This document shows, piece by piece, positions 1 to 64,000 of a stretch of 64,000 nucleotides of DNA. A model generated the notes under the pieces. That model was not told where the DNA came from. It saw only the letters and a program-made list of their open reading frames with translations, and searched no databases. Both the position numbers and the translations under genes were made by a program. This DNA comes from Harmothoe impar (taxonomy: Eukaryota; Annelida; Polychaeta; Phyllodocida; Polynoidae), in contig OX381708.1 in NCBI GenBank assembly GCA_947462335.1, positions 42,845,377 to 42,909,376 of the forward strand, read 5' to 3'. Positions within the stretch are counted from its first letter, which is position 1, and every line of letters starts with the position of its first letter.

Positions 1-420
1 GCCTGGATATGGATGGCATTTCCTATACTTTATGGTTTTAAAAAAAAACTAAATGCGTATTTTTAAGCTGTTTGCTTTTTTTACATAAGATTGGGTATCA
101 AGGTCGCAATGTTGTACCATCCAACATTGCATCTCAAGTCACACCTAGACCAAATGTTTCAAATTTAAAAAAGGACAATCAATGTTGTATCTTTGCAGAA
201 GTGATGCATATTTAAATATCTATCGCCGGCCAGATGGTAGATTCAACTGATGAAGTCATAGAGCATAGTGACAACCGTTTTTGGCAAGTAGTAGACACAG
301 GGAGTAGACCGCCGACTGTTGTAAATGTCTTAAAATATACCTGCCCGTCACCTCCCATCAACCAAGCTACTAACTGACAACCTTCATAGAGTCCGTCCAG
401 CACTGCATGTTACGCACCCC

Positions 421-867
421 GAGATGGCTCTCCTAGGTGCGCAGACAAACGTTAACAGCGCAATCTTAACATCGAATTAAGATCGTCTTAATAATCTTAA
501 AATGTTGTCTTAATGCTGAGTAAATAAGCTTAGACAATCTTAAAAGTCTAACTCACCAAACTAGTATTGGTAAGCCTACACAGTCCATAGTAGGATATGC
601 TTGCTTGCTAGCTAGGGGGGCTCTGCCCTCCAACCCCCATTTTTTCTTCTTTTTCTTTTCTTTTAGATGTTTATGTTGTCCCATCTGGGTCTAGGGCATA
701 TACTACATGTATAAGGCAGACTTCAAGTAACACCGTTTGGGTATGTAAAACTAGGTGGCAGATACAAGGGGAACTATCAGATTATATATTAAGATTTAAG
801 ATCATAGATTAAGACATTTTAAGATTGCGCTTTTAACGTTTGTCCGCGCACCTGGGAGAGCTATCCC
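421..867. mobile_element. MITE-like inverted-repeat element
   Basis: The two ends are inverted copies of about 50 bp. The left end reads GAGATGGCTCTCCTAGGTGC and continues through CAGACAAACGTTAACAGCGC. The complement of the right end reads the same with a few substitutions. The interior is AT-rich with repeated CTTAAT/TCTTAA words and has no coding capacity, so it looks like a non-autonomous DNA transposon. I could not identify a convincing target duplication, so the superfamily is unknown. Confidence 0.65.
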
Positions 868-3800
868 GTATTTGAGCATGTCATGGAGGGAAGAGGCGAG
901 AGTGGAGTCCAGTGGAGGAAGTGAGGGCAGGTGGTTTGAGGGAGGAAAGCAGGTGGGGGGAGGAATGGGCTGAGACCCCTAAATTCAACATGGTGACATG
1001 GGCACTTATTAAATCCTACATGATGGTGATATGGCTATATGCAAGTTACAACTGTATGTGACATGGGCCTTAGTGAAAATGATTGGAGAGAGCATCAGAA
1101 TCCGATCAGAATGCACTATTCCAAGTCCAGATATTGAAATCAACATCTCTTTTTAATTAATTTATGACACTGACGACACTAGTGTCCAGTAGTGACATGG
1201 GTTTTCCTTTGTCAAATGTGGCATGGGTCTTCCATGCGACATGGGGAGAGACCCCCCCCCCCCCCCCTCCCCCGAGGGAAGTGGGGGAGCTGAAGTGAGG
1301 GGGAGAGCAGTGGAGGAATGGAGGAAAGGAGGGGGACCTGGGGGAGGGGAGGGGTGGAGGACGGGAGGGACAGGGGAGTAATAAAGTAGAGGCAGGCAGG
1401 AAGTAGGAAAAGAGGGGAGAGAGAGGATGGAGAGCCTAACTTTTGGGCCATTGCCAGATGGTGCTGGGCAGACTATAACATACCTTTTGATTAGGTAATG
1501 GTTGAAAGTGGCAGGTTTCTATAGAATTTAACCATCAGTTCACTATCTATACGAGTCACCTAGGGGCTGACTTGACGGCTTCATTAGTGGATAGTTGCCC
1601 CACGGGCAGGATTTGTCCCGTATATGTGAAAGAGAAAGATCACCACAAGTGGAAAATTGAGTTGCTGGTCCTTTCTTCAGAAGAGGGATATACGGCAGGC
1701 TGATAATTGGATGAAGCTATAGTGTCTACATGACGCCAGGGTTTCTTCTGAAAACATTCCTGTAAAACCGAATGGTTTACCAACTTTAACAGTTCAAGAA
1801 TATCAAGTCAGTCCCCCCCCCCCTCGCGCTTTTTCTCCTCAAGATATACGGAGGGACCGTATCCATAAAATAATGGAGGTCCGTATTCAAATACGAAAAA
1901 TAAATGTTTCTTTTCGCTCAATATGTGGTCATGAAGGGGGGGGGGGGGCGTACCATGCATCCACATGATATGTCAGAGACAGTTTAGGCCAAATATATAT
2001 CAGGCCAGACCAAAAAAAAAGTTGGTCTACGGATTTCCCGCACCATATTTTCGAAAATGCAAATATATATTTCTTTTGAAAGAAAAAGGTGTCCTCGGAT
2101 GCGCCCGCATCATTTTCTGAGAAATTTTAATTAAAACAATTTTATTTTTGGGGTGGCACTTTTTCTAATTGATAGCAAGATTTGGGAGTTTGCAAAAATA
2201 TTTCCCTCAGAAATGTTTTTAAAGTTGCCCGCTCCACTTCCCCCTCCCCCTCCCCGCCCCCAAGAAGAACAGTTGAGTTTCGAGTCACAGACTAAAAGAG
2301 ACAAGCAAGATACTTCTTTTGCATGTCTTTTTGGAAGAAATTATGTTTTTTTCAGATAGACCTAAAAGTCCCCAAAAGATGTACGGCTAGACTAAGGGGG
2401 GGGGGGAGGACCTCGTATAATACGCCTTAGCCACTTGGTGGTGTTGTTTTGGCTGTACACATGGATCTACAGTGTATGGTGACAGGTGAGTGTTGGTAAG
2501 CATGCATACTTCATGTAAATCATCATGATCAGACTAAACCCTTTGTGTTGGTCAGGTATTGGTGGGATCCCGGTCACAGGTACACACCAACTCCACCTAC
2601 ACCATGCTGCACAAACTGTATCAGGTGTGAAAATGTAGCCATTTAAAAGCCTATAGGATTCTGTCCCAACAAATGGGTTAGACTAGCAATAAAATACCCT
2701 ACATTGCTCACGTTCTAACAGCATGGACGCGGGTAGCGCTCCAGTATGGACTAGATCCACAACGATCCCAAACACTCTTGGTTACCATGGCAACCCTTTG
2801 TGTATGAGTCCTATTGCCTAGAGGGTGGTTGGGGAACCTCTCCTGGGCCTGGCCTTAGTAGGAGGGAATCCGATGGCTGATGGAGATTTAGGTAACCCAT
2901 TGCCTGTGGGTATTATATAATTAATGGAATCTGAACGGGGATGGCGCTGTGGGAGCACTACCTATAATAATACACCGGAAAGAGGGGTAATTTTCTGTAG
3001 ATTATTAGGATCTATTGATCAGGATGGTTTCCTTTACTCTGATTCATAGGATTTTCGATATATGAAATGTATTTTGAATTTTCCATCAAGTTATTTTTTA
3101 AGGGAGACCTGTTGAATGATTATGTTATGCATTGAAAGCATCTTATAAGTGAAAACAGTATAGCATACTCCGTGATCCTTCTAGACCCTTAAGTTTACAT
3201 CCCAACTTCAGATGTCCAACCCCCCCCCCCCCACTACCTTTAGATATAAGCTTATGACCACATGTATGACATTATCTGCTGTACGAGTAAAGGATTTGAA
3301 AGTCCGGAAAACTAAATTAAAACTGCTCCTTGCAAGTTAATTCTATTCAAGTTGTCTCCTGTTGCACGAATCATAATTGTAAAATGATCTTTTCATAATT
3401 GTGAAAAGATCATTACAACATACACGCTCCACCCTTTTCGAAAATATGTTAAAGTAGTGAATGCATATTTAGAAAGGAACTATTTGAATTTATTTCATAA
3501 TTCATATTTTCCAAATGATCGCATAATGTGTCACATATATTTATGGCAAGTTTTCTATTTGGCAATGTACAATGGAAAGACTACTGGCAGGGTAAACAGT
3601 AAATTGATAGCAATACTTTCGAGGACATGTATGTATAGGCCTATATATCAGCCATATAATTCTATGCAGTTCTATATATTATCAATAGATTGGTAATAAC
3701 ACCATTGTATATCATATTCATGTAATAGTGTCTATTCTATTGTAAACCATATGACCTCTATATCGTTATATCATAACAAAGCATATGCATGTATTCCAAA

Positions 3801-3938
3801 ACTGAATTAGATCATTGTAAATATGAACGTTACTATATAAAGAGAATGCACATTCAATACTTGTGTATATTTTTCACCTTTTTTATCTCTGCATTTGTAT
3901 ATACACTCATTGTCAAGTAGAGCATACCATAGGTGACG
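868..3938. other. intergenic, no gene seen
   Basis: This stretch contains C/G homopolymer runs (about 1254-1270, 1938-1948, 3220-3232 and others), a purine-rich segment near 1280-1430 and AT-rich sequence. Short open frames here are low-complexity or lack any recognisable domain. I see no gene, RNA or mobile element that I can support. Confidence 0.5.
3489..3494 (-). terminator. candidate poly(A) signal for the 1409-aa gene
   Basis: TTTATT on the plus strand is AATAAA on the minus strand, about 445 bp past the stop codon of the large minus-strand frame. The surroundings are AT-rich, so a chance occurrence is possible. Confidence 0.25.
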
Positions 3939-6900
3939 TTATTTGCTATTTTGAGTGTCACTGGACGTACTTTCCTGACGTGGGATAGTATTTGACGCTC
4001 TATCCAGGGGGCGCAATCGTCCACGGGGCATGGCACTGACCCTTGCTAGCTTAGTCTTGAATTGTGCATGGACTGCCCTGGTATCCAGTATTCTCCTTGA
4101 GGGTGTTCCTGATGTGGGGCTACTTTGCACCCCGAGTCTGGCATCGGTCAGGGGACCCCTGTATGCTGAAGGAGAGGAGAGAATGCCACTGGAATTGTTC
4201 CTACGTTGGTGGTCCCTGACCAAGGTAATACGGACGTCAAGCGGCACAGTGGGGGACTCCTCAGTGCAGGCCACCACATGCGGCCCTTCGTCTACGGCAG
4301 AAGTGTCCGGGCACAGCAGACGCGCAGGTCCATGGACCCGGATGTGAAGTTGTCCATTCTGCCAGTAAGCGTCCGATTTGAGCACCGAGGGCAGGCCAGG
4401 CAGGGTTTTCTGTCGCTGTGCCGATGTCCGGGCAGCCAGTTTATTAGAGAAGTCGATCTGAGCTTGTCTCCTGCTCATAGCTCCAGGCATTTTTTGAGTT
4501 GCTCCCTCAGTTAATATGGTCTGCCCCTTATGCCCCTGCCTCCAAGGCCTCTTGTGGCTACTACTACCACTGCTAGTTGGCCCCTTACTGAGTGCGCCTC
4601 TGCCCTCGCCCCTGCCCCGCACCTGCACTTCTTCCTGCTCCTGCTGCTGCTCGGTAGCTTCAATCTCTGGGGTTGCTACTGTCTGCTCAATGTCACGCAG
4701 CTTTCGGGCACTTGTACCAAGAGCACGGATAGTCTGTGGACGACCAAAGGTGGGCAGAGTGTGCCTAGTGGTGTCACTGGTGTTAGGAGGGCTAGGCTTC
4801 GTCAGAGACTCAGAGCTTGTTCTCACTGGATCCTCTACTGGGGGGAGCTTGGGTGTATTTGGTGGGTGAGGGCTATGACGTTCACCCTTAGCATTGCTGC
4901 GCTTATCCTTTTTAATGTTGCTTAGAGACCCCACTGGTTTTGTCTTTCGCTCCCTTACAGTTACACCATAGGCAGCAGCTGCTGCACTGTTTTTCAAATT
5001 ACTGGCCATCCGCGAGCTCTTTCTTGCCTGTGAAGTATACCGGCCTCCTCCTGGGGTTCTCTGCTCTGCTGGTGAGGTGCCACTCCCCCCTGGAGGAGCT
5101 GGTTTTGTGGTGGGCCTCCAGGTCCTAGATACAGTTCTGTGGCTCTGCTGTTTCATGCCTGGAGTCGACTGCTGTGCAGCTTTTCCTTGATATGATCCCT
5201 TCCTGTGACTAGATACAGCCTGCGAGGGTTTAGAGATCTGGACTTTCGTGGTTTTTACCTCCAATGGTTGCTCAGGCTCTATACTAGTATGAGATATACT
5301 TTCCTCTATTGTAGCCGTCGGGGATCCTGGAGAGATGCCTTCTTTATTGTCTTGGTTACCCTCAGACTCCTCCTCCTGATGGACTGAGGCCATGCTATAG
5401 GCTGTAGATGTCCTTACTGCCTCCTCTAGCTGTGATTGAAAACTATGGTCTGGAGGTGCACCAGGAGTGACTGCAGACACCCTGGAGGAATTGGCACGTT
5501 CCCCCACCTCGTCCTCGTCCTCAAAGTCGTCCTGGTAGTCATATTGATTGCCTACCTCTGATTTGTCATCCGATACCTTGGCAGTGACAGGACTACGCCC
5601 AGATGGGTCCCCTAAAGCACCACTCACACTGATAATACCTTGAGCAGCTGCAGCACGTATCAACTCCTCGTTTTGGGCTTCTGCCCTTCTCATAATCTCA
5701 TAATGTGTTTGGACTGTTGCCCTACTAATCACCTCTGACACGAGATAAGTAGACAGGGCCTCCAGTTGCTCAGCCTCCGATGGTTGCATTTGCTCGTCGT
5801 CGTTATCAGTATTGTCTGGTGCTTCGGGGGTAGGGGATGGGGTAGGAACCGTCTCCTCCTCTGCGTTCTCTGCCATATACTCTCTCAGTGCCTCATACAT
5901 CTCGTCGGTTAGGCCGCAAAGAAGTAGGTTTTGGCTGTCCCCTACCTCAGGTTGGGCGGGTATAACCGTGAGGCTCTGTCTGTAGTCTTGGTGAACCAGA
6001 GGGCCGTCAGCTTGGTGAGACATGACAGCATGGACATGCCTCATAACCGTGCTACCTTCGGGAGAAGCCTCCCCTCCTTCACTGCCCTCACTGGCCTCAG
6101 CGCCAGAGTCAGATTCAGCGTCACTATTTTCTCCAGACGGCATCTCCACTTCTGCATGGTCACCCACATTCTCACCACGCTCTCCCGAATTATTGTTTAT
6201 ATTTGTTTCCATAGGGCCCCTAGGGGGGACTTTGGCTGACCTCGCCGACGTTGGAATTTCCTGATCGAAAAAGTCCACCGTGGAGGAAGATGGTCTCAAG
6301 ATGGGCTCTAAATTATCACTTTTCTCCATATTTACAGATAATCTGTCAGAACTTTCTTGACGTGCTTGATTGTCTTTAAGTGCACGTTGCCTACCTTGCT
6401 GTAGAGATGTGTTTGAGGACAGAACAAATGTGGTATTTAGCTTTTTGTCCCTCCGCTTTCCACCGATTTCTGATATCGCTGCAGGATCGTCGCCATGATG
6501 TCTCAAGTTTGTCGTCATGGCAACTTGACGCGTGTCCTTGACCTGTGACGTCACCTCTCGACATGCGCCAACGCTTTGCTCGACTTCCGTCGTCGCCGCT
6601 TGCGGGTGTTTTCTTTCCTGCTGCATTTTCATCATCAATGTCTTCGTTGCCATACTATCAGCCATCGCGTCCAAGTCCTGGATACGCTTCACTTGTCTTG
6701 CAATACCTCCAGTGCCTCCTGGGCCCAGATTCGATACTTTCAGAAAGTTTGCGGCGCCTTTCGGCAAATCTAGGTCATCTTGTTCCTGGCGCTCTCGTGG
6801 TGATGTCACTTTTAACGCTGGTAACTTTACCTGGTTACCTGTAGCCGTGGAAACCAGTTGTTTCTCCACCGCCGCACGTCCAGCATTTTTCTCAGTTATC

Positions 6901-8168
6901 TCGCTGTCACTTGGCTTATGCATGTTTGGTTCAAAGTGATCGCAAATAACTTCGGTTTGTTGGATCCCCTCAATATTACTCTTTTCGAGTATTATTGTAT
7001 CACTTCGAATTTGACCACTTTCTCTTGTTGTATGACCATTATGATTATTGTGTTTGAGAGTCTGGTTCAAGTGGTTGATAGGAGAGGTTATATGAAAAGT
7101 GAGACCAAATTCTGGACCCTTTTCTGTAATTGTGCTTTTTGAGCTATGTCTATTTATTGTTGGATTTATATCAGAAATGATATATGTGCCCGTGCTATCG
7201 GTAAGGCCGTCCCCTTTGCTGAAGTTTCCCCTGTGGATCCTTGGCCGACAAAGCACTATTCCTTCCCTTTCCCTCTGAATTCTAGGCCGGGTTAGGTCTA
7301 CCTTAGGCTTAGAGTGAGCTATTCCTGTAGAATCAACAATGCTCGAACTACCAATGTTGTCCACATGCTTATCAAGCTCACCCTCTCCATGAAATCCACG
7401 GTCGGATATAATGAGAGAGTTTCCAACACTGTCCAAATCGTAACTGCTCGACTCTGAAAAGTCCCCACGAAATGCCAAGAAATCTTCAAAGCTGGGGGGT
7501 GAGACTGAGAGCCCATACAGGTGTTCCACAGAGTCGGTGAGAGAGGACCCTCCGTCGTCTGATGGGATGGAGCTGGATGAGTGGTTGGGGTCGGTGACGT
7601 CACTGGCTGGTCCATATGAGCTGCTCTGCGAGTAATTGCTCTGCCTGTCACCATCACATGTCGCCAGCTCCCCCTCCCACCCACGGCGCACTGTCTCTGC
7701 CAGCTGACTCTCCATCGATCCATGCATGTCCTCCACGGGTCCATAATTAGGCAGGGGAGGGCGTGGCATGGTGGGGTGGGCCCCATCGTCTGGCTGGTAC
7801 TCTGAGTAGTAGGCACTGTCCGGTTTGGCAGTAGGGGTGGTGCTGCGGGTGCTACAGGTGTCACTGGTATCAGAGAAGAAACTCACCGCCTCCAGGGGAT
7901 TGGGTCTGTAGTTGTTGCCCACAGGTGCCATGCTGGGGGTATTGGGCATAATAGTGCTAAGGATAGGGACAGGTGGGGGTGGGGGTTCTCGCGTCCAGTT
8001 GGGCATATAACGGTAGCGGACAGGCCTTTTATCTAGTCCTCGCCCCACAATCTCCAGGCGACCACTGGAGGAGTCCGATTCAGATGAAACTGGAGGACGC
8101 CTGGAGCGCTCCCGGGAGGTCCCAAAGCCACCTCTCTTCTCCAGCATGGTGATATTTGGCATTGTCAT
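3939..8168 (-). CDS. large disordered protein with candidate PKA-anchoring helix
   Basis: A single uninterrupted frame encodes 1409 residues. An in-frame TGA lies ten codons upstream of the ATG, which supports this start, though a splice acceptor in the short gap cannot be excluded. The protein is rich in Ser, Thr, Pro, Gln and charged residues and is probably mostly disordered. A Pro run (EPPPPPVP) lies at about residues 61-68 and an acidic Ser/Glu/Gly-rich tract sits in the middle. The clearest structured element is an amphipathic helix at residues 801-817, QLEALSTYLVSEVISRA. Its hydrophobic spacing (L2, L5, L9, V10, V13, I14, A17) matches the consensus of AKAP helices that bind the regulatory subunit of PKA. 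A basic, Arg/Lys-rich C-terminal third ends in a more ordered-looking segment (about 1230-1400). I do not recognise the family. That it is a scaffold for PKA is inference from one motif. It could be one large exon of a longer gene. Confidence 0.75.
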   Translation of the reverse strand: MTMPNITMLEKRGGFGTSRERSRRPPVSSESDSSSGRLEIVGRGLDKRPVRYRYMPNWTREPPPPPVPILSTIMPNTPSMAPVGNNYRPNPLEAVSFFSDTSDTCSTRSTTPTAKPDSAYYSEYQPDDGAHPTMPRPPLPNYGPVEDMHGSMESQLAETVRRGWEGELATCDGDRQSNYSQSSSYGPASDVTDPNHSSSSIPSDDGGSSLTDSVEHLYGLSVSPPSFEDFLAFRGDFSESSSYDLDSVGNSLIISDRGFHGEGELDKHVDNIGSSSIVDSTGIAHSKPKVDLTRPRIQREREGIVLCRPRIHRGNFSKGDGLTDSTGTYIISDINPTINRHSSKSTITEKGPEFGLTFHITSPINHLNQTLKHNNHNGHTTRESGQIRSDTIILEKSNIEGIQQTEVICDHFEPNMHKPSDSEITEKNAGRAAVEKQLVSTATGNQVKLPALKVTSPRERQEQDDLDLPKGAANFLKVSNLGPGGTGGIARQVKRIQDLDAMADSMATKTLMMKMQQERKHPQAATTEVEQSVGACREVTSQVKDTRQVAMTTNLRHHGDDPAAISEIGGKRRDKKLNTTFVLSSNTSLQQGRQRALKDNQARQESSDRLSVNMEKSDNLEPILRPSSSTVDFFDQEIPTSARSAKVPPRGPMETNINNNSGERGENVGDHAEVEMPSGENSDAESDSGAEASEGSEGGEASPEGSTVMRHVHAVMSHQADGPLVHQDYRQSLTVIPAQPEVGDSQNLLLCGLTDEMYEALREYMAENAEEETVPTPSPTPEAPDNTDNDDEQMQPSEAEQLEALSTYLVSEVISRATVQTHYEIMRRAEAQNEELIRAAAAQGIISVSGALGDPSGRSPVTAKVSDDKSEVGNQYDYQDDFEDEDEVGERANSSRVSAVTPGAPPDHSFQSQLEEAVRTSTAYSMASVHQEEESEGNQDNKEGISPGSPTATIEESISHTSIEPEQPLEVKTTKVQISKPSQAVSSHRKGSYQGKAAQQSTPGMKQQSHRTVSRTWRPTTKPAPPGGSGTSPAEQRTPGGGRYTSQARKSSRMASNLKNSAAAAAYGVTVRERKTKPVGSLSNIKKDKRSNAKGERHSPHPPNTPKLPPVEDPVRTSSESLTKPSPPNTSDTTRHTLPTFGRPQTIRALGTSARKLRDIEQTVATPEIEATEQQQEQEEVQVRGRGEGRGALSKGPTSSGSSSHKRPWRQGHKGQTILTEGATQKMPGAMSRRQAQIDFSNKLAARTSAQRQKTLPGLPSVLKSDAYWQNGQLHIRVHGPARLLCPDTSAVDEGPHVVACTEESPTVPLDVRITLVRDHQRRNNSSGILSSPSAYRGPLTDARLGVQSSPTSGTPSRRILDTRAVHAQFKTKLARVSAMPRGRLRPLDRASNTIPRQESTSSDTQNSK

Positions 8169-10177
8169 CAGTGTCTCAATGACACATTGTCCTTGCGTTC
8201 AAGATGCCTATGATGAGATGGATACATGTAGTGTCACCCCGGAGTGTCACCAATGCTTAATTCAACTAAATACCTGTTTCATTAGTGTAGGCCTACAGGT
8301 AGAATTGAATGCCACGATTCTATGTCCGCTAACTGAGTGGATCACAGTATGGTAGAGACGGTGCTATCCCATTTCCCTCCAGTGTAAAATTAAGGCGCTA
8401 TTACACTTTACACGCCCCATGTAAACCAATAATAAGATGTTCCTCCTTGCTCTGCGTCCAGCTGATTGCACGGTACATGTGCCAAGTCTTGTAGAGGCTA
8501 TACCACAGGTAGACTACTGCCTTGTGATACACAATGTCAGCTGAGCTGCTCATCACTGACAGGTCAGCGTGGTCTGAGCAGTTTGTATAGACTCCCGTAC
8601 ACACAGCTGATCCCACAGCTGGACACACTTATAATTAAAATCCAGGCTGTCCATGACAGATATTGGTTGTCGTGTAGCATGATAATACACACATGTACGT
8701 GCCATGTATAGGCGATTACATACCGCTATAGTGGCTATAGATGACGATAGTGGGTGTGTCTCCATTTATACCTGTCTTCCTCCAGTGCCAGCACAGCGTC
8801 TCAGTTCTCTACTACACAGGTAAATCAAGGCCACTCCCAGCCGTACAATACCTGCCATCCAATAAGCTCCTTACTCCAGTAGCCTATTACGGCATCTGCT
8901 GCTGTAACCCATGTATGGATACTGGTGGCATTGATGGAGCGTTGGCCTATCACATTCCCAGGGCTGACCTGTACCAGTCATGCGAGATCTACTGGTTATA
9001 TTGTCCAATATATACAAGAAAACAAAGCTTAGATTAATATCACAAATAAACAACCTCAATAATAATATAGAACAGCCATACTATGAGTATGTTACTAAAT
9101 TGTATGGGGTTCGCCTGCTTACATGGTTCAAGGCCTGCACTTAATACGTGGTACCTGATTGGTGATCAGCAGATCGATTAGGCATCAAAGGACCCTGACC
9201 AGCATGCAAGTGAAAGGTGAATGGGGGGGGGGGGGGGGTAGTTATGGGGGGAGTCATGTCTTGTGAAATGGGGGAGGGGTTCTCAGAACTACAAGCAGTA
9301 TATTGTAAAGAAATTGTGTACTCCTAAGAACACCATTGACCTCTTCTCAATTTTGACCCCCAAGAGGCATAGTGCTTGATCCATTTAGTTTTGATAACGG
9401 GCTTGTCCCCACGTTTGCTCTTTGTGAGGTAAGGGTATCTTGCGTATTTATTAATAGCGTCATGGCAATTGTCGTTTTTTTGTGAGGGGGGTGGGGGTCT
9501 TTTTTTTGGCAGAAATATTCACCCAACCCCTTTTTACCCATTCCATCTACCACCGTAACTCCGCCCTTTCCAATATCACAATAAATGACGCGTCCCTACG
9601 AAGATGGGAGGGGACAGGGACAGGAGGTGGAGGAGGCGGGGTGAGTGGTTTCCTCCAGGTGCTACACACAGGTAGGCGGCCAGGTGTAGCTCACCTGGCA
9701 CGCTTGTAACTCGGTGTGGGTGTCACCTGTAAGCTGCCCGCTGCGACATTAAGGTACAGGAGGACGGGGGCAATAAGATGCTGATAAAACATATATCAGT
9801 GAAGGCTGGGTAATCCTACTGGACAAGCACATGGGGAACAATTAGAGAGAAGAACCCATAGAGTACAGGCAGGCAATAAGGTGTAGGGAGAGCGATGGAG
9901 GAGAGGACAGGTAGGCATGCTTTGGGAGGAGGATCAAGATATATTAAAACCATAACACATTCCTGAATTATACTGAATGAATATTGGTATTGCATGTTGC
10001 GCTATTACATTAATGTATGACACGTGATGAAGGCATGACGGATTCTCAAATGATGGAAGATATTGATGCTACTAGTCTAATAGAGTTCTTGTTGTAACTG
10101 GAAGTACCGATGAGTACATACCCCACCTGGTGTTAGCTCCACTAACCATTTAGATGTATACTCACAGGCTCTAACTG
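8169..10177. other. intergenic, upstream of the large minus-strand gene
   Basis: No coding region is recognisable. The segment contains a G run near 9222-9238 and otherwise unremarkable sequence. The promoter of the 1409-residue gene would be expected near 8.2-8.6 kb, but I see no decisive core element. Confidence 0.4.
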
Positions 10178-10240
10178 GTGGCTTGTTCCAGAATTAGTCA
10201 GTAGTCATTAGAAATACTAACTAATTCTGGAACAAGCCAC
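10178..10240. repeat. near-perfect 26-bp hairpin
   Basis: The left arm (10178-10203) begins GTGGCTTGTTCCAGAATTAG. The right arm (10215-10240) is its reverse complement with one mismatch, and the loop is 11 nt. It could be a small foldback element or the fused ends of a MITE. Confidence 0.8.
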
Positions 10241-10601
10241 AGTGACCACCCTTCAGCCCCTGGTGATTGTTCCCATATGGTGTGAATTACAATTCTCATT
10301 CTCTTTTCTAATTCTGCCACACTTAATTTTATGCATTAGGTCCCAGGATGTTGCCAGTGAGGCCCCAGGTGGGGCTTCAATATGATCAGCCGTAGTGCCA
10401 TCTCTGACACCAAGCATACCTGTAGACCTACAGGTGTACAACCTTGTGTCAGGGGGAGTTTCGGTATCACAGAAATTAAACTTGACAAAGAAAAGTGTAT
10501 GTCTCTTGGATATGAGTTGTTTAATTAATCATGTAGAAAATTACAATGTATATATACGTATATGATAAATACCGTTTTACCATGGTCGTTTCACACAATG
10601 T

Positions 10602-10824
10602 TTAACCCTTTAAGGGCAGCGCGTTGCCCTTTAAAACCGTAACTGCATGATGCACCAGCACTGCATTGTTACATCGTGCCGATCATTTGAGTGTATATTA
10701 TATAGGCGTCATGATGCATGAATGCAGCTCTTGCTAGTAACTACTCTCCAGGCAGCGCTGCATCATCCATGCATACATCATAAGGGCAGAGCACATACAA
10801 AATATACCACCCTTAAAGGCTTAA
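10602..10824. mobile_element. palindromic MITE with TTAA ends (family copy 1)
   Basis: The left end is TTAACCCTTTAAGGGC and the right end is CCCTTAAAGGCTTAA, so TTAA flanks both termini. The interior holds a long stem whose arms read CATGATGCATGAATGCAGC and, in complement, nearly the same. TTAA target sites and CCC-starting termini are typical of piggyBac-superfamily elements. No protein is encoded. Related copies lie at about 13.44, 44.85, 45.96, 49.50, 49.85, 50.13 and 53.18 kb. The element ends only 8 bp from the CRYL1 stop codon, so it lies in that gene's 3' UTR. Confidence 0.65.
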
Positions 10825-10831
10825 GATGTCA

Positions 10832-11061
10832 TTATGACTGTGCGGCATTGTCGGATGCAATCTTCTTCTTGAGTGTGGCCAGTGCAGCAAGTCGGGCGTC
10901 CCTCCACCGGCGTCTCTCCACCAATTTGTCTACGGGGATCACAGCTTCCATGTCACGGTTGATGCGCTCCCCAGTCTCACCTCCCCACTTCTCTATTGGT
11001 CCAAAGCCCTCGCTAATGTTGTGAATAGTTTCGCCGTAACGTTCACAGTAGCTCTTCATTC
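10832..11061 (-). CDS. CRYL1: CRYL1 exon 7 (terminal)
   Basis: Acceptor CTAG precedes G at 11061. The split Gly codon (G from exon 6 plus GA) continues as [12 protein letters not shown]. The exon ends at TAA (10834-10832) after a Lys/Arg-rich helix typical of the CRYL1 C-terminus. A possible ATTAAA poly(A) signal on the minus strand is at 10525-10520. Confidence 0.93.
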
Positions 11062-14000
11062 CTAGATACATATAGATATTAATATGTGTTAAATATAATA
11101 GCGATAAATATGATATTATGGATGCTATATTATATATTGCATGAGGGTCCTCATGAATGATGTCATTGGTTCTATTAATTTAATAAAGACGTAACAAAGA
11201 CTCCTGCCCCTTCCACCTCCATATTATTATATTTTGGATATTTCCTACAAAAATGTAAAACAAGTTTTCCACTAAGCCCACACCAAATGGCTCTCCATAT
11301 ATCTTTAGCCAGTAAGGCAATATGTGAACGTTAAATTCCCACATCTTACCTTATGACCCGCATGCACATCTCACCCACTCACTCACTCACTCACTCACTC
11401 ACTCACTCACTCATTCACTCACTCACCGGAATAACTCACTTACTCCACTTGCACGCATACATACACCCATAATGAATGTAAATATTACGATGATTATTGT
11501 ATATTCACAAATATTACCTTCAGCGTTCAGATGACAGGATTGGAGAGGACCTGTGAAGGCATAACGGGTTCCCAGTCCGTCCTTCATCACAGAGTCAAGG
11601 TCAGCTGGACTGATAACATTGTCCTAGGAAAGAAAAAATATTGTTATTTTCGGCAGAAACTACCAATATTTAAAACAGGATAAATAAATGAATATACATA
11701 GAGCCTACACACAATGTACAGAAATCTTTTATTTTGAGAAAAAAGAGATGCTTAAGTACTGGAAGGGCCGCACTAAATGCCCCCTATTGAATACAATCTG
11801 GCCGTATTCAATGGGCTAAGAAAAAGTTCCATTTCTTCATTAAATGGCTTCATATAAGAAAATAACCACAAATGCCAACTACATTGAGACCGCTTTGATG
11901 TATTTTCACGCATGGGGGCTGTGAGGCCCCTAATCTCAAAAAGCCCCTATCACTCAAATATTTGTGGGATAGGGGCCTTTTGAGACTTAGGGCACACCTG
12001 AAGTCCCTAAATGTCAAAATTTCCTTATCCTACAAATATTTGAGACATAGGGACCATATTCAAACAGCCCCTATCTCACAAAGATTTGAGGGATAGGGAC
12101 ATGTCAGGCCCCTATCCTACAAAAGATCCCTATGTATCAAAACCCCTATCCAGCAAAAGCATTTGTAATCAATTTTAAGGACTATTTCTTACTTCAGCAG
12201 TAAGAAAGCAGGTCTCACAAGAACATATTCAAGGTTTGGCCAAAAAGAATAGAAAGGAGGAGGTCCAAATCTTTTTGGTCCCCCCCTCCAGGCAGATTTA
12301 AATTGGGCATGGCCGACCCCTTTGCACTAGTGATCCGCAGGTTAATTTTGTTAAAAAGGGATGCAATATTTTTTGGTCCCCCACCCCTTCAAGGAGTTCC
12401 CCCCAAATCCACCAACACCCCTCCCCCCCTCCGTTGTTAAAATTACCACTCCTTAAGGGGGGTCGACATTTATTACACCCCCTCCCGAACCTACCAAACA
12501 CCCTGTAAAATAAATGACCACTGCCCTTTCTATTTAGGGAGTGGTAATGAACAGGGGGAGGCTGGTGAAAAGTCTCCTGAGGCGGGAGGGGACGTTACTA
12601 AGGGTGGAATGCTAGTGGGAATGAATTATTATCCAATATCCTATAGATGATTTATCTCTTGCAGATATTTAACCAACGGGATACTTTTGAGGGATAGTGG
12701 CATGTCCAAAAATATTTGTGACTTTAATATAGACTTACCATTTTTAGCACATATAGGGACTTCACCTGGTCCCTATATCTCAAATGGGCCAATTTTGAGG
12801 GATAGGGCCAATTTGAGCGATAGGGGCCCCACAGGGACTTGGTCACATCCCACTCACCCTGCAGCTTTATGGGATACTGCCCAACCCCCACTCGTGAAAT
12901 GCAGCAGAGACTGTATCAACGGGCATTGACATTTGTCTATGTATCTTTTATGTGCTAAGACAGATATACAAACATTTCATGGCATTATCTACACGTCTTC
13001 TCTCAGGGCTTTATATAAATCCCAACCCTATACCTACCTGCACGAGCCTCCAGCACTCATACATGAGGGCATACTGCAGCCTGTTAAGCACGAACCCTTT
13101 GACCTCCTTCTTGATGAGGACTGGCACCTCGCCGATCTCCTTCATGATCTCCATGGCCTTCTTGGTGACCTCGGGCCGAGTGCAGGGGGCAGGGCACAGC
13201 TCCATCAGCGGGCAGTAGAAAGGGGGGTTGGTCTGGTCAAGAACAAGGCCGCACTTTAGGATGTTGTATAGTGTACAATTATTTCAGATCAATATTGATA
13301 AACATTAGATTCTGAAGTATCAAGCCCAGATATTCTCCCTGTGTAACATGTTGTTTTGTGGGAGCAGTTCATATTTGCCTACATATATAAAGATAGTAAA
13401 ATCACATTACTGTGTGCACTTTCAAAATTAGCGATGATCAAATCCTCGCCAATGCTTTATTCAAGCATCATGCCGTCATGCCGACCCTATGCATTTTATA
13501 CGCTCCCAGAGTGTCTGCCTGATGCATGAATTCGACCCTGGCGAGTAGGCTCACGAGGGATGCATTCATACATCATGAACACAAAAGACATGGTACAGCA
13601 AAGCATGCACTATGTCGCTAAACGGTGACATTTGTCTTCATGATGCACCGATGCAGCCCCGGCGAGTAACTCGCTGAGGCTGCATCGGTGCATCATGCTG
13701 AATCTTCGGGAGTCTCTCAACTCCGTAGGGTCGGCATGGTGCTTGAATGCAGCACTGGGGAGTTACTTGCCAAGGTTGCATACATACATCAGCACGACCA
13801 AGGACATAAAGCATTATACCGCCCTTAAATGGTTACAGGACGACTCATGCAGTACTCACGGGGTGTACCACGACGAGCTGCTCCCGGTGCTGGAGGTGGT
13901 CGGTGAAGGTGGAGGCCGGCATGGAGGACGTGGAGGAGGCCAGGATGGCCGTGTCTGAACAGAAGGGGTCGATCTTTGTCCAAACCTGCCTCTTCAGCTC

Positions 14001-17000
14001 AATCCGCTCTGGTACACACTCCTGTAGGGTGATACTTTCATAGGATTCAATATGTCGATTGTGGCTTTTGATCTACCGCATACTAATATATTGAGCTGAT
14101 GGAAAAATATACTGGCGGTATGCAAACAGCTGTATAGTTTAAACATTTTCATTTTTGGAGTAATTACTTGTCCACATAGGTAATATGGCTTCCCGTACAC
14201 ACTGTATACTTGCCTCTACATACATTGCTGCCCGTTACACATCATGCTTCAAATTGATTATCAGCTATGCTGACACTTTTTGGAAAAAAAAGGGTAAGGG
14301 AGGGAGGCTTTTTTTTTGATACTTTTTTTCAAGACCATGCACGAGGGAGATTACTTCGTCTTTTTTTCCTCAGTTGAGGTGACGAGGGAGGTCACTTTTT
14401 TTTGGTAATATTTTATTAACAGTGATATTGGAAATAAAATGTAAAAGGCTACACTAAATTGGTATTATATTGTTCCGATTTCAATCAGAAATCTACGATT
14501 TTTCGGGTTTAAAAACCGTAACAAATCCCATTTTTGGGGTGAGATAAATTGGCACCCCTGCTATCAGATTGATGCGGATATTTGACCCTTTTTTTCCTTT
14601 TCTTTTTTGATAGGGGCGCCCAGTTTGACTGTTTTTTTTTATTGAAGAAGCTAAAAAAAGGGTTGATGCGGCCGTTTTTAACAGGTGCAGGCGCTATCCG
14701 CAAAGCTGATAATCGATTTTAAGTGGCCTTAGCTGTACATACATGACTTCCCATACACATCATACTTAGCTGTACATACATGGCTCCCCATATACATCAT
14801 ACTTAGCTGTACATACATGGCTCCAGTTACCTACTAGTATACAGACATGGCTCCCCATACACAGTGCATTTTACCTGTACATACATAGCTCCCCATACAC
14901 ATCATACTTACCTGTACATACATAGCCCCCCCCCCCCCCATACACAGTGTACTTACCTGTACATACATGGCGCCTCGAACACATTCCTCCAGGTTGCTAG
15001 TGGTGGAGATCCTGGCATACTGCTCATCCACGTTCAGGCTTCCTCGGAGTAGGCCCTGCCCCTGAAGGTCCTGTAGTTGTACCTGGCGAAATAAGAACTC
15101 CCGTCTTAGATTAAGCTATCGGAACTTCTGTGAACAAAGGGAATGAAACGGTCAGGTTGACCCAAGCTTCAGATACAGTATATTGTCTCATAGATTTCTA
15201 CGCTCATGCCATTCCGTTTTTAATATCTGGGAATGCAATTTGTTATGAAAAGAATACATGTATATTGAAAAAAATATGAATACCACTATGAACATAGACC
15301 ATGTATATATTTAGTAAATGCCCCGGTACCTTAATGTTCTCCATGGCCGATGTTAGTTGACTTGACTCAATATCGTAGAGGGTAACATTGTATCCTGCTG
15401 CCGCAAACAGCATAGCAAAACTCCGGCCAATGAGTCCACTGGGAAGTGATCAAAAGACATTGACAATAGTGCTGATATATGTATACATAGTATACTGCGA
15501 ATGCATCTTATATGGCTTGTAATACTACGTTGCCAATGAAAAATATGTGTTTATTAGTCCTGAAAACATAGGTGGTCTCAATACACAATCTGGCCTCCGT
15601 ACTGGATTGTATTATAGCCTTTCTAATAATGTGGGTATTGTGGGGGGGGGGGGGGGGGGACTGTTGGGGAACTTTTGTTTGGTTCATTATTCAAGTGGAC
15701 AGATTCTCAATTATGTGTGCTTGGTATATACATAATGGTCAGGTACATGGACATGCACATATAATGAATGGTAGGGTTGATTCAGGTAAAGTGGGACATC
15801 AGGTAAAGTGGGACAACTAACATTAAGGCCATTTTTACGGGTTGATTTCTTTCCTGGGTGTAAAAAATTTTTTCTTCTTAGAAATATATGTTTGACCCCT
15901 CTTAATTGCACCTATCTTACCAAAGTTAAGAGGTAATTATGCCTTCTAAATTTCGACATGATATGGATGGAGACCTTTTGACGCTATAAATTCGGAAGTA
16001 CATAAGAAATAGTAAAATTATTTGTTAGTAGTGGTACTAAGAAAAGTAACATGATATTTCAAAATGTATGTAAATATTAGATACATATATTGCTTCTTTA
16101 CATCTTGATATTTTTATTAGTCAGATATGGAAATGAAGAACACCGAGACCATAAATGCAAGTGTCCCACTTTAGCTGAAGGTGTTAGATAAAGTGGAACA
16201 GGCAGATTCAGGTTAAGTGGGACACTACATTAATCCCCTTTCTCAGAGTAGCATTACCCGATATGCCTATATTTTGATTTATATGGAGAAGAAATATCAT
16301 AGCAAATATCACTACTTAGTTGTGTAAATAATACCAAATTATTAAGTATAACAGCCAGAATAGGGTGTTGTTAGTGCTCCAGATTGTGGTTTATCAAGTG
16401 ACTTTACTGATGATCATTATTTTGATGAGCGAACCATTGACTTCCATCAGCGAACCATTGACTTCCATCATAATTTAGATAATTTCTTACCTTTAATGAT
16501 TTTTAATCATACATTATGATGTTAAATGGTAAAATCTGTAGCAAATTCATTTAGAATTGGTATTTGATATACATTGAGGCTAAAACCATAGAAATCATTA
16601 ACCAATACTACTTTCTTACGATTTATAGAAATTATTGCCATTTACAGTTATTTATAGTGATTAATATGCCCCTGAAATGCTCCTGCATTACTACCTCATT
16701 AACAAAACATTTCATTTTAGATGCTTACAATTAAGAGTGTGAGCTTTATAATTCTGCATAACATTATTTAGCACTATGTAAAATAATTTGAGGATAGAGA
16801 TTCAGTAAGGGTACAAATATGTTGTCATCTAACATAATGTAGTGTAGCCTTGCCCAAAGTTAAGCCCAGATGCACAGTATTTTGGCAGTTTTGCATTTAT
16901 ACTCTGTGTACTTGATTCATCCTGTAAAGGACCCTACATAAATTTCCTTAATGTTTTTGATGTAGTCCATCAAAATATATATATCTCACCTTCAAAAATT

Positions 17001-18735
17001 ACCATTTACCATTTTTGTCATATGAATTATAAAGCATGGGGGTTGATTCTTATCAATTGTCCCATTTTACATGAAGCAAGTGTCCCACTTTACCAAAAAT
17101 ACAAGTAAAGTGGGACGCTTCAATTTTTAAATGGCATCTCTAAGAAATGGTCTATTTAGGCCTCATTGGCTAAGGTATTTAATATATTTTTTATATTTTG
17201 GTTTAAAGGAATGAATACTGAAACTATTTGATGTGTTTGATAGTTTCTACTATAAGTACCAAATGTGTGAATGGTACATAAAGTCAGACTTAGAGTATGG
17301 CTTAGGTGTCCCACTTTACCTGAATCAACCCTATATGTGATTGATATCACATGTGAACCAGGGCATTTTATTTATTGATAAACCTACCCGAAGTCCCCCC
17401 GATGTGTGAGTGTAATATGTGCAAGTGTAATATGTGTGAGTGTAATATGTGTGAGTGTAATATGTGTGAGTGTAATATGTGTGAGTGTAGTATGTGTGAG
17501 TGTAATATGTGTGAGTTCTGATTTTGAATCGCCGATATTGAGTACTTACAACCTTTTTTTTTGCCTGTTGTCTGTGTAAACTACTGCCTTACCTTCATTT
17601 TCATGAAGGTTACCAAAGGTAGAGGCAATATTGCGGCCTAAGAGCGTCTCAAAAAGCGTCTCACCCCATTTTTACATTAGAATAAAGAGGATTTCATGCA
17701 AAGTGACACTTCATGAAGGTCTGTAGTTTGGTTGAAACCCCATCCTTTAGCATTGAGTGCAAAAAGTTGGTTTGGTGCTGTTTGGGTGATTTTTTTTCAA
17801 TATCAATTTTCTACATGAAATATTGCTTTTTTTGTTTCAATATTTGATGTCATGGGTTGGCATTGATCAAGACTTGTATGCTGCAGCATTTTAATATTTC
17901 ATTTGCAGATTTTTCACAGCAAAATAACACATAAAAGGCAAGTCATTTTTTCAGCAGAATTTGCAAAAATACCTGTCGTATAAGAACCTGGCACTTAGGT
18001 GCCCTGGTTCAATAATTATACCCATCTTATCAGTTGATGCTGAAGACAATTATTGTTTAGGCAGATCGTTAGTGTCATGCCTTATCATCGGTATCCTAGG
18101 GTTATCATATAGAAAGTATTGTTATCAGGGAAAGCCTAAGGGGATATAATCCCAGTAGTTCATCGCTTCTTATCAGCAGATACTATCTGGGATCCAACGT
18201 GTATTATTAGACTTTGGAAGACCTTTCCACACCAAGCAAAGCCCACAGAATCTCCCCTAACAAATGACCAGTGAGGATGCAATGATTCACATAATTTAGC
18301 CAGTTATAGCCAATCAATATGTGCATAACCACTACGGCTGGGGTCATATCCCCCTTTCAAATGAGTTAAACGTACAGGTACTATTACTTTCATGGAATGT
18401 TATCATGACATGTGGTTGCTCTGGGGTAAAGAGGATTTATGTAAAAACTAATTTTAAAAAGGGGGAGAGAGCTAATAGACAACTTAACAGCTGCATTACC
18501 AAACCACGATGGACATTTACACCACATGAACTCGGAAACAGCAACACGTTTCTGCAGTTATAGAATAGGTTGCATAACATGTAAACGATTACCCTTTTTT
18601 CAAGGGGTTAACTGCCACTTCTGCTCAAACAACCGTTGATGTTCATGGGGTTTAATATCTCTGTCATACAACTCCCTACCTTCCTATCACTGCCACCTTT
18701 TCGTCGTGGATAATGGTCTTCTTGATGGACGCCAT
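10832..18735 (-). CDS. CRYL1: lambda-crystallin homolog / L-gulonate 3-dehydrogenase (7 exons)
   Basis: Seven minus-strand exons join in phase with consensus GT-AG sites: 18735-18680, 15438-15330, 15082-14957, 14021-13860, 13232-13038, 11623-11518 and 11061-10832. They total 984 nt, giving 327 residues plus TAA. The enzyme is a cytosolic NAD-dependent member of the 3-hydroxyacyl-CoA dehydrogenase superfamily that oxidises L-gulonate in the glucuronate/pentose (uronate) pathway. The Rossmann G-x-G-x-x-G is G18-S-G20-L-I-G23, with the following acidic residue in YDIE. The family catalytic set is visible as S129 (SSTSS), H150 (VHP), E162 (PLME) and N201 (FVLNRLQYA). The C-terminal domain follows ([12 protein letters not shown], then the YCERYGE segment). 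Length and exon order match animal CRYL1 (about 319-327 residues), and I see no frameshift or missing motif. Introns 4 and 6 carry palindromic repeats, and intron 1 carries a 1.56-kb transposon and a minisatellite. Confidence 0.95.
11376..11426. repeat. (ACTC)n microsatellite
   Basis: About twelve ACTC units with one interruption (ATTC), inside CRYL1 intron 6. Confidence 0.9.
11518..11623 (-). CDS. CRYL1: CRYL1 exon 6
   Basis: Bounded by CTAG|GACAAT and GAAG|GTAATA. It encodes [18 protein letters not shown] and continues to HLNAE, matching the family's C-terminal domain. It is 106 nt, entered in phase 0 and left in phase 1. Confidence 0.93.
11927..12850. repeat. cluster of palindromic CCCTATC...GATAGGG units
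   Basis: CRYL1 intron 6 carries repeated imperfect palindromes. A nearly perfect one is at 11941-11978 (CCCCTATC, then CAAATATTTG, then GATAGGGG). Others are at about 12021-12053, 12066-12100 and 12107-12125, with single-arm copies at 12676-12700 and 12780-12835. The motif changes orientation across the cluster, suggesting a large foldback element or an array of short palindromic insertions. No coding capacity is seen. Confidence 0.6.
13038..13232 (-). CDS. CRYL1: CRYL1 exon 5
   Basis: Acceptor GACCAG|ACC and donor CAG|GTAGGT. It is 195 nt, phase 0 at both ends. It carries the NPPFY segment after the catalytic His, E162 in PLMEL, and N201 in [11 protein letters not shown], and ends at RLVQ. 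Confidence 0.95.
13440..13840. mobile_element. composite palindromic MITE (family copy 2)
   Basis: Three stem-loop modules lie in CRYL1 intron 4, at about 13512-13577, 13639-13697 and 13736-13798. The middle one is a perfect 20-bp stem (CATGATGCACCGATGCAGCC and its complement) around a 19-nt loop containing GGCGAGTAACTCGC. The right end is GCCCTTAAATGGTTA, like the other family members. The left boundary is not clear. Confidence 0.55.
13860..14021 (-). CDS. CRYL1: CRYL1 exon 4
   Basis: Acceptor CTACAG|GAG and donor CCC|GTGAGT. It is 162 nt, phase 0. It encodes [14 protein letters not shown], the catalytic-serine segment [10 protein letters not shown] and the terminal VVVHP with catalytic H150. 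Confidence 0.95.
14957..15082 (-). CDS. CRYL1: CRYL1 exon 3
   Basis: Acceptor CGCCAG|GTA and donor CAG|GTAAGT. It is 126 nt, phase 0. It encodes [20 protein letters not shown] through CVRGAMYVQ, the helical region following the NAD-binding fold. Confidence 0.93.
15330..15438 (-). CDS. CRYL1: CRYL1 exon 2
   Basis: Acceptor TTCCCAG|TGG and donor AAG|GTACCG. It completes the split Ser19 codon and encodes the rest of the Rossmann glycine loop and first beta-alpha-beta unit ([20 protein letters not shown]). Confidence 0.93.
15774..17331. mobile_element. non-autonomous DNA transposon, TA target duplication
   Basis: The ends are inverted repeats starting GGGTTGATTCAGGTAAAGTG and continuing GGACA. 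They are flanked on both sides by TA (15772-15773 and 17332-17333). Internal copies of the AAAGTGGGACA word recur in both orientations near both ends (about 15800, 16165-16228, 17050 and 17075-17116), like subterminal transposase-binding sites. There is no transposase frame in the 1558 bp. A TA duplication points to the Tc1/mariner/pogo group, but the superfamily is an inference. It lies in CRYL1 intron 1. Confidence 0.75.
17403..17516. repeat. 15-bp minisatellite
   Basis: About seven tandem copies of GTGAGTGTAATATGT with minor variants, in CRYL1 intron 1. Confidence 0.9.
18680..18735 (-). CDS. CRYL1: CRYL1 exon 1 (start)
   Basis: The ATG at 18735 opens [18 protein letters not shown], and the exon ends with AG of a split Ser codon at donor AG|GTAGGG. 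It enters the glycine loop exactly where exon 2 continues, which fixes both the start and the junction. Confidence 0.9.
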
Positions 18736-18949
18736 TGTATATGGTTACTTGATAGTCGTTCAGACCCTAGTGTCTGTCCAATGATATCTGGAAACAAAAA
18801 AGGGGATGACTATCTATTACTCCTGTTCTCGTATAGGGGGAGACACCGGTTCGGCTGGAGAGATAAACGATATCTGATTTAGCACGAGGTGGCATTAGTG
18901 TCCAGTCTCCCCATGCCAGACTATTGTGGCAAGCCATTTGTTCAACCAC

Positions 18950-19125
18950 GATATCAAAGTTTTAAACTCTGATATCAGAGTAAGAAATTCTGATATCAGA
19001 ATTTAAAACTTTGATATCAGAGTTTAAAACATCGATATCAGAGTTTTAAAATTCGTTATCAGAGTTTAAAATTTTTGATATTGGAGTTACTGCGATATCA
19101 AAGTTAGCAACTGTGATATCAGGGG
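18950..19125. promoter_or_regulatory. tandem GATATC palindrome array upstream of CRYL1
   Basis: Nine units spaced about 19-21 bp contain the palindrome CTGATATCAG or a close variant, separated by TTTAAAA-rich spacers. The array begins about 215 bp upstream of the CRYL1 ATG. It may be a regulatory array or simply a minisatellite with palindromic units; location alone suggests the former. Confidence 0.5.
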
Positions 19126-19497
19126 GTGCACATATCGCTTGCCATTGACTCTGGCTCTCCCGTTTTCTGTATGTCTGTCTGCCGTGTTTGTCTACCTCTG
19201 TCTGTCTCCCTCTTTATCCTTCTCTCGTTGTCTATCTGTTTCATCAGTGAATCTGTGAGTGTTTATTTATAATAGGTATTCAGTTCTTTACTTTTGTAGC
19301 AGGTTTAGTCCAGTCAACTAGTAAAGATCTTTGTACTTGAATTGTGTCTACTTGCAGCTTCTGATGAGTGTAACAGTTCATGATGATGTCAATTGCTGTA
19401 TTATGATGAATACATCGATTAAATCCATGTTTGATGGAACATTGTGGTGCAGTCCGAAGCCTGCGATGATTGATTTGCAGCACTTCCCCAAAGTTAA

Positions 19498-19863
19498 GGC
19501 TGTGTCTCACGACCTTGGGCCAATGTTTTGGTCTCTGACTGGGTGCCAGCTCTGACCGGGTGCCAGCTCTGACCGGGTGCCAGCTCTGACCGGGTGCCAG
19601 CTCTGACCGGGTGCCAGCTCTGACCGGCCTGAATAAAAACGGGTTATTTAGGGCAGATAATGATAAAAATGGACAACTAATGACTAGTTTAGAGAGTTAT
19701 AACATCCATTAACCTTTTCAGCCAAATTCTATCTCCATCTGCCCTAGATAACCCGATTTTATTCAGGTCGGTCAGAGCTGGCACCCGGTCAGAGCTGGCA
19801 CCCGATCAGAGCTGGCACCCGGTCAGAGACAAAAACATTGGCCCAAGGTCGTGAGACACAGCC
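19498..19863. mobile_element. TTAA-flanked foldback MITE with repeat-bearing arms
   Basis: The terminal inverted repeats begin GGCTGTGTCTCACGACCTTG and extend over more than 100 bp per arm. They are flanked by TTAA on both sides (19494-19497 and 19864-19867). Each arm carries tandem 17-bp units (GGGTGCCAGCTCTGACC), about five on the left and four on the right. The single-copy centre is about 110 bp. The TTAA duplication suggests piggyBac-type mobilisation. No protein is encoded. Confidence 0.75.
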
Positions 19864-19958
19864 TTAACCTATTCTGGCAAACATTTTCTTTCTGAAATGT
19901 ATAGGTAAAAAAGAGTTAAACCCCATATGGATTCTTAGACAGGCAGAGCAGAGCAGAA

Positions 19959-20074
<116 letters not shown>

Positions 20075-20264
20075 AAACTTAACATCCTTGTGTAGATGTC
20101 ATATCGGGCAGGAGAATATTCAGGATTGTCGTCCAGTATTCCCACCTCATTCTTGAATATTTCATTACCATCATGATCAAGTTGATAATCACCTATAATG
20201 GCAATTGGCAATTAGATTATGGTCATCCCATACACCATTATCTGTCTGTCTGTCTGTCTGTCAT

Positions 20265-20354
<90 letters not shown>
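20265..20354. repeat. (CT)n microsatellite preceded by (CTGT)n
   Basis: A run of about 44 CT units. A short CTGT tract (20241-20261) lies just upstream. Confidence 0.95.
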
Positions 20355-20358
<4 letters not shown>

Positions 20359-20943
20359 TACCCTTTGTCTTGCTCTCCATATGAAAATGAATAAATAGTG
20401 ATGACCGGGAAACCAGCCAGCACAGTACTCTTAAATAAAGTATTCTAGATCTATACGCATGTGTATGCAAAACCATGACCCAATGAACGCTGCATTCAAA
20501 AGCATTTTGCCTAATATAGCCCAAACGTTTGCACTGGACTGCGCCTGCGCAAACACAAGGACGCTGCTAGTCCCTCTGGCGGCAGTAGCAATAACTAATG
20601 TAACTGGATCTGACCGCGGGGCGAGTCGCCATTAGGGATTAAATTTATTGTACAGTTTGGTCATGAAACGAAACCAGTGCCAGTCGGGGACAGAGGGACC
20701 GTTACTGAGAGCTACTGACATAACTTGATTTATAGAGTCTGCATGTGTACATGTGAACTGTTTCCATCCCCGTGTGTCCAGGGACCGCACTGAGCCTTTG
20801 TATGGTAATTGCATATACCGATACATGTACTGTACACAATGGACACCAGGATAGATAGTCGGGAGAGAGGCCTATTTAGTGCCATAATGTTGCCTACCTG
20901 GAGGGATGTAGGGTTTTAAGGACAGATAAAACATACATGCATG

Positions 20944-21705
20944 CACTGTAAAAAATATCCCGTAAAAATTACGGTGAATCACTGGCATCACTGAATGCCG
21001 ACCGTTTCCCGTTTTTTTAACGGTCACCGTATTTTGCTTTCCCCCGTAAATTTAACAGGCCTTCCCCGTTGTATTTTTACGGTGATTCATCATTATTATA
21101 CGATGATTCTCTGTTTTCAATGATGATTATAATTGTTTCTGAATTCATTGTTGTATACTTCATAATATCATCTTAATTCCAGGCCTGTATACATATATTA
21201 GGCCTGAGAAGCATAATTGAATGCCTCATAGCAATATACAATTACAATCCATGAGCAAAAGGTACTCTAGAAACTCTGACAACAGTCTCAATATGTATAG
21301 TTCTAATTACCACAACATGGGTGTTTATACTATTCGTACTAGTGTCCAGGGTCTAAAAGAAGGAAATTATATATCTTTTATCTTTAATATGCCAAAGGCT
21401 TTAATTTTGACTGTACAATTAATGAGATAGTTGGATATCTTTATAAATCTAACACAATTATGTATGTTTTTAGTTGATAGCTTCCACTAAAGTCTCTCTA
21501 TCAAACTAAGCTGCCACCTGGTGAGCAAACTTTTAACGTGAGATTCACTGTAAATGAAAAAACATTGTTTCACTGTACTGGTTTACGGATGTTCAATGTG
21601 AAAGTAATAAGTTTTACAGTGTCTCACCGTAAATCACAATTACGGTGATACACCGTCAAATTTAGCATTGATTCTCCGTAATTTCAACGGTAATTTTTTA
21701 CAGTG
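20944..21705. mobile_element. MITE with CACTGTAAAAAAT termini
   Basis: The left end begins CACTGTAAAAAATATCCCG and the complement of the right end begins CACTGTAAAAAATTACCG. Both are followed by diverged CCGTAA/ACGGTGATTCA words that recur inside each arm. The element is 762 bp and noncoding. I could not find a matching target duplication, so the superfamily is undecided. Confidence 0.65.
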
Positions 21706-22537
21706 TGGGTTTAACCTTAGAGTAGAGAATCCACCTGTAAATCAATTTGGTTTGTAGGTTGAAGGCCGTTTGATACATTTTTTCTTTATAATTGCAATAC
21801 CTCTCTTGTCAGCGGAAGTCAAACAAACACTCATCGTTTTGTAATTCTCTTCACCCTCTGCCCCTTCACATTTTGGAGTTGGGCTCCTCTTTTCTCCATG
21901 TAGTATATGCCTTTGTACCCAAGATAGAGAAAAGGGCAACAATGCGGCTTTTGAATATTTTCACTGTTTGACTGATACTGAGACTATATTTTCTCACACC
22001 ATGCAAAAGAAATATTGACGTGTTAGTTACATCATGGTACTTTCATATTATTCCTGTTATGAAAAGCCCCGTCTTTATGTTCTTGTTTAGAGATAACGAT
22101 CCAATTTGGGTGAATTGGACCCCACTCCAAAAGGTGCGTCGGAAGGAGTTGTTAGATACTCTGGGAGTGGCTATCTTGGGTACACTGATTATGGTACTTA
22201 ATTCAAACAGGAGGTATGAACAAAGAACAACAATAGCCACTTTGAGGCTCAGGAAATTATTCATAATTATCCAATCACAATAATGAGTTATAAGAGTTAT
22301 AAATGGGTCTTATTTGGAACGTAAAAAGAACGTTTTAACCCAAATTTAGCATACTTGTTGATGTTTGGTTGCCATGGCAACCAATTTTTCACAAATTTTG
22401 AATAAAAACCTTTCTTATCCATTTTCTCATTCCATAAGGATCCCAGAACTGAAAACAGAGTACTATTATTCCTTCTAGATCCAAATATTATAGTCCACAA
22501 TTGATATTATTGTTGTTGTCGCTGCTCTTGTTTTCAT

Positions 22538-22539
22538 AG

Positions 22540-22570
<31 letters not shown>
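22538..22570. repeat. (GTT)n microsatellite
   Basis: About eleven GTT units. Confidence 0.9.
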
Positions 22571-22571
<1 letters not shown>

Positions 22572-22635
22572 CATTCATGGCCGATCAAAGGGTAGTTGCT
22601 CCAATGCATATGGACATGCCTTTTTTTTATTGCAG

Positions 22636-22780
22636 GCCATATGAGGTGAGTCCTCTTGGCCATCACTACAGAGTACAGGTCTACCACTCCTCCCCTACCC
22701 ACGAGAACAGCCTGAGACCTGTGTCAGCCTATTACCTCCCCTCTGTGTGCGGGGGAGCACCTCAGCCTAATGCAATGTGA
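22636..22780 (+). CDS. possible terminal coding exon, unknown product
   Basis: A strong acceptor (T-rich tract then TTGCAG) at 22635 is followed by a frame entered at codon position 3. It encodes PYEVSPLGHHYRVQVYHSSP through GGAPQPNAM and then TGA. Its codon use and residue mix look more coding-like than the surrounding sequence. I recognise no domain and found no upstream partner exon, so this could be a chance frame. Confidence 0.3.
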
Positions 22781-23271
22781 GCTGCTCGCTGAGGTGCTCC
22801 GCCGCCTCCCCCGACCTATACTTCTCACTACCAGCCTACGCTATTGACCACTTTAATGCTCCTCCTTCCTCCCCGACCCTCCCACTCCTCCCACACCCTG
22901 CTCCCCGAGCTCCCCCTGAACTAAGCTGGCGCAGATCTCTGAATCCAATTTGTGAGCTACTCGCCGCGAGTAGCCCACAAGGGGGCGACACTGGTTTGTG
23001 AGTAGCTCCATCGTGAGATGACGGAAATTGGCGCTGCTTGCAGGCAACAGGCGTTTACGGCAGAGGAGGGAGGTGATGGTGGGTGCAAGACTGCAGAAGA
23101 GGTATCTACACTAAGGGTGTAGAATAGGGGTGCTGGAGGGGGAAGCCACATGTGACCCAGGCAAGGCTTGATCAAGTAATAGAAGGCAATGTAGTCAGGC
23201 GTATGGATGCGCTGATTAGTGAGACAAACCTCGCTGAGACAAGCCCTTTAAACCGGGCTTTAAACACTTCT

Positions 23272-23277
23272 GAGGGC
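23272..23277. repeat. left target-site duplication GAGGGC
   Basis: Directly abuts the AG of the Polinton left end. The same 6 bp occur at 33530-33535. Six-bp duplications are characteristic of Polinton integrases. Confidence 0.9.
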
Positions 23278-23698
23278 AGTAGTATAGTATGTATCGGAAC
23301 GGGACTATAGTTAACTACTGTTTATTACTCAATCGATATGCAGCCAATCAGAGGCCGCCATTTGGTCACGTGACCCGTTGCCATGGTAACGTGACCTACT
23401 TAGGGCTCTCAGCCAATCAGAAGCCAGCATTCTGGGTGACCTACTGACCTACTTAGAAGCTCTCAGCCAATCAGAGGCCGGCATTCTGGTAACCATGGTA
23501 ACGTGACCTACTTACGTCACGTGACCTACTTAGGCTCAGCCAATCAGAAGCCGGCATTCTGGTAACTAGGGTAACGTGACCTACTTAGGGTTTTGTTTGT
23601 AAACAACACCACGTGGCTCTCTTGTTTGTAAACAACACCACGTGACACGTGACTGTTTGTAAACAAACAACTTATATATAGAAAATAAACACAACAAG
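23278..23698 (+). repeat. Polinton left terminal inverted repeat
   Basis: It contains about four diverged tandem modules of 54-72 bp. Each has CAGCCAATCAGA (a CCAAT box) followed by GCATTCTGGTAACC-like and GTGACCTACTTA words, with TCACGTGA palindromes in two of them. The inner part has three GTTTGTAAAC forkhead-like sites alternating with CCACGTGG/CACGTGAC E-boxes. The right repeat carries the same array inverted, with a 17-bp insertion near its inner end. Confidence 0.92.
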
Positions 23699-23785
23699 TT
23701 CCATGTTATGTTAAAATTATATTTTCAAAAAAAAGCACATCTGTTACAGCGTCTATGTGTAACTACGCGCGTTCTCATTCAAACA

Positions 23786-24442
23786 CTATAACACTATCAT
23801 ACCGTAGCAGCAGCAGGTAGGACTGGAAGAAAAGCAAGCGCACGAGCAGAAGCGACGACACCATTTGCACCATCCGGCCGTCGCGTTGGTAGCCCTACTA
23901 CTCGTCGCGCGTTCAACTGGAGGTATAAGAGTGACAAATGACGATTCTTTGTCGACGCGACTGCTAACATCAGCAGCATCAGCAGCATCGGCAGCATCGG
24001 CAGCAGCATCGGCAGCAGCGGCAGCAGCCTCGGCAGCAGCGGTAGCAGCAGCAGCGGTAGCAGCAGTAGCGTGAGCATTAGCAACAACAGCAGCAGCGAC
24101 AGTAGCAAGGGCGGCAGAGCGGGCACTAGCAGCGTTATCAGCGGTGACATCGGCAGCCGCAACAGCATCAGCAGCAGCAGCGTCGGCATCGGTGGCATGA
24201 GTAGCTGCATCGGCGGCAGCAACAGCAGCAGTCACAGCCGCAGCGGCAACAACAACAACGTCATCACAACCAGCATCACTAACAGCCGCAGTAAATGCAG
24301 CAGTAGCACGCTGAGCAGCACTAGCAGCAGCAGTAGCAGAGGCTACAGCATCAGCTTCACATTCGCGCGCCGCTTCGTCATTCCGCTTCATGTCACGGTA
24401 GCAACTTTCCATCATGGGGATCTGCAAATTGAGGCGCGGTGC

Positions 24443-24508
<66 letters not shown>

Positions 24509-24511
24509 CAT
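23786..24511 (-). CDS. Ala-rich low-complexity frame in the PolB position
   Basis: This is a minus-strand frame of 241 codons from the ATG at 24511; it stays open a further 11 codons upstream. It begins with Met followed by about 20 Leu encoded by a (CTA)n microsatellite, then PPPAPRL. An Ala/Asp/Val-rich stretch encoded by GCA/GCT-type repeats follows, and the frame ends with a Cys-rich tail (WCKWCRRFCSCACF). A TATATAAG box lies 46 bp upstream. A second possible start is the MMESCYRD pair about 32 residues in. The polyleucine could act as a signal anchor if translated. The repeats also leave other frames open, so coding is uncertain. Nothing resembles a DNA polymerase. Confidence 0.4.
23968..24340. 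repeat. GCA/CAG-type trinucleotide repeat region
   Basis: Imperfect GCA/CAG triplets run through this segment and keep several frames open on both strands. They encode Ala-rich sequence on the minus strand and Ser/Ala-rich sequence on the plus strand. Confidence 0.85.
24451..24509. repeat. (TAG)n / (CTA)n microsatellite
   Basis: Nearly 20 perfect GTA/TAG triplets. They encode the polyleucine tract of the minus-strand frame. Confidence 0.95.
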
Positions 24512-24549
24512 GAACGATGATGACGATGCCGAATACGGTTTCACTCCCT

Positions 24550-24557
24550 CTTATATA
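24550..24557 (-). promoter_or_regulatory. TATA box of the minus-strand left-end gene
   Basis: TATATAAG on the minus strand, followed by GAGGGAG and then the first ATG 46 bp downstream. A start site about 30 bp after the box would leave a leader of about 15 nt. Confidence 0.5.
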
Positions 24558-25059
24558 CCCTTACTCCCCCCTTTTTTTCAAGCCACCGGCCAGCTGCCCC
24601 CTCACGGCAGGTCTTTAGATCAGCCTTAAGTCGCTTACTACGCGGCTCATCATCCCTCTAATCGCATTTTCCAGCCGCCGGCCGGCTGACTGCTGACGAC
24701 AGGAGAGGGTGATTTGTTTTTCTTTAGATTTAAGCCGCTTACCACACGCGCACCCTCTAGTCACAGACAGAGTGACAGAAAGGGAGGGGGTCGCTTTGTT
24801 CACGCTACCTGTAGTTGTTTTTCTATACACACGCTGAGCCCATGACCCGCTAATCCTTTATACAGGTAACACGCGTTCAACTAATTACTCTATTGTATGA
24901 CAGTCGGTACACGGATTTAATTTTAAACCACCTTCCCATCTGGATCCATGTCTGGCGGGGTGGAAGGATCCAGCTGAAAAGCGTGATTAGGGCTTTTGTT
25001 TCTCTTATGATAGCAGCAGGTCAGCATGCGACAGCTGAAAATGTCAGACTCGCCGCTCC
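24558..25059. promoter_or_regulatory. divergent intergenic control region of the Polinton
   Basis: About 500 bp lie between outward-facing TATA boxes. It contains a diverged tandem duplication: two blocks of roughly 110-120 bp at 24580-24670 and 24670-24770 share GCC(A/G)CCGGCC, CTTTAGAT and AAG(T/C)CGCTTAC words. This arrangement would drive the left-end gene leftwards and the virion module rightwards. Confidence 0.45.
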
Positions 25060-25067
25060 TATAAAAG
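25060..25067 (+). promoter_or_regulatory. TATA box of the rightward virion module
   Basis: TATAAAAG followed at once by ACTGAGATGCGTC. The box in front of the major capsid gene has the same AAAGACTG continuation. The distance to the first ATG (25288) is about 220 bp, so the leader is long and includes T-rich runs at 25208-25245. Confidence 0.6.
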
Positions 25068-25287
25068 ACTGAGATGCGTCTCTCTTTCCACACACCCTTC
25101 TACCATCGCCGCCGACACCGCCACCGCCGGCCAGCCGACCGCCGCCACCGCCTGCAGTCACCGCCATCACGCCAGCAGGGAATTTCGAGCTGAGTCTGCT
25201 TATTGCTTATTTTTTTTCTTTGAGCTTTTTTTTTTTTTTTTAAATTTTTATTTTCACTCAGTCTTTTTTGTTTCGGAGGAAAGAAAT

Positions 25288-25938
25288 ATGGCGCTGCAGA
25301 GGGCGCGAGTTTCTAAAAGACGGTCGCGCGAACAAAGTGCCCTCCTCAACTGCCCGGCTATTTTTTTATCTCAAAGGAGAGAGCGTCACGTAGTTGAGGT
25401 TCACGCATCTCTTGAAGCGTACCGAATTCTCGAGAAATGCAAAGCTGAGCGCCATCGTCGTTATACAAGAGCGGAAAAGGAAAACGTAGCGACATGGCCG
25501 AGAGCCGTCTTCTCAGAACAGTATTTACTCTACCATTGCATAACAGCCGCTCTCAGCGCCCCCACTCGTTGGGCGTTTCATGAAAAGAAAGAGCGCCGCT
25601 ACTCTCCTCACCCTGCCTCCTCTTATAAAGTGAGAATAAGTGCTATGAAACGATTCGACAAGCCGATCGGTTTCTTGGGAGCGACTGCAGCTCCCACTCG
25701 GTGGGCGCGCGTTGTGGCCGACGTGAACACGGTCTCTAAACGTTTCGACGTCGTCACTTGTTATCCCGCATATTGCAACGCAGCCGAATTGAAGAAGATA
25801 GGGACGCACTATTTTAAACCATACGCTCCAATATGTATTTGTCACCGCCGCGCTCACACGCCTTATTGCTTTTTCGAGACGATCGTGTCACAACACAGAA
25901 ATAGAAAAAAAAGCGGCAAAGCGACGAGCTTTGCCTAA
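25288..25938 (+). CDS. unrecognised basic 216-residue protein
   Basis: This is the first rightward gene of the element, starting at ATG after GGAAAGAAAT. It is strongly basic (many Arg/Lys/His). It contains an internal near-duplication: APTRWA at 91-96 and again at 135-140, each followed by KRFD (121-124 and 151-154). Cys residues at 158, 163, 183, 185 and 194 with H186 and H190 could form a metal-binding knuckle in the last third. The C-terminal Lys/Arg-rich tail resembles a nuclear localisation signal. I do not recognise the family. Its leading position, where Polintons otherwise have polymerase-side genes, makes it a candidate for a replication-linked or DNA-binding role, but that is inference. 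An 18-20 nt A tract follows the stop. Confidence 0.75.
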   Translation: MALQRARVSKRRSREQSALLNCPAIFLSQRRERHVVEVHASLEAYRILEKCKAERHRRYTRAEKENVATWPRAVFSEQYLLYHCITAALSAPTRWAFHEKKERRYSPHPASSYKVRISAMKRFDKPIGFLGATAAPTRWARVVADVNTVSKRFDVVTCYPAYCNAAELKKIGTHYFKPYAPICICHRRAHTPYCFFETIVSQHRNRKKSGKATSFA

Positions 25939-25946
25939 ATGATCAA

Positions 25947-25970
25947 AAAAAAAAAAAAAAAAAATTAATC
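25947..25970 (+). other. intergenic A tract followed by TTAA (copy 1)
   Basis: About 20 A residues then TTAATCTACC, between the 216-residue gene and the ATPase gene. A very similar A tract plus TTAACATCACTCTACC follows the integrase gene at 29394-29425. Confidence 0.7.
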
Positions 25971-26052
25971 TACCGACCGTTCGAGTGAGAAACACAGCAG
26001 ACAGTCAGACACACAACCGCTCTCTGACGCGTCCTGAAAAAAAACAAAAAAA

Positions 26053-26772
26053 ATGTCGAGTAGTAAAAGCAAACTCTTCACAGAAATTCATTTCGACGCT
26101 CGACTACAAGGACCCTTTAGTTGTATCATTAGCGGTCCGTCGGGTTGTGGAAAATCGCGCTTGGTGGATCAATTTCTGAGCGACGTGAACAATTTGGTCA
26201 CGCCGCCGGTGGAAAAGACTTTTTACCATTACGGCGAGTGGCAACCTCTGTTTGAAAAAATGCAAAATCAGTACGGTGTGGAATTCAGAGAAGGTCTTCC
26301 TAGCAAAGAGTCTATAGCGGGAGACGTGGAAGTAGCAGAAGACGCTTTACGACCACACACTCTACTGATATTGGACGATCTGATGAGCAGTTCCAATCAG
26401 CAAGTGGTAGCCGACATCTTTACTAAATACTCGCATCACTGGAACGTGAGCGTCATATACATCACTCAGAACCTATTCCAGAAATCACCCGACTTTCGAA
26501 CTATGAGTCTGAACGCTCACTACATGATCGTTTTCAAGAACCCGCGCGACATGGGGCAAATAGCTAGTCTGTCTCGCCAGGTGTTTCCCTCCAACGCGGC
26601 GGCCCTCTCTAGTATATTTACCCATGAACTCAAGCGACCTCACTCATACCTCCTTCTGGACTTCAAGCAGTCAACACCTGACGATCTGAGAATACGCTCC
26701 TCTTTGACGTCCATACACTCTCAGCTAGTATTTGTACCGCTAGACAAAAAAAAGAACAAGAGAAAGCAGTAG
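26053..26772 (+). CDS. ATP: A32/FtsK-HerA-like genome-packaging ATPase
   Basis: 239 residues, the normal size for Polinton packaging ATPases. The Walker A P-loop is GPSGCGKS at residues 28-35. Walker B is LLILDDLM at about 104-111 (D108/D109), followed by a Ser/Asn/Gln sensor-like stretch (SSSNQQ). In this family the ATPase pumps DNA into preformed capsids. The gene has an A-rich leader (AAAAACAAAAAAAATG). Its stop lies 5 bp before the next ATG, so the genes are packed as in a polycistronic array. No frameshift or motif loss is seen. Confidence 0.93.
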   Translation: MSSSKSKLFTEIHFDARLQGPFSCIISGPSGCGKSRLVDQFLSDVNNLVTPPVEKTFYHYGEWQPLFEKMQNQYGVEFREGLPSKESIAGDVEVAEDALRPHTLLILDDLMSSSNQQVVADIFTKYSHHWNVSVIYITQNLFQKSPDFRTMSLNAHYMIVFKNPRDMGQIASLSRQVFPSNAAALSSIFTHELKRPHSYLLLDFKQSTPDDLRIRSSLTSIHSQLVFVPLDKKKNKRKQ

Positions 26773-26777
26773 CAAAA

Positions 26778-27110
26778 ATGTCTTCTCATCTACTCGAAAG
26801 ACACTTTGGTACTCTCAAGCACTTAGCTAAGTGCTCGCCAAAGGACTGCTCGCATCTAATAGACTCTGGAAGCGACGATCTGATCGCAGCATTGAGTGAG
26901 ATCTGTCACAATTTACTGGTAGGGAACATCCCGCTCAGCGACAAACAACTGGACAAGCTTCGAGAATCGGCTGACGTGTTGAGGGAGGTCGGCAAAAAAT
27001 CTACGCCCATCAAGAAAAAGAGACGTGTCTTGGTGCAAGAGGGAGGTTTCCTCATTCCGGCTCTCATAGGGATGGCCTTACCGCTTATAAAGAGCATTCT
27101 CCGTATATGA
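26778..27110 (+). CDS. small conserved virion-module protein, amphipathic C-terminus
   Basis: 110 residues. The N-terminal half is helical. It is followed by a Lys/Arg cluster (KKSTPIKKKRRVLV, about 73-86) and a hydrophobic or amphipathic tail that starts at GGFLIPALIGMALP and runs to the end. Small proteins of this layout, with a basic patch followed by GGFL and a hydrophobic tail, sit beside the ATPase in many animal Polintons/adintoviruses. They have been compared with adenovirus core or membrane-active peptides. The exact function is unknown. Its stop codon overlaps the next ATG (ATGA at 27107-27110), suggesting coupled or leaky translation. Confidence 0.82.
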   Translation: MSSHLLERHFGTLKHLAKCSPKDCSHLIDSGSDDLIAALSEICHNLLVGNIPLSDKQLDKLRESADVLREVGKKSTPIKKKRRVLVQEGGFLIPALIGMALPLIKSILRI

Positions 27111-28270
27111 GACACCTCATTCGACACCTACTCGCCGACAGTACCACCGCTACCGCCACCGCCAGCGTCATCGCCACCGTCGTCCCCATGACGGACTCAG
27201 AGCAGCAACAACACTACAAACGCTTAGCGCTCGTGGATCCTGAGACGCTCTACAAATCATCACGAGCAGGTCTACTTCATCATGTGCCCGCTGCTGCTAC
27301 TACTAGCGCTGCTACTACTGCAGTCGCTGCTGCTAGTACTTCTACTGCTCCAAACCTTCCTCCTCTTCCTGATGAGCGTACTGAAAAGAACGAGAGTTCC
27401 GCTCCTGCCACCGCCGCCCGCCTACCTGCCGATATGGCCTATTACCACAAGCAGGCAGAACAGTCCCTTCATCCCGACGCGGCCTTGCACCAGGTGCTAC
27501 AGTTTATCTACAGGGACTTGGACTTAGTGTTGAACGATCCCACTTTGGAATCGCGCGAGAAAATGTTGAAATACCGAAGGTTGTTGAATAGATTGCAATT
27601 TTTTCTCGCGAATCCCAACAACAGCAACATCTCTTCGTCCTACACTTCGCCCCCGGCTCACCTCCGTCAGTCTGCTGAAGAAGCCAGCGCGTCCCTACTT
27701 GAGCGGTTGGTGAACCAAGTTCCCAAGAGGAATCGCACCCGGACCGTGGCGCTGTACAAACAATTGGAGAAATCCGGTGTGGTCAAGTGGAACGAGGACG
27801 GTGCGGTGCGCGAGATGTCGGGTCGGAGAATACCACCTGAGCATCGCATCAACATAGTGGACTTACTGAACGACGCCGCCAGGTTCAGGAAGACGGCGCC
27901 CAGACCGGCGGGCTACTCTCCGTTCACAAAAGCGCTGCGCGAAGCAGTTCCCACAGACTCCTTGATCGGAAACCATCTGTATAAAGCGAGCGGACCTGGC
28001 CAAAGCTTGGACACACGGCTTGCTGACAGAGGTCGGAAACGACCGAGCTTCGACTCGGAAGAAGGAGAAGCAGCAGCAGCAGCAGTAGCAGCAGCAGACT
28101 CTTCTCTCCAGGTGGACGATCAATCCTCTGACGACGAGGAGGGCAGTGAACTTTTCCAAACTCCGACTTCCTATAGGAGCGCGGGGAGTAAGAAAAGGAA
28201 AGGGCGCAACCGCCTAGCGGCGTCGTCGTCGTTCACGCCCTCAACAAGTCGACGATGGGCAAACCAGTGA
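27107..28270 (+). CDS. conserved Polinton virion-module protein of unknown function
   Basis: 387 residues from the ATG overlapping the previous stop. A later Met (residue 28, nt 27188; MTDSEQQQHYKRL) resembles the usual start of this family, and the first 27 residues are Thr/Ala-rich. A Ser/Thr/Ala/Pro-rich linker (about 60-108) is followed by helical segments and a conserved-looking middle block: LERLVNQVPKRNRTRTVALY and then GVVKWNED at about 199-231, and INIVDLLNDA plus LIGNHLY at about 248-292. The tail is acidic (SSDDEEGS) and then basic, partly encoded by GCA repeats. Proteins with this middle block accompany capsid genes in animal Polintons. I cannot assign an activity. It overlaps the integrase start by 16 nt in another frame. 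Confidence 0.8.
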   Translation: MRHLIRHLLADSTTATATASVIATVVPMTDSEQQQHYKRLALVDPETLYKSSRAGLLHHVPAAATTSAATTAVAAASTSTAPNLPPLPDERTEKNESSAPATAARLPADMAYYHKQAEQSLHPDAALHQVLQFIYRDLDLVLNDPTLESREKMLKYRRLLNRLQFFLANPNNSNISSSYTSPPAHLRQSAEEASASLLERLVNQVPKRNRTRTVALYKQLEKSGVVKWNEDGAVREMSGRRIPPEHRINIVDLLNDAARFRKTAPRPAGYSPFTKALREAVPTDSLIGNHLYKASGPGQSLDTRLADRGRKRPSFDSEEGEAAAAAVAAADSSLQVDDQSSDDEEGSELFQTPTSYRSAGSKKRKGRNRLAASSSFTPSTSRRWANQ

Positions 28271-29391
28271 AGAGACTGACCAAGAAGGAAAAAGAAAAGA
28301 AGCGCGTAGTAGCTAGATATACCGACGTCAAAGCGCCCTCCAGTTTCACTAGCGTGACTAAACTCCAGAAACATCATTTTCGCCACCTAAACCCGGCCGT
28401 CATCCGAGATGCTTTAGTGTCGCTGGACGCCTACACTAAACATAAACCCATTCGGAGAAAATTCGCAAGGAACAAGACTATAACCGGCGCAATCGATCAG
28501 CAGTGGCAGATAGATCTGATGGACATGCAGGCTTTGGCGTCTCACAACGACCGCTTCCGGTACGTGGTGACGGCGATCGACGTTTTCTCTAGGTACGCGT
28601 GGGCCGTTCCCATTAAATCCAAGAGCGGCGCTGATGTTACCGAGGCCTTCCGAAAGATGACAGACACTGGCGAGAGACGACCGCGCACTGTTCAGACAGA
28701 CAAGGGGAAAGAGTTTTTGAACAAGATCTTTCAAGATCACTTGAAGAGCGAGGGCATAGAGTTTTTCACTGGCGAGAACGACGACATCAAAGCTAGTCTA
28801 GTGGAGCGCTTGAACCGCAGTCTGAAGGAGAAGCTGTGGCGTTATTTTACACACAAGCGCACGTATCGCTACGTGGACGTACTGCACCATGTAGTGCCTT
28901 CTTACAATCGCACTCACCACAAGACGTTGAAAATGGCGCCGGCTCAAGTCAGCTCGGAAAACAGCGAAACAGTTTTCTACCGACAAGATCTCCCAACTAA
29001 CAAACAAATCGACGAAATATGGAAAAAGAAGAAAAAAACAAAGACGTCCGCCGTCGACGTCATCGCTCCGGGTGACAGAGTGAGGATGTTGAGAACTAAA
29101 GGCGCCTTCGACAAAGGGTACGAGGGAAACTGGCGCGAGGAAGTGGTCGACGTTGCTAAGACGTTGGGAAGCAGAGGGTTCGAGCTGAAAGACGACAAGG
29201 GCGAGGAGATAAAAGGCGTCTTCTACCCGGAAGAGGTTCAGAAGGTGTACAAGAGTCGTTACGACAACAACTACCTGATAGACGAGGTGTTGCGCCGCAA
29301 GACCGTCGACAGTAAAGAGTTAGCTTTCGTACGTTGGTTAGGTTACGACGACAAGTTCAACGAGTGGATCCCCGTCAAAAAAATAACGTAG
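28255..29391 (+). CDS. INT: retrovirus-like integrase with C-terminal chromodomain
   Basis: 378 residues. The rve core has the DDE set at D87 (QWQIDLMDM), D149 (VQTDKGKEF) and E184 (ASLVERLN). It is followed by YNRTHHKTLKMAPA, an SH3-like segment (GDRVRMLRTKG) and a C-terminal chromodomain at about 340-378 (YLIDEVLRRK, then FVRWLGYDDKFNEWIPV). In Polintons this enzyme joins the AG/CT termini to host DNA with a 6-bp duplication, which matches the GAGGGC flanks. The chromodomain is thought to steer integration to modified chromatin. All catalytic residues are present, so the protein looks functional. Confidence 0.95.
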   Translation: MGKPVKRLTKKEKEKKRVVARYTDVKAPSSFTSVTKLQKHHFRHLNPAVIRDALVSLDAYTKHKPIRRKFARNKTITGAIDQQWQIDLMDMQALASHNDRFRYVVTAIDVFSRYAWAVPIKSKSGADVTEAFRKMTDTGERRPRTVQTDKGKEFLNKIFQDHLKSEGIEFFTGENDDIKASLVERLNRSLKEKLWRYFTHKRTYRYVDVLHHVVPSYNRTHHKTLKMAPAQVSSENSETVFYRQDLPTNKQIDEIWKKKKKTKTSAVDVIAPGDRVRMLRTKGAFDKGYEGNWREEVVDVAKTLGSRGFELKDDKGEEIKGVFYPEEVQKVYKSRYDNNYLIDEVLRRKTVDSKELAFVRWLGYDDKFNEWIPVKKIT

Positions 29392-29393
29392 AC

Positions 29394-29425
29394 AAAAAAA
29401 AAAAAAAAAATTAACATCACTCTAC
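29394..29425 (+). other. intergenic A tract followed by TTAA (copy 2)
   Basis: About 17 A residues then TTAACATCACTCTACC, between the integrase and the minor capsid gene. It is the second occurrence of the same composition seen at 25947-25970. Confidence 0.7.
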
Positions 29426-29439
29426 CTAGCAACAGCTCT

Positions 29440-30528
29440 ATGGAGTATTATCCTGACAACAGCTTGACGTCTTTCCGAACTCACTTCGACTCGCCGCTCC
29501 TTCTGCCCGAAGCGTACGAAGCGGCTCTGACTGAGATCATCCTCCCTACAGAATGGACTAACGTGCACGACGACGACTTGATCATCGTTGTTCCTCTGCG
29601 CACCAAGGGTTCGCTAGAGGAGGCGATCAAGGTTTTAAAAGACACTAAATTCGCCGAAAGAAGAAAACCGCAGGTAGACTGGAGGGGAATGAAAAACGCG
29701 AACGGTCTGAGCAAGCTAACGTTCAGCTCAAAATACCCGCTGAGCTGGAAGGAAGCGAGCTATGTAACGGTGGAAGAGATATCAGACACGTCGGAAGAGC
29801 AGCGATTGAAACCGGAAACAAAAAGGTTCAAGAGAGAGGTCGACTTGAGACAGACGAATGCCGTATACAAGCAGTTCTTGTCCCCGGCGGTGAAGAAGAA
29901 GGCGATCAGCGATCAAGCAAGACAGATGATCGAAGAGATGGAGAAAGTCATGGGAGTGCGCAGTTTCATGCCAAACATATTCGAGATACCTCCTATTTTC
30001 ACCGGAAGCAACCACACCCTAGTCGAGCGCTTGAGTGAGACGTTGCGAGATGACAGACTAGAGGGCGCCAGCTTCTTGCTCAAACCGATGGGGATCTTAT
30101 CGTACGACTCCAAGACGAAACGCGTCACCATCAAACCGCCGAGACACTGTGCTGTCCTGCTGACTCAGCATCTCGCATGCGTTCTAGGCTTCGGAGAGAA
30201 GACGTGTTTCGCATCGCCGACTACCGGCGCCTACTCGATGGATGTTTTCGGGGACGTGCACTCTGTGTACATATACACCGACATGATCCAGGAGAGACGT
30301 GTGGGCGACATGCAAGTGCCGCTGTTACGCTGCGTCGCGGTGGACAGAGGCGGAAAGCGTCGAGGTGGCGTGCAAGCTATCAGTTTTCCCCATTTGGATT
30401 ATTTCCCCTTGAAATCCAAGAGGTTTACCGAGGTCGGCATCTATTTAAGAGACCGATCCGGTCATTCCATCCCATTCGGTAGAGGCGAGGTGACCGTGAC
30501 ACTTCATCTGAGACCTATTGAGCGCTGA
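29440..30528 (+). CDS. mCP: minor capsid (penton-like) protein
   Basis: 362 residues. The N-terminus (MEYYPDNSLTSFRTHFDSPL, then EAALTEIILPTEW) and the C-terminal block (VYIYTDMIQERRVGDMQVPL, then GHSIPFGRGEVTVTLHLR) match the single-jelly-roll minor capsid proteins of animal Polintons. These form the pentameric vertices of the predicted icosahedral particle. An insertion of charged, helical sequence (about 110-190) lies between the two conserved parts. The frame is complete and follows an A-tract leader. The next gene starts 11 bp after the stop. Confidence 0.88.
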   Translation: MEYYPDNSLTSFRTHFDSPLLLPEAYEAALTEIILPTEWTNVHDDDLIIVVPLRTKGSLEEAIKVLKDTKFAERRKPQVDWRGMKNANGLSKLTFSSKYPLSWKEASYVTVEEISDTSEEQRLKPETKRFKREVDLRQTNAVYKQFLSPAVKKKAISDQARQMIEEMEKVMGVRSFMPNIFEIPPIFTGSNHTLVERLSETLRDDRLEGASFLLKPMGILSYDSKTKRVTIKPPRHCAVLLTQHLACVLGFGEKTCFASPTTGAYSMDVFGDVHSVYIYTDMIQERRVGDMQVPLLRCVAVDRGGKRRGGVQAISFPHLDYFPLKSKRFTEVGIYLRDRSGHSIPFGRGEVTVTLHLRPIER

Positions 30529-30539
30529 AAGAGAGAAAA

Positions 30540-30965
30540 ATGATGCGTCAACGCGTTCCGTACTTTCCACCCAGGCGCACCGTCGGCAGAGGGTACAGCG
30601 ATTACTACAACGCGCAGCTGGGCAACGGCATCAACGTGTACAGCGGGCGCTCTTTCCAGAGCGGGCACGGTTTGGGCGGCGCTCTGTTAGGTCTGATGCG
30701 CTCGGCTACCCCGCTATTGAAGTCGGTGGGAAAAACGCTGCTCCGCGCCGGTGTGGGCGTAGCTAAAGATGTGCTGGCGGGTCGGACTTTAAAGAGCAGC
30801 GTGAAAGACCGAGGCGCAGGCGCTCTGAAGAGACTGGCGAGTACGGCGTTCTCGGGAAGAAAGACGAGTGTCGCGTCTAAGAAAGGGTCGAAACGTCGCC
30901 GGCATTCTCCTCAGACGGGCGGTGGCTCTTGCAAGAGACGTAGAGGGGATGTATTCGACCGGTAA
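30540..30965 (+). CDS. small basic Gly-rich virion-module protein
   Basis: 141 residues (M1-M2 doublet). A Tyr/Gly-rich N-terminus (YFPPRRTVGRGYSDYY, about 8-23, then GLGGALLGL) is followed by an amphipathic segment (MRSATPLLKSVGKTLLRAG, about 53-71, and GVAKDVLAGR). The C-terminus is Lys/Arg-rich (KKGSKRRRH, CKRRRG). Proteins of this layout lie between the minor and major capsid genes in animal Polintons and have been compared with adenovirus pVI/pX-type internal proteins. A membrane-active or DNA-condensing role is plausible but inferred. Confidence 0.8.
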   Translation: MMRQRVPYFPPRRTVGRGYSDYYNAQLGNGINVYSGRSFQSGHGLGGALLGLMRSATPLLKSVGKTLLRAGVGVAKDVLAGRTLKSSVKDRGAGALKRLASTAFSGRKTSVASKKGSKRRRHSPQTGGGSCKRRRGDVFDR

Positions 30966-30982
30966 GCGCCTAGGCGTTCAGG

Positions 30983-30990
30983 TATAAATA
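30983..30990 (+). promoter_or_regulatory. TATA box of the major capsid gene
   Basis: TATAAATA followed by AAAAGACTGGAGGCGG, 62 bp upstream of the capsid ATG. The AAAGACTG continuation is shared with the promoter at 25060. The overlapping AATAAA could also serve as a poly(A) signal for the upstream gene cluster. Confidence 0.6.
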
Positions 30991-31044
30991 AAAAGACTGG
31001 AGGCGGCCGGCGTCAGTCTGTCGTCCGCGTGAAGAGAGAACACA

Positions 31045-32352
31045 ATGGCTTACGTACACGAGAGCAGTAACGAGTGCGCGCTCTCTGAGCTCGACCTGCA
31101 CACCGTAGCGCCGACTCAGACTACTATCTTAAAGTCGTCTTTCCTGGGGATAGAAACAAAAAACTCTTTAGAGGATGGAGGTAACATAAATTTCACCATC
31201 AACAAGTCGCAAGAGTACACAGACCTGAACGAGAATTACCTTCATCTGGAATGTCAAGTGCTGAAACCGAACGGAGCGGCGCTCGAGGACACCGACGTGG
31301 TAGCTCCGGTGAACAACTTGGCTCACTCGCTCTTCAAAGACGTCCAAGTCTCCATCGGCGGTTTCAAAGTGTCTGGCAACACCGAGACCTACCCTTACCG
31401 AGCTTACTTGGAAGGGTTACTCAACTACAACAAAGACGTGAAGGCCGGCGTCATGAGCGCCCAGGGGTGGCATGAAGATACGCCTGGTCACTTTGACGCG
31501 TTGAGTAACGCGAATGCGGGGTACAAAGAGCGCAGGAAGCTAATCTCCAACAAGCGCTTTTCGCTGATGGCGCGACTGCACTTTGACCTGGCTCATCAAC
31601 CAAAGCTCATCGTTGGAGAGACAGAAATCAATCTCACTCTGAAACAGGCAGCGCCCTCTTTCTATCTGATGTGCGCCGCTGACGGAGGCTACAGCTTGAA
31701 GATCTACAAAGCAAAGCTCTACGTGCGACGCGTGTTGGTGGCAGACGCTGTAGCGGAAACGCACGAGAGAGCGGTGATAGAACACGGACCCTTCGACTAC
31801 CCGGTGAACAGAGTGGAGGTGACGACGTACGCCATCCCTCAAGGTAACAGAGATCACAGCTACACGCACTCCAACACAGGCCAGCTTCCCAAGTCGATGA
31901 TGATTTGCTTCCTAGACCACGACGCCTTCAACGGTAGCTACACCAAGAACCCGTTCGAGATGAAGCATTACGACATCAGCTCGCTTCAAGTGATAGTGAA
32001 CGATCAGAAAGTGCCGAACGACGCCTACGTGCCCGACTTTAAGACCAAAGCGGCCGTGAGAGAGTACTTGGCGCTACACACGGAAACGGGGATGTACGAG
32101 GGCGCGCGCTCCTGCGGTATTTCATACGATCAATTCCTGAACGGTTACACGGTGTTCCCCCTCGATTTAACCCCAGACAGATCGCACGACGGGTGTCGCG
32201 TGAACCTTATAAGAGCGGGTCAGCTGAGGGTGGAAGTCAGTTTCCGCTCGGCGCTACAAGCGACAACAACGGTGCTACTCTACTTGGTGTACGACAACGT
32301 CGTCGAGCTGACCCGAGATCGACACCCCATCACCGACTACCACATGAACTGA
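31045..32352 (+). CDS. MCP: major capsid protein (double jelly-roll, hexon-like)
   Basis: 435 residues. The sequence is characteristic of the animal Polinton major capsid family, often annotated in genomes as F54H12.2-like. Features include the N-terminal ECALSELDLHTVAPTQTTI, the NFTINKSQEYTDLNENYLHL strand region, LFKDVQVSIGG, TYPYRAYLEGLLNY, the central linker IPQGNRDHSYTH and the C-terminal strand set ending in LYLVYDNVVELTRDRHPI. It would form the trimeric capsomers of the particle. The frame is intact and of normal length for the family. It has its own TATA box. Confidence 0.95.
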   Translation: MAYVHESSNECALSELDLHTVAPTQTTILKSSFLGIETKNSLEDGGNINFTINKSQEYTDLNENYLHLECQVLKPNGAALEDTDVVAPVNNLAHSLFKDVQVSIGGFKVSGNTETYPYRAYLEGLLNYNKDVKAGVMSAQGWHEDTPGHFDALSNANAGYKERRKLISNKRFSLMARLHFDLAHQPKLIVGETEINLTLKQAAPSFYLMCAADGGYSLKIYKAKLYVRRVLVADAVAETHERAVIEHGPFDYPVNRVEVTTYAIPQGNRDHSYTHSNTGQLPKSMMICFLDHDAFNGSYTKNPFEMKHYDISSLQVIVNDQKVPNDAYVPDFKTKAAVREYLALHTETGMYEGARSCGISYDQFLNGYTVFPLDLTPDRSHDGCRVNLIRAGQLRVEVSFRSALQATTTVLLYLVYDNVVELTRDRHPITDYHMN

Positions 32353-32381
32353 AGACAAGACAGCGGTACTTAGCGTATCGT

Positions 32382-32834
32382 ATGAACACGCTTGAAATAA
32401 GCAGAGTGTTGAAGGAAAACGTTCACACAAAACATCGTTTCCTGGGTGTTTTCTCTTGTGACACTATTCCGAAGCACCCTATCAAAGACACTTGTTTCGT
32501 GAGCAACACAGATCCGCAACATTTACCAGGTCAGCATTGGGTGGCGTTTTACGTGTCGAGCACGGGTGAAGTGTACTACTTTGATTCCTTCGGCTTACCG
32601 CCGCTGAGTGCGGAGTTCTTGTCTTTCGTGGAACGCTCTGCTCCGTTCAAGTGGCAAAGAAACCGCGTTCAACTACAAGACACTTCTGCTGACACCTGTG
32701 GACCTCATTGCGTTCATTTCCTAATTGAAGCATGTCGAACAAGAAACCCCAAGAAGTGCGTCATGCGCATGAGCAAAATCCCAAAGCTGAGCGACCGGAC
32801 AGTGAGTCAGAAGCTATCGATGATGCTGTTGTGA
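32382..32834 (+). CDS. PRO: adenain-like cysteine protease
   Basis: 150 residues from the ATG at 32382. The frame stays open further upstream inside the capsid gene, but the region before this Met has no family features. The Ulp1/adenain catalytic set is visible: H52 (GQHWVAFY), D68 (YYFDSFG), a Gln at 98 and C106 (DTCGPHC). In this family the enzyme matures virion proteins during assembly. The start lies 30 bp after the capsid stop. It is shorter than adenovirus protease (about 205) but within the range of Polinton proteases. Confidence 0.92.
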   Translation: MNTLEISRVLKENVHTKHRFLGVFSCDTIPKHPIKDTCFVSNTDPQHLPGQHWVAFYVSSTGEVYYFDSFGLPPLSAEFLSFVERSAPFKWQRNRVQLQDTSADTCGPHCVHFLIEACRTRNPKKCVMRMSKIPKLSDRTVSQKLSMMLL

Positions 32835-33031
32835 CGGGTTGTTGCGATGGCGGCCGTTTCATGGAGGCAAAGATTCTCTGCCTTGCCGAAATGGTGTTGG
32901 ATTTATCCAAAGTCGTGCAATGTCTATTGGAGAGAAGTCGTCCGGGGTGTAGTGGTGCGAGTGACGGCGGCGTGAGACTTTGCGGCCTGTTGGGTTGTTG
33001 CAAATCGAAGAAGCGAGCTAAAAAAGTATAA
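32732..33031 (+). CDS. possible small overlapping ORF after the protease
   Basis: 99 codons in a different frame. The first 103 nt overlap the protease end and the rest fill the space before the right repeat. An alternative start at 32861 would give 57 residues (MEAKILCLAEMVLDLSKVVQ...). The C-terminus is Cys- and Lys-rich (GLLGCCKSKKRAKKV). No family is recognised. It could be a real accessory protein or chance open sequence. Confidence 0.4.
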   Translation: MSNKKPQEVRHAHEQNPKAERPDSESEAIDDAVVTGCCDGGRFMEAKILCLAEMVLDLSKVVQCLLERSRPGCSGASDGGVRLCGLLGCCKSKKRAKKV

Positions 33032-33059
33032 ACTTGTGTGTTTTTTTGATTGAAATGAA

Positions 33060-33072
33060 AATAAAGAATAAA
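33060..33072 (+). terminator. poly(A) signals at the right end of the virion module
   Basis: Two AATAAA hexamers (33060-33065 and 33067-33072), 30-40 bp after the last possible stop codon and just inside the right inverted repeat. Confidence 0.6.
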
Positions 33073-33091
33073 ATGAAAAAAAAGAAATTAT

Positions 33092-33529
33092 CTTGTTGTG
33101 TTTTTATTTCTATATATAAGTTACATAACTTTTTTGTTTGTTTGTTTACAAACAGTCACGTGTCACGTGGTGTTGTTTACAAACAAGAGAGCCACGTGGT
33201 GTTGTTTACAAACAAACCCTAAGTAGGTCACGTTACCCTAGTTACCAGAATGCCGGCTTCTGATTGGCTGAGCCTAAGTAGGTCACGTGACGTAAGTAGG
33301 TCACGTTACCATGGTTACCAGAATGCCGGCCTCTGATTGGCTGAGAGCTTCTAAGTAGGTCAGTAGGTCACCCAGAATGCTGGCTTCTGATTGGCTGAGA
33401 GCCCTAAGTAGGTCACGTTACCATGGCAACGGGTCACGTGACCAAATGGAGGCCTCTGATTGGCTGCAGGTCGATTGAGTAATAAACAGTAGTTAACTAT
33501 AGTCCCGTTCCGATACATACAATACTACT
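33092..33529 (-). repeat. Polinton right terminal inverted repeat
   Basis: Reverse complement of 23278-23698 with only a few substitutions and a 17-bp insertion near the inner end. It contains the same array of CCAAT, CACGTG and GTAAACA motifs. It ends ...ATACTACT and is followed directly by GAGGGC. Confidence 0.92.
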
Positions 33530-33535
33530 GAGGGC
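33530..33535. repeat. right target-site duplication GAGGGC
   Basis: Perfect copy of 23272-23277. Confidence 0.9.
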
Positions 33536-36500
33536 TATCTAATATTATACCACCCTGTACCTCTTATCGAGAGACCACGTCCAGAAGTCTCCCTAAAGTA
33601 CTGTGGGGACTAAGATTTCCATGCATGTGCAACGCATTTCCTGCCTGCTTTGACAGTGGGGCTATTGGTTAGAGGTATGCGTAGCCACCCACAGTGACAA
33701 CAGGCACACCTTAGCCTAAACATATACCTTCGTTTAGGATGAGAACGTGTTATAAAGTGTGAGTGAGAACTGCCACTGGGGCAGTTCTGTACAGGGCTGT
33801 CGGGGGGGGGGGGGCACGGCCGAACCAAACCGAAGTTCGGAAGGGTGCGCGATTCTGAGAGTCAAAAGCGACATACTGAGAAACTTTCAGGGATCTGGGG
33901 GCATGGCCCCCAAGGAGAATTTTCAAAATTCTGACATAATTTGGTGCATTTTAAGGTCAAGTTGTGGAAATTTCTTAACATTACTACAGAGTTATGAATA
34001 TAATTCATTAGCATTTCCAAAAAAAAAAGAAATTTTGGGGGGGGGGGGGCAAAAGATACTCTGCCCCCCCCCCCCCCCCCCATGTCTAGGATTGGGGGGG
34101 GGGTGGCATGGCCATCCTGCCCCCCCCCCCCCCTGTTCCGACACCCCTGCTGTAGATAAGTAACACACCATAGGGAGTGTTCATTTGTAATTACAGGGGG
34201 TGGTGGTGGTGAGATTTCGAGCGGAGGGGCGAATCTTTTTTACGCCCCCCCCCCCCCCCCTCGAGAGCGCATGGAACGTATCGCCCCCTCCCCCCTCGCT
34301 GAAGGTGGCGAAATTTTTTCTCCCCCCCCCCCCCCTTTGAACTATAGTAACGAGCGCGCTTTTTTGATTAAAAGGGGCCAACTTATAGTGGATATAGTCA
34401 GGGTGAACCCTTGTTATAGAAGTGAAAGGACAGTCACTGGAGCAATGCTGTAGATGAAGGTGTTTGAAACCCACCATGGATGACTGGGACAGTGCGTTCT
34501 ATACAGGCCTACACGTGTTGTGAACGGCATCCCATTGAGAGGCAGTTGTGCGAAAGTGAGGTCACATCCAAAATGCAGCTTTGGTCCGTTGTATTGTTAC
34601 ACCACATGGGTACTGATTCTCTTTTGTCACTTTGACAAGGCCAGCCCGGGCATCATCAAATAGTCGTTATGCAGACTTGTGTGGACATGGTACCTGTATC
34701 TATGACGTAGTGGTGAATACTGACGTAGGCTGACGATGTGTGACGTATATGGCCGGCATAGGAGAGGTACTCTGCACATAAAGTGGGCGTTCTAAAGGAC
34801 TGAGTCCCTATTATTGATACCACTGATCAGTGAATTTCATAATCTAGTTGTGTATCGTTGTCTACATTGAAAAAATAACACTATTCATTTTTTCTCATAT
34901 TGTGTAGTATACAACACCTACATGGACCTACATGTCTAGTCATACTGTATATGAGAATTGATGATCACCTGCTTTCAAGCAAATGAAGTTGAGTTTGATA
35001 GGGAGGGGGCTCTTTAATCTGGACGGACCTTTACCAGGCAGGCACTTATACAAGATAATATCATAGTGCCTACGAGATGTAGCAAGTCCCTTTCTCACCG
35101 GGGCTTATACACGACAGGCGCTCGTTTGAAACCAGCGCTATAATTACATTGCGACCGTACGCTAATAGTGGACGGTGTCCATTTTACTGTTTTAATAAAT
35201 AGGCAGCAGGAATTGCCTGAATGAAGCAGAAATTGATGGAAAACCTCATCAATTTGAGGGGACACATCAATAAACGGACAGAAAAAATGGTATGATTTAG
35301 GGGTCACTTCACGCGTGTGTGATAGCCGGGCGTACATCTATCACGGTTCGTGTACGACGCTATTTAACTATGCAACGTATTAAATACACACCCAGGTATC
35401 TGGCTGCAGAGGTATTCTTTTGCGACCTGACGACTTGGGTCGTTTTCCAGGCCACTCTTCAACAAGGTACAATTCTTTCGGCGACTTGGTGACTCATGGA
35501 GTGCATGACTATAGGATAAGTAAAGGGTCCAAACGAGTTGACCATGGAACTTTTCGACTCTCCACGACTCTCCACCAGCTGAAACATGCAGGATCCTCTA
35601 TAAGTAGAGATATAGACAATACATAGATACAGATATAGATATCAGTTAACAACGTCTAGACACAATTACTAAATTTTTAGGGTTACAGAGTTGATTATGA
35701 TTATACCAGGCCGGAATTCATCCAATTTAATCAGTGTAATAGATTGATGAGAGGTGACATGTTATATTACCTTTGGAAATATATTTTTGGGATAATTTTG
35801 ACTTATTTGTCTGTCTACTGTACTTGAATAATTATATCGTGTCAGACACCCGGGGTCAGACAGAAGGCTTACAACTGAACAGGCCTAGTGTTTTTTTCTA
35901 AACGTGGTGGAAATATGAAACATGAATCACACACGGTACATGTATCAGATTATAAGCGTCATCTGTCGAAAAACATGCAGACTTAAGAATGCGAGTGTCT
36001 CTCTTTTATCCTCTTTTAGCATTTTCGACCCTCATTCTGCACGTGCTCTTAAGGCCGACAACGGGTACCCAGCATGTCTGCCCTTTCCCCAGTATGAAAT
36101 CACACCGTGGACACGCCGAGCGGCAACCAGCTTCGGTGATAAATATGGTCTGGGCAGACGACTTTTTGCGGCAGATTGCCGAGTGGTGTAACCGGTACCC
36201 GCAGCCCGGTCAGCCGTGCCCGCCGCACGTGCGCTGCATGAGTGTGACGTCACCATTTACACCGGAAGTGGACTCCCCACACCCTTGGGTTCCCGGATTG
36301 CCGTGGGGTGCCATTGATTGTTGGTTGACAGTGCAGATAACAGTGTGTTACCTAACATTGCAGTCTTTCCATCAATATCATGCTCAGGGCTTTGTAGGCC
36401 TATACGGCGTGTGCATTGTCTTGAGTCAAGTAATTGAGGTTTCTCGAGTTGCTCTTCTTGCTATAAATGTACAGGCTAGTCTTATAGCATTTCAAAGCTT

Positions 36501-39060
36501 CATTACTACATTTGTTTCAAATGTCATTTCACATCTAGTAAATATAACATCCATGAATGGGGTGAGTAGTTTGATGAGTCAGCATGTATTACTGCAGACT
36601 CATGTCTGATACCATCCTATTGATGCTGATACTCAGTATTTAGGTGAGTCCTTACCCTGGACTCATAATTCAGGGGGGAGCATCTGTCGCAGTATCCCAA
36701 AAATGTGCGACCGGGGCATTCGAAAAGCTTTCCTGGAGCAAAATGTCCACAGAATGCACCAATCTAAAAGAACAGTTCCCTGATTTGTTTGGAGCAACAT
36801 AAGGAGAGATCAGACTACACTGGATTTCTAACAGTAGATTTTCTTAATTTTTCTTGGAGCAACATATGTCACTGAAACCCTGACATATACCAATCTAGAG
36901 TTAAATTTCCAAAATCCACACAAAAGTCCACAGTACACACCAATTTAAAGGTAGAATTTCTAAATTTCACATAATCAGGAATTTTCTCAACGAATCTGTA
37001 GGTGCATTATGATGGCAAATGTTGCCAACATACCATCCTTGAAGGGTTGTCATTTTTGTTACAAGCAGCTCAAGCTTGCTCCGGAAACTATCTGTAGGCC
37101 AATCCCACAGGTGTACTAGGGTAAAGGCACCCTGACTCGGACAGACGCCTTGAGTCGGACACCATTGGCTTTGCATTACATAATGAATATACATGTAAAC
37201 AGTTTACCTATAATTGCAACTGAAGATGGAAACTGAGGAGTTTCTCCTTCTAGCAAATACAATATATATACCAAATATTAGTCATGAGCCATATACTCTG
37301 GCTCACCTTTTAGAGCTACATCATTCTTATGGATAACATTAGCAACATAATTATGTACTTTTTAGTGATAGTCCAGGTCAATGAAAATAAAAGAATTACC
37401 AATAGTGGTTGTGAGTGGGGGGTTCATATTACCATTAAATTGCACCTACAGTCGGACACCGATCACACCTAGACTCGGACACAATAATATGGTTTTAATA
37501 TCTCATGGTTATGTCCTGATTTAAATGAATACTTCACTACAGAAAAATGCTGTCGTAATTATTTTACTCTCTGAAATAGTTACCTTTAGTGTAAGTACAA
37601 ATTGTAGTTTTATAGTTATCGTGTATGTACACGGCACAATCTAAGCACTGTAACTTTACAGAATCTACTCTGGTTTTCCTGGAAAGATACAGCAGATCCT
37701 GCTGTACCCCAACCCCATCCATTGGGAGAATTAAAATAATGTATTGCATCCCTACGTCTGTAACATGCGATGATACATTTTTTTCTTTTCTTTTTGTAAT
37801 GTATTTCATTACCTTTATTGTATAATACCTTTAAAGTCGAAAAAAGCCAACAGGCAATTACAGACTGTAATTGTCTGTCCCTTAATTAGCTAGATGTAAA
37901 CATTACTGTCCAGCTATAATAAATAGTTATGGGGCTTATCTCTTAAGTTTCTACTATTCAAATAATGCAGAAAACGTCTATAGTCACCCATTATGATTCA
38001 AGTGCCTCAATGCTGTCATTTAGGTAAAGTATTATAAATACGTAACAACTGATATTTGTTGCAATTTCTCACAGAATATAGGCTTCCGGATCTTATGTCC
38101 CCTAATGATGATGTCATTCCTATCAAAATTGATATCTTTAGAGGGGTGAATTTGATGAGTAAAAAAGGGTAACCTCCATATTGTCCAGGGGTCTCTTTGA
38201 GAACAACTGTCGTATCAGCGAACCAATGTGCCTTTCTCGGTACATAGCTTGCGCGAAAATACACCCACCCCTGTAGAAAAAATACTAACTACAGGGGGCG
38301 CGAGATATCTAAATTCTTCCCACCTTACCCCCTCCTTGATCTTATGGGGAAATGCTCCCTTCCACATTGCAATTAATTAATGTTATATACATCATACTCT
38401 CTATGTTATACAGTGGAAACTGCTATCGTTATAGAATTTAGTTTAGGTAGGCCTCCGCGGTAGAATCTACTGTCGATTTTTAATTCTACTGTAAATAAAA
38501 ATTCAGATTCTACCATGTGCCTAGTCTAACCATATACATTGAACTCTACCACTGTTGTTAAATAATGACAACCCTCATACTATGAATATTGAGAACCATA
38601 ATATTCTATAATTTTAGCGCCTATATAAGTGTATCTGGCTGAGGTATAATATTGAGCAAGAGGGCGTCCATTATACAGAAGTATGGACATATATCCGAAA
38701 AGTTTTATGAGCAAATATTCGCTAATGCAAAATATCCTCTGCAAGATAATGTTAATAAGATAAGCAAATTAGCCCCCCTCCCCGCTCCCATGTATAGATG
38801 TGTTTGCATTGGTAGCGGGGCGGTAGGGTGTATAGATGCACGTGGATGATGCCTGTATAACTGATGACTCATCACTCCTATAGTCAGGGTGTGTGGGAGG
38901 ACAATACATTTTTCACGGTGTGAATCCTCCCGGACGAATAGCACATCTCCGAGTGTGACGTCGGCCTCCAGGCGGACGCTCATTGGTCGGCGCTGGGTAC
39001 TGAAGGCTGGCAGACTTTCTGTTGGACACATTTAAGCCGGGAGCCACTCTAAAAGTTGAA
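33536..39060. other. mostly noncoding, homopolymer-rich
   Basis: G and C runs of 10-19 nt cluster at 33802-34345, in a segment that resembles a degenerate repeat with GCCCCC/GGGGGC blocks. Words of the type AGTCGGACACC recur four times at 37130-37165 and 37445-37485 and may be the ends of a decayed element. A compact palindromic stretch lies near 38445-38525. Apart from the uncertain frame at 35989 I see no gene. Confidence 0.4.
35989..36609 (+). CDS. uncertain frame with signal-like N-terminus
   Basis: 206 codons. The first 25 residues are hydrophobic (LFYPLLAFSTLILHVLL) and could be a signal peptide. They are followed by a Cys/Pro-containing stretch (EWCNRYPQPGQPCPPHVRC) and then hydrophobic sequence. 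A strong polypyrimidine tract and TTTTAG at about 36019 could instead be a splice acceptor, and a second frame is also open across 35922-36191. I do not recognise a family, so coding is unproven. Confidence 0.2.
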   Translation: MRVSLFYPLLAFSTLILHVLLRPTTGTQHVCPFPSMKSHRGHAERQPASVINMVWADDFLRQIAEWCNRYPQPGQPCPPHVRCMSVTSPFTPEVDSPHPWVPGLPWGAIDCWLTVQITVCYLTLQSFHQYHAQGFVGLYGVCIVLSQVIEVSRVALLAINVQASLIAFQSFITTFVSNVISHLVNITSMNGVSSLMSQHVLLQTHV

Positions 39061-39936
39061 ACTTAGTGGCGTTCAACCCCAGCGACAACCAGAGACTACA
39101 TACCTCGTTCACTCCTCCATTCCTCCAAGGTGAGTTCATCTCTGTGCATTAAGGTATATTCTACAGACACCACCTAGGAAGCTTTACAGATGATCCGCAC
39201 AGCTTGTGCCTCGTGTTTCAGCATTACGCAGGTAGGCCTCAACGGATTGCCCTTCACTAGACATGTTTTCATGTTATTTTCTGTTGCTGCTAACTTTGAT
39301 TTCAGGTAAAATCTCGAGGTTCATTATGGATATCATACCATACACGTATAGCTTGGTTTTGCACTTAGAGTATAGAACTAGTCCTATGTGGAACCTTTTA
39401 ATACACCCTTAGATGAAACACTGCACCTTTGTATTTATAGCTATTCATGCATAGGATAAGCAGCTTTTCGTCATGGAGACCTCGTCTATATAGTAGTATA
39501 CTACCACGATACTCGTGATCGCCCTCGTTCAAAGTAGCCCTCAGACACTTTTTTATCCCATTGCATAGCACGTTTTACTGCCATGCCTCGGCTGGTTTTG
39601 GATCCTCCCCCTGTTCATCCCCCTCCGTTGTCCTCCCCCACACAGGTGCGCACCCACACCAGCCGCCCACTCTGGTAAACCAGCAGACGACTTCCAGCGC
39701 GCAACCTCCTGTGGCGGGAAACCGGGCGGAGGAGGCCGCAGCGGAGACATGGCGCAGTGAGCTCTAAAGTCCTAAACCAGTACTCAGGCATGACTAGAAA
39801 CAACAACAGCAACAACAGCAGCAACAACAGCAACAACAACAGCAGCACAGACAACTACCGCCAGAAGTCGTCTGCTAACGCTCCGGAACACTTATTCTCA
39901 GCAGGAGCTGGTGACTTTTGACCGCCCTCACCGCCA

Positions 39937-39944
39937 CATAAAAG
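39937..39944 (+). promoter_or_regulatory. TATA-like box of a secreted-protein gene
   Basis: CATAAAAG, 59 bp upstream of the first coding ATG at 40003. A (CAA/CAG)n tract (about 39796-39845) lies upstream. Confidence 0.4.
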
Positions 39945-40002
39945 ACTGTGTGGAGACACAGAAACCCGACCCAGACAAGTGAACACCTCAAAGAAGCCAA
40001 TC

Positions 40003-40054
40003 ATGATGAATTCACTCACTCTATTCTTCGTCAGTCTGCAGATATTGTTAACAG
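40003..40054 (+). CDS. first coding exon: signal peptide of an unidentified secreted or membrane protein
   Basis: The exon encodes MMNSLTLFFVSLQILLT and then the first base of a Gly-type codon (G) at a consensus donor (ACAG|GTAAGT). A short Met-Asn-Ser start, a hydrophobic core and a phase-1 donor are typical of a signal-peptide exon joined to phase-1 extracellular modules. No downstream partner could be assigned with confidence in the next 20 kb. The mature protein is unknown. Confidence 0.55.
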
Positions 40055-40569
40055 GTAAGTGGCGACTTTATGCATACGGAATTTATCTGTGTATCTATGT
40101 GGAAGACTTCAAATGTAGATTTAATTTATTCAAAATCCCTTCACAATACTAGGAACAATTGATACATCGGTTATGTGTGGTATTTAGCCTGCCTATTGTT
40201 TTGTGGTCTTTCGTTGATATAACTACCCGGTACATAACCTGTACAGAAAGTATTTAACAAATCAAGTGATATAATTAACGGTTAAGTGTATAGATGATGA
40301 TTATCATTAGCTCTAAGTGTTTATTGCACAACTCACACGCTACTCTTTAGCTGGCAATTAATGATCTAAATTGAAAATAATAGTAATGCATAATGACATA
40401 AATTAATAGCTCAGCGACTAGCGAGACTTCAAAACAGGTGACATAAAAAGTCTTTAGATTATTATGTATATGATGGTTATTGGTTGGTAAGCGGTAAGTA
40501 TAGCATATAAATAGTTGGCCAATATAATTATGCAAAATGCTATGGGTTAATACATAAACGTTAGTTGGT

Positions 40570-41720
40570 AAGTAGTGCAAGCGGAGTAAGCTTTTCCAAT
40601 TGATATGGTCTCATTGAGTAGTACATACAATGTTATAAAAGATTTCCTAATGGCTGTGGATTTGGAAGGTAGTACGTGTATATCAAGATTTAGATTTTAC
40701 ATTAACTATGGGCAGAGTAAGTAGTATGTGATGAATGATATTTTCCAATGGCTGTTGATTTGGTAATCTACAGTTACCCTTGACAATGGCCATGAGCTTG
40801 ATAAGTAGTATATAAAGAGTTAACCTTTTCAATGACTGTGGGTAGGGTATGAAGTGTTAGAGTTCGCAATGGCTATGGGTATGGTGACTTATTAGTAAGT
40901 AGTATGTAAAGGGCCTTTACAATGGCTTTTGGTTTGGTGATTAATTAGTAGATAACGTGTTACCCTTTACTACGGCTATAACCATAGTGAGTAGTTTATG
41001 AATAGTTAGCTTTTATAATGTTGTGGGTTTGGTAATTAGTAGATGACGTGTTACAAGTTACCAATGGCTATTTTACGTTTTGAATGTGGATTTATTGAGC
41101 CTCTCACAATATACAGAAAATTGGTAGAGCGAAGCAGCAATAATAATCAAAAATTTCAATCGACATCTGATTCAACAATACTATACATGTGAAAACAAAT
41201 ACAAGGGATGATAATGATAAGGTGAAACATTGAAACAAGATGTTCAGACTAGACAGGACATGGGCATAGTAAGTAATTTATGACGGGTCATGTTTAACAT
41301 TGGCTGTGGGGTTGCTAAGTATGAGATAAAGTGTTACATCTGACAAGGGATATTGGCATAGAAAGTAGTGTATGTCGACTTTTATTTCATTATGGCAATG
41401 GCCAAAGTAAGTAGTATATACAGAGTTATATTTTGCCATGGTTAAGGATATGGTATATATACAGTTAGCCAGATAGCTTTATCCATAGGTTTACACATAA
41501 ATATTTAGCCTTTACGATTACTGTGGGTTTGGTAAGTAGTGTCAAAGAGATGGCTACTTCAATAACTATGGGTTGGTGCATCGTATATGGAAAATAAGCT
41601 TGTGCGATGGCTATGGGCATGGTAGATAGTATAATTGTAAAGAACTAGATCCTCCAATGGCTATTACATGTATGTAGGCTAGGTAAATAGTACATGTGGG
41701 CTAGGTAAGTAGTATATAAA
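40570..41720. repeat. degenerate minisatellite of GGTAAGTAGT units
   Basis: Roughly 15-20 diverged units of about 60-80 bp, built around GGTAAGTAGTATATAAAG, GTTAACCTTT and CAATGGCTATGGGTTTGG words. It lies in the presumed first intron after the signal-peptide exon. Confidence 0.6.
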
Positions 41721-44700
41721 TCAATACAATTATCAACGATTATGTAAATTGGGCACATGAATGTCTATCATCCATCTATAGCGTTGAGAGCTAAACTGTT
41801 CCGCTGAAAACATGAATTTGCCATCAAATATGGTATCTTTATTGCGCGGATACCATGATAGCAGGTAACATTGTCCATGCACCCGTCATATCATGATGCA
41901 GAACCTACATTAACCACACACCGCTAATAGTCCTGCCTCACACTGAACAATAATCAGAATTTCACAAACTATCAAAACATCCCATTTCCATTAGATCCCC
42001 TTTTTACAAAGCGCTCCCCCTATTTACCTTGATGACCGGGAGTGTGTCGGTTGTGGTGGCCACCCTAACGAGCACGCCTCTAACTAGGTCCGTGTTAGTC
42101 GGCGATGGCGCCGCCCAAAATGGCGACACCCACACTGGTGTCACCACCCACCTTGGCACCTCCTACCTTGGTGCCACCCACCCAGCCTCATAGCGCCCAC
42201 CCAGCCTCATAGCGCCCACCCAGCCTCATAGCGCCCACTTGGGGCCACCCACTAGGCTAAGACGGTGCCCTTTACAAGTGCCTCTTCTGCTGTAAAGACG
42301 TGCTTAGTGCAGTTATTTAAAAGGCAAATCCTGGGTTAATACTATATTTGTCAAACTCTATTTTTATGGCCTAAAATACGTAAATGTATAGATCTATGTA
42401 TAGGATGCTGGTTACATATATGCCCACCAATTTAGGGCAAGCATACGCATAGGCAACATTCATAATGACCAAGCGTGAACCCACACCGCTCCCAACTAAA
42501 TTTCATCCTGCATCACATCAATTTGTGGATGCCCACATTAGCACATCTATCACTACATGTCGCATTCTATTACCAAGTGCTTTCCCTTAATTAGGGAAGA
42601 TATACAATACAAACACTATAGTTGAAGTGATGAATTGCACTGAAAAAGTACAAATAATACTTAAAATTGGAAATATCTTGTTCAGATGTAAACTGTTCTT
42701 CGATAGGCTTTGATAATTATAGACACCATAATACAATATACGCAGTAATAACGCTGTTTACATCTCCAGTAATGTACAGATGTGATTTGGTAGAAATATA
42801 TCTTTGAGAATAGAATATACCTATATTATATAAAATCCTGCCCGCAGACATAGCACCCGTGTTAAATTCCCTCACACGAGCCGGCAGTTTAACCCTTTGA
42901 CATGTTAAACTCACATGTTATATTCAGTCTGTTCCCCGGGCGGTAAAGGCCACCAGTACACGTATCTCTGCATGTTTGCACGTACTTGTGTTAATTGAAC
43001 ACGTGTCACGTGGGTGTCAATACGTGTAATAGTACCACAAACACGTAACGGTTATGTGCAAGTGCTACCGGCCCTATCCACACACTCTTCAACCTTTCAC
43101 GCCATATGTACCCAACGGGCTCAATTTACATATATGCCTATCTATTATTATCATTTACACTGTTATCATCGTTGGGAGTGTAACACTGCCAGAGAGACAA
43201 TTTGCCGTGTTGCAAACCCCAGGTCATGCACCGACTTTCGCCATATAGCGCATGACCTTTCATGAAGTTTCAGCGCCAATATCCTCTTTGTGATGTTTAT
43301 TTTGAGTCCGTCCCTTTAAAAATCTATACCTATCTAGCTTCTGACGTGAAAGCATATGAAGCATGCATGTGTCAGCTGTAGGGTAATTGTCCATGAATCC
43401 CTATATGGGGGGATTTTAAAGAGAACTTTAGGTTCAAGTATTGAGTTGGTACTCATGCATAAGAGACAGTGCAACTCCCGGAAACCAACAAGCCGGAACT
43501 TAACTGAGCAGGGAAGCGATATTGTACCGAACTTGGTGCACCAAAAGACGGCCAATTTACACTGTAGCAGTGAAATGACATCTCTTTTTATTTTAAGTAT
43601 GCTTTATTAATCATGCTTTATTTTGTAATAGCGCAAACGGTGGTGATCAGATGGTGATTCATTAATTATCAGCCTAACTGTCTCGTTATGATAGATTGGC
43701 GTTTAATACATTCACTGCGGTGTTCTCCTGATCAAGGCACTAATATTGTGGTGCTCAGGGGAGTAAAATGCAGCTAATCCATCTACATAGCAACAAAAAA
43801 AACACATTTTCCGATTGATGCCGCAGTTCTCTTCGTCTATATATATAGGTGTCTTGACATTGTCTTCTAGCTGAAAGTCCCATTTAAACCTAAAATGTGG
43901 GTCACACCTCATTCTCATTACAAATAACGCCGTTCTTATGGTACCAAGGGAACTGAATGTAAATTAACTACATTAGGTTCACGTCGTTGTGGTACATTTT
44001 GTACTGAGGTTGGACCCTTTTTGCACTGAGGATATTGCTCTGCACCTCTGTTAGTTCTAAATTTAGTCCACATTTAACCAGCATCTTTTGGATGATATTA
44101 TAATTGTCACAAGAATAGATATGGAATCGAGGGAACATGGGTCTGATAGTTATAATCAATGCGACTAAATATCTGTCCCCTCCCCCTCACAATCCCTGCT
44201 TTTCTATTTTCATAGGTCATAGGCCTAGTGGTACTGTGTTTTCATAGACCTGTTTTAGGGTGAATTGATCCCCCCTCCTCCCCCATATCACCCACCATGT
44301 CTTCCCTGAGCCAATAACAAAGATGATGCCTCCCTGGTAGTCATTAATACAATCCATCCCCTCTCTTATTTAAATCTAGCACCTTGTGGGTGGGAGGTCG
44401 GGGGTGTTGTGGGTGTGATTCTGTGGGAGGATAGGTGAGTAAGGGGATTGGTGGGATGGTTAAATGTTAGCTAAAGGTAAAGGTTACCTTTATTTTATCA
44501 TTCAATCATTATTCTTTTTCTGTTCAACACCATAGCCTTTCCTTAAATTAAGTGCTTACAGGGCGTATTCCAGATACATCTCTCAACTCTATATATCTCG
44601 CCTCATAAACTAGCAGTCCAAGATATTAGGACTTATGTATATACAGTATCAAGGATTCAACAGAATAGACCTACATCTGTATGACCCTACTGCCGGTAGG

Positions 44701-44846
44701 TGTTAAGCACTGTGACCTGCAGCCATTTAACCATACACTGGAGGAACCGTGGACCACCAGGATGCCGACCCCATAAGGAACTGTGTTAAAAGCCTGCCAC
44801 TTGACACTAGGCCCTCTACAGGGTTTACACTACCATTACTTGGTTG
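41721..44846. other. noncoding, presumed intron or intergenic
   Basis: No gene is recognisable. It includes the short tandem repeat at 42178-42240 and an ACGTG-rich patch near 42995-43045. The remainder is AT-rich single-copy-looking sequence. Confidence 0.4.
42178..42240. repeat. 20-bp tandem repeat
   Basis: About three copies of CCCAGCCTCATAGCGCCCAC. Confidence 0.85.
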
Positions 44847-45010
44847 TTAACCCTTCACGGCCAGCATATTCCTTGAATGCATTATACCTTTTCTGATTCT
44901 GAAGTAATTGCAACACTGGTGGGTAACGTACTGGTGCTATATTCATGCATCATACGTGATATACTCCCGAACGTAGATTTGGCATAATGCACCAATATTG
45001 AAGCTATGGC
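44847..45010. mobile_element. degenerate palindromic MITE (family copy 3)
   Basis: Begins TTAACCCTTCACGGCCAGCA and contains the CTTGAATGCA and ATTCATGCATCAT words of the palindromic family described at 10602. The right boundary is uncertain. Confidence 0.4.
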
Positions 45011-45386
45011 GAGCTACCTATATTTTACCGATTTGAGGCATTACACTATGTGAACCCGAATGGACCTAGAACTCTAATGTTACTTGAAGGTTAAATAGGG
45101 CCTTTGTGATCTGCTAAATGGATAGTAAATATACCACATGGATGTCCTAATATTTTTAAATATAGACAGAACCCTAGTAATTTATCTGGCTATGAATGAG
45201 TTGACTGTCATCCCAAGTATCACTACAATTTGGTGCCAGCAGTGGTGTGTCAGGGTAGTTGACGCTTTAATGTCGGTATGATGACTCTTGCTAAGATACA
45301 GTCAATTCGGATCATTTTGAGTAAGCCTTTCCCCCAAAATCTCCCAAAGCCAAAATCCACTAGCATTATGCATTCTTTCCGAAAAT

Positions 45387-45749
45387 GTGCCAGACTCTGG
45401 CTGTAGCCAGCAGAAAGGCAGCTGGACCGGCAGAAAAATGTTTTATTCCGGTCCAAATGAGGGACTAGATTTTCGTCTACAGGCAGTTTTTACAACATAT
45501 GAATCAGAGCACTATCAAGGTTTCTATGCCTTTATTTTATTAGATAGGAAAGTTGTCCTCAGGTATCCGGGCCTGCAAAAATTAAGCTGGGCCTGCAAAA
45601 CAAATGATCTGCAGGAGCATATAATATCATCAAGGAATACGTTTCTGCATATTTTACTGCAATATAACATGGGAAATGTGTATCCATCACCAGAAGATAG
45701 CTCAGCTTATGCAAGTTTGCTCTCCTGTGCCAATGTGAACCGGCCATAA
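45387..45749 (+). CDS. weak CUB-like frame, possible exon
   Basis: 120 open codons. The segment YSGPNEGLDFRLQAVFTTYE, then HYQGFYAFI, resembles the last strands of a CUB domain (hydrophobic-F-x-S/T ... GF-x-A). A TAGCCAG acceptor-like site precedes it. The CUB core before this point is not visible. It could be a downstream exon of the signal-peptide gene at 40.0 kb, but phase 0 at the acceptor does not match the phase-1 donor directly. Confidence 0.2.
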   Translation: MPDSGCSQQKGSWTGRKMFYSGPNEGLDFRLQAVFTTYESEHYQGFYAFILLDRKVVLRYPGLQKLSWACKTNDLQEHIISSRNTFLHILLQYNMGNVYPSPEDSSAYASLLSCANVNRP

Positions 45750-45959
45750 CTGCTGCCATACCCCTGTATACTATTACTGTAGATATGATCTATAATTTAT
45801 CCAAAATAGAGGCAGCTTCAAAGTGACGCAGTGGCTATTCTCTGTAAAGCTAGGGAGTTAGTTATATACATTTAGTTAGGCACTACTTTGGGAAAAGGAA
45901 GCACTTAAATTGTATCTTTATGTATGATTCATCATTTCTGGGCACGTGATACCTAGCAG

Positions 45960-46170
45960 TTTGAGGGCTGTATAATGCATTAATGCATAATGTTCTTTCG
46001 TTGGCACGGTGTATGAATACATCCCTTGGTAACTCACCAGTGCTGCACTGAGGCACTATGACCTAAGGGGTTGATCGCTCCCGAAAAGTTTCCCTAATAC
46101 AGGAATACACCATGCTTTGCAAAGGGCGTAGTGCATCAGCGTATTAAGCAGTGCATAAAGGGCTAAAGAT
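45960..46170. mobile_element. degenerate palindromic MITE (family copy 4)
   Basis: Contains TGCATTAATGCATAATG, TTGGTAACTCACCAGTGCTG and a terminal CATAAAGGGCTAA, all close to the palindromic family's arm and end motifs. Boundaries are approximate. Confidence 0.4.
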
Positions 46171-46914
46171 TATCCATCTGTACATTTGTCACGTTCCCCT
46201 TGGGATTCCTTATAATATGTCAAAGGTTCAGAAGGTGGGTTAACCTATTGCGTTTTAATTGTGTCTGACATTTCATTAGAACGAATGCATATTATATATT
46301 TGATCTTCCCCAGGCCTTCATCACTGAACTTGATTCTCCCGTACGGAAGCTATATTAAAAGCGAATTATTCGGATATCACACTTTTAAAGTCACTCTTTA
46401 TGATCGCTATGTATCCGATTCTAATCCCCAGTCAAGTTTCATGAAGAGACAACAAGATGTTTTGTAAAAGATTATGCATGTACATTTATGCCAAGGAAAA
46501 CTGTTAGACTTGATTCACAGGAGAAAAATACGTTACACGGCGATACACCTTTTCTTTTATATTCAGTACATCACACTTCCACGAGCCACGATAACAAGTT
46601 TCACACCTGAGCAGTCCTTTCCTATGTCTGGGGTACACATTCCATATATGACACACCTGTGCCCTAGTGTGCTCTCTACCATAATATATCAAGTCCATTT
46701 CTGCAATCAATAGAATAGTAGAATTGGATTAGAAATAGTTATAGAATGGGCAACACATAGAGAAGATAATTATATCCAGTTTCCTGAAATGAAAGGGTTT
46801 ATTCACCTTCCGAAAGGTCATAAACCCCAGACACGAATACACTGGTCTTCCTAGACTAGAGGACACTTCTTTAGCTGCAATCGTAAACGGGTTTCACATT
46901 ATTACTATTTAGCA

Positions 46915-47505
46915 GAGTGGTCAGTAACATTACTAGATGTCTACTATAGAGGGATGGACACCATTTGTCACTTATGTGAGGAGTAGCCAGTAACATTACT
47001 ATGTAGAGGGATGGACACCATTTGTTAGTGTAAGGAGTGGTCAGTAACATTACTACATGTAGAGGGATGGACACCATTTGTTAGTGTAAGGAGTGGTCAG
47101 TAACATTACTACATGTAAAGGGATGGACACCATTTGTTAGTGTAAGGAGTGGTCAGTAACATTACTACATGTAGAGGGATGGACAGCATTTGTTAGTGTA
47201 AGGAGTGGTCAGTAACATTACTACATGTAGAGGGATGGACACCATTTGTTAGTGTAAGGAGTGGTCAGTAACATTACTACATGTAAAGGGATGGACACCA
47301 TTTGTTAGTGTAAGGAGTGGTCAGTAACATTACTACATGTAGAGGGATGGACAGCATTTGTTAGTGTAAGGAGTGGTCAGTAACATTACTACATGTAGAG
47401 GGATGGACACCATTTGTTAGTGTAAGGAGTGGTCAGTAACATTACTGCATGTAGAGGGATGGACACCATTTGTCAGAAATACAAGGAGTGGTCAGTGATC
47501 TTACT
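46915..47505. repeat. 56-bp minisatellite with 168-bp higher-order unit
   Basis: About ten copies of a 56-bp unit beginning AGTAACATTACTACATGTAG. Variants AAAGGG and GACAGC recur every third unit (for example AAAGGG at 47111 and 47279, exactly 168 bp apart), showing that a trimer was itself duplicated. Confidence 0.92.
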
Positions 47506-49495
47506 TGATGGGGACCTGAAGTAGAATACTGCCCTAGTCAAGGTGATGCGGGGTGGATGGGGTGGCTTCACGAAGAACAGGAGGAGGAAGAGGTTGCATT
47601 GAGGGTGCTGCTAGATGGACCATCACCACTCTGATCACGCCAATCAGCTTTAGTGTGTTTGCAGTTGAGCGCGGCCCGGAGACCACAGGCTGCGGCCTCC
47701 AAATATTTAGAGACAGACTCACACGTGTGAAACGCCTCGGGCCGATCGGCTTGATTGAAACTCGCCCCAGCCGAGCGGCACTGGCCACGGTTGGCGCTGA
47801 ATGCAAATTTGTCCGCAGGCGGCTGTCAAATTGATAGGGACAGGTGAGTTAGTGAGGGGCAGAGGTGTGTGTGTGGGCGGGGGGGCAGCAGAATGTAGAC
47901 TGATGGGGCTTGTGTATGCTTGGGGAGGGGGCATATCCTAATAGGACAGAAAGAGATCGGGCGGTCGTCATGTGCTATCTAACCCCCACCCCACCCCCAA
48001 TAGGAGTTGCTTAGTGAATGCCGTCATATTGGCCCTGTTCCCGCGTGAATTGGGCTGGTACTACTACTTGCTTTGATAGTCGCCATCGGCCACCGAGGAC
48101 AGGTCCAAGTCCACGTGAGAGCGCGCCAGTTTGCGTCCATCCTAGCTTGCCCCTCGCCCCACCTCCTTAACCCTCTTATAACCTCCCTTAACCCCTCCTC
48201 CTCCGCCCCTCGGTGTGTATACTGCCGTATTGTAGACCACCCCCTGAGAAGTGGACACAAGATTAAGTCAATGAAGTCGGTGTGTTTCCTCCAATGATTA
48301 ACCCATTTATCGTGTTTACCCCCCGACTAACCTATTCCAAACAGTGACAGACGCCTCCTCGTATACTACATATACCCTATACAACTCACCAGGCTAGAAA
48401 AGAGAGGTTTTGTTACATACGCTTAATCTTACATTCAGAAACAACTGGCCTTATCTCCCCTAGTTAAATTAAAAATAGACCAGTGGCATATATAACGTAC
48501 ATCGTCCTTTGCATATCTACCAAGCTATACATGAAGTAATATATCTACATGGGCCGGTCGCTTTGAGTTGGAAACACTTTAAAAATGGCCTGAGAAAATG
48601 ATGTCTGTACTTACCTATCATGAGCTGTGGGGAAAGAAAGACAACAGAAGCAATAAAGAAAGTCCTTTGCACCTGTGTAGGTGTCTCTGACCATGCTTAT
48701 AGTTATAGACAATTCACTTAGAACAAGGTGGCTGCTGTCATGACAAGAAGAAACCATACAGGATCATCGGGAGCTAATAATCTGAGCATTGCAAGTGAAG
48801 TGATTTTTCTTCTTCTCTTATCAAAATGAATTGATGGGTGTGCCTAGGGAGATGGCATCAAGACAAAATTTGATCTCGTGAAAAGGTTCACCACCGGAAT
48901 ACATAAACCTAGTAACAAATGACTCGTCTTTGATCTTTGCCAAAATATTCATGGTTATTCACTGACATATATAGACCTATAGACCTATTACCCGACGCAC
49001 AGATCTGTTTATCAAGTTTCAGATGACTTACACGTTTTAATTATGTCGACAGTTATGACAGGGAAGAGACATGTATGCCAAAGGTGTCGCTTAATTTCAT
49101 GTTTAAAGCCTTCTCCAGGCTTGCTATTATAACAACAATTCAATTTAATCATGCATATGTTTTCTGTGTTCAATATTTGATATGATGATATTCTAAACCT
49201 AGCGTAATACAAATAATAAATTCATGAGTTTGGTTTCTTAGATGAAGGGCTTGACGTATGCCGTGCTTAATTGGTATCATTATCCCCTTTCCTCCATCAC
49301 CTCAATGACTGTACTGATAAGATCTAACAATTAATTTTCCAAAACACAATATCTTTACTTAGAACGATCAACCCCGATCACTGATTGAAACCCTGCTATC
49401 AAACCAAATATGCAAAGATACAAAGGTATTTGTACATGGGGCCCAAGTGGGGTACACCTGGTGCACTGCTTTATGCCTTCACACCCTGGAGGATG
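47506..49495. other. noncoding, no gene seen
   Basis: A GC-rich patch at about 47,640-47,830 and an ACGTGAGAGCGCGCC-type patch at about 48,110 are the only notable base-composition features, besides the possible micro-exon at 48615. Confidence 0.35.
48615..48624 (-). other. possible 10-nt micro-exon
   Basis: On the minus strand, an excellent acceptor (TCTTTCTTTCCCCACAG) is followed by CTCATGATAG and then a consensus donor GTAAGTAC. Both sites are close to optimal. No flanking coding exons were identified. Confidence 0.3.
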
Positions 49496-49640
49496 TTAAC
49501 CCTTTAAGGACAACAAGATGCCTCAAGGTAACATTAATTTTGTCGCCAGGACCAACCAACGCTGTACGGACAAGTAACTCACCCTCACTGTATCAGTGCA
49601 TCATACTCTCCCTTTGGGAATGTTTCAACCCCTTTACGAT
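49496..49640. mobile_element. TTAA-ended MITE fragment (family copy 5)
   Basis: Begins TTAACCCTTTAAGGACAACA, the same end as copy 7 at 50125. The right end is poorly defined. Confidence 0.45.
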
Positions 49641-49852
49641 CCTTTATAAGTAAATCTGTAATATTGATATTGATATAGATGTTGATATAATATGTTGTGC
49701 ATCGTCATTACACAAAATGAAGTATTTAGTTAGTCAGGCATTAGAGAAGGACCGGATGGAGGATCGGCGTATAGATGTAATCCGGAACTCGGCTGTATAC
49801 TATTTAGTATACTATGCTGTAAAATACCTTAATAAAAATCTATAAAAAAAAA

Positions 49853-49941
49853 AGCATGATTCATGAATGCAGCCTTGGCGAGGTACCCGTCATGGTGACA
49901 AATGGCATAGCGCATGAACCACTATGCGCCCCTTAAAGGGT
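49853..49941. mobile_element. MITE right half (family copy 6)
   Basis: Contains CATGATTCATGAATGCAGCC, the GGCGAGGTACC loop and the end CCCCTTAAAGGGTTA. Confidence 0.5.
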
Positions 49942-50124
49942 TATTGTGAGGTTGATACCGTACACCAGTGAGTATTGATACAGAGGGAGGGTGACCATAG
50001 CTGTTAGTGCTGCCCCCTTTACCAATCACTTAATCAGTCCGTGTTCAATAATGGATGCGGCCTGGTGGTACATAGAGCATTAGGTACAGTTGTGGGTGGA
50101 TACCTGGCAAATACAATGCAGCCA

Positions 50125-50417
50125 TTAACTCTTTAAGGACAACATAATGACTTAAGGTTCAGGTGTGGTCATGAGGTCATGATTCCCTAAGAAATAATCA
50201 TAGCAATATCACAGAAATATGTGTGCATGTTCCCTACAGATTTTCAATTGCAATTACCAACATGATTGATAGACTTACTCTGTGCAAAGTCACGAGGTTG
50301 ACCCGCGCTCTATGGGTCAGAATGATACATGGGTGCAACACCAAGGCAGTATCGTTGCATGGTGACGACTAAAGGGCTATACTACGTTAAAGCACCATAT
50401 ATCCCTTAAAGGGTTAA
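50125..50417. mobile_element. TTAA-ended MITE (family copy 7)
   Basis: Left end TTAACTCTTTAAGGACAACA and right end CCCTTAAAGGGTTAA, with TTAA at both termini (50125-50128 and 50414-50417). Noncoding, 293 bp including the flanking TTAA. Confidence 0.6.
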
Positions 50418-50772
50418 CCACCCCGGTGTTGGGTACATACATTTAGGGAGTGTGCCACATAATATGAGTTAAATCTAATCTAGCTATTAGGGTTTAGGAA
50501 ATAGAACCACAGCTGATGATCTTACAAGGTTTAGCGTATCTAGAATGTGAAGCGCCCTACTAAGTAAGAACGGAATGACTTGCACAGGAATGCAAGTGGC
50601 TAGTTCATTTGCGTCTGGTTCTAACCTCATTCCATTTTGGAAGCATGCGGAAGATTCAAGCCATATGTAGTGTAATAATGTGATACCGACCATTCCATGT
50701 TCTGATCACATGTCGTCCCCTCAGTGGAAAAGGATTGTAACACACAGTCGTCAGACCTACAGTTACAACATT

Positions 50773-51408
50773 CAGTCCCCACTCTCCATGCACTACTCAC
50801 ACGCCCCATTCTGGTCCAGTCCCCACTCTCTATGCACTACTCACACGCCTCATATCCTGAGTCAGTCCCCACTCTCCATGCACTACTCACGCGTCCCATA
50901 TCCTGAGTCAGTCCCCACTCTCCATGCACTACTCACGCGTCCCATATCCTGAGTCAGTCCCCACTCGCCATGCACTACTCACACGCCTCATATCCTGAGT
51001 CAGTCCCCACTCTCCATGCACTACTCCCACGCCTCATACCCTGAGTCAGTGCCCACTTTCCACGCACTACTCACACGCCTCATATCCTGAGTCAGTCCCC
51101 ACTCTCCATGCACTACTCACGCGTCCCATATCCTGAGTCAGTCCCCACTCGCCATGCACTACTCACACGCCTCATATCCTGAGTCAGTCCCCACTCTCCA
51201 TGCACTACTCCCACGCCTCATACCCTGAGTCAGTGCCCACTTTCCACGCACTACTCACACGCCTCATATCCTGAGTCAGTCCCCACTCTCCATGCACTAT
51301 TCACACGTCCCATACCCTGAGTCAGTCCCCTCTCTCCATGCACTACTCACACGCCCCATACCCTGAGTCAGTCCCAACTCTCCATGCACTACTCACACGC
51401 CCCATATC
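50773..51408. repeat. 46-bp minisatellite with 184-bp higher-order unit
   Basis: Nearly 14 copies of a 46-bp unit beginning CAGTCCCCACTCTCCATGCA. A four-unit block marked by GCCCACTTTCCACGC recurs 184 bp apart (51051 and 51235). Confidence 0.92.
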
Positions 51409-52840
51409 GTCCTTGTACTCGTTTGTGATGGGTGAAGAGAAAAGGATTTATTAAAGGTGGGAAGGCTCCTTCCGTCACAAATTAAACTGCAAGATCAATC
51501 AAGTCTTTGGTTTCTTCTATCCAATGAATTCAGACTTGGTTCAAATTGGGCCTGTATAATGAATGAGTCCCTGGCTTTGTATAAGATTGGATACTGCCTG
51601 CTGATTGTATCTTGTGTTGTTAAAAACTGGTTATTTGTGTACCAAGGGCAACCGCATATTACCAATTAGACACCAAAACATAGAACAGGCTTTTCGCTCT
51701 TTAATCTCGCGGGTTATTCTAAAATCCCTCAAATCATCCACATTTCAACACCATTTCACAACCTAGCCCCGTAAGCATCCTTACCTCAAGTCGGGCAAAA
51801 AGTAAAAGGATGTGTTTCAGGTAACCCGATCCTTCAAAAAAGGGCGGACCCTTGCATTCTTTCCCAATTTTGAGGAATTGTTTTCAATTACAGTGGCCTA
51901 GTTACCTGTCTGACCTCAGTAAATTGCCTTTAAACAAGAACAGCCAACGATTTCGTGATATTCCTACTTACATGCACTTGAGGCATGAGTGAGCAAAGGG
52001 GGGTTGTGCTCCCCCCCCCCCCCACCCAGAAAAAGAGAAAATAATGACAATGAAAAATAATTAAAAATATAAACGAAATAACAGAATCCAGTAACCCCTA
52101 TTGTTAACAATGACCACTCCCTTACAACTTGATTCTCCCCTAGTATCATTAGTATGATTATTGATTATTTGTATGTCTGGCATAGCATCGGGAATCAGCA
52201 GCCTTCAGTGTGTGATTATGTGGCAATGTGTGAGTATGAAGAGTGGTGGATTTTTCATTGCAACTGGGGACTTTTGCTGAAACCGATTTTTAGGTACATG
52301 TATCACAAAGCTATTTCCTGCTCAAAACAGGTCTCAATTAAGTGGGGACTCGGTCAAGTCCCCAGTTAAATTTCAAGTCCCTAGTTCCAAGGTCATTTTC
52401 CTAATTCGAGTCCCCAGTTATGGGCAAAAACACACACACACACCCCACCTCCACCCAAGCGCCACACACACACATACACAATTGAAGTAACTGCCCATGA
52501 CCGCCCACTCAACACATTATCCTGCCGTTCATCAACACCAACCTTTTTCCCCCTAACACCTGAATAAAAACGCTCCTGCCCCTCCCCCATCTAAACCCCA
52601 ACGGATGTTGTTGGTCCTCCAGCTATGCATGGCCCGTTCCGCAGGGATTATTTGGGTGGTTTCACATGTACAACATTTACCCCAACCTATCTAGCCCCCG
52701 TCAGGAGTCCTGATTGCTGATTACCACTCAAATATAGGTGGGTTGCAAAAGAGTAGCTGCTATTACAATGTTCCAAGGGAACAAAGAACAGGGCGCCATA
52801 AATAGCTCTAATATGGACACTTTCCAAGTCAGTATCCGCC
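51409..52840. other. noncoding, no gene seen
   Basis: Contains a C run near 52010-52023, a CA-rich patch at about 52425-52480 and otherwise single-copy-looking sequence. Confidence 0.35.
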
Positions 52841-53313
52841 ATGGGAGAGGGGGAGAGGGAGGGAGAGGGCGAGGGGGGGAGGGGGGGGGGGGTAAGTGGA
52901 GGGAGAAAGGGAGGGAGGGAGGAAGGGAGGGAGAGGGATGGAGGGAGGGAGAGGGACGGAGGGGAGGGACGGAAGGACGGACAGACGGGGGGGTGAGAGG
53001 AAGGAAGGAAGGAAGGACGAGAGGGAGGAGAGAGAGAGAGAGGGGGGGAGGGGAGGTCGGGGCATATAGTGGGCATGTTAGGGAAGGGAGATGGGAGGTC
53101 GAGGCATACATTGTGAATGTCAGAGAAGGGGGAGGGGAGGTTTTAAAGGGTTAGCCTATACAACATGAGACATTTGAACTAACCCTTTAATGGCCGCATT
53201 CTACACTGTGCGGCCCTTAAAGGAGAGGGGGGGAGAGGGAGGGAGGGACGGAGGGAGGGAGGGAGGAAGGAAGGAAGGAAGGAAGATAGGAAGGAGGGAA
53301 GAGAGGGAGAGAG

Positions 53314-53365
<52 letters not shown>
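52841..53365. repeat. purine-rich GGGA/GGAA/(GA)n tract
   Basis: Two blocks (52841-53060 and 53223-53365) of almost pure purine, with GGAGGGA, GGAAGGAA and (GA)n subrepeats. They share flanking words (GAGGTCGGGGCATA at 53058 and 53370), which indicates a segmental duplication of the block. The open frames across it are compositional artefacts. Confidence 0.85.
53179..53223. repeat. short palindrome with MITE-family ends (copy 8)
   Basis: TAACCCTTTAATGGCCGCAT and GTGCGGCCCTTAAAGG form an imperfect hairpin. It looks like the two ends of the TTAA MITE family joined with the interior lost. Confidence 0.5.
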
Positions 53366-53368
<3 letters not shown>

Positions 53369-53623
53369 AGGTCGGGGCATACAGTAGGCATGTCAGGGAA
53401 GGGAGATGGGAGGTCGGGGCTTACACTGTGAATGTCAGGGAAGGGAGATGAGAAGGCTATGCCCCTTTCATATAATCACTAATGCAACTGTGATAAATTG
53501 CAGGGTAGGTAACACAAGAGAGGTTTCTCCCCTGTGTGGATCCACGTTGGTATCAGGGTATGTGTGTGTCTAGTTGAATGGTGATGTCATGATTATAAGA
53601 AAGTGAAGTCCCCGCCCTAACCT

Positions 53624-54019
53624 CCCCCTTCCCTGACATTCCCAGTGTCTTCCCTGACTTCCTTCTCCCTTCCCTGACATTCCCAGTGTATTCCCTGACT
53701 TCCCCTCTCCCTCACCTGACATTCCCAGTGTCTTCCCCGACTTCCATTCTCCCTTCCCTGACATTTCCAGTGTCTTCCCCGACTTCCTTCTCCCTTCCCT
53801 GACATTCCTAGTGTATTCCCCGACTTCCCCTCTCCCTTCCCTGACATTGCCAGTGTCTTCCCCGACTTCCTTCTCCCTTCCCTGACATTCCTAGTGTATT
53901 CCCCGACTTCCCCTCTCCCTTCCCTGACATTTCCAGTGTCTTCCCCGACTTCCTTCTCCCTTCCCTGACATTCCTAGTGTATTCCCCGACTTCCCCTCTC
54001 CCTTCCCTGACATTCCCAA
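53624..54019. repeat. 41-bp minisatellite with alternating unit types
   Basis: About ten copies of a unit beginning CCCTTCCCTGACATTCCCAG. The TGTCTTCC...TTCCTTCT and TGTATTCC...TTCCCCTCT versions alternate, so the effective period is 82 bp. Confidence 0.9.
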
Positions 54020-57000
54020 CCTCTCTAGCCTACCTCCGTATGTGTCGCTATATCATGACGTCACAGAGGGAATATCCACCATGCTGTATAATTTTATACG
54101 TAATATATACTGTCATATGCTATGTGGACCCTGGCCTATAAACACCCATGAGCCCCAGACAAAAGGGGGTGATTGTCTGGGGTTACAATTTACCTGGACG
54201 ATTCAGCTATATATAAGGGCTGCATGAATCATTCATTACGTTATGTAAGTGTTGCATGAATCGTTCACTGCATTACTTAAGGAATATTAAGAAGAATGAA
54301 TCGTTCAAACTTGAGAAATGGGCCCCATGCAGTGTTTGCTTGCAACTCATGACACACATTCAACTCTGCAACGTCGTTAGTTATGTAATATTCCAGCCGT
54401 GACGTCACGTCTCAGTAGACACGTCAAAATGACATAATGTGATAGTGCAAACTGATGAGGTCGACAGAAACAGCAAGTCACCAACCAAGATGGCCGACCT
54501 CAGAAACAGGGGTGGCATTCTACCGTGTAAGCTACAGGGGTATGACCTTTTAAAGGAATTCGCTACACTTGCCCACAGACACCAAGTCTGCGCAACCAGT
54601 GGGTATACAGGGGAGCACACACACTGGCCACCAGTGCCTACTACACGAGGGCAGGTAGTGGCAGGGGTGAAGTGACTCCAAATGGGAAATACTTAGAATG
54701 ATACTGTGTAAATTAGGTATGTTTCAGGTTACATGGTCTGAAAATCGAGGGTAGGTAGGTCGGATTTAAAAGAAAATCAAATTCAAATGTTAATTAGACC
54801 TAAAAGTTACCAAGAAATTAACTCGCGGACTCCAGCGCCGATTACCATCCAATAGACTATACAATGGCTTCGAAATGGCATTTCTTTTTGAAAATTTGAT
54901 AAACATTTCTAGTATCGGCCCTATTTTGCTAGGTAGCGTCGGGTATTATACATACCTATTTTCTTTCTCGGAATATCCACCTCATGTTCAGGGAATATGT
55001 TTCAAGAATATGTCAATAAACTAGGTACATTGTATGCCAGGCGTCCTACAGTTAAAAAGGAGGGCCAGCCGGATAACATACTCGCTGATATAAAGATTCA
55101 GTATCGGGTGTTGTCTGCACCTACTAGCATTATGGTGAAATAGGCAACCTTGACAGAGACATCTTTTTGTATTTGTATTATATATTGCCTAGTGCGGCTT
55201 CGGAGATGTTTTGAACAATGGTTCAAACACCCACATGTTTATCTTAATAAGTCTATATTTTGGATGCATACTCATCTCACATCAAAGAGGTAGGGACGGC
55301 ACAGGGTACATCCACCTTGAAGTCCTATCATACATGAATAACATGGTGAATTTATTCTATGAGCAATAGACATTCATAAGATAAGCTATCAACATATAAC
55401 AAGATAGACAGATAGTACTCCCCCTCCCGCCATTTTCAGAGTGGGTGACGTCCTGTGTGTAGACACTCCTCTCTTGTGAAATCCCGTCATCTTGTGAATC
55501 TGATTAACAAAGGAATAGGAAGAAAATCTACATGGGGGAGAGGGGCAGGGGTCCACTCCAACCAGCTTCCAGCATCAACTTTAATGCATGATGGTGTGTA
55601 TGCAGGCATACGTTGGAAAAGAAGTATGTATATAATATATATACATATATGTATATATTAGGGGTAAGGTTCGGGAATTGTTTGTATTTCATTTCAGGGT
55701 CTTGGCTATTATTATTATTTTTTTTTTTTTTTTGGGGGGGGACATATTCAGGCCCCCTCTTCTGTGATTGGGGGGGGGGGGCTGGCCCTACCTTTTCCCA
55801 CCCTACTGAATAAGCTAAAGAAGTGTCTCTTTTCCATGACTATTAACGCCACGAGTGCCCTCTTCTCCAGGGTCACTAGCATTAGTGCCCCTCTTAACCA
55901 GGTCAAAACCTTTAAGCACGGCATGAATAAGTGCCCCTTCTAATTATGCAGGGCCCTCCTATTAGTGCCCTCTGAAAAAGGGACACGGTCTACTTGGTAT
56001 ATTGTGTATGAGTGGATATGCACCCCCTTCTACACAATATTCTGTGCATTTCCACCACGGCCCCTACCCCCCTCCCCTCTCCCATTCTACATAATGCTTG
56101 GTCATGAGTAGCTCGGCCGTTAAACACTGATGGACACAGTGGTAGTTTGACAGACACCGGACGCACTAAACCTCGCTCCAGTGCGCCTGAATAATGCATA
56201 CAGCTTCTAATTGGTTGATAGGATTTCAGTTTCACCCGGCGCGGATTGCACTGGGCATCTAATAGAGGTGGGAGACTTAATGGCGTTATTAATGGTCGGA
56301 GTGGCGGCACTGAGAGTTGGTAAAGTGTGTTTACGATGGGAACAGGTATACACCACTCACCGTGTCACCATGTGTGTGTGTCTGAATGGGGTTTGGGGGG
56401 GGGGGGGGGGGGGGGGGTTCTGGTCCATCTGGTCTCAGGGCAAACCAAGCTTATAGACATCGAAATAAATACATCGAGGCCTCTTACAATTTTTGATTCA
56501 TATGCATTTTAGTCCCTTATTAGGTTTTTCATATACAGTCCAGTCCCTTACAAGTTTAATATGTGTCCATGCCAATCCTTTGCAATTTTAATTCATATGC
56601 ATTCCAATCCCTTACAAGTTTAACTCACATACACTCTAACTCATCACCAGTTTAATTCACACCTATCGAAGCTCTTCCAACTTCCGCCCATCGCCAGCCT
56701 TCTACAGTTTCTATCCATTGTCCTTCTATATATCCTCCTATCCAGACTGGCATATCCCTTCTTTCTGGCAGGTCCTACTCCTAGCTCTGAGGACACGTCC
56801 ATGATCTGTCAACCTTCCCCTTGGACCTATCCATGTTCTATTCTCCGATCACAACCTTACATTACCTACACACACCAGCCTTCTTTAAGACGGTATACTT
56901 CCTTCTATTCCTACCTTCCAGCCTTTCTGGATCGCTGTTTGCGTTTCACTACCATAAGCTACATAAAAGCCACTGACTTTCAGGTGAGAGTGGTTTTAGC

Positions 57001-60000
57001 GACAATGACGCTGACTTCTCTGAGTGTGTAGTCGTCCACCGGCCGTTTGAATGGGGTTGTCGGCCGTTTTCATGTTCTAAAGTGTTCTTTTTTTAATTTT
57101 GGATAAAATTTGATAATGAAATTACAATAGGAATACATTAGACCCAGTATTTGTTCATTGCATTCCGAATAACGATTACCGTATATTATTTGTACCAAAT
57201 AAAGTACTTGAAAAAACAAGAAAACGGTCGACAAAAAACATTCTATTGGCCAGTGGACTACCAGCTTAACTCTATATTTCTCCCTCTCCTCAGGAATTCA
57301 GCTAAAACTGGCCACTCCCCTGTTTCAGCCTCAAGCAGCCATAAACCCATCAGGTTCCCTCCCACCCTCCACCCATCTCCCGCCCGCTCTTGCTGAACAA
57401 AGCTGACGCCGACAAGACTCAACTCGGAGATTGCTTCGTTAACAATCATTTGGATTCACTTTGAAATGATGATTCGTTAATTTTGACTCTATTAATGCCA
57501 CCGAGATTTGCGGCGGCGCCGGGCCGCGGAGACGGGCTGGTACGGAGGTGCCACGCCGGGAAGCGCAATTTAACCTTAAGTGCTGTGCACAGATGGTGTT
57601 GTTTCTAACGGGAGGGACGCCGTGGAGTGCCCTAATCACCCCCCCCCCCCACCCCCCATACACACACCTCCGTTGTACGCTTACTGCCGCCTACAGCTAG
57701 GTGATGATGCCTGGCGTGCCGCAAATGGCCATATTGTAATGATGAAGAGAGGCATTTAAGTTCTGATATATATAATAGATGCATCTCTAAGTGCATGCAG
57801 TTTTTTGCCCAATCAGTCCTTCCCCCATGTACCTGCCCCGTTACATTCTAGCACACGCCTCATCATTCCAATAGCTTTCCAGCGACTTAAACCCCCACCG
57901 TATTAACATTGCACATACTTTAATGTGATATATGATATTGATCTGTTGACAAGCCAAGCATGCTATTAATAGCCCTTTAACTTGTGCTTGATTGACTTGG
58001 TGAATGATACTTGGCATGGCGTATGCTACCAATGCACTCTGATCCCATCTCTAGAGGCCGTACCGGTATACAGAGAAGAGACAGTACAGCCCCTACAATA
58101 AAACAGGCCTACTTTACTCATTAGCTATCTGGCAGCATACATTCTTCACAAAGATGAGTTGTGTTGAATTATTACCGGCCGTTTCCATACCGATTTAATG
58201 TTGATGTTATGTGTTTGTACCATCCCAGCGATAGCTCCACTAAAATGGCCGCCACTATAGGTCTGTACTTTGGTATTGGTGACATCGTTTGTTGGCTAAT
58301 TGGACTCTTGTGCTGATGCAGAGCTGGGGATTGGTGATGGAGGTCGGCGGTCGAAGAGTGAGTGTGGTATGTAATGTATACGATACAATAATGCTTTGTC
58401 CGTGGTATCGTTACCGGTGGTTGTCTACGCACCGACCTCTCTGTTCCCCTAAAACGTCCACTCTGCTGACAGACAAAAAGCCATGGCCACACAAAACATA
58501 ACCCGCCGACGACAGCGCCATCGGTGGCCAAACAACAAACTAAATGCCCCCCACCCCCATTTTGTGCACGTCAGTCAGATTGACGTTAGCGCCGGCTGGC
58601 GGAGGGATGGGCAGACATGTAGGGAGGTCAGTAAACAGGCAGCTTGGCGGGTGAGTTAGGAAGTACATAATGGCAATTAGGTTGGGGCAGAAGAAAGGAT
58701 GGGTATTGATAGGAACACTTGGACTGAGGGAGAGGGGGGGGGGGTTGCTAGTGCCCACCAGCCAACCTCTCAGAACAGTAGATCAAAGACGGATGATATA
58801 TGTAGGTGTGGGTGGCCTACTGGTCTGATTTTGCTGCGGATTGAGTGTGCTCGAGAGCAATTATGAATTGAAATAGATTCTAGAATACAATGCTGACCTT
58901 CAACACCAATATATAGATAGATTGGTAGATAGATAGATAGATCGATAGTTAGATAGATGGGCAATACAACGCGTTTCTACGATGTACAATTGGTTGGAAG
59001 ATATGAGTCTTATCCATCCAACTTCCTGCTCTCATTCATTTTGATTTAGCCACAGTTCTCCCACCCTACTCCATCACCACCATTACCTGTCCGTGTCGCC
59101 AGGTACCAGTTCAAACTCGTGGTACTCTCCGGCCTCACCAGGGGGTAGGGTGGCGTCATGTGACGTCCAACACCCAATTAGAGCGCGTCTCACAGGAGGT
59201 GGGTGGACCAATAAGCGCTGACCTTACATGGAGGTGGCACTTGACTCGGTCAAATCTCACCTTACTGGGTCTTGGAGAGGTCACATGATCTGCTTAACAT
59301 TAAGGGTTGTGTAGTATCAAACTGATCATCTACAGAGCAATAGTAAAACATGGTGGGACTGGGGATTGTCTTTGATATTTCGCTTCCTAAATTCATTTCT
59401 AACTTCAAGGTCAAAATTATCATCATAGCTCTGTTGCCTTGCTCAAAAAGCCTAATACTAATAGTAATTGAGATAGAGAAAAACTAAGGTGAGGTGGTCA
59501 GTACTGACCACCCTGACAGTTTCAACAAACCTAGGTTGGTCGTATAGGGAGTCTAAAGAGTGCCTTGACAAAAATCATAATTATTATATCTGAAAAAGAA
59601 GGAGCAGGAGTATGCTCTTAAATGTTGCCAAGTGCATATAGATGACGCTCCCTCACATGGAGCGTGGTGAAGAAAAAATCCATAGCAATCTGTTTGAGTA
59701 CAGCACAATGTGTCTCCTTTTCTTCCGATGAAGTCGCAAAAGATATGTTACCTCCAGACATCTTGATGTCCATGGAGAGGAGACATTCGTATAAAAAGGT
59801 TTAGAGGGGGTGTTCGTTCAGTTACTGCTCTACATAAAGTACATACGATGTACATACCTTTAAAGTGCTCACCGTGCCTAATAAGTCTGGAGCTACATTT
59901 AGCTTTATGTGTGCTTATATTTGGACACAGATGCTTAGTATAGATGGAGCTGTAAATTCCGAATGGATGTAAAATAATAAGTGCCAATTCCAACAGTTGG

Positions 60001-60205
60001 AATTCATGTTCGTGACGTTCATAAAGTGGAGTAGGCCTAATACTGGTGTGTCGGTGACTTTTTGTATCATTGAATAACGTCTAATATTACGTCACGCCCA
60101 TGCTATTTTTGCCGTCACCTTTGGCTATTCTACCTGATTGAGGCCTCTGATGAACTCCAGGTGTTGTTCTGGTCTATTTGTAACATCGAATGTTTACCTT
60201 TGCAG
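54020..60205. other. noncoding, no gene seen
   Basis: Contains a T run plus G runs at 55710-55780, four degenerate TTAGTGCCCC units at about 55853-55970, a 16-18 nt G run at about 56394-56417, a diverged repeat of CAGTCCCTTACAAGTTTAA-type units at 56535-56660, a CpG-rich patch at about 57490-57560 and a short (GATA)n at 58915-58955. No frame here has a recognisable domain. Confidence 0.35.
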
Positions 60206-60254
60206 CTCCAGGATGTCGGTCCTCCGGAGACACATGGCAGGAGGATGCGGAGAG
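60206..60254 (+). CDS. possible internal exon
   Basis: A good acceptor (TTACCTTTGCAG) and donor (GAGAG|GTGAGC) bound 49 nt that are open in two frames (SRMSVLRRHMAGGCGE or LQDVGPPETHGRRMRR). Too short to identify. Confidence 0.3.
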
Positions 60255-60752
60255 GTGAGCAGATTAACTTAATTACCTTAATTTATTTAACCTTGCATCC
60301 CTGTGTGGCCACTTCTTCCCCACTGAATGCCTGTGGTCTCAATAGAAACCACGCCTCTAATAAGCAACTTCCTTGGTGTATTTGCAAAATGGTAGCCATC
60401 ATCACTAATTTTTGTCTAATTAATGGGAATAACTCTGCCCGCACACGCCATTCAGTTATTAGGAGAATCAAGGCCACTTGGTGCTAGACCACACTGGAGG
60501 AGGGACGGCTGGGCGTTACCATGGGCGGCCTGCTGCGTTTTAGGTATCCTGTACCACTCATTTTCTGAAGTTCTCATTAGATGCATAAGGATAATGAGAT
60601 CCGTGACTACACCCTCCCCCCCCCCCCCCACACACACCTCCCTCTCCCCCAACTCACCCACATCTTCCCGTTCTGGATTTAACTTAGCATGAGCACAAAA
60701 GGGAACAGCTGAGCTGCTCATCGCTCACAATGAGTTGTTAAAGCCGCTCACA

Positions 60753-60789
60753 ATGGCTGACAATACCCGTTCACACACCGCCTACCCTG
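60753..60789 (+). CDS. possible first coding exon
   Basis: ATG in CACAATGG context encodes MADNTRSHTAYP and then reaches a consensus donor CTG|GTAAGT. No partner exon is known. The downstream DNA is occupied by the retroelement from 61007. Confidence 0.25.
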
Positions 60790-61006
60790 GTAAGTAACCA
60801 ACATGGGGAAACAAGTCTTCGCGTGCAGCCACCCTCCTCTTCTCCATGGTGATGGACTTGTACATTGCCTGTCTTTTAACACAACGGGAAGAGGGGGTAG
60901 ACAAACAAACGTGTGTCCGTCGTACAGGGAATCAATTCTGATGCACCTTTCACCGGGTTGTGTTTCGACCTGGGAGATATACCAGGTTTATTGGCCCCTT
61001 AATGGT

Positions 61007-61256
61007 AATGATAACTGGACAAGAGAGTTTTATATATTGGTATTTTATCCTGTGAAGTTCATGACATGGTTATACAATTTACATGTTTTACATGTTTTAT
61101 ATGAGTACAAGAAAATACCAGTGGTACATAATTTCATACGAGATTAATACATTTCATGTTAACAACAATGAGTGGGGGAACATCTACCCGGTATACGTGT
61201 ATACAACATGATGTTGATGGATTTCTGAGTCAATAGTTAAACCTGAGTGTTTATGG
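61007..61256 (-). repeat. B2 split direct repeat (element terminus)
   Basis: Identical to 61519-61768 except one base near 61231. Its lower edge marks the element's 3' boundary. Confidence 0.9.
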
Positions 61257-61518
61257 GATACAATTACACTAATTGTTTTAGATTTTTAAGATTTATAATA
61301 ATATTTAAGACATGTTTACAAGGGTGGTGGGCGGGAGAAAATATATCCAGCCCGTCGATGGCGAGAAGAAGTCAAAAGGAACGCTATGACGTCACGGGTT
61401 TAGTTCCTGGAGATCCGAGAGGGGGCGGTAGTGTAGTTTGGCGCCACCGCTGGGTAAAGTCTTTGAGGTTGAGTCTCCAGTCCTATACCATTACTCCACA
61501 ACGCTAGCGTTATGGTCC
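61257..61518 (-). repeat. A2 segment between the B repeats
   Basis: A 262-bp spacer with no partner in this window. In Ngaro-type elements it should match A1 at the distal end, beyond 64000. Confidence 0.7.
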
Positions 61519-61768
61519 AATGATAACTGGACAAGAGAGTTTTATATATTGGTATTTTATCCTGTGAAGTTCATGACATGGTTATACAATTTACATGTTT
61601 TACATGTTTTATATGAGTACAAGAAAATACCAGTGGTACATAATTTCATACGAGATTAATACATTTCATGTTAACAACAATGAGTGGGGGAACATCTACC
61701 CGGTATACGTGTATACAACATGATGTTGATGGATTTCTGAGTCCATAGTTAAACCTGAGTGTTTATGG
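61519..61768 (-). repeat. B1 split direct repeat
   Basis: Begins right at the end of the recombinase frame. The last six bases of that frame, including its TAA, lie inside the repeat. Confidence 0.9.
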
Positions 61769-62614
61769 TGCAAATAACGAGGCCATCTTGAGGGCCACAG
61801 TGTTGGTAGGTTTACTAGGGACGTATGCTTTGAGCCCACCTTCAGATTTCCATGTTCCATGTTTGGCAATGTCTGTTCTGTCACAGCCCGCTAGTTGGGC
61901 TGCCTGGGCCCCACCCCTTCTCACTGAGTGAGAGCGGATCAGATTGGCATATGGGCAGCCCATGGTGGTAAGAGCCGTTCTGACTACTGCCACCAGTTGA
62001 GTCGGGGTGAGGGGAGTGTTATTGTAGGTGACAAACGCCGGGGCATGAGGCTGGCCCGGATAGTTGATGCTGTAAGTCTCCCAGGCGGTCGTAGGGCACG
62101 CCGGAGAGTGAGGTATTCTTGGTAGTTGGAGGACTGTAGGAGTCGAACCTTGAGCTATAGTTTTAGATGACCTAATTAGCACTGCCAAGCCATTATCATT
62201 AACAGTTATATCTTGTCTTAGCAGGGTATGAGGGCCCGTCCACAGTAGGGCTGAAGGTGTGAGCAGGTTGGACGCTCGTAGAAAAGAGAAGAAGCCGACT
62301 GTGAGGGCTGCTTTTACCGGTAGTCCATGGTATGTGTCGCCCAGATATGTGCACACATTTATTACATCAGCAGGGGATAATGGGGGCGCTGGATTTGGTA
62401 TGTGAGGGATGAGTCTATGGGCCCCTTTGGCCACAGTCTTGGCCTCTCTAGACATGAGAGCTGATGAGTCCCCACCTCTGTCCAGTATCCAAATCGAGGC
62501 GCCTGATGTGTAGCATTTTCTAGATATGTTGCTTTTAAGTGTGTTGGCCAAATATTGCTGGTACAAGCAAGCATCCAGCATTGTAGGTTTTAATATATCT
62601 ATGCCATAATGCAC
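61763..62614 (-). CDS. YR: tyrosine recombinase of the DIRS/Ngaro element
   Basis: 283 residues from a GTG-initiated reading. The frame is open a further 46 codons upstream, to the stop of the RT-RNase H frame, and has no ATG in that stretch, so the true start is unclear. Catalytic residues of the family are visible: R113 (FLRASN), H229-x-x-R232 (HSVRRGG), H252 (KHGTWKS) and Y264 (KAYV). In these retroelements the enzyme inserts a circular DNA intermediate into the genome. It lies in the same frame as the upstream RT, separated by one TAA. Confidence 0.92.
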   Translation of the reverse strand: MHYGIDILKPTMLDACLYQQYLANTLKSNISRKCYTSGASIWILDRGGDSSALMSREAKTVAKGAHRLIPHIPNPAPPLSPADVINVCTYLGDTYHGLPVKAALTVGFFSFLRASNLLTPSALLWTGPHTLLRQDITVNDNGLAVLIRSSKTIAQGSTPTVLQLPRIPHSPACPTTAWETYSINYPGQPHAPAFVTYNNTPLTPTQLVAVVRTALTTMGCPYANLIRSHSVRRGGAQAAQLAGCDRTDIAKHGTWKSEGGLKAYVPSKPTNTVALKMASLFAP

Positions 62615-62752
62615 CGCGAAATTGAGGTACGTTGTGGCATGTGTTATTCTATTGTTCTGTGTCGACTGAGAGATGGCTGCATTGTATGATGTTATAGCTT
62701 GTTGACCGAGGGGAAGGCCTGTAAGATATATTGCATGACATGAGTTTACAGG

Positions 62753-64000
62753 TTATATACGAGTGAAGAATGGGTGGGGGAGGGAGGGCTGCCTTTCCGT
62801 CAGCCCCCTGAGTACTATCTGCCTATCTGCATACTTCTTCTTCTCTGGCTGGTGATATCTGCTAAGGGCGTCGGCCAGCGGTATCAGGGCTCCAGGTTTG
62901 TGCCTGATCTCGATCTGGTGGTCTGCTATGGCGGCTTCCAGCCAAAGCTGCCTTGAGCACGCAGCCAGTGCCGGGTCCTTTGTTTTTCCAGATCTAAGTG
63001 ATGACGCAGACGCCATGTTGTCAGTGTAGACAACTATCTTCATGCCCACTGAAGACTCAGGAGTGAGAGTCCTATACGCCGTTACTATGTTGACGGCTTC
63101 AAGCTGTGTGATATTTGTATATCTACGGCAGTGGGGTGCATCATATGACAGCTTGTAGTAAGCAGTGTCTGTGTTGCCGCCGCCAGCATGCATAGACGAG
63201 TCACACTCCATCTTGAACTCCTGGAGGTCCGGGTTGAGGAGGTGGATACCATTCGACAGTTGAGCGTACTTTTGGAACCAGCGTATGTCAGCTTTGAAGG
63301 AGGTTGTGAGGGGTACTGTGCCAGTATCAGGGGTATTCCTCAGGGTCTCCAGAATTCTGCATATAAAGCGCCGGGCGTGTAACACGCACTTTGATACATG
63401 GACTAGTTTCCCCGCCAGGGACTGGATTTGCTTTTTAGTCGCTCTGTCTCTGGTAGACCACTGGAGGCATTCAGATAGTACTTCCTCCAGCTTTGGGCGT
63501 GGCACTGATAGTATCATCAGCGAGGTGTCGATATAGAAGCCCAACCACTCAAGGCTGATGGTCGGGGGCACACACTTGGCTTCAGCTAATTGGAGACCGA
63601 GTCTGTGGGCGAGTGACAGGAAGTCAGCATATGCTCTCTGTGCCTCCTCCAGGGTCTGCTCCACTCCCACAAAATCGTCCAGGTATGCTAATGTCCAGTG
63701 CCCGAGCTTTCTCATGAGGTATACCACAGCTGCCGTTGTGCGATGACATGCCATGCTGCTTAACCTGCAACCGAATGAAGGGCAGAGGTCAAGGTATATC
63801 TTGTCATCAAATGAGAATGCTAGTAGGGGCAGATCTCCCACGTCTATCCTGAGCTGGCGATAGGCGCGAGAGAGATCCGCCTTCCACAAGAACGAGGCGG
63901 GGCCGAGTGATCTTACTCTTGTGGCAAGATCTTCCACAGAGGGGAGCGTGTAGGGCCTGTGTTGACCTTCAAAACTGTTTTTCGTTATACCTGCATTCAC
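62753..64000 (-). CDS. reverse transcriptase-RNase H of the DIRS/Ngaro element (partial)
   Basis: 415 residues are visible and the N-terminus runs off the window. The RT palm is seen as the motif A aspartate at about residue 42 (FLWKADLSRAY) and the YLDD box at 106-109 (AYLDDFVGV). The RNase H follows, with D (MECDSSMHAGG), E (LEAVNIV), D (VYTDNMAS) and D (LADALSRY). The order RT-RH and then YR is diagnostic of the DIRS order. It ends in TAA at 62753-62755. No internal disruption is seen in the visible part. Confidence 0.93.
   Translation of the reverse strand: MNAGITKNSFEGQHRPYTLPSVEDLATRVRSLGPASFLWKADLSRAYRQLRIDVGDLPLLAFSFDDKIYLDLCPSFGCRLSSMACHRTTAAVVYLMRKLGHWTLAYLDDFVGVEQTLEEAQRAYADFLSLAHRLGLQLAEAKCVPPTISLEWLGFYIDTSLMILSVPRPKLEEVLSECLQWSTRDRATKKQIQSLAGKLVHVSKCVLHARRFICRILETLRNTPDTGTVPLTTSFKADIRWFQKYAQLSNGIHLLNPDLQEFKMECDSSMHAGGGNTDTAYYKLSYDAPHCRRYTNITQLEAVNIVTAYRTLTPESSVGMKIVVYTDNMASASSLRSGKTKDPALAACSRQLWLEAAIADHQIEIRHKPGALIPLADALSRYHQPEKKKYADRQIVLRGLTERQPSLPHPFFTRI

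What the first reader, a model, noticed from the sequence alone, without database searches (positions are those of the whole stretch)
23278..33529. Compact Polinton-type provirus with a full virion and integration set but no DNA polymerase B
Seen: intact AG/CT termini, inverted repeats, 6-bp GAGGGC duplication and open frames for ATPase, integrase, major and minor capsid, protease and small virion proteins in 10.25 kb. Known: canonical Polintons/adintoviruses are 15-20 kb and carry a protein-primed family B polymerase. None of the frames here is long enough or shows its motifs. Inference: either a packaged satellite-like form that depends on polymerase in trans, or a lineage with another replication strategy. 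That every remaining gene is open argues against simple decay.
Basis: partly seen in the sequence, partly recalled or inferred. Interest (0 to 1): 0.88.

Follow-up and report, generated by a model that had tools for sequence, protein, structure and literature searches.

The report
Polymerase-less Polinton lineage, very many copies
A 10.25-kb virus-like element that keeps shell-building and integration genes but has no recognisable DNA polymerase gene is one of roughly 1,560 closely similar copies in what is probably an animal genome, where thousands of further end sequences match its own, which suggests a virus-like parasite that borrows its polymerase.

Summary
Observation confirmed. Window 23278-33529 is a 10,252-bp element with AG/CT ends, ~393-nt inverted repeats, a 6-bp GAGGGC duplication and open frames for ATPase, rve integrase, protease, MCP and smaller proteins; no PolB is found, also with a profile built from PolBs of the same genome. 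It is not a private deletion: genome-wide 43-mer counts are 1,557 for MCP, 1,566 for integrase, 3,579 for the inner end. Of 20 other copies checked, 14 measure 9.6-10.5 kb (interiors mostly unread, lengths leave little room for PolB) and 6 show the same layout plus insertions or a duplication, without PolB in what was read; 7 of 7 testable copies have different 6-bp duplications. Open PolB genes exist in this genome; the two families counted have 9 and 22 copies. The outer 43 nt occurs 13,736 times, so by arithmetic about three quarters of these ends belong to something else. Best reading: a young PolB-less Polinton-like lineage replicated in trans. The helper is not identified, packaging not testable. 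New variant of a known kind.

The parts
23272..23277 (.). left target site duplication GAGGGC
23278..23670 (+). left terminal inverted repeat; outer ~86 nt shared with another element type; dense in CACGTG, CCAAT and TGTTTGT/TGTTTAC sites
23671..25287 (.). left region without a recognised gene; low-complexity Ala-rich antisense frame 23786-24544 of doubtful status
25288..25938 (+). ORF216, conserved orphan protein of this lineage
   Evidence: 3 homologues at 95/82/79%, alignment; 1,425 43-mer copies in the genome
25939..25970 (.). poly-A tract; six other copies carry ~200-300 bp here that this copy lacks
26053..26772 (+). genome-packaging-type P-loop ATPase
   Evidence: Adeno_IVa2 E 1.7e-5 over cut-off; PF00910 RNA_helicase E 2.2e-4 slightly over; Pox_A32 E 3.3e-4 below; Walker A and B
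26778..27110 (+). small protein, 110 aa, hydrophobic C-terminus
   Evidence: 30 syn and 7 nonsyn cells
27107..28270 (+). 387-aa protein; resembles a conserved Polinton protein by recall only
   Evidence: no Pfam match
28255..29391 (+). retrovirus-type integrase with chromodomain-like tail
   Evidence: PF00665 E 1e-13; Chromo E 0.0015, below cut-off; D87, D149, E184; 1,566 43-mer copies
29440..30528 (+). 362-aa protein, probable penton/minor capsid by position
   Evidence: 8 homologues, 49-94% identity over 63-100% of the query; fold not tested
30540..30965 (+). 141-aa basic protein, probable small virion protein by position
31045..32352 (+). major capsid protein
   Evidence: 42 homologues at 27-94%, one labelled Major capsid protein; 1,557 43-mer copies
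32382..32834 (+). adenain-like cysteine protease
   Evidence: Peptidase_C5 E 1.6e-4 on frame 32193-32831; His and Cys residues listed
33138..33529 (-). right terminal inverted repeat
33530..33535 (.). right target site duplication GAGGGC

Best explanation
It belongs to a young, highly amplified lineage of Polinton/adintovirus-type elements that has kept integrase, packaging ATPase, protease and capsid genes but has no recognised polymerase. Its copies are made by a protein-primed DNA polymerase supplied in trans that recognises the outermost end (inferred); the element's own integrase then inserts the new DNA with 6-bp duplications (inferred from the duplications and the gene). Virions may carry it between cells (inferred from constraint on some virion genes). 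Shown: the PolB-less layout, its copy number, its small divergence, and open PolB genes elsewhere in the genome. Not shown: which PolB, and packaging.
For: No PolB in the window by host-built HMM nor by tblastn at E 0.01 in the 40 copy-derived loci at hand, with 30 of 30 PolB loci hit as positive control. 40 of 40 scored left ends (of 1,077 candidates) are 100% identical over 423 bp, the window copy among them. Right ends in 14 of 20 others at 9,636-10,509 bp; 7 of 7 with both flanks at hand have their own 6-bp duplications; the other 6 show the same layout with insertions or a duplication. 1,557 MCP and 1,566 INT 43-mers, reversed-pattern controls 0; 84 of 90 exact INTs on C1 have an exact MCP 2.28-2.41 kb downstream. 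29 pairs of listed inner ends, 0 over 14 kb. Sampled copies differ by 0.2-0.8%. Fewer amino-acid changes than neutral in ATPase, 110-aa protein, integrase and MCP. Two PolB families have full open frames in 8 of 9 and 14 of 20 loci, N/S 0.64 and 0.52.
Against: No PolB-bearing element with these ends was found. On C1, 4 PolB loci lie over 76 kb from any listed exact outer end, and 16 on C1-C2 lie 47 kb or more from a listed inner end; only exact matches are listed, and PolB element ends were never read. PolB loci with 1.5-kb flanks share no DNA with the window. Constraint is weak or absent for the 362-aa protein (0.78), protease (0.81) and 141-aa protein (3.71). One 20.1-kb copy (C1:3023555-3043628) has ~9.6 kb extra between ORF216 and integrase that was not read. 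The ATPase also matches PF00910 slightly over its cut-off.
Confidence: 0.6

Rival explanations
1. Multipartite virus: this is the virion and integration segment, and other ~9-10-kb classes with the same outermost end are further segments, one of which carries a polymerase that was not seen.
For: 13,736 copies of the 43-nt outer end against 3,579 with this element's inner end and 2,778 with the other known inner end; 35 of 36 listed pairs of the second end type are 8.66-10.24 kb (median of the 36: 9,427); five listed outer-end pairs are 9.1-9.24 kb with no exact MCP.
Against: PF03175 gave 695 first-look candidates, fewer than the ~1,390 elements that the second end type implies; the one element of that type at hand has no frame over 333 aa and no match to this element's proteins or the host PolBs; end-sharing non-autonomous parasites would look the same.
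Confidence: 0.15
2. The element moves by its integrase alone with host replication (behaviour of some integrase-type DNA transposons, recalled); the capsid genes are passengers.
For: Integrase open; thousands of further ends with other contents behind them look mobilised through the ends alone.
Against: ATPase, 110-aa protein and MCP show constraint between sublineages; Polinton integrases are thought (recalled) to insert new extrachromosomal copies.
Confidence: 0.15
3. The element encodes an unrecognised replication protein, for example ORF216 or the 387-aa protein, that recruits a host polymerase.
For: ORF216 is conserved at 79-95% in three outside relatives and has 1,425 43-mer copies; PF00910 matches the ATPase slightly over cut-off.
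Against: No Pfam match for ORF216 or the 387-aa protein; the ATPase fits Adeno_IVa2 better; structure prediction unavailable.
Confidence: 0.07
4. A private internal deletion or decay product of a canonical Polinton.
For: Size under 15 kb; ~200-300 bp missing relative to six other copies.
Against: About 1,560 copies by MCP and INT counts; the 7 testable insertions are independent; frames open.
Confidence: 0.03

Closest known systems
Maverick/Polinton (class Polintoviricetes), e.g. vertebrate Mavericks of PMC8097293
   Same: AG/CT ends (AG/CT recalled), inverted repeats, 6-bp duplications, rve integrase, ATPase, protease, capsid gene, intronless frames
   Different: Intact vertebrate ones are 12,723-24,620 bp with pPolB in the first module and at most 38 intact copies per genome (passages); here 10.25 kb, no PolB, about 1,560 copies
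Adintoviruses (PMC11071296, section 16 read)
   Same: Integrase with C-terminal chromodomain-like tail, adenovirus-like virion gene set
   Different: Defined there by an OTU-bearing PolB plus Hexon; no PolB here
Meldviruses lacking PolB and integrase (PMC11071296)
   Same: Virion genes without PolB
   Different: Described as lacking recognisable PolB and integrase; Meld19810 has a primase-helicase and tyrosine recombinase (legend). Here the rve integrase stays and no replicase is recognised
Polinton-like viruses (PMC11071308 passages; PMC10120064 passages)
   Same: MCP-bearing elements; PLVs mostly lack pPolB and rve integrase, and many protist elements lack a detectable polymerase
   Different: PLVs mostly encode other replication proteins; protist insertions generally 15-30 kb; here a compact, near-identical lineage with rve integrase
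Virophages and PgVV-type satellites
   Same: Would work alike if a helper supplies replication
   Different: Helper there is a giant virus; here the candidate helpers are resident PolB-bearing elements; dependence not tested

Membership tests
Maverick/Polinton | AG...CT ends, inverted repeats, 6-bp target duplication | tested here: met
Maverick/Polinton | retrovirus-type integrase with chromodomain | tested here: met
   rve E 1e-13; chromodomain weak, E 0.0015, 18.8 bits against cut-off 25.1; D-D34-E
[quoted passage not shown]
   hmmscan listed no PF03175 for two true PolBs either, so the host-built profile and frame lengths carry the weight
Maverick/Polinton | packaging ATPase and adenain-like protease | tested here: met
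   Adeno_IVa2 24.3 bits against 21, Peptidase_C5 21.9 against 21.3
Maverick/Polinton | double jelly-roll MCP | tested here: inconclusive
   homologues, one labelled Major capsid protein; no PDB match by profile, single-sequence search best E 0.012 to an unrelated enzyme; structure prediction off
Maverick/Polinton | single jelly-roll penton | not testable with these tools
   362-aa frame has homologues; PDB profile search best E 0.17, unrelated; structure prediction off
Maverick/Polinton | size 15-20 kb | tested here: not met
   10,252 bp; 14 other copies 9.6-10.5 kb; 15-20 kb
Adintovirus | OTU-bearing PolB | tested here: not met
   definition
Satellite virus | replication depends on a helper | not testable with these tools
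   no replicase recognised; no helper with matching ends identified
Bidnavirus-like multipartite virus | another segment with the same ends carrying PolB | tested here: inconclusive
   same outer end on other classes; contents unread except one element without PolB
Deletion derivative or decayed Polinton | parent with PolB between the same ends | tested here: not met
   20 copies checked, no PolB in what was read, 14 judged by length; 29 listed inner-end pairs, 0 over 14 kb; one 20.1-kb copy with ~9.6 kb unread, no listed PF03175 match there

The most novel reading that the evidence does not exclude
A three-tier parasite chain or multipartite endogenous virus in one genome: low-copy PolB-bearing elements replicate a PolB-less but capsid- and integrase-bearing lineage, which in turn mobilises (and perhaps packages) thousands of ~9-kb elements that share only the outer end and carry other genes.
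Probability: 0.25. Interest if true: 0.9.

Novelty: new variant of a known kind. Interest (0 to 1): 0.74.

Why it matters
Polintons were described as self-synthesising because they encode their own polymerase (term seen). A capsid- and integrase-bearing lineage without it that still reached about 1,560 closely similar copies would show that the polymerase is a shareable function and that common outer ends may suffice for replication in trans. It gives a natural case, probably in an animal, for testing virophage-like dependency between endogenous viruses and for asking why some virion genes stay under constraint.

Tried and rejected
PolB in the left 2.4 kb: none by HMM, tblastn or frame length. 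Private deletion: rejected by copy counts. Pfam silence as main proof: dropped, because hmmscan also failed to list PF03175 for two true PolBs though the same family found them in the genome search. Related contigs in viral contigs: 5 scans, no confirmed relative. Peptidase_C5 search of the genome: 0 matches, uninformative since its controls were also silent. Pfam scans of frames of the nested element: nothing over cut-off. PDB searches of its 287-aa frame and of the MCP and 362-aa profiles: nothing significant. A structured RNA in the ORF216 region: folded, not pursued once homologues showed a protein. Rfam and tRNA scans of the window: none. Host species: not identified; 'animal' is inferred from species-named MCP relatives. 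My notebook says 9 end pairs contain MCP; the recount is 8.
Full report
Observation. The left end begins AG at 23278, the right end finishes CT at 33529, and GAGGGC stands on both sides. The inverted repeats are two blocks of 317 and 82 nt, each 99% complementary. Pfam gives an adenovirus IVa2-like ATPase (PF00910 RNA_helicase also slightly over its cut-off, Pox_A32 below), an rve integrase with a weak chromodomain tail, and an adenain-like protease. The 435-aa frame has 42 homologues at 27-94% identity; the species-named ones come from a sea urchin, a sea cucumber and a limpet, the limpet one labelled major capsid protein. The 362-aa frame has 8 homologues.

No polymerase. The longest stop-free frame in the element is 439 aa. 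A profile made from 30 PolB loci of the same genome finds nothing below E 3.3 in the window. tblastn of those PolBs against the 40 copy-derived loci at hand gives no hit at E 0.01 while hitting 30 of 30 PolB loci. A caution: hmmscan of two true PolBs did not list PF03175, so Pfam silence alone would not have been proof.

Copies. The window lies in a 1.51-Gb assembly. The left 423 bp gave 40 scored matches of 1,077 candidates, all 40 at 100%, one being the window copy. This is the most alike slice, not a random sample. For 20 of the other 39 I fetched the place where the right end should be: 14 have it, at lengths 9,636-10,509 (median 10,430). Their interiors were mostly not read. In 7 of these 14 both flanks were at hand, and 7 of 7 have matching, mutually different 6-bp duplications. 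The other 6 show the same layout, enlarged, as far as read (for 5 of them the first ~1.4 kb was seen only in the 423-bp match; in one the right end was not reached): one holds a nested copy of the same element with its own duplication CACGTC, one a 4.8-kb insertion with a reverse-transcriptase-like frame (LINE-like by recall) and a ~70-bp loss, one a 9.57-kb element with related ends (duplication CGGGCC), one a tandem duplication, two have insertions of about 1.1 and 0.6 kb.

Counts. 43-mers with up to 3 mismatches, reversed-pattern controls all 0: outer end 13,736, this element's inner end 3,579, MCP 1,557, integrase 1,566, ORF216 1,425, second inner end 2,778, a 287-aa frame of the nested element 2,306, PolB family F1 9, PolB family F2 22. 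The counts are whole, but for the large ones only the first 100 places are listed, all exact. On C1, 84 of 90 exact integrases have an exact same-strand MCP 2,283-2,410 bases downstream; the window has 2,397. By arithmetic about 1,560 elements of 10.4 kb are some 16 Mb, near 1% of the genome.

Length of elements with these ends. Of 100 listed inner ends, 29 adjacent pairs are under 40 kb: 17 at 10.0-10.6 kb, 7 shorter (5.95-8.9 kb), 5 at 10.6-13.7 kb, none above 14 kb. Of 100 listed outer ends, 22 pairs are under 40 kb and 8 contain an exact MCP. Seven of these 8 are 10.3-11.0 kb. The eighth is 20.1 kb, and its MCP, integrase and ORF216 places show about 9.6 kb extra between ORF216 and integrase; it was not read, and no PF03175 match is listed there. 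Pairs of 23.2, 23.4 and 29.7 kb without MCP may be unrelated ends.

Age and selection. The sampled copies differ from each other by 0.20% (protease to tail, 12 copies), 0.67% (MCP, 4), 0.63% (integrase, 7) and 0.77% (right repeat, 19); the window copy stands on average 1.0-1.7% from them and has private changes, a sublineage of its own. Changes against the window copy, synonymous/nonsynonymous, with observed N/S over neutral N/S: ATPase 48/22 (0.15), 110-aa 30/7 (0.08), integrase 46/45 (0.31), MCP 80/94 (0.40), ORF216 8/12 (0.51), 387-aa 72/125 (0.64), 362-aa 49/112 (0.78), protease 19/47 (0.81), 141-aa 3/28 (3.71). These are cells, many being one inherited change counted several times, so they show a tendency: constraint for ATPase, the 110-aa protein, integrase and MCP, little or none for the last three. 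Some copies have a new stop or a small indel in one gene or another.

Polymerase sources. PF03175 matched 129 places from 83 scored of 695 candidates. Among the 30 loci fetched, family F1 has 9 and F2 has 20; full open frames are found in 8 of 9 and in the 14 of 20 that I chose, the rest being shorter or interrupted. The 8 and 14 differ among themselves by 0.77 and 1.30% and show N/S of 0.64 and 0.52, so PolB genes of recent age that look functional are present. PolB loci with 1.5-kb flanks share no DNA with the window. The distances to listed ends (4 PolB loci, 16 on C1-C2; two more on C3 fall outside the listed part) speak against PolB lying in elements with these exact ends but cover few loci.

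A wider family of ends. The nested element in L069/L057/L070 shares the outer ~86 nt at 94-98% and then differs. Its inner repeat carries GGCGGGAA (E2F-like by recall) and CACGTG sites far above shuffles, while CCAAT is not enriched there; this element's repeat carries CACGTG, CCAAT and TGTTTGT/TGTTTAC sites above shuffles (the palindrome CACGTG is counted on both strands). It has no match to this element's proteins or to the host PolBs at E 0.1. Its end type gives 36 listed pairs with a median of 9,427 bp, 35 of them between 8.66 and 10.24 kb, none holding an exact MCP. The 287-aa frame lies 1.7-2.1 kb from such an end in 21 of 22 exact cases, but only 2 of 35 exact pairs contain it exactly, so at least two element types seem to share this end. 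Five listed outer-end pairs of 9.1-9.24 kb have no exact MCP. Integrase and MCP counts agree with each other and are far below half the outer-end count, so most elements with this end seem to lack this integrase; copies diverged beyond 3 mismatches would be missed.

Mechanism. Shown: a real, abundant PolB-less lineage of small divergence with integration scars. Inferred: polymerase in trans, because protein-primed replication starts at element ends (recalled) and open PolBs are present; insertion by the element's integrase; mobilisation of other end-sharing elements by it. Not tested: virions, helper identity, extrachromosomal forms.

Literature. Passages of PMC8097293: intact vertebrate Mavericks carry pPolB and are 12.7-24.6 kb. 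Passages of PMC4028283: Polinton-like elements under 10 kb were discarded as incomplete; nine elements without MCP also lacked protease and ATPase, the converse of this case. Section 16 of PMC11071296 and passages: genomes with adenovirus-class virion proteins lacking recognisable PolB and integrase. Passages of PMC10120064: many protist elements lack a detectable polymerase. Passages of PMC11071308: PLVs mostly lack pPolB and rve integrase. Passages of PMC10328495 were background. Other papers were seen as search listings only. Searches for 'non-autonomous Polinton/Maverick' (0 papers), 'lacking PolB' variants with Polinton (2 papers, both on Sulfolobales polymerases) and helper/trans terms (1 paper, not opened) gave no description of such a lineage in the library held; subscription papers and Repbase are not covered.

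Verdict. It fails two defining Polinton features, PolB and size, so it is not filed as a canonical Polinton but as a PolB-less relative that works like one up to replication. New variant of a known kind.

Noticed in passing
L069 7267-8001, L057, L070 1-7732 (G000:C4:71226966-71236532): A 9,567-bp element nested in a copy of this lineage, with nearly the same outer ~86 nt, its own ~620-nt inverted repeats, a CGGGCC duplication and a 287-aa frame whose 43-mer is found 2,306 times in the genome.
   Followed up: partly
L069 7267-7886: Its inverted repeat holds repeated GGCGGGAAATTCAAA units (E2F/CHR-like by recall) and GGTCACGTGACC palindromes, far above shuffles, which could tie expression to host S phase.
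   Followed up: partly
window 25943-25970; L061 1241-1514: Six other copies carry ~200-300 bp here; in L061 and L063 it holds a TCC run and a short hairpin. The window copy lacks it.
   Followed up: partly
G000:C1:3023555-3043628: A 20.1-kb copy of this lineage with ~9.6 kb extra between ORF216 and integrase; content unread.
   Followed up: no
window 61763-62752 (-): A 329-aa open frame that looks like a tyrosine recombinase by recalled motifs; Pfam gave no hit.
   Followed up: no
window 3939-8198 (-): A 1,419-aa stop-free frame, perhaps a large host exon; no Pfam domain over cut-off.
   Followed up: no
window 50772-51408 and 46947-47473: Minisatellites with 46-bp (13.9 copies) and 56-bp (9.4 copies) units.
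   Followed up: no
L010 and L022: PolB proteins of ~1,180 aa for which hmmscan does not list PF03175 although the family search of the genome does; a warning about negative Pfam scans.
   Followed up: partly
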